Below are positions 1 to 39,554 of a stretch of 39,554 bases of DNA, one piece after another. This stretch comes from Halioglobus sp. (lineage in GTDB: Bacteria > Pseudomonadota > Gammaproteobacteria > Pseudomonadales > Halieaceae): contig JAGRIK010000047.1 in the NCBI GenBank assembly GCA_020443325.1, positions 1 to 39,554 on the forward strand. The letters are read 5' to 3'. Below the pieces are notes generated by a model. That model did not search any database. It had not been told where the DNA came from and saw nothing but the letters and a program-made list of their open reading frames with translations. Within the stretch, counting starts at the first letter, position 1. Every line of letters starts with the position of its first letter. The position numbers were made by a program, and so were the translations under genes.

Positions 1-1
1 A

Positions 2-508
2 ATCTCTGCCACCGGTATGAAAGAGGTGGCGGACAGCGCCGGTGTCGCCCGCTCCACAGTGTACCGTTATTTTCCGGGTCGCGATGATCTTCTGGTGGCC
101 ACCATCAAAACCGAAATGGAGCAGTTGAATGCCCGCCTGCGCAAACGACTGGCGCGATACCCCGAGCCCGCGGACCAGATTGTGGAAGGCCTGATCGTGG
201 CGATCAAGGAAGTGCCGCGGCGACCACTGCTGCGTGCAGTATTCGCGTCCGAGGAGGACAGCCGCGCGCGGCGTGCGATCTGGAGTTCCGATGTGATCGT
301 CCGTTTTGGCGAGGAGTTGATGGACCATGTCATCAGCCCCGCCCGGGATGCCGGCCTGTTACAGGATGCGGTGCGTCCGGAGATTCTGGTGGAGTGGGTG
401 TACCGGCTGTTACTGTCCTTTCTGACGCTGCCCAGCAACTGGGTCCGCAGCGACGCGCAGTTGCGCGCTACGCTGCACGCGCTGCTGGTGCCGGTGTTAT
501 TGAAGTAG
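2..508 (+). CDS. TetR/AcrR family transcriptional regulator, 5' end outside window
   Basis: This is the C-terminal part of a TetR-type DNA-binding repressor. The reading frame is open to the window edge. Codons before the first ATG (position 17) read I-S-A-T-G and run straight into MKEVADSAGVARSTVYRYF, the second half of a TetR helix-turn-helix. That ATG is therefore an internal Met and the real start lies upstream. The remaining ~140 residues are the helical ligand-binding and dimer domain, which has no recognisable ligand signature. Its 3' end overlaps the 3' end of the convergent flavoprotein gene by 41 bp. The inverted repeat at 2172-2197 is one possible target, but this is inference only. 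Confidence 0.85.
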   Translation: MSATGMKEVADSAGVARSTVYRYFPGRDDLLVATIKTEMEQLNARLRKRLARYPEPADQIVEGLIVAIKEVPRRPLLRAVFASEEDSRARRAIWSSDVIVRFGEELMDHVISPARDAGLLQDAVRPEILVEWVYRLLLSFLTLPSNWVRSDAQLRATLHALLVPVLLK

Positions 509-2126
509 CCGCGCTCCCCGCGCCGCTGGCCGCCAGGATTTCGTGCGCGCAGTTATAGCCCGGCAGGAAGGTGACACCGGGGCCGGGGTGGCAGGATGCG
601 CCGCACAGGAACAGATTCGTCACGGGAGTGGTATGCCCGGTGCCGTCAATTAGACAGCGTTCACCGATCATCTGGTCCGGGTGCAGCAGCCCGTGGGTCC
701 AGTCGCCATTGGTCACGCCCTGCATGCTGGCGAAGTGGTCGGAGGAAAAAATCGCCTGGTCGACAATCAGGCTCCTGAAGTTGGGCATGTGCACGCAGAT
801 GTGATCGATGATTTTCTCTGCCATCTGGTCGCGCAGTTTGCCCCGCTGCGATTTCTCTGCCTCGCAGGGAAAATAGAACCCGTAGGCGGAGGCGATGTGG
901 TATCCGGGCGGTGCGAGGCTGCTGTCGACGACTGTCGGCACCTGGAATGCGAGCGGTATCTGCTCCGGCAATTCTCCGCGCAGGCAGGACTCATAGCTTC
1001 GCTGCAACTGTTGCGGGTCCAGCACCATCGCGCCCCCGAACTGCGCGCCGGGAATCCTGTTGAGGTTATCGAGGTGCGGTGAGTAGGTTGGCAAGCCCTT
1101 CAGCTTGAACAGCATATGGACGAAGGCACCCCGGTGCGAAAACGCGTCCACTTTTTCCTGGTCGGCGCTCGCGAGAGTGTGCTCCTTGAGCAGGTGATTG
1201 AAAGTCGCCTGTTTGTCGAGGTTGGATATCACCGTATCGGCGTGGATCCTATCGCCGTTCTTGAGTTCAACACCCACCGCCCGATTGTTCTCTACCAGTA
1301 TGCTGGATACCTGCTGCTTCAGTCGCACCTCGCCACCCAGTGCTTCGATCTGCTCGGCCAGGCAATCTGAGAGGCGACCGAGGCCACCCTTCACGCGTTG
1401 CATCAGGCCCTCGGAACCCTCCTGCGCCATGGTGTAAATCAGGCAGAGCCCCGAGCCCGGAGAGTAGGGGCCCTTGTAGGTAGCCTGCACCGCGGCAAAC
1501 GCCATGCTGGCGCGCAGTTCCCGGTGTTTGACCGGGTCGGGGAAAAACTTGTCGAGGATATCCATCGCCGAGCCGTTAAAGGCCAGTTCCAGGTGTGCGC
1601 GCTGCGCGGGCGTTGCTGCCTCGGCAATCAGTTCCTCGAGTTTGCGCGGTGCTTTGCGGGCGGTGAAGCGATCCAGTACCCGCGCGGGATACTGGCAGAA
1701 TTTCATCAGGCGGATAAAGCCCAGCATGCCGCTGATGCCGAATGTTCGCAGCAGGTTGAACGACAGGCGCAGCGGGTTCTTGAAAATCACAAAGGGACGG
1801 CCGTCTGCGCCGACCAGGTTAACCGCCATGACCGGCAGCGGAATGAGCTCCACGCCGTGCGCTTCGAAATCGAAATAGCGTTTGATTTCCGCGGACAAGG
1901 GGAACAGGCAACTGGCGCCGACCTCGTTGCGACAGCCTTTGAGAATCTCCCGGGTGCCCCCCATGCCCCCGACATAATTGTTCTTCTCCAGTACCAGCAC
2001 GCGCCGCCCGTTGCGGGCCAGCACCAGTGCGGTCGCCAGGCCATTGTGACCCGCACCCACGACGATACAGTCAAAATTTTCGGCGGGGATGCCGCTGCTG
2101 CTGAATGCTTCAGTGTGCCTGGTCAT
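468..2126 (-). CDS. Phytoene dehydrogenase-like FAD-dependent oxidoreductase (COG1233, PYROXD2-like)
   Basis: A 552-residue soluble flavoprotein. The N-terminal FAD dinucleotide-binding motif is clear at about residues 20-55 (VVGAGHNGLATALVLARNG, then an acidic residue in VLVLEK and the GG of NNYVGGMGG). The C-terminus has the family signature GPGVTFLPGYNCAHEIL. This is the CrtI/PYROXD2-like superfamily. Members include carotenoid desaturases, but many have no known substrate. No crtB, crtY or other carotenoid gene is nearby, so a pigment role is not supported. The gene is divergent from the phosphotransferase at 2251, and the 124-bp gap holds a candidate operator. Neighbours (phosphotransferase, Zn alcohol dehydrogenase) suggest metabolism of a hydroxylated small molecule, by inference. 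Confidence 0.85.
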   Translation of the reverse strand: MTRHTEAFSSSGIPAENFDCIVVGAGHNGLATALVLARNGRRVLVLEKNNYVGGMGGTREILKGCRNEVGASCLFPLSAEIKRYFDFEAHGVELIPLPVMAVNLVGADGRPFVIFKNPLRLSFNLLRTFGISGMLGFIRLMKFCQYPARVLDRFTARKAPRKLEELIAEAATPAQRAHLELAFNGSAMDILDKFFPDPVKHRELRASMAFAAVQATYKGPYSPGSGLCLIYTMAQEGSEGLMQRVKGGLGRLSDCLAEQIEALGGEVRLKQQVSSILVENNRAVGVELKNGDRIHADTVISNLDKQATFNHLLKEHTLASADQEKVDAFSHRGAFVHMLFKLKGLPTYSPHLDNLNRIPGAQFGGAMVLDPQQLQRSYESCLRGELPEQIPLAFQVPTVVDSSLAPPGYHIASAYGFYFPCEAEKSQRGKLRDQMAEKIIDHICVHMPNFRSLIVDQAIFSSDHFASMQGVTNGDWTHGLLHPDQMIGERCLIDGTGHTTPVTNLFLCGASCHPGPGVTFLPGYNCAHEILAASGAGSAATSITPAPAARAA

Positions 2127-2171
2127 ACTGTACGCTCCACAATAGAGGCGGCCGCTTGTATACCGTCATGC

Positions 2172-2197
2172 TCGGACATATTATTAAAAATGTCCGA
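2172..2197. promoter_or_regulatory. Inverted repeat in divergent promoter region, candidate operator
   Basis: Perfect 8-bp arms TCGGACAT (2172-2179) and ATGTCCGA (2190-2197) are separated by a 10-bp A/T-only spacer. The repeat sits in the 124-bp gap between the divergent genes at 2126 (minus) and 2251 (plus). Size and symmetry suit a dimeric repressor such as a TetR protein. A TetR gene ends about 1.7 kb away, but the pairing is unproven. Confidence 0.5.
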
Positions 2198-2250
2198 TGC
2201 GGGCAAGCGGGTCCGGATCGATCAAGTAGCCTGTTCACAAGGGGTCTGGC

Positions 2251-3468
2251 ATGAGTGCAGCAGAGACGGCGCGGATGGCGGGGATGATTGCGGTGGGGGG
2301 AACCCGGTTATTGCGGGACGCGCTGGGCGATATTCTCGGCACCAGCCTGCCCTACAAGGCGGCGGATGTCGCTACGCCCGCCGTGTTGTCGGAACTTGTC
2401 AGTAGCGGGGCCACGCGGCCAGACGCCCTACCGGCGCAGATCACCCGGGTGCAGCGCCAGTCGATACCCTCCGTCAGCAGTAATTGTGAGAACCTCGTGC
2501 TGACGATTGAGCAGGAAGGCGAGCCGACCCTGCCGCACAGCCTGTTCGTAAAAATCCCGATGGAGTCACTGTTAACGCGCTGGTTTTTCACCATCATCAA
2601 CGCCTGGCAATTGGAATCCTATTTCTTTCGCCATGTGGCGCATACCCAGCCGCTGCGCACACCGGTCACATACGCTACCCGTTGCCAGGGAACGCGTTTT
2701 TACCTGGTGCAGGAAAACCTGCATGAGGACCCGGACGTGGAACTGTTTACCAACCCCGATATGATGGCCGGCGCGCCGCTGGAGTTGGCCTACCGCTGCC
2801 TCGATGCCTTCGCACGGCTGCACGCCTGCCACTACGGGTTGAGTGCGTCTGAGCGCGAGAAAATCCTGCCGCTGAAATACCACCTGTTCCTGTCTCCCGG
2901 CATGGGCCTGGCGGCGCGCATGTTGAACGGCCTGGCGCTATCGCCGTGTATGAAGAGGCAGCCCGGTGCGATCCCTCCCGTTGTAGAGGAGGCCTACAAG
3001 CGCTCCATGGACCACTGGGATGCGCTGCTGGCGTACTGGTTTTCCGGCCCGCTCTCGCTGCTGCACGGCGATAGTCACCTGGGTAATTTCTTCGTCAGTG
3101 GTGAGGAAATGGGTATGCTGGATTGGCAGGCCGCACACTGGGGTAAAGGGATTCGCGACGTGCAGTATTTCCTGATCGATTCACTGCCTGCCGCGACCCT
3201 CGCAGAGCACGAACAGGATCTGGTCGCCTATTACGTGCAGCGCCGCGCACACCATGGCGAGCCGATAGACCCACAGCAGACCTGGCAGGAGTATCGCAGT
3301 TTTACCTTCCATACCCTGATGACGATCGTGGTATCCATTGGTTTTGGTGCACTCAATGCCGATCAGGATGAATTGATGGCTGAAGTGCTGCGGCGCGCTG
3401 TGGCCGCGGCACAACGGGTTGATTACGCCGGCTGGCTGGAAGACTATCTGCAAACTGTACAGGCCTGA
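2251..3468 (+). CDS. Aminoglycoside phosphotransferase/ecdysteroid-kinase-like phosphotransferase
   Basis: A 405-residue protein of the APH/choline-kinase fold, which transfers phosphate from ATP to a hydroxyl of a small molecule. The catalytic loop is HGDSHLGN at residues 272-279, with the presumed base Asp274 and metal-binding Asn279. The metal-binding Asp follows in MLDWQ (Asp291). The ATG at 2251 is preceded by an AAGGGG-like ribosome site. Proteins of this type in environmental bacteria often lie beside dehydrogenases and CoA-linked genes and are annotated only as phosphotransferases. The substrate cannot be read from the sequence. The zinc alcohol dehydrogenase begins 30 bp downstream on the same strand, so the two are probably co-transcribed. 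Confidence 0.85.
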   Translation: MSAAETARMAGMIAVGGTRLLRDALGDILGTSLPYKAADVATPAVLSELVSSGATRPDALPAQITRVQRQSIPSVSSNCENLVLTIEQEGEPTLPHSLFVKIPMESLLTRWFFTIINAWQLESYFFRHVAHTQPLRTPVTYATRCQGTRFYLVQENLHEDPDVELFTNPDMMAGAPLELAYRCLDAFARLHACHYGLSASEREKILPLKYHLFLSPGMGLAARMLNGLALSPCMKRQPGAIPPVVEEAYKRSMDHWDALLAYWFSGPLSLLHGDSHLGNFFVSGEEMGMLDWQAAHWGKGIRDVQYFLIDSLPAATLAEHEQDLVAYYVQRRAHHGEPIDPQQTWQEYRSFTFHTLMTIVVSIGFGALNADQDELMAEVLRRAVAAAQRVDYAGWLEDYLQTVQA

Positions 3469-3498
3469 GTTCAGGTTGCTCTAACAGGAGTTTGATGC

Positions 3499-4437
3499 AT
3501 GAAAGCAGTACGTTGTTGCGACAAGCACATCCAGGTGGTCGATATTCCTGCACCCGAGGGGGAAGGCGTGATCGTCAATGTCCGGTCCGCCGGCATCTGT
3601 GGCTCCGACCTGCATATGGTAAATGCCGGCTATGATTTACCCTCCACGCTGGGACATGAGGTGGCAGGTACACTACGCGATGGCCGCGCGGTAGCACTGG
3701 AACCCATTGCACCCTGTGGCCATTGCGATATGTGTGTGCAGGGCGACTACAGCCTGTGCCGGTTGAGTGCCGGTATGGTTTATGGCATGGGCCGGGACGG
3801 CGGAATGGCGGAGCACATCATAGTGCCGCAGCGCTGCATCGTGCCGCTGCCGGACAATGTCAGCGCCTCCGATGCCTGCCTGGTCGAGCCACTGGCGGTG
3901 GCGGCACACGGCCTGCGTATGCTGGATATCAAACCCGGTAGCCGGGTTGCCATCATCGGTGCGGGCGCGGTGGGGCTGGCTGCCGCAGCAATCCTGACAC
4001 CACACGTTACCACCGTGGATATCGCCGCTCGCCACCCGGCGCAGCAGGAGGCTGCCCAGCGCATTGGCGCCGGACTCGATCCCACCGGCGAGTACGATTT
4101 CGTGGTGGAGTGCGCGGGCAACTCTGCGGCGCTGAAACAGGCCGCGCGTCTGTGCAAACCCGGCGCCACCATTCTGCTGCTCGCCACTTACTGGGAGGGT
4201 GTCACACTCCCGGCATTTGAAGTGTCCATGAAGGCACTGAGAATCTACGCCTCGTTCATGTACGACCGCCAGGGCCTGGTGCGCGATGTTGATATCGCCG
4301 CACAGTTACTCGCACAGCGTCCCGAACTGCCGGGCATCATGATTACCCATCGCCTGCCGTTGGAGGCCGCCCCGGAGGCATTTGCGATTGCGGCGAACCG
4401 CAAGGCGGGAGCGATCAAAGTTGTGCTGGAGCCGTAG
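3499..4437 (+). CDS. Zinc-dependent alcohol dehydrogenase (MDR family)
   Basis: A 312-residue medium-chain dehydrogenase/reductase that oxidises an alcohol, sugar or polyol with NAD(P). Catalytic zinc ligands are visible as Cys34 (AGICGSD), His53-Glu54 (GHE) and Glu130 (VEPLA). The structural zinc lobe has all four cysteines (73, 76, 79, 87). The Rossmann motif GAGAVG is at 154-159. It is shorter than the usual ~340-350 residues, with loops trimmed after the Rossmann motif, but every key residue is kept, so it looks intact. The start has an ACAGGAG ribosome site about 7 bases upstream. It is downstream partner to the phosphotransferase. No substrate-specific signature was recognised. Confidence 0.9.
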   Translation: MKAVRCCDKHIQVVDIPAPEGEGVIVNVRSAGICGSDLHMVNAGYDLPSTLGHEVAGTLRDGRAVALEPIAPCGHCDMCVQGDYSLCRLSAGMVYGMGRDGGMAEHIIVPQRCIVPLPDNVSASDACLVEPLAVAAHGLRMLDIKPGSRVAIIGAGAVGLAAAAILTPHVTTVDIAARHPAQQEAAQRIGAGLDPTGEYDFVVECAGNSAALKQAARLCKPGATILLLATYWEGVTLPAFEVSMKALRIYASFMYDRQGLVRDVDIAAQLLAQRPELPGIMITHRLPLEAAPEAFAIAANRKAGAIKVVLEP

Positions 4438-4540
4438 CAGTGTGTTGAAAAATCTTCGTCTGACATCTTGGCTTGTTTTCGCCTTGAATTGTAGCGAGGT
4501 GAATTTTTCGTAGCGCTGTCGGGGGTTGGTCGTGGGCGAC

Positions 4541-4615
4541 GGGCTCGCACCCCAGCAGGCGTTTCAGTCGCTCCACGTGATTCGCTTGGTGAAACGCCTG
4601 CTGGGGTACGAGCCC
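4541..4615. repeat. Palindromic repeat family A, copy 1
   Basis: The 26-bp arms at 4541-4566 and 4590-4615 are inverted copies with one mismatch. They enclose a 23-nt loop. The reverse complement of the loop reads CCAAGCGAATCACGTGG followed by AGCGAC, nearly the same as the loop of the hairpin at 4713-4804. Outer arm sequences of the two copies are unrelated. It is not followed by a T-run, so a simple terminator is unlikely. Confidence 0.85.
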
Positions 4616-4712
4616 TGCATCCCAATGCTACGGCACGAGGTGTGAGGAACGTTAGATTGTGAGGTGCATCAATGGAACGTTTTTTTTGATCTAGTCGAAT
4701 GGTATGCACTGA

Positions 4713-4804
4713 GGTTGCGGATAGACAATGTGTTTCTCACCAAGCGAATTACGTTGGTCCGGCATCCCGGGAGCGACTGAGAAATACATTGTCTATCCGC
4801 AACC
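4713..4804. repeat. Palindromic repeat family A, copy 2
   Basis: The 27-bp arms at 4713-4739 and 4778-4804 are inverted copies with one mismatch. The 38-nt loop begins CCAAGCGAATTACGTTGG and ends GGAGCGAC, which matches the reverse-complemented loop of copy 1 with about 15 extra bases. Those extra bases hold a small CCGG/CCGG palindrome. It lies in opposite orientation to copy 1. Confidence 0.85.
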
Positions 4805-4843
4805 GCCCTACGAAGCCACTTCCCACGAGGCGGAAAAACCCTA

Positions 4844-4968
4844 GAGCCTGCACATGGAGGGCCCACCCCTTTTATGGGTGCGTGCACTTTCTGGTGCGAC
4901 TGGCGTCCCGCTTACAACACTTTCTCTCTGGCACATACCCAATCGAAGCAACCCAACGTCTAACCGAT
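4844..4968. repeat. Palindromic repeat family B, degenerate half-copy
   Basis: Collinear blocks match the reverse complement of the intact element near 22656-22764. These are GAGCCTGCACATGGA (4844-4858, exact), TGGCGTCCCGC (4901-4911), CTTTCTCTC-T/A-GGCAC (4920-4934), ATCGA-A/G-GCAACCC (4942-4954) and TAACCGAT (4961-4968, exact). The left arm of the palindrome is not recognisable here, so this copy appears decayed. Confidence 0.7.
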
Positions 4969-5071
4969 CCACTACCAGAGTGAGGCGATTGTTGACGCGC
5001 TTGAGCGATTGTGTCACATTTTTTGCTGTTAGCCGGATCAACGGGTGCTCCGAGCATATAGGGAAGTAGTG

Positions 5072-5725
5072 ATGCCGAGCCGAGTTCTCATTGTTGATGA
5101 CCACCCCATCGTTCGCGACGCGCTCGTGACGTCGCTAGTCTCCCTGGATGTGTTCGATATCGTCGAAACGGCGTCGTCTTTCCAGGAGCTGCTGGAAAAG
5201 CTGGAGCACGATGACGACTACCAGCTGCTGGTGCTGGACCTCAGCCTGACGGATGTCTCCGGTGCCGATGGCATGCTGCACATTCGCGAGCACTACCCGG
5301 CACTTCCGGTGGTCATTTTCTCCGGGAATGACTCGGTCGATATCATCTCCCAGTGCTTCGAGAATGGTGTGCACGGGTTCGTCTCCAAGAACTCGTCGAT
5401 GCAGGTGTTTGTCAGCGCCATTCGTATTGTCCTGGCGGGCAGCACGTATATTCCGCCCTCGGCGGCCAGTTTGATGGGCTTCAGCCCGACCCCCGGCGTC
5501 GAGTCCGAACTGCTGTCGACGCAGGAGAAGGTGCGTTTTACACCGAAGCAGCAGGAAGTCTTCGAGCAGTTGATACAGGGCGTGCCCAACAAGGTTATCG
5601 CCAGGCGCCTGGATATGGCGGAGGGGACGGTAAAAACCCATCTGCACGGGATTTACCAGCTGTTGCGCGTCAGTAATCGCGCGCAGGCAATACTGCGCTC
5701 CCAGCAACTCCAGATTATCGACTGA
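5072..5725 (+). CDS. NarL/LuxR-family response regulator
   Basis: A 217-residue two-component response regulator. The receiver domain has the acidic pair Asp9-Asp10, phospho-acceptor Asp56 (LLVLDLS), Ser in FSGND and Lys in VSKNSS. The C-terminal LuxR-type helix-turn-helix spans about 160-210 (FTPKQQEVFEQLIQG...VIARRLDMAEGTVKTHL). An in-frame GTG at 5045 would add nine residues, but the ATG at 5072 has an AGGGAAG ribosome site and places the receiver at the usual position. It converges on the histidine kinase gene with only 4 bp between stops, so they are probably partners. Targets are unknown; the divergent GMC fusion gene beyond the kinase is one candidate. Confidence 0.9.
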   Translation: MPSRVLIVDDHPIVRDALVTSLVSLDVFDIVETASSFQELLEKLEHDDDYQLLVLDLSLTDVSGADGMLHIREHYPALPVVIFSGNDSVDIISQCFENGVHGFVSKNSSMQVFVSAIRIVLAGSTYIPPSAASLMGFSPTPGVESELLSTQEKVRFTPKQQEVFEQLIQGVPNKVIARRLDMAEGTVKTHLHGIYQLLRVSNRAQAILRSQQLQIID

Positions 5726-5729
5726 TTCT

Positions 5730-7088
5730 CTATTTGTGCTCGCGTGCGATGGGTACATGGAAGGTGAACTGCGTGCCTTCGCCGAGGGTTGAGGTCATCT
5801 GCAGGCCGAGATCGAGTGCTGTGTCGATTTTTTCAACAATGGACAGCCCCAGCCCCCTGCCGGCGCCGCCGGTGCCGTTGTTTTCAAGGCGTACAAACTG
5901 CTCGAACACGGTCTTCAGGTGTTCCGGAGCAATGCCCCTGCCGGTATCTGCGACGATAAACTCCACACGGTCTTCCACCGCGGTCGCGCTGCACCTGACC
6001 TCGCCATGATCGGTGTACTGAACTGCATTGGCTAGCAGGTTACGCAACAGGCGCAGCAGGAGATTGGCATCGGTCCTGACCGCAACGTCTTCCACTGCAA
6101 GTTGCCAGGCGAGGCCCCGCTTGGCGCACAGTTGTGCAAACTCGGCGTCGATGCGCCGGGAAAACTCGCCCAGGTAAAAGACAGACAGGCTGGGTTCGAA
6201 GCTGCCGCCCTGAAATCGGCCAATGTCCATCAAGGCGTCGAAATGGTCTGACATCTGGTCGATGCTGTCACGCTGGTTCTGCAGGATCGCGGCGATGGAT
6301 TTTGGTGGATCCGACATCAACAGTGTGTCGGTGAGAATACTCAGTGCATACAGCGGCTGTTTTATGTCGTGGCTGGCAGCGGCCATAAAATACGTCTTCG
6401 CATCATTCGCAGCCTGCGCCTTGAGCAGTGCCTGCCGCGTATTCTGCTGTTCGGTTTCCAGCTTTTCCAGTAGCTGGTCTTTCTCGAAGCGCATGAGGAC
6501 GCTGTCGTGAAAAATATGCGAACCGCGACGCACCAGCAACACCATCAGTGTCATCGCGAGCAACATGCTGACGCCAATTGAAACGCCGATCTCTGGCTGT
6601 ATCAACCAGAATCCCGCGACCTCACCGATCAAAATGGAGATGGAAATAACGAAGCTGGGAAAGTCAGAGAACAGATTGGACATCACGCCAATCGACCAGA
6701 TCACCACGATCAGGGTCATAAACAGGGGCAGGATGAATGTATCTGCGGTGGGGGATTGTATGATCCAGATTCCCAGCCCCACCATTGCCTGGTTGACGAT
6801 ACTGCTGATGCGTAAAATCCGGTCTGTCCTGGTTAAACCGTGCACCGAAAGCGTATCCAGCCGCTTTCTGATGCGTCGAGAGAAATCGCCTCTCGCCAGA
6901 ACCAACACTATGATCGGCACTGCCCACAGTGCAATCCTGCTGTAGGTGACACCCTGGCTGACGATGAAGGGAATAAACAGGAGAATGGCCAGGAACGTCG
7001 AAAAAATGGACACCGGAGCGACAACGATGCGAGCGCGGATGGATTCCCGCAACACGACTGTTTCGGCATGTTGACCAGTTTGTAGCAT
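5730..7088 (-). CDS. Membrane sensor histidine kinase
   Basis: A 452-residue histidine kinase. The N-terminal ~190 residues form about six hydrophobic segments (near 25-44, 52-65, 95-110, 117-138, 143-163, 168-188) with short loops, so there is no large periplasmic sensor. A short coiled linker leads to the H-box ASHDIKQPLYAL with phospho-acceptor His240. The ATPase domain has the N-box (LLRNLLANAVQY), G1 (DTGRGIAPEHL) and G2 (GRGLGLSIV). There is no receiver domain. It is tail-to-tail with the NarL-type regulator, its likely partner. The six-helix sensor suggests detection of a membrane or lipid-soluble signal, by inference. The promoter region is shared with the GMC fusion gene. Confidence 0.9.
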   Translation of the reverse strand: MLQTGQHAETVVLRESIRARIVVAPVSIFSTFLAILLFIPFIVSQGVTYSRIALWAVPIIVLVLARGDFSRRIRKRLDTLSVHGLTRTDRILRISSIVNQAMVGLGIWIIQSPTADTFILPLFMTLIVVIWSIGVMSNLFSDFPSFVISISILIGEVAGFWLIQPEIGVSIGVSMLLAMTLMVLLVRRGSHIFHDSVLMRFEKDQLLEKLETEQQNTRQALLKAQAANDAKTYFMAAASHDIKQPLYALSILTDTLLMSDPPKSIAAILQNQRDSIDQMSDHFDALMDIGRFQGGSFEPSLSVFYLGEFSRRIDAEFAQLCAKRGLAWQLAVEDVAVRTDANLLLRLLRNLLANAVQYTDHGEVRCSATAVEDRVEFIVADTGRGIAPEHLKTVFEQFVRLENNGTGGAGRGLGLSIVEKIDTALDLGLQMTSTLGEGTQFTFHVPIAREHK

Positions 7089-7146
7089 AGGGATGTTCGC
7101 CGGTGTCTCCGCCTGGTTCTGCTTTCTCTGCTACATTCTCATAGAG

Positions 7147-7160
7147 TTGATTTAGGTCAA
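7147..7160. promoter_or_regulatory. Candidate FNR/ANR-type box
   Basis: TTGATTTAGGTCAA differs at one base from the FNR/ANR consensus TTGAT-N4-ATCAA. It lies in the 138-bp gap between the divergent kinase (start 7088) and GMC fusion (start 7227), about 67 bp before the latter. No fnr/anr gene is in the window, so this is a sequence match only. Confidence 0.35.
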
Positions 7161-7226
7161 TATCTGGCCGTGCAGTGACAATTGCGCTGACCCTGCTCAG
7201 GGAATGGTACAACGAAGAGGCTCAGC

Positions 7227-10200
7227 ATGACACGGATTTCATCCCCTATTGAATCACTGATCAAAGAGCACAGTGCGGGTAGCAAGTTGCTGGAGGTCGA
7301 TTACCTGGTCATCGGCTCGGGTTACGGCGGCGCCGTGGCGGCGATGCGGCTGGCGAGTGACGGTACCGAGGGGCCCGCGCGCAAGGTGGTAGTGCTCGAA
7401 CGCGGCAGGGAGTATTTGCCGGGTGATTTTCCCTACGACATCGAGGATCTACCCTCCCATGTTCGCCTGCTTCGCAGCGGGGCAGGCGGCGGGGTGAACG
7501 GCTATGCCGATGCGCTGTTCAATATCCATGTCGGCAGTACTGAGCGGGAATTTGGGCCGGAACCGTCTGCACAGGCAAGTGAAGGCACGAGCGCCGATGC
7601 GGCGACAGATGTTTTGGTTGGCAGTGGCCTGGGTGGTACCTCGTTGATCAATGCCAATGTCGCCGAGGAGCCGCAGGCACATGTCTTCCGGAAGTCGGCC
7701 TGGCCAACGTTTTTTCGCACTACCTCGACACCGCTAGCCAAAGAGTTTGCGGCCGTGCGCGAACACCTGGGGGTCGCGCGGCGTGCCTCAAGTGGTGAGA
7801 AGGTATTTCCCAAATACGCCGCTCTCGGGCAGCTCGGACAGGCGCTCGGGACAGAGGTGCGGCCAGCCTGGCTGGCCGTTACCACGGCGCCGGGCAGCAA
7901 TAACGTCGGTGTGAAACAAAACCCCTGTACGGATTGCGGCAACTGTGTAACAGGTTGCAATGTCGGGGCGAAAAATACACTGGACCGGAATCTTCTGCCG
8001 TTGGCCAGGTCACGCGGCGCCGAGTTCTATACGGGTGCGACGGTGCACTCGATAGAGCCGTTGCAGAACGGCGCTTTCCGCTGGCTTGTCAACGTCCATG
8101 CGACGGCTCAACCATCCGCGGATATCAAGCCGGATACTTACCGTATCCTGGCGCATAACGTGATACTCGCTGCCGGTGCGCTTGGCAGCACGGAGATACT
8201 GCTGCGGTCTGAATCGACGTCGGCGCCACTGTTCTCCAGTACCCTGGGCCAGCGATTTTCGACCAATGGAGACGGACTCGCGATGAGCTACGGGCAGGCA
8301 AAGCCCGTGAGCGCCATCGCAGCGGCAGAGCAAAAACAGCCGCTACAAATAATAGGGCCTACCATTACGGGAATTCTGCAGACGCAGCGGCTTACCATCG
8401 AGGAGGCGGCCATCCCGGCCTCGCTGGCACGGGTATTCTCGGAGATGGTGACCACCGGAGCGATGCTGCGGCGCCTCTCCGATCGCACGCTGCCGGAGGC
8501 GCTCACAGGAACCGGGCAGGATCCGCTGGCCGCGGCCATGGCGGTGGCCGATCACTGCCAGGCATTGCTGGTGATGGGTGATGATGGTGCTGAGGGGGAA
8601 CTGGGGTTGTCCAGGCACAGCGGCAGGATCAGTGTCTCGTTCCCTGCAGGCAAGGAGAATGCTGCGCTGCTGAAGGCCGATGCGCTGTTAAAGGCGCAGG
8701 ATCGCGGTGAGGGCCTGGACGGCGGCCAGTATGTGCCCAACCCGCTGTGGCAACTGCTGCCCCCGGAGGCCAGCGGCATCCTCGGGGAGTTTCCCGATGG
8801 GCGCGTCCTGACGGTACACCCGCTGGGCGGCTGTGCGATGGGCGATGATGTTGATGGCGGTGTCGTCAACGATGCCGGCCAGGTCTTCGACCGCAGCGGC
8901 GGGGTGCACGAGGGCCTGTATGTGTTTGACGGGTCCATCATTCCGGCGGCGCTGGAGGTCAACCCATTCCTCACCATCGCGGCATTGGCGTGGCGCAACG
9001 CGGATCTTATCCTGGAAAATCTGGGCACTGCAGAGTCGCCCCGAAAGCAGGTGCGGTCCGGATACGGCGATGTCGGTGATGTCCCGGTAAGGCAGCGGCA
9101 CCGCCCCGGTGCCACGGAGTTTGTGATACGGGAGCAACTGACCGGCAGGCTGAACCGCTTACCGAATGGCTTCAGCACACTGCCGGGGCTTGAGCCGGAG
9201 CAGCAGCGGCGCATCCAGGACGTTGCCGGGCTCGTGGTTGAGGTGCACGCTGCCAACGGTGATGCGATTGCCTGGCTTGATAACCCCGCGAAGACCCCGC
9301 TGGAAGCCACGATGGACTTGTACGTCAATCCCTTCAGCGCCGAAGAAGTGTCTACCTTTCGTCCGGTGGGCGTCACCGGGGAACACCTCAGGCGGTGTTA
9401 TCCGGAGGGGCCTTTTTTGTCGCTGCATGGCCGCTTCACGATATTTGCAGAGGATCGCCACAACGCGATCTGCGACCTGTGGGGTGGCGCGAAAGCGGTT
9501 TTGACCTACGCCAAACGGCGCGGCCTCGGCGACCTGGTGGAACTGGCCAGATCGGGATCAGCGCGCACCGGGTCGCAGGGTTTATGGGACCAGTTCCGGG
9601 TATTCTTCAATATCGGTGTGCTGCAGAACCGCCGCAGGCGACTGCGCTACGATTTCAGGTCCGCAGACAACGCCATCTCTATCTGCGGCGAGAAAGTACT
9701 GGGCTACAGTTGCGAGTTGCCCAGGTTATGGGACGGCTTGCTTAATCTAGAACTCAGGATAAAAGCGGGTGACCTGCTGCCCGCGAAAGCAACACTCAAG
9801 GTCAATACCGACGCCCTGCTGGAGCCGGGCCTGGTTGCGGTGAATGAATCGCCGCACCTGCCGCAAAGCCTGTTGTTTGCAGGCGGGCTGATGGCGTTCG
9901 CGGTGCGTTCGCTGGTGGCGACCAATTTCTGGGAGTTCGGCGGAATGGAATACGCTGATCAAGCGGTGAAGTCGTCACCGGACGGGACAGGCAAAGACTG
10001 GAGGATGTTTCCCGATTTGGAGACGGATGACGGGCCCATACCGGCGATGACGCGCGACCTGTCAGTACCCATCAGGCCGGGGTGTAAGCCTGAGCAGAAT
10101 ATCCGGCTGCTGCTCACCAACTATCAACGAAAAGATGCGCCACCGGTATTGTTACTGCACGGCCTAGCCCAGGGTTCAGAGATATTCTGGACGCAGGGCA

Positions 10201-12683
10201 TTACCAACATGGCCCGATATTTCCACGAGCAACACTTCGATGTGTGGCTGCTGGATTATCGGCTCAGCACTCTCGTGTTGCCCGATCTGGAGGATCAGGC
10301 CTGGAGCATCGATGACATTGCGCGTTTCGATATTCCGCTGGCCATCGATGCGGTGTACAACGCAACCGGGAAGAAAGTCGCTATCTTCGCGCACTGCGTG
10401 GGCGCCTGTTCGCTGGCAATGGCTGTGCTGCGGGATCACGGCCTGAGCGATAAAATCCAGGCGGCGGTGACGAATGCGATTCACCCCTGGGTGCTGCCGT
10501 CTCCCGGCAACCGGTTCCGGGCCAAGCTGGGCAACCTCTCCCGCGACTGGATTACCGATGACCTGTTAGACCCCGTTCCCCGGAAAAGCGATAGCGCCGT
10601 ACATCGGTTGATCGACCGCGTTGCCTTCAGCCTGGCCCGGATGAGAGAGGTGCAGGACGATCACACCCGGTATGGCGGGAGCAATCTGGTCAAGGGAATC
10701 TGTGATCGCATGACATTCCTGTACGGTCGTATGTGGAACCATGAAAACCTGCACCACTCAACGCATGATGCGTTTGAACACCTGTTGGGGCCCTCACCGC
10801 TGCGGGTTTACCAACATCTCTATCAGTTTGCGAAGTTGCAGCGCATTACCAGTGAAGAGGGTGAGAATATCTACCTGGAGCGCGGCAATATCGAGCGCAA
10901 CTGGAATATCGATATCCTGTTTGTGCATGGCGGCGACAGCCTTGTCTTCAATCCGCATTCCGCGAGGCGCTCAGCGAAACGGCTGGGAGAAATCCTGCGA
11001 CAACGGTCGGCGGGTGATACCAACGTTGTCGGGTATAAAATTTTCGATGGCTACGGCCATATGGATGTGGTGTTCGGAAAAGATGCGCACAAGGTCTGTT
11101 TTCCTCGCTATGTCGAGTTTCTCCGCCAGCCCGGCACGATCGATGATCCGGTGCGCGCGAATGACATGCCGGAACCCTGTTGGGAAAAACCACTGATCGG
11201 GCCGATCTTGCGCGCCGCCTGGGTCGATAATGGCAGCATCCATATGCGCTTCAGCGCAGAACTGCGCGCGGATACCCTTGACCCGCCCGTGGGCTTGCTG
11301 GCCAGTGGTGACAATGTCTGCGGCCCGGGCAAGGGTGGCATGGTCTTGCCGTTTCCCCATAGTGGGCCGCGGCCACAGTTTCAGTATCTCGATGTGCAGG
11401 CCAGGGACCCGCGCCAGGACATAGTGCTGCAGGTTTGTTCCGACTTTCCCGGCCTCGATGTGAACAACGGCGTGTCGCTCAGGTATCGCGAGGAAGCCTG
11501 GTTGCAAGGGCTGCGGGAAAAACCTGAAGGTGAGCCGCGACGTTTGTGCTTTATCGTGGGCTCCTGTCGCTTCCCGGGTTCTGTTATCGATAACGCGCTT
11601 TCAGACAGGGTGTATGGCGCTATCAGTGAGCACCTTGCGGGGCCCGGTGGTGCGCAGCTGTTGTTTCTGGTGGGCGACCAGATCTATGCCGATGCCACAG
11701 ACCAGTTGTTCGAGGTCAATTCGCTGGACTCTCGTTACACGGATCGTTACCGGCGCGCGTTCAGTGCCAAGGATTCGCCCCATTTCAGCGCACTGGTGCA
11801 GCAGATTCCCACGCATTTTGCGCTGGATGACCACGAGTTTGATGACGACTCGTCCGGCTTGCGGGATGACGCGCCACCGGATGAAAGAAAGAGCTGGCAG
11901 TATGCCCGGGAGATGGCGGCCTGTTATATGAGTTCAGTGCGTAACCAGGTGCCGGTGGGCGCGGGCAGTGCGGCACTCGCCAGTGGTCCCTTTTACTATC
12001 CGCTGGCCTGCCCGCAGGAGAGCGATTTCCCGGTCTTTGTGGCCGATACACGTTCGCAGCGGCAGTTTCGCCGTCACAACAGGGCGGGGTGCTATACGCT
12101 GTTCGACGATACCCAACTCAGCGAATTGACACACTGGCTGCTGCAGGCGGGTATCCATGCCGCGGATTCGCCAAAATTTATTGTCTCCGGGAGCATAATT
12201 GCGCCTTACCCTGCCGCATACGCCCGGGATGGGGCCACCTGGCGCCAGTTGGATGGCTGGGCCGGATATCCCGCAACACTGGAGGCTGTGCTCGCGTTCA
12301 TCGCAGATAACGCCATCAGGAATGTTATCTTTGTCGGCGGCGATGCCCACCTGTCGGCGGTTTCCCACCTGCAAGTACGCACGGGCGAGGCCGCCCCGGT
12401 CGATGTCTGGCAAATTGTCAGCTCAGGTTTATACGCGCCGATGCCTTTCGCCAACGCACATGTGGAGGACTACCTGTGGGATGTTTCCCATCCACTGCCT
12501 GTGCACGCGAGCGCGCACTTATCGATCACCTGCTCCAACAGGTTGCTGTCTGACGCCTATTCCCAGTTCGTCAAGGTGGAAGCCGGTGTCGATACGGTCA
12601 ATGTGACCTGCAGGGATCACCACAACAACACGATCGCTGGGCAAACGATAAGGCTGCGGGAGGTATTTCCCTCTCCGGGATAG
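7227..12683 (+). CDS. Trifunctional fusion: GMC (cholesterol-oxidase-like) oxidoreductase, alpha/beta hydrolase, PhoD-like phosphatase
   Basis: A single uninterrupted 1818-residue frame. Residues ~25-620 are a GMC flavoenzyme: FAD motif GSGYGG (30-35), a cysteine cluster CTDCGNCVTGC near 233-243 as in cholesterol-oxidase-like proteins, HPLGGC at ~531 and NPF at ~579. Residues ~620-930 are a linker domain of unknown role. Residues ~970-1300 are an alpha/beta hydrolase with VLLLHG, a nucleophile elbow AHCVGA in which Cys1057 replaces Ser, Asp1237 (GGDSLVF) and His1278 (GYGHMD). Residues ~1435-1815 are a PhoD-like metallophosphatase with VGSCRF, GDQIYAD (~1483), DDHEFDDD (~1534) and GGDAHLS (~1704). 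No signal peptide is visible. Plausible substrates are sterol- or lipid-like esters and phosphodiesters, by inference. ATG follows a weak AAGAGG site. Confidence 0.85.
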   Translation: MTRISSPIESLIKEHSAGSKLLEVDYLVIGSGYGGAVAAMRLASDGTEGPARKVVVLERGREYLPGDFPYDIEDLPSHVRLLRSGAGGGVNGYADALFNIHVGSTEREFGPEPSAQASEGTSADAATDVLVGSGLGGTSLINANVAEEPQAHVFRKSAWPTFFRTTSTPLAKEFAAVREHLGVARRASSGEKVFPKYAALGQLGQALGTEVRPAWLAVTTAPGSNNVGVKQNPCTDCGNCVTGCNVGAKNTLDRNLLPLARSRGAEFYTGATVHSIEPLQNGAFRWLVNVHATAQPSADIKPDTYRILAHNVILAAGALGSTEILLRSESTSAPLFSSTLGQRFSTNGDGLAMSYGQAKPVSAIAAAEQKQPLQIIGPTITGILQTQRLTIEEAAIPASLARVFSEMVTTGAMLRRLSDRTLPEALTGTGQDPLAAAMAVADHCQALLVMGDDGAEGELGLSRHSGRISVSFPAGKENAALLKADALLKAQDRGEGLDGGQYVPNPLWQLLPPEASGILGEFPDGRVLTVHPLGGCAMGDDVDGGVVNDAGQVFDRSGGVHEGLYVFDGSIIPAALEVNPFLTIAALAWRNADLILENLGTAESPRKQVRSGYGDVGDVPVRQRHRPGATEFVIREQLTGRLNRLPNGFSTLPGLEPEQQRRIQDVAGLVVEVHAANGDAIAWLDNPAKTPLEATMDLYVNPFSAEEVSTFRPVGVTGEHLRRCYPEGPFLSLHGRFTIFAEDRHNAICDLWGGAKAVLTYAKRRGLGDLVELARSGSARTGSQGLWDQFRVFFNIGVLQNRRRRLRYDFRSADNAISICGEKVLGYSCELPRLWDGLLNLELRIKAGDLLPAKATLKVNTDALLEPGLVAVNESPHLPQSLLFAGGLMAFAVRSLVATNFWEFGGMEYADQAVKSSPDGTGKDWRMFPDLETDDGPIPAMTRDLSVPIRPGCKPEQNIRLLLTNYQRKDAPPVLLLHGLAQGSEIFWTQGITNMARYFHEQHFDVWLLDYRLSTLVLPDLEDQAWSIDDIARFDIPLAIDAVYNATGKKVAIFAHCVGACSLAMAVLRDHGLSDKIQAAVTNAIHPWVLPSPGNRFRAKLGNLSRDWITDDLLDPVPRKSDSAVHRLIDRVAFSLARMREVQDDHTRYGGSNLVKGICDRMTFLYGRMWNHENLHHSTHDAFEHLLGPSPLRVYQHLYQFAKLQRITSEEGENIYLERGNIERNWNIDILFVHGGDSLVFNPHSARRSAKRLGEILRQRSAGDTNVVGYKIFDGYGHMDVVFGKDAHKVCFPRYVEFLRQPGTIDDPVRANDMPEPCWEKPLIGPILRAAWVDNGSIHMRFSAELRADTLDPPVGLLASGDNVCGPGKGGMVLPFPHSGPRPQFQYLDVQARDPRQDIVLQVCSDFPGLDVNNGVSLRYREEAWLQGLREKPEGEPRRLCFIVGSCRFPGSVIDNALSDRVYGAISEHLAGPGGAQLLFLVGDQIYADATDQLFEVNSLDSRYTDRYRRAFSAKDSPHFSALVQQIPTHFALDDHEFDDDSSGLRDDAPPDERKSWQYAREMAACYMSSVRNQVPVGAGSAALASGPFYYPLACPQESDFPVFVADTRSQRQFRRHNRAGCYTLFDDTQLSELTHWLLQAGIHAADSPKFIVSGSIIAPYPAAYARDGATWRQLDGWAGYPATLEAVLAFIADNAIRNVIFVGGDAHLSAVSHLQVRTGEAAPVDVWQIVSSGLYAPMPFANAHVEDYLWDVSHPLPVHASAHLSITCSNRLLSDAYSQFVKVEAGVDTVNVTCRDHHNNTIAGQTIRLREVFPSPG

Positions 12684-12941
12684 GACGCCAGTGCTGGCCC
12701 ATTCCCGGGCCCGCCGGCCTAAACTTTTGGTCTAGTCTTCAGTCCTATTGTGGAATCTCCCTGATCTGCCAGTATGGCCACAGGCTGTGAACATCGTTAC
12801 AGGCGAGCAAAGCGCCTTTTGCATTGTTTACCGGTGATGATCAGCTAGAAATAAACCACTCCAGGTTTACAGGGACGACAGGGAATGCGCTTCATAGGGA
12901 TATGAATTCACAGGGACGTGATTTTTCTTTCCAGCGAATGC
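12684..12941. other. Non-coding gap between convergent genes
   Basis: 258 bp between the stops of the plus-strand fusion gene and the minus-strand dehydratase. It is A/T-richer than its surroundings and contains several ACAGGGA-like short repeats (about 12870-12915). No convincing terminator hairpin with a T-run, promoter or small ORF was found. Confidence 0.4.
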
Positions 12942-13232
12942 CTACTCTCCCAACAGCCCGTTTATTCGTCCAGCCAGTGCAAAGTCCAGTTCTGTGATTC
13001 CGCCAGCATCGTGTGTGGTGAGATAGATTTCCACGCGGTTGTAGACATTCGACCACTCGGGATGGTGGTTCATCGCTTCCGCCAGCAGCGCCACGCGACT
13101 CATAAACCCGAAAGCTTCAATGAAATCCGCGAACACCAGCGCGCGCTGCAATTTATTGTCGCTCAGGCACCAGTGTTCCAGCTTCAGCAGTTTTTTATTG
13201 ACTGACGCGGGTGACAGTTTTTCGTTATTCAC
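12942..13232 (-). CDS. phhB: Pterin-4a-carbinolamine dehydratase
   Basis: A 96-residue protein of the PCD/DCoH family, which dehydrates 4a-hydroxytetrahydrobiopterin produced by aromatic amino acid hydroxylases. The family core [20 protein letters not shown] is present, including the His pair of the active site and the ITELD-type region after it. Length is typical. No phenylalanine hydroxylase gene (phhA) lies in the window. The gene follows the sulfotransferase gene on the same strand with a 14-bp gap, so the two may be co-transcribed although their functions are unrelated as far as can be seen. Confidence 0.9.
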
Positions 13233-13246
13233 GATGAATCCCTCAT

Positions 13247-14068
13247 TTAATCCGTAAGAGCCAGTTCTCGCGTGGCGGGGTGATCCAGCAGTTCCTGGTA
13301 GTTGCTCACTGAATCCCTCAGGTCTGTCGCGCCCACTTTGCTAAGCGCGGGTTCGATATTTGGCGCGATGGTATCCAGCTTCAGGAAGCGGCAGACATCT
13401 TTAACGACTGCCGACGTATCGGCTGCGAGGGCCTCATAGTTCGTCTCCAGCACGTCCTGTTTCGATAGCAGCGCGCGGATTTCGGCGGCCTGTGCGTCAA
13501 GTTCCGCAGTCCTGCGCAGGAAAGCGTCGATATCGAAGTGGATTTTTATCGGTACTTCACTCCTGCCGCCCGCACCCGAATGATTGGGGCCACCCTGCAG
13601 CAGTATCTGCTCGGATACAAAACGCCTGACGCTGTTGGTGCGGGTCAGGTGAATGAAGTGGATGTTGTCCAGGCTTTGCAACCAATGCGTAACCTCGCGC
13701 CATCTCGGGTTGAGGAACGCGCTGTACAACGCCTTGAACCCCGCCGTTGTTCCGTCGGTGCCCAGTGCGCGATCGATGAAGCCCACCGGGTCTGCGTCGC
13801 GCTCCCCGAGCAGGCGCTGCGCCCGGCTTTTTCGCTCTTCCTGGCTGATGTTTGCCAGGTCGATGCCGTCCTCATAGCCGCGTACCTGGTCATCGCCCAG
13901 CAACTCGCCGTGGCAGCGCACGCCGTCCAGGGTGTTGAGTGTCCTTACCAGAAGCGTGCTGCCGGTGCGGGGTGCCCCGACAATCACAAATTTTGTCTTC
14001 AAACTGATCTCGCTGACCTGTATTACCTTGCGGGAATGGCGCCAGCTTATATTAGGCCTGTCGAACAA
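13247..14068 (-). CDS. Sulfotransferase family protein
   Basis: A ~273-residue PAPS-dependent sulfotransferase. The 5'-phosphosulfate loop is [15 protein letters not shown] at about residues 31-45. The 3'-phosphate site is suggested by [17 protein letters not shown] at about 135-150, with Arg and Ser in the expected spacing. The acceptor (lipid, carbohydrate or protein) cannot be told. The start is uncertain. The longest frame begins with TTG at 14068, while a second TTG at 14002 would begin directly at KTKFVIVG; no ATG precedes the P-loop. The gene is divergent from the SDR at 14152, and phhB follows 14 bp downstream. Confidence 0.8.
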
Positions 14069-14151
14069 GTCCAGAATGCGCTCGCCGCGCTGCGGACTCA
14101 GTCACGCATGTGTTATTTTGTGCTCCTGGCACGTCATAAGGAGCGAATACT

Positions 14152-14928
14152 GTGCAAACTGAAAAAATAGCGGGGTATTTTGACCTCACCGACAAGGTGA
14201 TTGTGGTTACCGGCGGTAGTCGTGGGCTGGGTTTTGCGATGTCACGCGCGTTTGCCGAGGCCGGTGCCCGCGTGGTCATCAGTTCGCGCAAGGCCGAGGG
14301 CTGCGAGCGCGCAGCGCAGGTGATCGAGCGCGAGACCGGCCGGCCCTGCCTGCCCATCCCCTGTCACGTGGGGGACTGGGATGCCTGCGATGCGCTGGTA
14401 CAGGCCGTCTATGAGGAATATGGCCGTATCGATGTACTGGTGAGCAACGCGGGTATGTCGCCGCTGTACGAGTCGCCCTCCACCGTCAGCAGGGCGTTGT
14501 TTGACAAGGTGATTGGGGTCAACCTGGCGGGGCCATTCAGGCTCGCCGCGATTGTGGGGGAGCAGATGGCGCGCGGGGACGGCGGTTCGATTATCAACGT
14601 CAGCAGTATCGCTGCAGTAGCCCCCAGCGCCGCGGAACTGCCCTACGCGGCGGCCAAGGCGGGGTTGAACAACCTGACGCAGGGCCTCGCGCACACGCTG
14701 GGACCGAATGTGCGCTGTAATTGCATTATGCCGGGGCCGTTCCTGACCGATATCTCCGAGGCCTGGACGGATGAGTTGAGGGCTGCGCTGGTGGCACAGG
14801 TTCCGATGGGGCGTGCCGGCGAGCCCGAGGAAATCATCGGTGCAGCGCTATACCTGGCGTCCGATGCCTCGCGCTTCACCAACGGCGCCATCATCAAGGT
14901 GGACGGCGGAGCGGCGTTCGGCAGCTGA
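14152..14928 (+). CDS. Short-chain dehydrogenase/reductase (SDR), classical
   Basis: A 258-residue NAD(P)-dependent oxidoreductase. The cofactor motif is TGGSRGLG (20-27), and the NNAG-equivalent is SNAG. The catalytic Ser (151/152, INVSSIA), Tyr165 and Lys169 (YAAAK) are in place. The C-terminal VDGG motif is typical of 3-ketoacyl-reductase or gluconate-dehydrogenase-like members. The GTG start at 14152 is chosen because AAGGAG lies 7-8 bases upstream. It is convergent with chrR, with 11 bp between stops, and divergent from the sulfotransferase. Substrate is not predictable. Confidence 0.9.
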   Translation: MQTEKIAGYFDLTDKVIVVTGGSRGLGFAMSRAFAEAGARVVISSRKAEGCERAAQVIERETGRPCLPIPCHVGDWDACDALVQAVYEEYGRIDVLVSNAGMSPLYESPSTVSRALFDKVIGVNLAGPFRLAAIVGEQMARGDGGSIINVSSIAAVAPSAAELPYAAAKAGLNNLTQGLAHTLGPNVRCNCIMPGPFLTDISEAWTDELRAALVAQVPMGRAGEPEEIIGAALYLASDASRFTNGAIIKVDGGAAFGS

Positions 14929-14939
14929 GCGCACTGGTC

Positions 14940-15590
14940 TCAGGCGGTGCGCAGTTTCAGGAAGGGGTTCATCCAGCGGAACTTCCAGTCCGTGAACTTG
15001 AGCGGCGCATCCAGCACGGCGAGACAGATGCAGTCCTCAGACTGCAGCGCCGTGGGTGCATGTACATCCCCGGGCCTGCGGACCAGGAAGTCGCCCTTGT
15101 GGTAGCTGCCGTTCGCGTCGGAGAAGCCGCCCTCCAGGATCAGGGTCATTTCTGTACCGCGATGCGTGTGTTGTGGGATACGGCCACCCGCGCGGATGTG
15201 ATAGAGCGCGAACTCGTGCTGCGGGTCCCCGGTTTTAAGGTAGCTGATACGCAGGGCGGAGCCGATATTGCTCCAGGTCAGGTCACTGAAGTCGCCGCGC
15301 ATCAGGCGCTGTAATAGAGCCGGTGTCTTACTGGTGCTACCGGGATTGGCATACTCCAGCGGTTTTTCGTCATCCAGCTTTGCCAGGACCGCATTCAGCT
15401 GGTCGTCGCCAACCGCCACGGGCTCCAGCGCTTCGAACAGGCTCGCGCCGAGGTCGCAGAGTTGCCCGGCCGTGCGTTGGCAGCGCTGGCACTGGTTCAC
15501 ATGGATGGAGACACACGCCGCCTGCGCCAGCGGAAGAGAGCCGGCAGAGTATTCGGTGAGGAGTTCGAGGTCGGGATGAAAATTGGTCAT
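14940..15590 (-). CDS. chrR: ChrR-type zinc anti-sigma factor with C-terminal cupin
   Basis: A 216-residue inhibitor of the adjacent ECF sigma factor. In Rhodobacter sphaeroides ChrR, zinc is held by His6, His31, Cys35 and Cys38. Counting from the ATG at 15590, this protein has His5, His30, Cys34 and Cys37, the same spacing, which supports that start over a TTG at 15608. The C-terminal cupin keeps HTHRGTE and a later PGDVH, matching the second metal site. Known homologues release the sigma factor in response to singlet oxygen. The ATG lies 7 bp after the sigma stop codon, giving the standard rpoE-chrR order and likely translational linkage. Confidence 0.92.
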   Translation of the reverse strand: MTNFHPDLELLTEYSAGSLPLAQAACVSIHVNQCQRCQRTAGQLCDLGASLFEALEPVAVGDDQLNAVLAKLDDEKPLEYANPGSTSKTPALLQRLMRGDFSDLTWSNIGSALRISYLKTGDPQHEFALYHIRAGGRIPQHTHRGTEMTLILEGGFSDANGSYHKGDFLVRRPGDVHAPTALQSEDCICLAVLDAPLKFTDWKFRWMNPFLKLRTA

Positions 15591-15597
15591 GGCATTG

Positions 15598-16206
15598 TCA
15601 TCTTTCAAGTTGAATCTGCAGTTTTTGAAGGGCCAGGCGTACGCGGGATTTCACAGTCCCCAACGGAAGATCCAGTTCCCCGGATACCTCAGAGTGGGTC
15701 TTGCCTTCCATGTACACTTTCACAAGAATCTGTGCCTGGTCGTTGGGTAGCTCCTTAATCAGGCCCCGTATGCGGTCCCTGCTGCGCTTCTGGTGCAGCA
15801 CCACGAACGCCTCGTCGCTCTCCTGCGAGTCGGACACGTCCTCGGCCGATAACGGGGTATCAAATTTTTGCAGCCGGCGGTAGAGGTCGGTCCGGCAGTT
15901 GCGCGCAATGGTATAAATCCAGGTGCTGGCTGCGGCCTTCTCGGCATCAAAGCCGGCGGCTTTCTGCCAGACTTTCAGCATCACTTCCTGCACCAGTTCA
16001 TCGGCGTGATTGGCTGACAAGGTGGAGCCGGAGAGGGCAAATGCCTTCATCAATGGCGCAAAGTGCCGAAACAGGCGCGTGAAGGCCGCCCGATCCTGTT
16101 TTTGCGCGATCAGCGTCAGGCATTCGCTCCATTCGTCAATGCGTTTGCCGTCTGCATCGATGAGGGGGTTGCCCTCGTCATCGGTGGTATTTGCCACAAT
16201 CAACAT
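15598..16206 (-). CDS. rpoE: ECF sigma factor, RpoE of the RpoE-ChrR (singlet oxygen) type
   Basis: A 202-residue extracytoplasmic-function sigma factor. Region 2 spans FTRLFRHFAPLMKAFAL through ADELVQEVMLKVWQK and STWIYTIARNCRTDLYRR. Region 4 holds LPNDQAQILVKVYMEG and LPLGTVKSRVRLALQKL. I set the start at the ATG at 16206 rather than the in-frame GTG at 16260, because the sigma-type promoter at 16233-16259 lies inside the longer version and would leave the upstream codons untranscribed. The first gene of a two-gene operon with chrR, it probably activates its own promoter and the divergent operon. Confidence 0.9.
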   Translation of the reverse strand: MLIVANTTDDEGNPLIDADGKRIDEWSECLTLIAQKQDRAAFTRLFRHFAPLMKAFALSGSTLSANHADELVQEVMLKVWQKAAGFDAEKAAASTWIYTIARNCRTDLYRRLQKFDTPLSAEDVSDSQESDEAFVVLHQKRSRDRIRGLIKELPNDQAQILVKVYMEGKTHSEVSGELDLPLGTVKSRVRLALQKLQIQLER

Positions 16207-16232
16207 GCTCTTGTCCGCGTATGTTTTGAAAG

Positions 16233-16259
16233 TATACGCATGATCACGGGATTGGATCA
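16233..16259 (-). promoter_or_regulatory. RpoE/ChrR-type promoter for rpoE-chrR
   Basis: Read on the minus strand: -35 TGATCC (16259-16254), 15-bp spacer, -10 CGTATA (16238-16233). This fits the known TGATCC...CGTA pattern of ChrR-controlled ECF sigma factors. The predicted transcript would start near 16227, about 20 bases before the ATG at 16206. It implies autoregulation of rpoE-chrR. Confidence 0.75.
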
Positions 16260-16325
16260 CCCGAATTGATCAATTATTATTCCAGCAGTAGGCAATCGTT
16301 GTTTTGCCTGGATTTCGTCAAAAAC

Positions 16326-16353
16326 TGATCCGGAAACCTGTTAGCCCCGTATT
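16326..16353 (+). promoter_or_regulatory. RpoE/ChrR-type promoter for the divergent stress operon
   Basis: Plus strand: -35 TGATCC (16326-16331), 16-bp spacer, -10 CGTATT (16348-16353). It is the same motif as the promoter facing the other way 67 bp to the left. The predicted transcript start, near 16360, lies about 50 bases before the ATG at 16410 and excludes the longer TTG-initiated frame that begins at 16353. Confidence 0.75.
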
Positions 16354-16409
16354 TGACCATAACAAGGGAGCTCGGTTCGTCGCGCCGCGCAGGAAAGAGG
16401 TTTACCAGA

Positions 16410-17672
16410 ATGAAAATCGCTGTGATTGGATCGGGCATATCGGGCTTGTCATGCGCCCACTACCTGAGTGCAGACCACGAGGTGTGGGTCTATGAGGCCA
16501 GCAACAAGATCGGTGGCCACACCGCGACCGTGGACGTGCGTCTGGGGACTCGGCGCTATGCCATCGATACCGGTTTTATCGTCTTCAATGACTGGACATA
16601 CCCGAATTTCATCGCCTTGCTGGAGGAACTGGGTGTGTCCAGCAAGCCGACAGCGATGGGTTTCAGCGTGCGCGACCCGCAGTCCGGGCTGGAATATTCC
16701 GGCACCAACCTCAATACGCTGTTTGCCCAGCGCCGCAACCTGTTCTCTGTAGCCTTTATCGGCATGATTCGCGATATTTTGCGGTTCAATCGCGAGTCGG
16801 TTGCCGATCTTGACGCGGGCAGAATTGACGATGCCGAGACCCTGGGGGTGTATCTCGCGCGCAACGGCTACGGCGACAAATTTATCCGGCACTACCTGGC
16901 GGCAATGGGTTCCGCGATCTGGTCCGCTGATGGCGCGACAATCCTGGCGTTTCCGGTCAGTTTTTTTGTCCGCTTCTTCAGGAACCACGGGTTGCTGTCG
17001 GTCAGTGATCGGCCCCAGTGGCGGGTTATCGAAGGGGGGTCGCGGGAGTATCTTAAGCCTTTGTGTGCGCGCTTCTCAGACCGCATTTCGACTGGCAACC
17101 CGGTCGTGAAAGTGGTCCGGCACGCCGGAAGAGGGGTCACCCTGCGAATGGCGGACGGGCGGCAATTGATGTTCGACCAGGTTGTCTTTGCGACCCATTC
17201 CGACCAGGCGCTGGCGTTGCTGGAGGATCCCACGCAGGCTGAGCGCGAGATCCTGGGCGCCATTCCCTACCAGAAGAATGATGTGGTGTTGCATACGGAT
17301 ATCCGCATGCTGCCGCGTAATACCAAAACCTGGTCCAGTTGGAACTACACGCTGGGGCAGACTGATGGGCCCGCGGTTGTCACCTACAACATGAATATCC
17401 TGCAGGGTATAGAAGCGCCGGAGACGTTTTGCGTGACGCTCAACAACACGGCGGCGATAAATCCGAATATGATCCTCGGCCAGTTCCAGTACGACCACCC
17501 CGTGTTCTCACTGGATGGCATGCAGGCGCAACAGCGCTGGGAGGAGATCAATGGTGTGGCCCGAACCTGGTATTGCGGCGCCTACTGGCACAACGGTTTT
17601 CATGAAGATGGTGTGGTAAGTGCGCTGCGTGTCGCTAACGCGCTGTCAGGTGCGGAGCGAGCAGTAGCGTGA
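16410..17672 (+). CDS. FAD-dependent NAD(P)/amine-oxidase-like oxidoreductase of the RpoE regulon (possible UfaD-like)
   Basis: A 420-residue flavoprotein. The FAD motif is at the N-terminus (AVIGSGISGLSCAHYLS, with Glu in VYEASNKIGGHTATVD). The C-terminus has GAYWHNGFHEDGVVSALRVA, a signature of proteins always found near CFA synthases and DUF1365. The ATG at 16410 follows GGAAAGAGG and the predicted transcription start. It is the first gene of the operon, and its stop overlaps the next start by 4 bp. In R. sphaeroides, RpoE-dependent genes of this type take part in furan fatty acid formation, as a desaturase acting on a methylated fatty acid. Homology to that enzyme is inferred from memory and context, not tested. 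Confidence 0.85.
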   Translation: MKIAVIGSGISGLSCAHYLSADHEVWVYEASNKIGGHTATVDVRLGTRRYAIDTGFIVFNDWTYPNFIALLEELGVSSKPTAMGFSVRDPQSGLEYSGTNLNTLFAQRRNLFSVAFIGMIRDILRFNRESVADLDAGRIDDAETLGVYLARNGYGDKFIRHYLAAMGSAIWSADGATILAFPVSFFVRFFRNHGLLSVSDRPQWRVIEGGSREYLKPLCARFSDRISTGNPVVKVVRHAGRGVTLRMADGRQLMFDQVVFATHSDQALALLEDPTQAEREILGAIPYQKNDVVLHTDIRMLPRNTKTWSSWNYTLGQTDGPAVVTYNMNILQGIEAPETFCVTLNNTAAINPNMILGQFQYDHPVFSLDGMQAQQRWEEINGVARTWYCGAYWHNGFHEDGVVSALRVANALSGAERAVA

Positions 17673-18448
17673 GATCCCGAATCTACCAGGGTGTGCTGCG
17701 GCATCGCCGTGTGTCGCCACGCCACCACGAGTTCCGCTACCGGGTTGCGATGGTGTATCTGTGCCTCGATGAGGCGGCGGAGCTTCTTGATAAGCAGCGG
17801 TTCTGGTCGGCCAGCGGACCGGCGCTTGCAGAGTTCCGGCGCAGCGACTTTCTGGGTGACCCAGATATCCCGCTACAGGACGAGGTGCGCCGACGCATCC
17901 GCGAGGAAACAGGGGTGCAGCACACCGGCCCGATCTACCTGCTCGCCAACCTGCGTTATTTCGGCTATGTGATGAATCCGATTGCCTGTTACTACTGCTT
18001 TAACGACGACGAGACGCGGTTGGAATATGTGGTAGCAGAAGTGAACAACACCCCCTGGGATGAGCGCCACAGTTACGTGCTGCCCGGTCCGCAGAGTGGC
18101 GCCTGGCTGAAGACAGCGTTCGACAAACAATTCCATGTGTCACCGTTCAACCCGATGGGAATGCGTTACCACTGGCGCAGCAACACCCCCTCCCGTCGAT
18201 TGGTGTTGCACATGGAGAATACGGTAGAGGACGAAAAGGTGTTCGATGCCACCCTCTCGCTGTCGGCACAGCCAATGACAGCCACCAACATGCATAAATT
18301 ACTGATCCGCTACCCCGTTATGACTGCAAAGGTTGCACTGGCGATCTACTGGCAGGCACTGCGGTTGTATCTCAAGGGCGTGCCGGTTTACTCGCACCCC
18401 AAAAACAATGTGCCCGAAGGGCCGGTCATAGGAGCCAACAATGAGTGA
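17669..18448 (+). CDS. DUF1365 family protein (possible UfaO-like)
   Basis: A 259-residue protein of the DUF1365 family, known almost only from operons with the preceding flavoprotein and a CFA-like methyltransferase. Family features are RHHEFRYRVAMVYLCLDE at 18-35, YFGYVMNPIACYYCF near 105, VVAEVNNTPWDERHSYVL near 130 and FHVSPFNPMGMRYHW near 155. The GTG start overlaps the previous stop (GTGA), which indicates translational coupling; its own end overlaps the next start by 8 bp. In the R. sphaeroides furan fatty acid pathway a gene of this kind is thought to introduce the ring oxygen; equivalence here is inferred. No signal peptide was recognised. Confidence 0.85.
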   Translation: MRSRIYQGVLRHRRVSPRHHEFRYRVAMVYLCLDEAAELLDKQRFWSASGPALAEFRRSDFLGDPDIPLQDEVRRRIREETGVQHTGPIYLLANLRYFGYVMNPIACYYCFNDDETRLEYVVAEVNNTPWDERHSYVLPGPQSGAWLKTAFDKQFHVSPFNPMGMRYHWRSNTPSRRLVLHMENTVEDEKVFDATLSLSAQPMTATNMHKLLIRYPVMTAKVALAIYWQALRLYLKGVPVYSHPKNNVPEGPVIGANNE

Positions 18449-19697
18449 AGTCAGCATAGGTACGCTGCGAGTACCACAGACACGCCGTGCCAGGATAGGC
18501 GAAAAATTTGCCCGCGAGGCGGTGTTTACAATGCTGGGTAAGTTGCAGGTGGGCTCCCTGATATTGCATGAGGGACCACGCCGACACCATTTTGGCAATG
18601 AGTCCGCGCAGGGGGAGCCGCAGGCGGAGGTGCACATCCACAATCCGGACACCTACGGGCAAATGCTGACCGGCGGCTCCATTGGTGCCGGCGAGGCGTT
18701 CATCAAGGGCTACTGGTCCTCGCCCGCCCCGGTGGAAGTCACGCGCCTGTTCAGCGCCAATCTCGCCGTACTGGAGGGCTTCGAGGAGAAGCAGTCTATG
18801 CTGGTCAAACTCGCGCTGAAAATCGCGCACCGACTGAACCGGAATACGCATAAGGGGTCTCGGGAGAACATTGCGGCGCACTATGATCTGGGCAACGATT
18901 TCTTCCGCCTGTTCCTCGACCCGACCATGATGTATTCGTCGGCCGTGTTCACGGGGCCGGATATGAGCCTGGAAGCCGCCTCTGAGGCCAAGCTGGACGA
19001 ATTGTGCCGGCAGCTTGAGTTGCAACCGGAGGATCACCTGTTGGAGATCGGTACCGGGTGGGGCGGCATGGCGATACATGCAGCAAAACACTTTGGCTGC
19101 CGGGTGACTACCACCACCATTTCAAAAGAACAGTATGAGCACGCGTGCGCGCGGGTGAAGTCTGAAGGCCTTGAGGACAGGATTACCCTGCTGTGCGAGG
19201 ACTACCGCAACCTCACCGGGCAGTATGACAAGCTGGTGTCGATCGAAATGATCGAGGCTGTGGGGCACGAGTTCTACCAGAGCTATTTCCAGATTTGTGC
19301 CGGGCTGCTGAAGCCGGACGGCAAGATGGTGATACAGGCAATCACCGTGGCAGACCAGCGCTACCAGTATGCACGGGATTCGGTGGACTTCATCAAGCGC
19401 TATATTTTCCCGGGAGGTTGCCTGCCTTCCATCGCCGTGATGGCCGACCATATCGCCCGGGACACCGATATGCAGATGGTCCATTTGCGCGACATTACCG
19501 CTGACTACGCCACCACACTTGCGCATTGGCGGGAGCGCTTCCTGGCCAATGTGGACGCTGTGCGCCGTATGGGCTTTAGCGAGGAGTTCGTGCGCATGTG
19601 GGAGTTTTACCTCTGTTACTGCGAGGGTGGCTTCAGGGAGCGCATCATCGGCACGGTGCAACTGGCTTTGGCCAAGCCGGGTTATCGCGCAGCATGA
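18441..19697 (+). CDS. Cyclopropane-fatty-acid-synthase-like SAM methyltransferase (CfaA/UfaM-like)
   Basis: A 418-residue SAM-dependent enzyme that adds a methylene or methyl group to the double bond of membrane acyl chains. The SAM site is LLEIGTGWGGMAIHAA at about 200-215. Family motifs ENIAAHYDLGNDFFRLFLD, MMYSSAVF, VSIEMIEAVGHE and KRYIFPGGCLPS follow in order. The N-terminal ~130 residues form the non-catalytic lipid-binding region, so the length is normal. The sequence alone does not say whether the product is a cyclopropane or a methylated olefin feeding furan fatty acids. It overlaps the DUF1365 gene by 8 bp, and photolyase starts 26 bp downstream. Expression is probably driven by the RpoE promoter at 16326. 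Confidence 0.92.
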   Translation: MSEVSIGTLRVPQTRRARIGEKFAREAVFTMLGKLQVGSLILHEGPRRHHFGNESAQGEPQAEVHIHNPDTYGQMLTGGSIGAGEAFIKGYWSSPAPVEVTRLFSANLAVLEGFEEKQSMLVKLALKIAHRLNRNTHKGSRENIAAHYDLGNDFFRLFLDPTMMYSSAVFTGPDMSLEAASEAKLDELCRQLELQPEDHLLEIGTGWGGMAIHAAKHFGCRVTTTTISKEQYEHACARVKSEGLEDRITLLCEDYRNLTGQYDKLVSIEMIEAVGHEFYQSYFQICAGLLKPDGKMVIQAITVADQRYQYARDSVDFIKRYIFPGGCLPSIAVMADHIARDTDMQMVHLRDITADYATTLAHWRERFLANVDAVRRMGFSEEFVRMWEFYLCYCEGGFRERIIGTVQLALAKPGYRAA

Positions 19698-19723
19698 TCA
19701 CCTACCTGCGCGGTTGAAAAGGG

Positions 19724-21199
19724 ATGACATCCACTTCGAACAACGAGCAACCGGTTATCTACTGGTTCCGACAGGACCTCAGGTTGCACGACCTGCGCGG
19801 GCTGAATAAAGCCGTTGCGACCGGGAGACCGGTACTGGCGTGTTACATTCTCGATGACCAGAGTCCGGGCCAGTGGCAGATGGGCGGTGCGAGTCGCTGG
19901 TGGTTGCACCACAGCCTGGCCGCGCTATCGGCGGATATCGAGAAAGCGGGCGGCCAGTTGTATCTCGCTCGCGGTAAATCCGAGGTGGTTCTCGCGCGTC
20001 TTACCGAACAGTCAGGGGCCACTCTTGTGTGCTGCTCCCGCCAGTACGAGCCGTGGGCACGGCAACTGGAGAAGGAACTGCATGAATCACTTGAGGAGAG
20101 GAATGTTGAGCTGAAGCGCTATGGCGGCTCGCTCCTGTGGGAGCCGGAAACCGTCAGTACGCTGGCGGGTACGCCATTCAAGGTGTTCACACCCTTCTGG
20201 AACAAGTGCCGCGACCTGCCCCTGCTGCTGGAACCCGACACGCGAATCCGCCTCTCCCGGTGGCCGGCGAGCGTCGACGCGCCGGACACCTTGAATGACT
20301 TGTCGCTTCGGCCCACTAACCCCGACTGGGCAAAGTCCTGGGGCGACCTCTGGCAGCCGGGAGAGCGTCACGCCAGTGCGAAGCTCAGCGCTTTTCTTCG
20401 GGGGCCCGTCAGCGACTACGATGCTGGCCGTAACTATCCCGCTCGCGGTGCTACCTCGCGCTTGTCTGCGCACCTGCACTTTGGCGAGATCGCGCCAGCC
20501 AGGGTGTTCCACACCGCCCGGGAGGCCGCATTGGGAGACCCCGAACTGCAGGCCGAAACGGACAAATTCCTGAGCGAACTGGGGTGGCGTGAGTTCTCCC
20601 ACCACTTGCTGTTCCACTTCCCGCAGATGCCTGAGGAGCCGTTCAAGGCCGATTTTGCGGCCTTTCCCTGGCTGGGCGGTGCCAGGGAGTTGCGTGCCTG
20701 GCAGAAGGGGCTCACGGGCTACCCGATCGTCGATGCCGGTATGCGGGAGCTGTGGCAGACAGGGTATATGCACAACCGCGTACGGATGGTCGTTGCCTCC
20801 TTCCTGTGCAAGCACCTGCTGGTGAACTGGCGCGCCGGCCAGCGCTGGTTCTGGGATACGCTGGTAGATGCCGATCTCGCCAACAACGCCTGCGGCTGGC
20901 AGTGGGTGGCCGGCAGTGGTGCCGACGCGTCACCGTACTTTCGTATTTTTAATCCGACAGCCCAGGGCGAGAAGTTCGACAAGGGCGGCGACTACGTCAG
21001 GCGCTGGGTGCCGGAACTGGCCGCATTGCCGGATCGCTATCTTCACCAGCCGTGGGCAGCTCCCGAGAAAGTATTGCAGGAGGCGGGAATGGAACTGCCG
21101 GCCGACTATCCACTGCCGATAGTGGATCACCGCGAGGCCAGGGAATCGGCATTGGCCGCGTATGCGGATATCAGGACACAGCAGGGCATAACAGCATGA
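19724..21199 (+). CDS. phrB: Deoxyribodipyrimidine photolyase (class I CPD type)
   Basis: A 491-residue blue-light DNA repair enzyme. The N-terminal antenna-binding Rossmann domain begins VIYWFRQDLRLHDLRGL. The C-terminal FAD domain contains GREFS-like GWREFSHHLL, the helix ELRAWQKGLTGYPIVDAGMR, the strongly conserved YMHNRVRMVVASFL, the Trp-rich WQWVAGSGADASPYFRIFNP and VRRWVPEL. All class I photolyase blocks are present and complete. It is the fourth gene of the RpoE-type operon, which matches phrA in the R. sphaeroides RpoE regulon. ATG 19724 has an AAAAGGG site just upstream. Its stop overlaps the next ATG (ATGA). Confidence 0.95.
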   Translation: MTSTSNNEQPVIYWFRQDLRLHDLRGLNKAVATGRPVLACYILDDQSPGQWQMGGASRWWLHHSLAALSADIEKAGGQLYLARGKSEVVLARLTEQSGATLVCCSRQYEPWARQLEKELHESLEERNVELKRYGGSLLWEPETVSTLAGTPFKVFTPFWNKCRDLPLLLEPDTRIRLSRWPASVDAPDTLNDLSLRPTNPDWAKSWGDLWQPGERHASAKLSAFLRGPVSDYDAGRNYPARGATSRLSAHLHFGEIAPARVFHTAREAALGDPELQAETDKFLSELGWREFSHHLLFHFPQMPEEPFKADFAAFPWLGGARELRAWQKGLTGYPIVDAGMRELWQTGYMHNRVRMVVASFLCKHLLVNWRAGQRWFWDTLVDADLANNACGWQWVAGSGADASPYFRIFNPTAQGEKFDKGGDYVRRWVPELAALPDRYLHQPWAAPEKVLQEAGMELPADYPLPIVDHREARESALAAYADIRTQQGITA

Positions 21200-22638
21200 C
21201 GGTATTACATGAAACAGTAGAGGTCGCGCGTCCTGTCGAGGAGGTGTTTGCCTATATCAGCGATTTCACGACCACGGAAGAATGGGATGCGACCGCCACG
21301 TCGGCGCGCAAGCTGTCACCGGGAGCAATCGCGGTAGGCACACAATTTGAGGTTGTGTGTGCCCTGCCGGTGGGGAGTGTCACACTGCTGTATACGATGG
21401 AGAAACTTCAGGACAACGCCCTCATCGTGCTCAACGGGCGCTGCGCTTTCTTTGAGGTGCGGGACACCATAACGCTGTCGCGCACCGCGACCGGCACCCG
21501 GATCGATTACCGGGCGGAGTTCCAGTTCAAGCCGCTGGTCTCCTCCGTTGCCGCACGCTCCAGCAAGGGCTTGCAGAGCATGGGCCGGGAGTCGGTGGCG
21601 GGGCTGGCGCAGGCGCTGGAGGACAAGTTCCAACTGAAAGAGCCATCGCGCTTCACCCGTGCGGCCGATCGACTGGTTTTCCCAGGCGTGATGATGTTCT
21701 CGCGGATGGGGTATACCCGCGGACGCAAGCATTTCAACCCGATGTCAGCGTCGGTTAAAAACAAGCACATGCTCATTACAGGCGCATCCTCCGGCCTGGG
21801 TTATGCCGCCGCGCTGGAGCTGGCGCGACGCGGCGCAGCGCTGACGCTGGTTATGCGCGATCGCCGGAAGGCAGAGAACACCGTGGCAGAGATCCAGCGT
21901 GAAACCGGCAACCCTGAAATTCACGTTGAGATTGCCGATTTGAGCCTGATGAGCGATGTCGATGCGCTGGTCGCCCGGTTACTGAAAGGCGGTAGGCCGA
22001 TCGATGTCCTGATCAATAATGCCGGTGCCCTGTTCAATCCGCGAGCAGAAACCTCCGAGGGGTTGGAGCAGAGTTTTGCGCTGCTATTGCTGAGCCCCTA
22101 TCGCCTGACGGAGGGACTGAAGCCGCTGCTGGTGAAGTCTCCGTCACCGCGGGTGATCAATGTGGTCTCCGGCGGCATGTACAGCCAGAAACTCGATGTC
22201 GCTGCGCTGCAGATGCCGGATAATGCCGATTATTCTGGCAGTGTCGCGTACGCGAGGCAGAAGCGCGCACTGATGGTGATGACGCAGGAGTGGGCAAAAG
22301 AGTGGGCCGACGAGGGCATCGTCGTCAATGCGATGCATCCCGGCTGGGCCGATACGCCCGGCGTGCGTGAGTCTCTGCCCCAATTCCGCCGACTGACCCG
22401 ATCGGTACTGCGCTCTGCAGAAGAAGGCGCCGACACCATTGTCTGGCTCGCCGTGGCGACCGAGGCTGGCGATGCCAGTGGCGAGCTGTTCCTCGACCGG
22501 GAAATCCGACCGCCACACCTGGTCAAATCCACGCGGGAGCCAGTCGGCGAGCGCGAGCGGTTGCTAGAACTGCTTCGGGGGTTTCGTACTCCTGATGAGA
22601 TGGCTTCGTCGGCTGTGTCACAATCGACAGGTAGGTAA
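21196..22638 (+). CDS. SRPBCC-SDR fusion oxidoreductase
   Basis: A 480-residue two-domain protein. Residues 1-150 are a START/SRPBCC lipid-binding fold (ETVEVARPVEEVFAYISDF...TTEEWD at the N-terminus). Residues ~188-480 are a short-chain dehydrogenase with TGASSGLG (195-202), NNAG in VLINNAGALF and the catalytic pair Tyr352/Lys356 (YARQK). This SDR resembles DHRS12-like proteins. The ATG is fused to the photolyase stop (ATGA), so it is the last gene of the stress operon. A role in handling an oxidised or modified lipid bound by the SRPBCC domain is inference. The operon ends here; a large palindromic element starts about 20 bp downstream. Confidence 0.85.
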   Translation: MTVLHETVEVARPVEEVFAYISDFTTTEEWDATATSARKLSPGAIAVGTQFEVVCALPVGSVTLLYTMEKLQDNALIVLNGRCAFFEVRDTITLSRTATGTRIDYRAEFQFKPLVSSVAARSSKGLQSMGRESVAGLAQALEDKFQLKEPSRFTRAADRLVFPGVMMFSRMGYTRGRKHFNPMSASVKNKHMLITGASSGLGYAAALELARRGAALTLVMRDRRKAENTVAEIQRETGNPEIHVEIADLSLMSDVDALVARLLKGGRPIDVLINNAGALFNPRAETSEGLEQSFALLLLSPYRLTEGLKPLLVKSPSPRVINVVSGGMYSQKLDVAALQMPDNADYSGSVAYARQKRALMVMTQEWAKEWADEGIVVNAMHPGWADTPGVRESLPQFRRLTRSVLRSAEEGADTIVWLAVATEAGDASGELFLDREIRPPHLVKSTREPVGERERLLELLRGFRTPDEMASSAVSQSTGR

Positions 22639-23052
22639 GCTGCAGCTGGACCAGCAATCGGTTAGTGGCTCAGTTCGAAGCAGGGTTGCCTCGATAGAGA
22701 AAGTGCCTGAGAGAAAGCGCTATGGGCGGGACACGCCAAAAAGCGCACATCCATGTGCAGGCTCGGGTGGCGACGTCCTGTCGCCACACGGTCCCGCCCA
22801 TAGCGCTTTCTCTCAGGCACCCACACACTGCAAGCATCAGGCTGAGCAACTACGAGCAATCGGTCGGGCGTTGCGGGTCTGTCGTCAAATTTGTCAAAGA
22901 AAATTCGCCTCTTTGGTCATTCCGGACAACAGGCATTCTGTTAGATTAATCGCCCCGCAAGCCATATAGACATGGGGCGAGTGACGGCATTCTCATTGCA
23001 CGACCAGCGAGTACAGTGCTGCGCGTTACTCGGCCCATGCCAGGAGTCCGTC
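22639..23052. other. Non-coding gap with palindromic element and probable promoter region
   Basis: 414 bp between the SDR fusion and the secreted protein gene. The first half is the family B palindrome (listed separately). The second half (22821-23052) should hold the promoter for the secreted-protein/RND operon, but I could not pick out a convincing -35/-10. An ATG at 22972 is in frame with the following gene but lacks a ribosome site. Confidence 0.5.
22656..22820. repeat. Palindromic repeat family B, intact copy
   Basis: Two 30-bp arms (22703-22732 and 22791-22820) are perfect inverted copies. The 58-nt centre holds two further hairpins: GCACAT/ATGTGC (22744-22757) and GTGGCGAC/GTCGCCAC (about 22767-22787). 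The left flank (22656-22695) is also shared with the degenerate copy at 4844-4968. No T-run follows and it lies ~65 bp after the operon stop. Confidence 0.9.
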
Positions 23053-24708
23053 ATGACTATGTCCGGTCGAGTATCCCTCTTTTTCACCAGCCTGCTCGTA
23101 GGCGTGGCAGTGCAGGCCGCAGACCTGTCTAACACACAGTTAAAAAACGCCATCAGCCTTCCCCCAAAGAACCCCTGGATCACGGACAGCCCTTACGCGA
23201 TATCCCATCACGATGCCGCACAAACTGATGTGACAGAGGTGGACGGTCCACGCGTGGGCGGGCGGTTGAACAGCGACCAGGTGAGTACTGTGCCACTGGT
23301 GTGGTGCTCTGCGCCGCTGTACAAGCTTGTTGGCGATGACACGATCGTGATTGCTTCAACGCCTATGGGATTGCTCAAGGTACGCGCCACGGGTGAGGAT
23401 TTTGAACTGGTCTCCAGCGTGCCTTACCCCAACCGGGAGGACGTGCACGCCGAAGCTACCGATGATCGCATCAATGAGGTGATGGAGGACATCGATACCG
23501 CGCGCAGGAAGAAACAGGACTGGCGCCTGTTGTTTGAATCCTGGCTGCTGTATTACAAGCTCAATATCAATATGCGCACCATGCCGTCGGGTGCCTATGC
23601 GGTGATCGACAAAGAGGGCTACCACTACACGTTCTACGATATGCAGCACCTCGTGAAATCCTTCGATAACAACGAGGTGAACACGCCACTGGAACCGGTG
23701 AAGTACGCCAATATCGTCGCGCAGTTGCCGCCGGAGGACGCCGAGGGCGTCGATCGTATCCTGGGTATTAACATGACCTATGATGGCCATATTGTGGCGG
23801 CCGCCACTGGCGCGGTGATCGTCACAGACCGGGAGTTGAACGTGGTCGGGTACCAGTTGTTCCCCGGCGAATGGATGGAGAACTCTGTCGCGATCGATGA
23901 CAAGGGCGGTATCTACGTGGTGACGTCAGTGAATATGCACAAACTGGTGTGGACGGGCACGAAGCTGTCGCAGGCCGCTGAGGACGGCGCGTGGAGTTCG
24001 CCTTACGATGTGATGCCCGAGGGCGAGGCGATGAAAATGGGCGCGGCGTCACATGGTTCCGGCACCACACCTTCACTGCTGGGTTTCGGTGACGAGGAGG
24101 ACAAACTGGTCGTGATTTCTGACGGCAACGCGACCAACGCCCAGATTGTGGCGTTCTGGCGCGATGAGATTCCCGGGGACTTCAAGCAGAAAACGGGTAC
24201 GCAGTCCCGGCGCATAGCGGACCAGATCCCGTTCTCCCTGAGTAAAACGACTGTGGAGGCCTCGCCAGTGGTGTATGGCAACGGTGTACTGGTCGTCAAC
24301 AGCACCTATCCGGAGCCGGGCCCGATCTCGCAGGACCTGATCAGTAATGCTTTCCTGGCAGGAACAACGCGCAAGCCGCCGCTGGGTATCCAGAAGTACG
24401 AGTGGTTGCCCCAGGAGAACCGGTTTGTTGAGTCCTGGGGTATCGCCGACGTCGACAACACCGACTGGATGCCCCCGGCGGTGTCCACGGCCAACGGCCT
24501 CGTGTATATCGCCAATCGGCGCAACGACACCTATGAGTACTTCGCGGCGGACTGGGTCACGGGAGAGAAAAAGGCCACCTGGGTATTTCCCGATGACAGC
24601 GTGTTGTGGAACAACTGGGGTGGTATCACAGTATTTCTTCCGGACGGCGATTTTTTATTGGGTGGATTCTTCGCCATCAAACGGTACGATACAGGCGGAA
24701 TGCGATAA
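23053..24708 (+). CDS. Secreted protein of unknown function, probable beta-propeller
   Basis: A 551-residue exported protein that I do not assign to a family. The signal peptide is clear (MTMSGRVSLFFTSLLVGVAVQA, probable cut before ADLS). The mature part has repeated short beta-strand segments with G/D-rich turns (HIVAAATGAVIVTDRELNVVG, IYVVTSVNMHKLVW, LVVISDGNATNAQIVAFW, LVYIANRRNDTYEYF), compatible with a beta-propeller. The start at 23053 is preferred to 22972 because CAGGAG precedes it and it begins the signal peptide. It precedes an RND membrane-fusion lipoprotein by 27 bp, so it may be a periplasmic partner of that pump, although this arrangement is not one I know. Confidence 0.75.
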   Translation: MTMSGRVSLFFTSLLVGVAVQAADLSNTQLKNAISLPPKNPWITDSPYAISHHDAAQTDVTEVDGPRVGGRLNSDQVSTVPLVWCSAPLYKLVGDDTIVIASTPMGLLKVRATGEDFELVSSVPYPNREDVHAEATDDRINEVMEDIDTARRKKQDWRLLFESWLLYYKLNINMRTMPSGAYAVIDKEGYHYTFYDMQHLVKSFDNNEVNTPLEPVKYANIVAQLPPEDAEGVDRILGINMTYDGHIVAAATGAVIVTDRELNVVGYQLFPGEWMENSVAIDDKGGIYVVTSVNMHKLVWTGTKLSQAAEDGAWSSPYDVMPEGEAMKMGAASHGSGTTPSLLGFGDEEDKLVVISDGNATNAQIVAFWRDEIPGDFKQKTGTQSRRIADQIPFSLSKTTVEASPVVYGNGVLVVNSTYPEPGPISQDLISNAFLAGTTRKPPLGIQKYEWLPQENRFVESWGIADVDNTDWMPPAVSTANGLVYIANRRNDTYEYFAADWVTGEKKATWVFPDDSVLWNNWGGITVFLPDGDFLLGGFFAIKRYDTGGMR

Positions 24709-24735
24709 TCACGAAAAAAAGGAATCCGCTGCGTA

Positions 24736-25872
24736 ATGTTCTTGTGGAGAAATCGAGGCCAATGCTATTCATTCGGGACTGAAATACCCGTTGCCCTTCT
24801 GCGCGCGCTCCCGCTGGCCGGTTTGCTGGTGCTGGCCGCCTGCAGCGAGACACCTGAGCCTGCGATGGAGGATGCCCCTGGGTCGCTCGTCCCCGAAGTG
24901 ACGGTACAGGAGCTGACGCCACAGACGTGGCAGACGTCTGTCAGTACGTTCGGCGTGGTGGAGGCGCTGGAGGAGGTGAATGTCGCCGCCGAGTTGTCCG
25001 GTACCGTCTCCGCCGTGCACATCAATGAAGGTGATCGGGTCAAGGCGGGTGACCTGCTGCTGGAGTTGGATCCTGAAAAACGCGAGTTTGCGCTCGAGCA
25101 GGCCCGGCAACAGGTGCAGCACGCACAGGCCGCGCTGAAAGAGGCGCGCCTGAAGCTGCAGCGGCGGCGGAACCTGGCGGAGCAGGAAACCATTTCGAAG
25201 GAAGTGCTCGACAGCGCGCAGTTGGCGGTTGACCTGGCCAGCGCTGCGTATCAGCAGGCACTCTCCAGCGCCCAGTTGGCAGAACGCGAGCTGGCTGACA
25301 CCCGCATTTTCAGTCCCACCGATGGCCTGGTGGATATCCGTGCCGTGGAGGTCGGTGAGCCGGTGCAGGTGGGTGCCAGCCTGGTGACGTTGCAGGCGGT
25401 ACAGGGCCTGCGTGTGCAAACCTGGGTGAGTGAGGCCGATATTGCGCGAATCAGGGCGGGTGACCCGGCGCAGGTTACCGTGTCGGGACTCGCAGGCAGG
25501 GTGTTTGCGGCCACCATTGAATGGGTGGGTGTCAACGCGGATCCGGCGACGGGTAATTTCCCTGTCAAACTCATCCTGTCAGGTGAGACAGACGCGTTGC
25601 GCCCGGGCATGACGGCCAGCGCCGAGTTACAGGGTATCAACGTACCGGATGCGCTCCTGCTGCCGGAATCCGCCCTGGTGGATCGCGACAGGCGGCGGGT
25701 GGTGTTCGTGGTGGAGGATGGCGTGGCACATCTGCGCGAGCCGCTGCTGGCGGCGGGTTTCAGCAACCGGTTGCAGGTTCTGGCGGGGCTGGAGGCCGGC
25801 GATGAGGTTGTCGTTGCCGGGCAATCCCTGTTGCTCGATGGTGACGCCGTCACCGTGCGCCGCGCAGACTAG
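24736..25872 (+). CDS. RND efflux periplasmic adaptor (membrane fusion lipoprotein)
   Basis: A 378-residue HlyD/AcrA-type adaptor bridging an inner-membrane RND pump and an outer-membrane channel. The lipobox LVLAAC (Cys36) follows a hydrophobic stretch, so the mature protein is probably a lipoprotein. A biotinyl-lipoyl-like half (NVAAELSGTVSAVHINEGDRVKAGDLLLELD), an alpha-helical coiled-coil hairpin (about 115-175) and the second lipoyl half (DTRIFSPTDGLVDIRAVEVGE) are seen in order, followed by a beta-barrel. The N-terminus before the hydrophobic stretch is longer than usual. The RND gene starts 5 bp downstream. No TolC-family gene is present in the window. Confidence 0.9.
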   Translation: MFLWRNRGQCYSFGTEIPVALLRALPLAGLLVLAACSETPEPAMEDAPGSLVPEVTVQELTPQTWQTSVSTFGVVEALEEVNVAAELSGTVSAVHINEGDRVKAGDLLLELDPEKREFALEQARQQVQHAQAALKEARLKLQRRRNLAEQETISKEVLDSAQLAVDLASAAYQQALSSAQLAERELADTRIFSPTDGLVDIRAVEVGEPVQVGASLVTLQAVQGLRVQTWVSEADIARIRAGDPAQVTVSGLAGRVFAATIEWVGVNADPATGNFPVKLILSGETDALRPGMTASAELQGINVPDALLLPESALVDRDRRRVVFVVEDGVAHLREPLLAAGFSNRLQVLAGLEAGDEVVVAGQSLLLDGDAVTVRRAD

Positions 25873-25877
25873 CTGCG

Positions 25878-28800
25878 ATGAAATATTTGATTGGCTGGTT
25901 TGTCGACAGGCCACTGGTGATCAATATGATCATGGTGATGGTCTTTATGCTCGGCTATATGACCATCGCCGACATGCGCTACGAGTACAACCCCAATGTC
26001 GACATGGCCGTGGTGAATATCACCACGCTGAAGGCGGGCGCGGGCCCGGAGGAGGTGGAGCTCGGTATAACCCTGCCGCTGGAAGAGGAACTGTTGGAAG
26101 TCGAGGGTATCAAGAAGCTCTACTCCAACAGTATGGAGAGCCTCTCCGTCATCACGCTCAACCTCGATCTCGTTACTGCCGACAAGCAGGACATCATGCG
26201 CGATATCCAGCAGGCGGTGGACAGGGCCGCCACGCGGTTGCCCAATGACCTGCTGGAAAAGCCGTTGGTGGAAGCGTTGTCGGCGGCGGTTACACCGATT
26301 ATGGAAGTCCACGTCACCGGCGATGTTCCCGAGGCCCTGCTGCGCGATGTCGCGCGCAATGTCGCCGATGGCCTGCGTGAAGTAGCCGGTATCGCCAGTG
26401 TGGAGAAACTCGGCTACCGCCGGCCCGAGGTGCGCATACTGCTGGAACCGGAGAAACTGGCGCGCCTCGGTGTGAGCCATGACGAGATTATCGCCGCGAT
26501 ACGCGCGCGCAATTTGCGCGACAGCGGCGGTTCTATCGATTCATTCTTGGCAGAGAAGAAGATTATCGCGGTCGGCCAGTTCCGCGACCCGCGCGAGGTC
26601 GAGACGGTTGTGGTGCGCTCCGGCGCGCCGGGGAATACCGTGCTGTTGCGCGATGTCGCCACCGTGGTGGTGGATTACGAGGACTGGGAGGTGCAATCGC
26701 GCGTCGATGGTCGCATGAGTATCGCGCTGCAGGCACGGAGGAAAGCGCGCGCCGACGAAGTGCACACGGCAGCGAATGTGCGGGCCTTTGTGAACGGGTT
26801 TTCTGTTCCGGCGGGCGTCGAACTGGTGATGGTGGCAGACATCTCGCGGCTCACCGCGAATATGCTGGATGTGCTCGGCGGCAATGCCATCCTGGGCCTG
26901 GTCTCTGTGCTGTTGCTGCTCTGTTACTTTCTTGAATGGCGCTTCGCCCTCTGGGTGGCGGTGGGTATTCCCTTTGCAGTCTGCCTGTCATTCCTCGGCC
27001 TGGCGGCCATCGATGTCACAATCAATGCGATGAGCCTGACAGCGATTGTGCTGTTGATGGGTATCCTGGTGGACGATGCCGTGGTGGTGAGTGAGAATGT
27101 GCAGCGCCTGCGGGTCGCGGGCACAGGCCTGCGCGACGCGAGTATCCTCGGCACCGTGCAGGTGGCACAACCCGTCATCTTCAGCGCGGTGACGACCATG
27201 CTGGCATTTGCCCCGCTGATGTTTTTTGATGGGCCCAATGGCGAATTCATGATGCCTTTTCCACTGGCCGTTATCGTTCTTCTGCTGGCATCGCTGTTCG
27301 AGAGCCTGTGCCTCCTGCCCGGTCACCTTTCGCATGTACCCGTGCGCGAAGTGAAGGAGCGCGCCCGTGCATTTGAGCGCCTGCGCGAGTTCTATCACCG
27401 CCGGATCAGCGGCTGGTTGCAGCATCGCTATCTCACACTGTTTACATTTGTGGCTGTTTTTATCGCCGTGATGATGATCGGCTACCAGACCATCAATTTC
27501 AGCATGTACCCCGATGTCGATATCGATACGGTGCAGATCAAGGTTGAGATGCCGGTGGGCAGCCGCTTCGAGGAGACCGTGGCCGCGGTAGCCCGGATGG
27601 AAACAGAGCTGCGCGATTTTGTCGCGGCGGAAGACCTGCTGGCGATCACCAGCCAGGTGGGACACCACGACACCGATTTTTACGGCACGACCGAGGGTCG
27701 CAACCACGCCTGGGCAGTGATTGCGATCCAGCTCGAACCGCTCGGGCGGCGCAGCGGCGACACCGACACCCGCCAATTGGTTAAAACGTTGCAGGGTTGG
27801 GCCGACGAGCAGACGGGTTTTGATTCGCTGGTCGTGCAGGCCATGACAGATGTCCCGGTGATGGGCAAGCCGGTGCAGGTGGAGGTGATTGGCAGCGGCG
27901 ATGAGCGTTATACGGTAGCGCAGGAACTGCTGGCCTATTTGCGCGAGCACACCGCCGTCACCAACAGCTGGAGCAGTATCAATGCCGGCAAGGATGTGAT
28001 CGAGCTGGATGTCAATCACGCGCTGCTGGCGGCGCGAGGCCTGACGATGGAGCAGTTGGTGCGGGCCATGCGGATCGCGGTCGACGGCCTGCTGGTGGAT
28101 GAGTTACAAACGCTGGATGAACGGGTGCGCTACCGATTGCAACTGCCGCTGTCTGCTGCGGGCAAACTGGAAACGCTGGAGAATCTCGCCGTGGTCAACG
28201 CAAACGGCGAGGCGATCTACCTGAAATCGCTGGCGCAGTTTTCTGTGCGCCCCGGCGAAGCCGATATCAAGCACTATTTTGGCAAGCGCACCGTGACAGT
28301 CTACGGCGAGATTGACGGCGAACTGGCCAGCGTCGAGTCGATCAATCACGAGGTGGCGCAGTGGATAGCGCAACAGGGTTGGAATGAACGCTATCCCCAG
28401 CTGCGCATACATATGGGCGGCGAACTTGAGGAGCAGGGCGAAATGCTGGGCGACCTGGGCGTGGCGGCGATTATCTGCCTGCTCTCAATTTTTGCCGCGC
28501 TGGTAATCCTGTTCAACTCGATGTCGCAGCCGCTGCTGATCATGCTCAGCATTCCTTTCGGGATGGTGGGTGTCGTGCTGTGCTACTCCGTACAGGGCCT
28601 GTCGATGGGCATCATGTCGATGACCGGTGTGATCGGTCTGGTCGGTGTGCTGGTCAACGACTCACTGGTGCTCTTGCACTCACTCAATGAGGAGCGCCGC
28701 GAGCGCGGAGTGTTGCTGTCGGCGACAGAGGTGGCCGCCGTCGCGAAGCGTCGCTTCCGGCCCATCCTGATCACCTCAGTGACCACCGCCGTGGGCCTGC

Positions 28801-28964
28801 TCCCGACAGCGTATGGCATCATGGGGGAAAACAGCTATATCAGTCCGATGGTGATGAGTATGGCCTGGGGTGTCGTGTTCGGCGGGCTGGTCTCGCTGGT
28901 TTTGTTACCGGTGATGTACATGGTGGAACAGGATATCCGGGCGAAGCTGCAGCGCGCCGCTTAG
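25878..28964 (+). CDS. RND efflux transporter (AcrB/HAE family)
   Basis: A 1028-residue inner-membrane proton-driven pump. It has the RND layout: N-terminal helix with RPLVINMIMVMVFMLGY, large periplasmic loop (about 35-325), six-helix bundle, second loop and second bundle. The TM4 proton-relay aspartates are Asp399-Asp400 (ILVDDAVVVSENV). The TM10 position that is Lys940 in AcrB aligns with Asn in VLVNDSLVLLHS, so the relay differs from AcrB; other RND members carry the same VNDS pattern. The substrate (drug, lipid, hydrophobe) is unknown. It ends 4 bp inside the convergent OYE gene. It is the third gene of the secreted-protein/adaptor/pump operon. Confidence 0.92.
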   Translation: MKYLIGWFVDRPLVINMIMVMVFMLGYMTIADMRYEYNPNVDMAVVNITTLKAGAGPEEVELGITLPLEEELLEVEGIKKLYSNSMESLSVITLNLDLVTADKQDIMRDIQQAVDRAATRLPNDLLEKPLVEALSAAVTPIMEVHVTGDVPEALLRDVARNVADGLREVAGIASVEKLGYRRPEVRILLEPEKLARLGVSHDEIIAAIRARNLRDSGGSIDSFLAEKKIIAVGQFRDPREVETVVVRSGAPGNTVLLRDVATVVVDYEDWEVQSRVDGRMSIALQARRKARADEVHTAANVRAFVNGFSVPAGVELVMVADISRLTANMLDVLGGNAILGLVSVLLLLCYFLEWRFALWVAVGIPFAVCLSFLGLAAIDVTINAMSLTAIVLLMGILVDDAVVVSENVQRLRVAGTGLRDASILGTVQVAQPVIFSAVTTMLAFAPLMFFDGPNGEFMMPFPLAVIVLLLASLFESLCLLPGHLSHVPVREVKERARAFERLREFYHRRISGWLQHRYLTLFTFVAVFIAVMMIGYQTINFSMYPDVDIDTVQIKVEMPVGSRFEETVAAVARMETELRDFVAAEDLLAITSQVGHHDTDFYGTTEGRNHAWAVIAIQLEPLGRRSGDTDTRQLVKTLQGWADEQTGFDSLVVQAMTDVPVMGKPVQVEVIGSGDERYTVAQELLAYLREHTAVTNSWSSINAGKDVIELDVNHALLAARGLTMEQLVRAMRIAVDGLLVDELQTLDERVRYRLQLPLSAAGKLETLENLAVVNANGEAIYLKSLAQFSVRPGEADIKHYFGKRTVTVYGEIDGELASVESINHEVAQWIAQQGWNERYPQLRIHMGGELEEQGEMLGDLGVAAIICLLSIFAALVILFNSMSQPLLIMLSIPFGMVGVVLCYSVQGLSMGIMSMTGVIGLVGVLVNDSLVLLHSLNEERRERGVLLSATEVAAVAKRRFRPILITSVTTAVGLLPTAYGIMGENSYISPMVMSMAWGVVFGGLVSLVLLPVMYMVEQDIRAKLQRAA

Positions 28965-30253
28965 CGTTTTCGACGTGCGGCGATCCAGCGTTGCTGGTGC
29001 GCGATCACCTTGCGTGTTGCGCTAAACACTGTCATTTCCGGTGCGGCCCTGCCCGTGTGTCCCACTGTATCCAGTTGCGCGTAGTACCAGTATTGCACAC
29101 CGAAGCTGGCGATTGTGCGCAGGGTTTTGATGCGGTTCAGGAACGCCAGCCAGTGCGGAAACAGTGACAGTTCTGCTTCGTAGCGCGGCAGTTCTTTCAG
29201 GTCAGCCATCAGCCTGGCAGGCGCGTCGGTCATCACGCACATGGGCCGTCCCAGGCCGATCAGGCTAGCGCCACCATCGCTGACGGCCTGTTCCATGACA
29301 TCGCGCCGCCTGAAGCCGCCCGTCACCATCAGCGGAATAGAGACTTTCTCCTGCATCGCCAGCGCGAAATCCACGAAGTAGGCCTCGCGCATCAGTGTGG
29401 ATTTCGCGACGTGTTGCGGCTCCTCTTCCTCTACGCCCTCGGCGCCCAGCAGTTTCGGTTGCTCGTAGGTGCCCCCGGATATTTCCAGCAGGTCGATGCC
29501 CGCAGCCTCCAGCCACTGCGCAACCTGCAGGCTGTCTTCGAAAGCGAAGCCGCCCTTCTGGAAGTCGGCGCTGTTGAGCTTCACGGCGACGGGGAAATCT
29601 GGTCCTACCGCATCCCGCACGCACTTTACCGCATCCAGCAGCGCGCGGGCGCGATTGGCCAGTGTGCCGCCATACTGGTCCGTGCGCAGGTTGCTGCGCG
29701 GACTTAAAAACGATGACAGCAGGTAGCCGTGGGCGGCGTGCACCTGTACCCCGGTGAACCCGGCAGCTTTCACCGCGCGGGCGCACACGCCAAAACGCCG
29801 CACGATGTCCTCGATCTCCGGAACAGTCAGTGCCACGGGTTCGCCGAACTGGCCGCCCGGCAGGCCGACTTTGACGGGCGAGGGCGCTTTGGGGTGTGGG
29901 TTGATGTTTTTCTGTGTCTGGCGCCCGGCGTGGCTGATCTGCGCCCAGAAGTGATTGCCATTGCGGGTGGCGGTTGTCGCCCAGCGGGCCAGGGCCGCTT
30001 CCATCACCTCGTCCGGCTCCCGATCAATAATCACATTGCCCGGGCGCTCCAGGTGATCGCCGTCAACCTGGATATTCCCGGATAACAGCAGGCCCGCACC
30101 CCCATCGCTCCACAGGCCGTACAGTCGCTCCAGTTCCGGTGTCGGCACACCGGCGGGGTCTGCGAGACCTTCGGTCATCGCGGCTTTGGCGAGGCGGTTG
30201 CGGAGCATGGCGCCGCAGGGGAGGGTGAGCGGCTGTGCGAGAATGTCTGACAT
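28961..30253 (-). CDS. NADH:flavin oxidoreductase, old yellow enzyme family
   Basis: A 430-residue FMN-dependent TIM-barrel ene-reductase. Family features are the N-terminal LRNRLAKAAMTEGLAD, WAQISHAGRQ, the active-site block VQVHAAHGYLLSSFLSP with SNLRTDQYGG after it, VAVKLNSADFQKGG and a phosphate-binding FRRRDV/GLGRPM region near the C-terminus. There is no C-terminal FAD/Fe-S half, so it is a single-domain OYE rather than a dienoyl-CoA reductase. Its stop overlaps the RND stop by 4 bp (convergent). The MarR-like regulator gene lies 38 bp upstream on the same strand, so the two may share a transcript. Confidence 0.9.
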   Translation of the reverse strand: MSDILAQPLTLPCGAMLRNRLAKAAMTEGLADPAGVPTPELERLYGLWSDGGAGLLLSGNIQVDGDHLERPGNVIIDREPDEVMEAALARWATTATRNGNHFWAQISHAGRQTQKNINPHPKAPSPVKVGLPGGQFGEPVALTVPEIEDIVRRFGVCARAVKAAGFTGVQVHAAHGYLLSSFLSPRSNLRTDQYGGTLANRARALLDAVKCVRDAVGPDFPVAVKLNSADFQKGGFAFEDSLQVAQWLEAAGIDLLEISGGTYEQPKLLGAEGVEEEEPQHVAKSTLMREAYFVDFALAMQEKVSIPLMVTGGFRRRDVMEQAVSDGGASLIGLGRPMCVMTDAPARLMADLKELPRYEAELSLFPHWLAFLNRIKTLRTIASFGVQYWYYAQLDTVGHTGRAAPEMTVFSATRKVIAHQQRWIAARRKR

Positions 30254-30291
30254 GGTTGGTCCTGTTGCTGCCGGTGGCGACGCGGTACACG

Positions 30292-30819
30292 CTAGATTTC
30301 AAGCGCCTTGTGCGGGTCATTGGAGGGCTCTATTGCGGATGTCTCGCTGTTGCGGTCCAGGGTTCCCACATCCAGGATGGGCGATGCGTCAATGTGGTGT
30401 GCGTCCATCATGTGCGCCACGCGTTGCAGGGCGCTGATGATCATACCCTGTTCCCACTCCTGCAGGTCGGCGAACTGGCGGGCAAACTGGTCCTGCAGGG
30501 GCAGGGGGGCGTCTTTCAGTACTTGAAGCCCCTGAGCTGTGAGATAGGCGTGGACCCTGCGCTTGTCTACTGTCGAGCGCTCACGGGCAATCAAACCGCG
30601 TTTTTCCAGGCGATCCAGGATGCTGCTGACGGTGGCCTGGCTGAGGCTCACTGTGGTGGCAATCTCGCCAAGGGTGACCCCTTCGGTGTTGTCGATGGCC
30701 TGCATTATCAGGATTTGTGGTGCCGTCACCCCGGCAGTTTTCGACAGGTGCCTGGAATGGAGGTCTGTCGCACGGATCACCCGCCGCAGTGAGGTCAGCA
30801 CTTCGAGTATTCTATCCAA
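30292..30819 (-). CDS. ectR: MarR-family regulator, probable EctR of the ectoine operon
   Basis: A 175-residue winged-helix regulator. The MarR core is VTAPQILIMQAIDNTEGVTL with the recognition region LSQATVSSILDRLEKRGLIARE and wing DKRRVHAYLT. The C-terminal tail (about 145-175) carries the extension after the dimer helices. In methanotrophs and many marine bacteria a MarR protein, EctR, is encoded divergently upstream of ectABC and represses it. The same arrangement here (295-bp gap to ectA) is the basis for the name. The downstream OYE gene could be in the same transcript. It may regulate itself and the ect operon through the AT-rich gap. Confidence 0.85.
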   Translation of the reverse strand: MDRILEVLTSLRRVIRATDLHSRHLSKTAGVTAPQILIMQAIDNTEGVTLGEIATTVSLSQATVSSILDRLEKRGLIARERSTVDKRRVHAYLTAQGLQVLKDAPLPLQDQFARQFADLQEWEQGMIISALQRVAHMMDAHHIDASPILDVGTLDRNSETSAIEPSNDPHKALEI

Positions 30820-31114
30820 TGGGTATTTTCCTCAGTCCACCGAAACTTGCCGCCAAAAATTATACGCCTTCACCACCGGAATAGCCTTGTAAGAATTGAA
30901 ACAGAGAGCGCTTGTCCGGACATCATCTTCAATCGTATCCAATATTTATCCCGGGATAATAGTAAGGTTATACCCAATAAATAGTTAGTAGTATAAGTAA
31001 TATATTGTGCACAATTGAAGATTATAGTGCCATATAGTTGAATATAAGCCGATATTAATTATAATCCCGCCTCTTTAATGCATAGTGAACTAAATATTAG
31101 GATGGATACCATTC
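30820..31114. promoter_or_regulatory. AT-rich divergent control region between ectR and ectA
   Basis: This 295-bp gap is much more A/T-rich than its surroundings and should contain the promoters of ectR and the ectoine operon. It has two perfect palindromes: TTATCCCGGGATAA (30946-30959) and ATTGTGCACAAT (31004-31015). These are possible regulator sites. I could not assign a firm -35/-10 pair. An AGGATGG ribosome site lies about 12 bases before ectA. Confidence 0.55.
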
Positions 31115-31666
31115 ATGAGCGATAAACTCATCGCATTGCGTCGGCCGGAGCCCGCTGACGGCGGCGCATTGCACAAACTGGTCGCTGATTGCCCCCCGTT
31201 GGATGAAAACTCCATGTACTGCAACCTGCTGCAGTGCACCCATTTTTCATCCACCTCGGTTGTCGCCGATAGCGGTGATGCGCTGGTGGCCGCTGTGAGT
31301 GGCTATCGGGTACCCGAAAGAGAGAATACGTTGTTTGTATGGCAGGTGGCCGTCAGCGAACCAGCGCGAGGCCAGGGGTTGGGTGGCAGGATGCTCAGCG
31401 AAATTCTGTCGCGGCCCGAATGCAGTGGTGTTCGATATCTGGAAACCACGGTGACCGCGTCGAACGAGGCTTCCTGGGCTCTATTCAAGGGATTTGCGCG
31501 CCGCGAGGGCGCTGAACTGCAGAAAAACGAACTGTTTGAATCGGCCAGTCACTTCAACGGCCAGAAACCGACGGAAATACTCGTGAGAATCGGGCCACTG
31601 GCCGAGCGGGTGAGCCCCGCATCAGGGTCTGGTATCGCAAGCGTCAGCAAGGAGAAAATCGCATGA
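31115..31666 (+). CDS. ectA: L-2,4-diaminobutyrate N-gamma-acetyltransferase
   Basis: A 183-residue GNAT acetyltransferase that makes N-gamma-acetyl-2,4-diaminobutyrate, the second step in ectoine synthesis. It begins [34 protein letters not shown], typical of EctA. The acetyl-CoA loop [10 protein letters not shown] is near 88-97. The block [20 protein letters not shown] follows. Length is normal. First gene of ectA-ectB-ectC-ask, it overlaps ectB by 4 bp. Expression is likely salt-induced through the divergent EctR-like regulator. Confidence 0.95.
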
Positions 31667-32970
31667 AAATATTTGAGGAAATTGAATCCGAAGTACAAAG
31701 TTATGCACGCGCGTTTCCCCGTGTATTCAACCGGGCGCAGGGAGAGTTCCTGTATGACGAGGATGGTAACCAGTACCTCGACTTTCTGGCCGGCGCGGGC
31801 ACACTGAACTACGGCCACAACAATCCGTTATTCAAGGAGAAGTTGCTGGAGTACATTCAAGCGGACGGAATTACCCATGGCCTGGACCTGCACACGCGGG
31901 CGAAGGGTGAATTTCTGGAGGCCTTTAATGAGAAAATCCTCAAACCGCGGTCACTGGATTACGTTGTACAGTTCACCGGGCCGACCGGTACCAACGCCGT
32001 GGAAGCTGCACTCAAACTCGCCCGCAATATCAAGGGGCGAGAGAATATTGTCGCGTTTACCAACGGCTTTCACGGTGTCAGCCTCGGTGCCCTGGCCGCC
32101 ACTGGCAATGCCCATCACCGCGGGGCATCGGGTGTCTCGCTGAATGGCACCACTCGAATGCCCTACGATGGATACCTCGGCGAGGATTTTGATACCACGG
32201 CCTATCTCGATAAGGTGCTGTCCGATTCGAGCAGTGGTGTAGATGCGCCGGCCGCTGTTATCGTGGAAACCGTGCAGGGTGAGGGCGGCATCAACGCGGC
32301 CTCATTTGAGTGGTTGAGGAATCTTGAAGCGGTGTGTCGCAAGCATGACATGCTGCTGATTGTCGACGATATTCAGGCGGGTTGTGGCCGTACCGGTACC
32401 TACTTCAGTTTTGAAGAGGTCGGCATCAAGCCCGATATTGTCACGATGTCCAAATCCCTCGGCGGCTACGGTTTGCCGTTTGCAGTGGTGCTAATCAAGC
32501 CGGACCTCGATCAGTGGAAGCCCGGTGAGCATAACGGCACCTTCCGCGGCAACAACTTCGCCTTTGTTACCGCCAGGGCGGCTATTGATCACTACTGGTC
32601 CGATGACGCTTTTTCCAAAGAAATAAAGCGCAAAGGGCATTACGTGTCGCAGCGTCTCGAATCGATTGTTGCTAACTACGGCGACGGAAACTTTACAACG
32701 TGCGGTCGCGGTATGTTCCAGGGAATTAATTGTGTCAATGGTGAGTTGGCGGGCGCGATTACGCGAAAGGCCTTCAAACATGGAATGATTGTCGAGACCA
32801 GTGGTGCGGAAGATCACGTGGTGAAGTTTCTGTGTCCACTGATCATCAGCGATGAAAGCCTGAAGAAAGGCCTGGATATTGTCGAGCAGGCAATCCGTGA
32901 AACCTGTGCCGGTGAAGAGAGAATACCTGAGGCGGTAGACTATTTTGAAGAACTTCGGAAAACGGCCTGA
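31663..32970 (+). CDS. ectB: Diaminobutyrate-2-oxoglutarate transaminase
   Basis: A 435-residue class III PLP aminotransferase. It converts L-aspartate-4-semialdehyde plus glutamate to 2,4-diaminobutyrate, the first dedicated step of ectoine synthesis. The EctB start [19 protein letters not shown] is present. [16 protein letters not shown] binds PLP phosphate, [13 protein letters not shown] holds the conserved Asp, and the catalytic Lys264 sits in [11 protein letters not shown]. Length is normal. It overlaps ectA by 4 bp, and ectC starts 67 bp after its stop. Confidence 0.95.
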
Positions 32971-33037
32971 CGTCATTCGTCATACCACCGCTTTCAACAA
33001 CGCCACTTTTTATATTTCGCAGCGGAGTACCCCTACC

Positions 33038-33442
33038 ATGATCGTAAGACAGCTGAGCGAAGCTGAAAACTCGTCACGTCGAATCGTCTCACCCGATGGC
33101 AACTGGGAAAGCACACGGCTGCTGCTCAAGAGTGACAATATGGGTTTCTCTTTTCACATCACGACGATCTACGCCGGCGCCGATTTTCGTATGCATTACC
33201 AGAATCATCTGGAATCTGTTTACTGTATTTCCGGGCATGGTGAAGTTGAGACGATCGCGGACAAGCGCTGCCACCCAATTTCTCCCGGCACCCTATACAT
33301 ACTCGACAAGCACGACGAGCACATACTGCGTGCCCACAGTGAAATGAAGATGGCCTGTGTATTCAATCCCCCGCTGAGTGGCAAGGAAGTGCACAACAGG
33401 CAGGGCGCTTACGAACTGGAGGCAGAGGAGATAGAAGCATGA
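33038..33442 (+). CDS. ectC: Ectoine synthase
   Basis: A 134-residue cupin-fold dehydratase that closes the ectoine ring from N-gamma-acetyl-diaminobutyrate. It begins [25 protein letters not shown], the standard EctC start. It holds the metal region around [22 protein letters not shown] and the C-terminal [19 protein letters not shown]. The ATG at 33038 is preferred to an in-frame start at 32945 inside ectB because it matches family length (about 130) and has a GGAG site upstream. It overlaps the aspartokinase start by 4 bp. Confidence 0.95.
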
Positions 33443-34908
33443 GTGCGGACATCACGACAGCAGCGCGGCCGCATACTGTCGAGAAAATCGGTGGTACGTC
33501 CATGCTCGATTACACTGCCGTTCGCGATAACATCATTCTCGGCCGGGATTCGACACGTGAGCCCTATGGCCGCATCATTGTGGTCTCGGCTTATGCCGGG
33601 ATTACCAACCGGCTTCTTGAGCACAAGAAAACGGGTCACCCCGGTGTCTTCGCCCTGTTTGCGGGCAGCAAACTGGAGGGTAGCTGGCGCGACGAGATGA
33701 ATCTGTTGCGCAGCGAGTTGTACGCACTGAACAAGACGTTATTTACCGACCCGCTGGGTGTCGAGCGCGCCAATCGCTTTGTGGGTGAACGGCTGGATTC
33801 GGCTGCGGCGTGCCTGGATAACCTGGCCCAACTCTGTCGGCACGGCCACTTTGCGCTGGATGCGCACCTCGCCACTGTGCGCGAAATGCTCGCGAGTATC
33901 GGTGAGGCGCAGAGCGCGTGGAATACTGTGCAGCTGCTGCAGCGTGATGGCATCAATGCCAGGTTCGTGGACCTGACGGGTTGGCAGTCGGCGGAACACA
34001 TCTCGCTGGACAGCCGAATTGAAAGCGCCTTTGAAAATCTGGATTACACTTCTACGCTTCCCATTGTCACTGGCTACGCCCACACGGAAGAGGGCCTGAT
34101 GTCGAGCTTCGATCGTGGCTATACAGAAATGACATTCAGTCGAATCGCGGTTCTGACCGGTGCCAGCGAGGCGGTTATTCACAAGGAATTTCACCTGAGC
34201 AGTGCTGACCCCGCACTTGTGGGTGAAGCGAACGCGGTGCCTATTGGCAGAACGAATTACGATGTTGCGGATCAACTGGCAAACCTCGGTATGGAGGCAA
34301 TCCATCCCCGGGCAGCCAAAGGGCTGCGACAGAGTGCTATTCCCCTGCGGGTCAAGAATACCTTCGAGCCGGAGCACAGCGGTACGCTGATCACGGCCGA
34401 TTACGTGAGCAGTACACCGTGTGTCGAAATCGTCGCTGGCAGCAGGGGGATTTTTTCGCTGGAGGTATTCGACCAGAATATGGCTGGCCAGAATAACCAG
34501 CACGACCAGAATATCCTTGCGGTAATAGGCCGCTTCCGGGCACAGGTCGTCGCCAAGGATATCAACGCCAATACCATCACGCATTATTTGTCCTGTAATC
34601 TCAAAACGATCAAGCGGATCCGGCGAGAGCTCGAGGCGCTATATCCCGAAGCTGAAATCGACCAGAAACAGGTGGCGATTGTGTCCGCCATCGGCAGTGA
34701 CCTTCGGGTGAATGGCATTCTTGCCAAGGCCGTGACCACGCTCGCAGAGGGTGATATCGGTGTCCAGGCGATGCATCAGTCCATGCGCCAGGTCGATATG
34801 CAGTTTGTTGTGGAAGAGCCAGATTATGAAGACGCCATTAAACGTCTCCACAGTGCACTGGTAGAGGTACACGACCACGGGCTGGCGATCTGCGCCGCCA
34901 CTGTCTGA
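33439..34908 (+). CDS. ask: Ectoine-specific aspartate kinase (Ask_Ect)
   Basis: A 489-residue aspartokinase that phosphorylates aspartate and feeds aspartate semialdehyde into ectoine synthesis. The kinase core starts VEKIGGTSM. The block [28 protein letters not shown] (28 residues near 222-249) contains the aspartate-binding segment. Two ACT domains lie in the last ~170 residues (ISLEV-like [44 protein letters not shown]). The ectoine-linked form is thought to escape lysine/threonine feedback; that is family knowledge. ATGA overlap with ectC shows one operon. The symporter follows after 16 bp. Confidence 0.93.
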
Positions 34909-34924
34909 ATAACAGCCTGCGGCC

Positions 34925-36322
34925 GTGATCGTTTCGTTTGTTGGTTTCCTGCTGCTGTTTACGCTCATCGGTATTTCTTCGGTAAAACTGAGTCGCGGCA
35001 CCGGTCGCGATTACTATCTGGCCGGGAGTTCGGTCAAGCCCTGGTTGACCGGTTTGTCAGCGGTGGCCACCAATAACAGCGGTTACATGTTTATCGGTGT
35101 CATCGGATATACCTATGTAACCGGTTTCCCGGCGATATGGTTGATGCTCGGCTGGATAACCGGTGATTTTCTCGGCTCGCTTTTTGTCCACGCGCGATTG
35201 CGAGCAGCCACCGGGCGATGCGATGAGGTTAGCTATGCCGGGGTACTCAGCAACTGGTACGGCGCGCGCAACAATGCCATACAGCGAACGATAGGTGCGA
35301 TCTCCATACTGTTTCTGCTCGCCTATGCCAGCGCACAGCTGGTTGCGGGTTCCAAGGCTTTATATGTGTTGTTCGGCTGGCCCGAGTCGGCCGGTGCGAT
35401 TCTGGGCGCCGTACTGGTGGTCGCCTACTGTATGGCTGGCGGTATCCGCGCTTCGATCTGGACCGATGCTGCACAGTCACTGGTGATGATCGTCGCCATG
35501 GGCCTGTTGCTCACCGTCGCCGTCGATTCACTGGGTGGGGTTGCGACCGCATACGGTGCGATGCGCGATATACCGGGGTTTACCCAGTGGTTTCCCGATG
35601 AACTGCTACTCCCGGGCGTGCCGGGTGCTGCGCTATTTGTACTGGGCTGGATGGTTGCGGGACTGTCGGTGATTGGCCAGCCGCATGTGATGGTGCGGTT
35701 CATGGCACTGGATAATGTTCAAAGCATGCGCACCGCAAGAACCTGGTACTACCTCTGGTTCGCGGTCTTTCACGCGATGGCAGTCGCGGTAGGGTTACTC
35801 TCGCGTGTCTATCTGGCGGATACCTCGGCCTTCGATGCGGAACTGGCACTGCCAACCATGGCACTGGAATTGCTACCGGCGCCGTTGGTGGGGCTCATCC
35901 TGGCGGGGATTTTCGCCGCCACGATGTCTACCGCAGACTCGCTGGTGCTGAGCTGTTCAGCATCCCTGACGCATGATCTGATGCCGCACCGGGAGGTGCG
36001 CCCACTGTTGATAAAACTGTCGACGGTGGCGATCACGGCCATCGCACTGGCCCTGGCGCTGGCCAACAATCAAAGTGTGTTCAGTCTTGTGATTCTTGCA
36101 TGGTCGGCTCTTGCCAGTGCCTTTGCGCCGCTGTTGATTGTGCTGTGCCTGGGAAAACGGCCGAACCAGGCCACCAGCCTAGTCGCCATCGTCGCAGGAC
36201 TGGCTGTCGTCTTCGTGTGGCGCCTGCTGGGTTGGGAGCAGTTCCTCTACGAGGGGCTGCCAGGAATGCTGGCGGGGCTGGCCATTCTGCTCCTCAACAC
36301 GGCGCCGCGGGGTGAGCGCTAA
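34925..36322 (+). CDS. Sodium:solute symporter (SSS/PutP family)
   Basis: A 465-residue inner-membrane sodium-coupled transporter. About 12-13 hydrophobic helices are visible. The SSS core is present: TGLSAVATNNSGYMFIGVIG (residues ~40-60), GGIRASIWTDAAQS and the ATMSTADSLVLSCSASLTHD segment (20 residues) typical of PutP. The start is GTG at 34925, 16 bp after ask, so it is probably the last gene of the ectoine operon. Uptake of proline or a related compatible solute, or recovery of leaked ectoine, is a reasonable inference; the substrate is not readable. The stop faces the MFS gene stop 13 bp away. Confidence 0.9.
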   Translation: MIVSFVGFLLLFTLIGISSVKLSRGTGRDYYLAGSSVKPWLTGLSAVATNNSGYMFIGVIGYTYVTGFPAIWLMLGWITGDFLGSLFVHARLRAATGRCDEVSYAGVLSNWYGARNNAIQRTIGAISILFLLAYASAQLVAGSKALYVLFGWPESAGAILGAVLVVAYCMAGGIRASIWTDAAQSLVMIVAMGLLLTVAVDSLGGVATAYGAMRDIPGFTQWFPDELLLPGVPGAALFVLGWMVAGLSVIGQPHVMVRFMALDNVQSMRTARTWYYLWFAVFHAMAVAVGLLSRVYLADTSAFDAELALPTMALELLPAPLVGLILAGIFAATMSTADSLVLSCSASLTHDLMPHREVRPLLIKLSTVAITAIALALALANNQSVFSLVILAWSALASAFAPLLIVLCLGKRPNQATSLVAIVAGLAVVFVWRLLGWEQFLYEGLPGMLAGLAILLLNTAPRGER

Positions 36323-36335
36323 AGTCGATACGCGG

Positions 36336-37577
36336 TTATGTTCCCTCGGTGTGTTCCGGCCCGCGTGGGTCGAGGTCGAAACTGGCGGGAGCCACCTCGG
36401 AGGCCGCTGCTGAAAACGGCACTTGTTCGGCGACCGTCACCTTCCTCGTCTCGCGCAGTTGCAGCGCCATAAACGCCATGAACAGCAGGCACATCGCGGA
36501 GAAGGACCAGAACAGGGCAGGGGCGCCCAGCACATTCATCAACTGGCCGAGCGCGAGCGGTGCCAACAGTGCGCCCAGCGCATTCAGCATCAGCACCGTG
36601 GTGCCGATCTGGACAAACTCCGAGACATCGGCCACATCTGCTGCCGTGGCCAGCGACATCGCGTAGATTGGCATCACCATCGCGCCAAACAGGAAAACCG
36701 ACGCCAGGTGCCACGACTGTCCGACGCTGGCGGCAACCGCGATCGAGCTGAGCGTGCCACCGAGGCACAGCAGCAACAGCACCTTACGCCGGTCCATGCG
36801 GTCGGACAGCAACCCTATCGGATACTGCAGCAGCCCGCCGCCGATAATCGCAGCACTGACAAACCAGCTGATATCACTCTGGGATTCGCTGTTGCTGCGG
36901 GCAAAAATAGCGCCCAGCGACCAGAAGCTTCCCACGACCAGTCCCGACAACAGTGCACCGGCGAATGCGGATCGCGAACGCTGGTATAACAGGCTGAAAC
37001 TCACCCTGGTGGCAGGTACTGGCGCCGGCGCAAGTTTGCTGGTGAGTCCCACTGGCACTATCGCCAACACCAGGAAAACCGCCGCAAGCGTAAACGGTGC
37101 CGGGGAGGTTATCGGGCCAACATTGATGAGCGCCTGGCCCAGCGCCATGGCCATCAGCAGGATGAAGTTGTAGATCGACAAAATACGACCCCGGGTTTCC
37201 GCTGTCGCCTGGTCGTTGAGCCAGCTCTCGATTGCGGTATACAGGCTGGAGATGGCGACGCCGGTGATGAAGCGCAGCAGCACCAGGAATTGCCAGTCGT
37301 CCAGCATTTCGATTCCGAGGATGGCGCTGGTCATCAGGGCGGTGAGGACGGCAAAGATGCGAATATGCCCGACCCGTGCAATGGCGGCCGGTATCGCGAT
37401 GCAGCCGACGATGAAGCCGAGAAAGTAGGAGGAGGCGCTCACCCCGATGATGAAGTCCGACAAGCCGTTGGCGCTGGCTCGCAGTGGCACCAGTGTGAGC
37501 TGCATGCCGTGACCGATCAGCAACAGGGCCGTTGACAGCAGGAGCGAGGAAACAGTGGTCAGGGCTTTGATCGGCAT
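36336..37577 (-). CDS. MFS transporter
   Basis: A 413-residue major facilitator protein with 12 hydrophobic segments and the usual N- and C-terminal halves. Inter-helix motif-A-like DRMDRRKVLLLLCLGG is in the second half. The pattern resembles YcaD-like (TC 2.A.1) transporters. The substrate is unknown. The ATG at 37577 (MPIKALTTVSS, leading directly into helix 1) is preferred to a longer frame from 37679. The longer start would overlap the upstream acyltransferase gene by about 98 bp and adds a charged tail without family support. It is downstream of the acyltransferase by 4 bp on the same strand, likely co-transcribed with gcvP. Confidence 0.88.
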   Translation of the reverse strand: MPIKALTTVSSLLLSTALLLIGHGMQLTLVPLRASANGLSDFIIGVSASSYFLGFIVGCIAIPAAIARVGHIRIFAVLTALMTSAILGIEMLDDWQFLVLLRFITGVAISSLYTAIESWLNDQATAETRGRILSIYNFILLMAMALGQALINVGPITSPAPFTLAAVFLVLAIVPVGLTSKLAPAPVPATRVSFSLLYQRSRSAFAGALLSGLVVGSFWSLGAIFARSNSESQSDISWFVSAAIIGGGLLQYPIGLLSDRMDRRKVLLLLCLGGTLSSIAVAASVGQSWHLASVFLFGAMVMPIYAMSLATAADVADVSEFVQIGTTVLMLNALGALLAPLALGQLMNVLGAPALFWSFSAMCLLFMAFMALQLRETRKVTVAEQVPFSAAASEVAPASFDLDPRGPEHTEGT

Positions 37578-37581
37578 CGTG

Positions 37582-38610
37582 TCAGCCTGCTTGCGCGGGA
37601 GACGACCTGCCCCGGTTCGCCGTCCATTTGCCCATGAGGTAACGCTGTGACGTTTGTTCAATGAGGCGCCAGCTGGCATAGGCGACTGCGATACTCAGCG
37701 CATAGGCCAGGAACGTAAATGTGTACGCCATCAGCCCCGGCTCGCTAATAGAGTATATTTTCCGGTCCACCAGATGGATGACATAGGGGTGTAGCAGATA
37801 CAGCGAGTAGCTCAGGTTGCCCAGGAGCACGAAGAATCCCAGCGTCCTGACGCTCGACCCGCCGATCGCAACCAGCACAAAAATAAGAAGGCACGGCAGC
37901 CCCCACATCAGGAACCGGTTCGAGTAATCGTCGGGCCAGGGTATAAAGAACATCGCAATATAGAGCGCCGTGCCGAGTAAGACGCTCAGCCTGGCACCAC
38001 TTTTACCCATGCTCTCAGGGCGTCTCTGCGCCGCCCGAAAAATATAGAATGCTGCCATTCCGTAAATAAACTCCAACAGGATCGGGCTGGCATAGAATTT
38101 TGCGACAACGCTCTCGGGTTGTGCGAGCTGCCCGACCACGACACAACACAACAGGAACGCCGAGGTGATGGCTGCCCTGTAGCGATGGTTCAGCGAAAGT
38201 GCGATAAAGAACAGCACATAGAAGAAGATTTCATAGTTCAGCGTCCAGCCCAATCGAAGCAATGGCTCAAACGTACGGCCGTTGAAGTAGGGAATGAAGA
38301 ACAGTGATTTCAGGAGATTGGGAATATCAGTCGATGCCGTATTCAACAGGCCTGGTGCGATCCAGGCCAGCGAAAAGAGCCCAAACGTGCCCAGCCAGTA
38401 GAGCGGGACTATGCGAATTACGCGTTTGAGCAGGAAGTTCTCGTACGTCCGCTCGGTGACATACATCATGATGAAACCGCTGATCACGAAGAACAGGTCA
38501 ACGCCAAAATGACCGCGTTGCAAGTACGGGGTGTGTGCAATCAGTATCGAAAACGCAGCTATTCCGCGCAGGAACTGGACCTGGTCAAGCTGCGTCTTGT
38601 TATCGGGCAC
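37582..38610 (-). CDS. Acyltransferase-3 family membrane protein
   Basis: A 342-residue integral-membrane acyltransferase of the OafA/NodX type, which O-acylates an extracytoplasmic sugar or lipid. The N-terminal signature QVQFLRGIAAFSILIAHTPY contains the conserved RGIAA and the active-site His. It is followed by HFGVDLFFVISGFIM and LKRVIRIVPLYWLG. About 9-10 hydrophobic helices follow. There is no SGNH extension. It starts 11 bp after gcvP and ends 4 bp before the MFS gene, all on the minus strand. The acceptor is unknown. Confidence 0.9.
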   Translation of the reverse strand: MPDNKTQLDQVQFLRGIAAFSILIAHTPYLQRGHFGVDLFFVISGFIMMYVTERTYENFLLKRVIRIVPLYWLGTFGLFSLAWIAPGLLNTASTDIPNLLKSLFFIPYFNGRTFEPLLRLGWTLNYEIFFYVLFFIALSLNHRYRAAITSAFLLCCVVVGQLAQPESVVAKFYASPILLEFIYGMAAFYIFRAAQRRPESMGKSGARLSVLLGTALYIAMFFIPWPDDYSNRFLMWGLPCLLIFVLVAIGGSSVRTLGFFVLLGNLSYSLYLLHPYVIHLVDRKIYSISEPGLMAYTFTFLAYALSIAVAYASWRLIEQTSQRYLMGKWTANRGRSSPAQAG

Positions 38611-38621
38611 TATTTCACTCC

Positions 38622-39554
38622 CTATTCGGTCTCTCGATAAGAGTCGATAGCCGGACAGGCGCAGAACAGGTTGCGGTCACCGTACACGTTGTCCACACGG
38701 TTAACCGGCGCCCAGTATTTGTAGCGGCGCAACGATTCCACCGGGTAGGCAGCCTGTTCGCGCTCGTAGGGATGCTCCCAGGTATTGGCCGTGATATCTG
38801 CCAGTGTGTGTGGCGCGTTACACAGTGGATTGTCCGAGGGGTCGAACACACCGTCCTGAACGGCGCCGATTTCAGCACGGATCGCGATCAGCGCGTCGCA
38901 GAAGCGGTCCAGCTCCGCCAGTGATTCCGACTCGGTGGGCTCCACCATCAACGTGCCCGCGACAGGGAACGACATGGTCGGCGCATGGAAGCCGTAGTCG
39001 ATCATGCGCTTGGCGATATCCTCCTCGGAAATGCCGCTGGCTTCCTTGATCGGGCGAATATCGAGAATACACTCGTGCGCCACATTGCCGCTGCCGCCTT
39101 TGTAAAGTACGGGGTAGTGCTCCTTGAGCCGATGCGCGATGTAGTTGGCGTTCAGAATCGCCACCTTGGTGGCCAGCGCCAATCCCTCGCCGCCCATCAG
39201 TGCGATGTAGGCCCAGGAGATGGGCAGTATGGAAGCGCTGCCATAGGGCGCTGCAGAGACAACGTCATTGTCCTTGTTCAATCCCGTGATCGGCACCACC
39301 GGATGGCTGGGCAGGAAGGGCTGCAGGTGTGCGCCCACACCGATCGGTCCCATGCCAGGGCCGCCGCCACCGTGGGGAATGCAGAATGTCTTGTGCAGGT
39401 TGAGGTGCGACACGTCTGCGCCGAACTTGCCTGGCGCTGCGATGCCCACCAGCGCGTTCAGGTTGGCGCCGTCCACGTACACCTGCCCACCGTGCTGGTG
39501 CACGATTCTACACAGTTCGATGATCGACTCCTCGAACACGCCGTGCGTGGAGGG
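38622..39554 (-). CDS. gcvP: Glycine dehydrogenase (decarboxylating), P-protein of the glycine cleavage system, partial
   Basis: The C-terminal ~310 residues of the ~960-residue GcvP. The frame is open to the window edge, reading P-S-T-H-G-V-F-E from 39554. The PLP-lysine block [20 protein letters not shown] is intact, as are [17 protein letters not shown] and the C-terminal [18 protein letters not shown] plus [17 protein letters not shown]. It decarboxylates glycine and transfers aminomethyl to the H-protein lipoate. No gcvH or gcvT lies in the window; they would be further right, upstream. The acyltransferase gene begins 11 bp past its stop. Confidence 0.97.

Follow-up and report, generated by a model that had tools for sequence, protein, structure and literature searches.

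A long reading frame in a contig of Halioglobus sp. raises the question of whether a single bacterial polypeptide does in fact combine three distinct enzyme domains and, if so, what process these might jointly serve. The frame lies in the window, i.e. the whole stretch of 39,554 bases that was analyzed, which is also the full length of the source contig in an assembly totaling 4.7 Mb. It begins with an ATG and comprises 1818 codons with zero internal stops. The features discussed below, with the evidence on which each was assigned, are the following:

5045-5725, plus strand: NarL/LuxR-type response regulator (Pfam, homologues at fused loci)
5730-7088, minus strand: membrane histidine kinase, divergent neighbor with 138 bp between the genes (Pfam, homologues at fused loci)
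7227-12683, plus strand: fusion protein of 1818 aa with the order GMC - LINK - Cys-ABH - PhoD (reading frame, Pfam, relatives)
7227-9026, plus strand: GMC oxidoreductase domain, residues 1-600, cholesterol-oxidase-like (Pfam, PDB comparison)
7926-7958, plus strand: CX2CX2CX3C motif (Cys234, 237, 240, 244), putative Fe-S site in the GMC domain (alignment)
9027-10103, plus strand: LINK region (a name of our own), residues ~601-959 (conserved domain)
10104-11141, plus strand: alpha/beta hydrolase (ABH) domain, residues ~960-1305, acid-lipase-like (Pfam, PDB comparison)
10395-10397, plus strand: Cys1057 of HCxG, at the nucleophile position (Cys in all 39 family rows)
10935-10940, plus strand: Asp1237-Ser1238, the second residue being the acid column (alignment)
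11058-11066, plus strand: His1278-x-Asp1280, both invariant (alignment)
11154-11531, plus strand: stretch between hydrolase and PhoD with no domain match (Pfam)
11532-12680, plus strand: PhoD-type metallophosphoesterase domain, residues ~1436-1818 (Pfam, alignment to 2yeq)

Architecture of the fusion protein

Sequence profile searches of the window protein against Pfam recovered matches over the cut-off to GMC_oxred_N (residues 26-328, E 2.6e-12), GMC_oxred_C (529-588, E 5.8e-13), Abhydrolase_1 (972-1280, E 1.9e-7) and PhoD (PF09423; 1473-1739, E 2.8e-18, 66.6 bits against a cut-off of 27). None of the NCBIfam models reached its cut-off with this protein, the best being that of cholesterol oxidase (NF058674, 151.1 of 850 bits). 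The key motifs that a first-pass annotation had listed for all three enzyme domains are indeed present, namely GSGYGG (30-35), HPLGGC (531-536) and NPF (579-581) in the GMC part, HC (1056-1057) and His1278 in the hydrolase part, and GDQIYAD (1483-1489), DDHE (1534-1537) and GGDAH (1704-1708) in the PhoD part. The same annotation had placed the three domains in a single uninterrupted frame, and this is corroborated, beyond the frame and the Pfam matches themselves, by full-length relatives. The nearest of these (L004, 74% identity; L005, 54%) are encoded in one frame in two other Halioglobus genomes, and further single-frame forms occur in more distant genomes; hence, the fusion is not an accident of assembly. 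A frameshift artefact joining separate genes is thereby ruled out. The protein is probably cytoplasmic, since no signal for export was evident at its N-terminus upon inspection by eye. Structure predictions from three-sequence alignments yielded mean pLDDT values that are too low to use, both for the LINK+ABH region (41.6) and for the C-terminal part (38.2).

The C-terminal domain combines its PF09423 match with the conserved metal-site motifs of that family, and in alignment with the PhoD alkaline phosphatase 2yeq, its nearest solved relative, the DDHE, GD.H and neighboring positions coincide. Its score against the NCBIfam PhoD equivalog model is 20.9 of 1000 bits. PhoD is typically an exported, stand-alone enzyme; unlike 2yeq, the domain of the window protein forms the C-terminal part of a giant polypeptide in which no export signal is evident by eye.

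The N-terminal region belongs to the GMC superfamily, as indicated by both of its profiles, a GxGxxG motif and the C-terminal His/Asn pair, of which His531 and Asn579 are invariant in all 14 rows of the GMC alignment. Its best solved relatives are cholesterol oxidase and related GMC oxidoreductases (1b4v, 3cnj), with which it shares the FAD fold and the C-terminal His/Asn positions. Unlike these, it is fused to further enzymes and contains the CX2CX2CX3C motif, which is likewise invariant in the 14 rows and aligns with no cysteine of 3cnj. As judged from the loci collected, this motif is not special to the fusion: it is present in 57 of 64 distinct GMC-like frames, the seven without it being stand-alone frames of 511-535 aa. 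The FAD glucose dehydrogenase of Burkholderia cepacia, also a GMC enzyme with a cysteine cluster, has a 3Fe-4S cluster on Cys212, 218 and 222 that relays electrons from FAD (PMC6719666). The spacing of those ligands differs from that of CX2CX2CX3C. The four cysteines of the window protein could possibly form an Fe-S site, and the GMC part might use such a relay in a dehydrogenase-like rather than oxygen-using role.

The stretch of about 300 residues between the GMC and ABH parts, which had been set down as an unassigned linker domain, proved to hold a conserved domain (LINK) with a profile of 241 positions and a GxK..D.GfD.W.DTTTLY signature in most of 12 aligned members. It is encoded by a gene of its own in G867 and also in G1294, where it is flanked by genes for a calcineurin-type phosphoesterase and an ABH. 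In G241 (L130) LINK shares one frame with a patatin-like phospholipase (6094-7659), which is followed by an acetoacetate-decarboxylase-like gene and then a Cys-ABH gene. A row of phosphoesterase, LINK, ABH and decarboxylase-like genes is observed at L133. In the window protein and in L112 the domain has diverged and acquired insertions. Searches with LINK recovered no match in NCBIfam (two proteins with LINK outside the GMC-ABH chain) and a single chance-level match in the PDB, to a nanobody (E 0.066). The LINK+ABH regions of 18 members, when compared to Pfam, recovered hydrolase and peptidase families along with one weak match to DUF4917 in one member (E 0.041, its place in the region not being given).

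The hydrolase domain and its catalytic residues

The best PDB matches of a profile of the LINK+ABH region were gastric lipase (1k8q, E 8.4e-20) and lysosomal acid lipase/cholesteryl ester hydrolase (E 1e-15). These enzymes (1k8q, 1hlg, 6v7n) are the nearest solved hydrolases and share with the family the nucleophile elbow and the HxD at the histidine. In the alignment to gastric lipase the family cysteine lies opposite the lipase serine, the family asparagine opposite the aspartate of the GGND segment, and GHxD opposite NHLD. We take the aligned Ser, Asp and His of gastric lipase to be its catalytic triad. Because the family Cys and Asn align with the lipase Ser and Asp, the triad, as read from this alignment, is changed at two positions in the family, the serine being replaced by Cys and the aspartate by Asn (by Ser in the window protein). 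The sequence similarity extends along the hydrolase fold, and the Ser-Asp-His triad of the acid lipases is absent; PF04083 is matched weakly in 2 of 18 members.

These residues were counted across 39 rows, comprising only members over 1000 aa; the count includes the broken-frame L041, L111 and L128 and the contig-cut L039, and excludes L119 (its hydrolase truncated where the contig ends), L120 (871 aa) and the split genes at L129-L133. All 39 rows have Cys in the nucleophile column and His in the histidine column, and the aspartate of the following HxD is equally invariant. The acid column is Asn in 36/39 and Ser in the remaining three, which are the window protein (Ser1238) and its two nearest relatives. 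All five stand-alone ABH genes also possess HCxG. The placement of Cys1057 at the nucleophile elbow is hence upheld by its invariance and by its alignment with the serine of the gastric and lysosomal lipases. The proposal of Asp1237 as the triad acid was not borne out in that form: the residue is present, but it sits one position before the conserved acid column. It may substitute as the acid in the window protein, though this is a guess.

The hydrolase part could instead be an acyltransferase of the PHA-synthase kind with a cysteine nucleophile, rather than an esterase. In its favor are the lipase-box cysteine typical of PHA synthases, which recurs in every family row and stand-alone ABH gene, and the weak similarity of the profile to PHA synthases (E 8e-4 and 3e-3). 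However, the match to the gastric and lysosomal lipases is far stronger (E 8e-20), and the acid column of the family is Asn, whereas the triad acid of PHA synthase is Asp. Further, the NCBIfam results for the window protein include no PHA synthase family model, and the only such model among those listed for L037 reached 14.9 of 365.3 bits. We therefore regard this assignment as rather unlikely. In Rhizobium leguminosarum a PhaE gene lies ~6 kb from the family gene; no link to PHA metabolism is built on it here.

Distribution, split forms and phosphoesterase neighbors

The three domains had been described as usually occurring alone; the searches of related genomes recovered proteins with all three domains in the same order from other Pseudomonadota. 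Among 140 genomes of the window's family, three-domain proteins are present in G038, G039 and G040 at 29-31% overall identity, G037 contains a piece truncated at a contig end and G011 the two-domain form. In 293 genomes of the order further three-domain genes were found in G662, G747, G769, G554, G707, G625 and G670, with the fusion gene in broken frames in G571 and apparently split over two contigs in G563. In 369 genomes of the class they were found in G1281, G1266 and G1166, the last being broken within PhoD. Ensifer plasmids carry three-domain genes at 27-28% identity, the frame of E. canadensis being broken, and across other Pseudomonadota the full domain order was seen again at 27-31% identity. 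The two-domain GMC-ABH form was also found in other Pseudomonadota, and plasmids of Bacteroidota encode it as well. The broken frames of L041, L111 and L128 might reflect either sequencing error or decay. The family is uncommon, as estimated from profile searches: matches of the full profile at 1e-20 came from 17/398 genomes of the phylum, many in the GMC or PhoD part alone, and those of the LINK-ABH profile at 1e-30 from 2/385 genomes in the class of G194.

Each of the enzyme domains is known already, and GMC-ABH proteins, with or without PhoD, are present in databases under generic names. For example, WP_149201188.1 and WP_338815766.1, annotated as 'alpha/beta fold hydrolase' or 'GMC oxidoreductase', have the GMC-LINK-ABH core in common with the window protein. 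A search of an open-access library, with subscription journals outside its scope, found no paper on the fusion, of its split forms or of a Cys/Asn triad in a lipase fold.

Unlike the window protein, the two-domain proteins lack the PhoD domain, and often a separate phosphoesterase gene adjoins them. G867 (L131) encodes PhoD, LINK, GMC and ABH in four separate genes that lie side by side on one strand, and in G194 (L112) a GMC-LINK-ABH gene is adjoined by a PhoD gene on the same strand. A metallophosphoesterase is encoded within two genes at 12 of 18 unfused GMC-ABH loci (11 by motif scan, L118 by Pfam). At ten of the 18 it is the immediate neighbor (L040, L045, L046, L048, L112, L113, L118, L122, L125, L126), in every case co-directional with the GMC-ABH gene, with -8 to 88 nt between the two, excluding the stop codons. 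It occupies the second place at L116 and at L117, where it is on the opposite strand and was recognized by its motif and 34% identity to that of L045. The identification is less secure at some loci: the neighbors of L045 and L046 possess the motifs with no Pfam phosphoesterase match, that of L045 being annotated as a phosphoesterase in its record; the neighbor of L122 is below the PhoD cut-off and is reached by the PhoD profile at E 1.5e-9. As background, PF00149 is matched six times in the genome of the window and PhoD three times, once by the fusion gene itself.

The motif scan, which is not fully sensitive in that it misses the L118 enzyme found by Pfam, detected such a gene in 9/36 immediate neighbors, 2/34 second-place genes and 0/71 genes in the third to sixth places of the unfused loci. 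None of the 176 neighbor ORFs at 18 fused loci, not all of which were run through Pfam, contained the phosphoesterase motif. By motif only, 11/18 unfused and 0/18 fused loci have such a gene (Fisher p 1e-4), relatedness not being corrected for and the fused loci forming only about two groups on the tree described below, rather than 18 independent cases. The corresponding contrast of 9/36 immediate against 0/71 third-to-sixth ORFs gave p 3e-5, again uncorrected for relatedness. The comparison of 18 with 18 loci excludes L039, L041, L119/L120, L128 and L129-L133, and keeps the broken-frame L111, where a fragment of the fusion gene counts as one neighbor ORF. At six of the 18 unfused loci (L044, L047, L114, L115, L121, which has little sequence on one side, and L123) a phosphoesterase was not seen within two genes, so that this enzyme is either not obligatory or sited elsewhere.

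The neighboring phosphoesterases fall into several groups with no mutual phmmer match at E 1e-3: L040/L048/L125/L126; L116/L118; L045 with L117; L046; L113; and L122. The PhoD domains of L112, L131 and the fused proteins form a separate group at the same threshold. On a quick tree of the LINK+ABH region fused PhoD accounts for two changes and the adjacent calcineurin-type enzymes for five; this tree has 10 weak forks out of 36, its deepest split joins long branches, and it does not distinguish gains from losses. These sequence groups and changes on the tree suggest repeated recruitment of phosphoesterases of differing kinds. The neighbor arrangements of the unfused form are the best evidence suggesting that the activities belong together. 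The earlier proposal that they serve one process accordingly gains support from the different phosphoesterases beside the unfused form and from the four-gene split arrangement.

These observations also bear on the alternative that the fusion merely secures co-expression, with the parts acting on different molecules while serving one broad pathway, such as the scavenging of lipid or phosphate, at fixed stoichiometry and with no channeling. Physical linkage is not essential, because split arrangements exist in other genomes, and the pairing of LINK with a patatin in one genome would also accord with a looser association. On the other hand, the occurrence of varied phosphoesterases by the unfused form, and of none by the PhoD-fused form in the motif scan, points to a specific shared need, and we consider this alternative unlikely.

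Signaling neighbors and proposed function

A histidine kinase gene similar to that of the window adjoins 16/18 fused loci, and a NarL/LuxR-type regulator like that at 5045-5725 is present at 12/18, the window being counted in both cases and the loci being partly close kin. Kinases at four other fused loci have a HisKA-HATPase-receiver architecture by Pfam, whereas that of the window is without a receiver. A hydropathy scan detected three to five hydrophobic segments in 13/14 kinases and one in the remaining kinase. The genes for the response regulator, the fusion and the kinase directly adjoin or overlap one another in L108-L110. The place of the kinase is taken by a cyclase-AAA protein in the fused Ensifer loci L042 and L043 and in the unfused L112 of G194 (by Pfam in L042 and L112, by similarity in L043), and at L048 an AAA/TPR regulator adjoins the GMC-ABH gene. 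A kinase and a regulator are also found near the unfused L115, L125 and L126. These neighbors tie the enzyme to a signal, as part of either regulated catabolism or a sensing circuit.

In light of the above, we propose, with a rough probability of 0.6, that the window protein is a multi-enzyme protein, probably cytoplasmic, in which a recurring bacterial module is found in fused form. This module would comprise a phosphoesterase, LINK, a cysteine lipase-like hydrolase or acyltransferase and a GMC alcohol dehydrogenase, often located beside a signaling gene and probably directed at a lipid. The activity of all parts, the order of steps, channeling, the substrate class, the Fe-S cluster and the thioester are inferred here from sequence comparisons. 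The PhoD part would remove a head group attached as a phosphate or phosphodiester; Cys1057 of the Cys-ABH part would attack an acyl ester via a thioester intermediate, so that water or a different acceptor receives the acyl group; and the GMC part would oxidize the freed hydroxyl, with electrons passing from FAD to the probable Fe-S cluster and on to a carrier. As substrate, an amphipathic lipid of a sterol-, glycerolipid- or polyketide-like type is the most likely. Two sterol enzymes, cholesterol oxidase and lysosomal acid lipase/cholesteryl ester hydrolase, are among the nearest solved relatives of the GMC and ABH parts; this is in keeping with a sterol substrate but does not demonstrate it. 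Besides regulators and phosphoesterases, no gene that would name the substrate was seen in common across the loci compared. The family Asn is absent from the window protein and from the two proteins nearest to it, and this counts against the proposed explanation.

It is unlikely that the fusion makes or destroys a signal lipid that is the ligand of the adjacent membrane histidine kinase, forming a sensing circuit with the two-component system: the kinase adjacency, the abutting genes of L108-L110, the hydrophobic segments of the kinases and the cyclase-AAA and AAA/TPR proteins would all be consistent with this, but the arrangement also fits simple substrate-induced regulation of a catabolic enzyme, and the type of signaling gene differs by lineage.

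A broader reading, to which we would give somewhat less than even odds, is that it constitutes an undescribed lipid system of four units wired to its own sensor. The units would be a phosphoesterase of interchangeable family, LINK, a Cys-His-Asn alpha/beta hydrolase and an Fe-S GMC dehydrogenase, which evolution would have put together in several ways: in separate genes, in a two-domain core that borrows its phosphoesterase, and in one chain bearing all three enzymes. The four-gene to one-gene arrangements in living genomes provide a testable case of the assembly of a multi-enzyme protein, which contains a lipase-fold enzyme with two changes in the triad (Ser to Cys, Asp to Asn) and the conserved domain LINK. 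The substrate, if found, could reveal an unrecognized bacterial lipid pathway, perhaps with a one-protein biocatalyst.

Several other genes of the window and related loci may be noted. Upstream of the regulator, an EcKL/APH-type kinase-like protein (2251-3468) is followed by a zinc alcohol dehydrogenase (3499-4437). A sulfotransferase-like gene (13247-14068, minus strand) lies just after the fusion gene, with a homologue in L004 only among the loci compared. In the region 14940-22638 a gene pair for an ECF sigma factor and a ChrR anti-sigma factor precedes genes for an FAD oxidase, DUF1365, a cyclopropane-fatty-acid-synthase-like methyltransferase, a photolyase and SRPBCC-SDR, a set resembling a known photo-oxidative-stress regulon; it is syntenic in L004, and was not seen in the sequence surrounding the fusion gene of L005. 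A HlyD-type membrane-fusion protein and an RND efflux pump (24736-28964) adjoin an old-yellow-enzyme-like gene (28961-30253, minus strand). Finally, a RoxA-like cytochrome c gene and a di-haem peroxidase gene lie beside two-domain GMC-ABH genes (L116, 9709-11637; L121, 5966-7018), and these neighbors could possibly function as electron acceptors or in the removal of peroxide.
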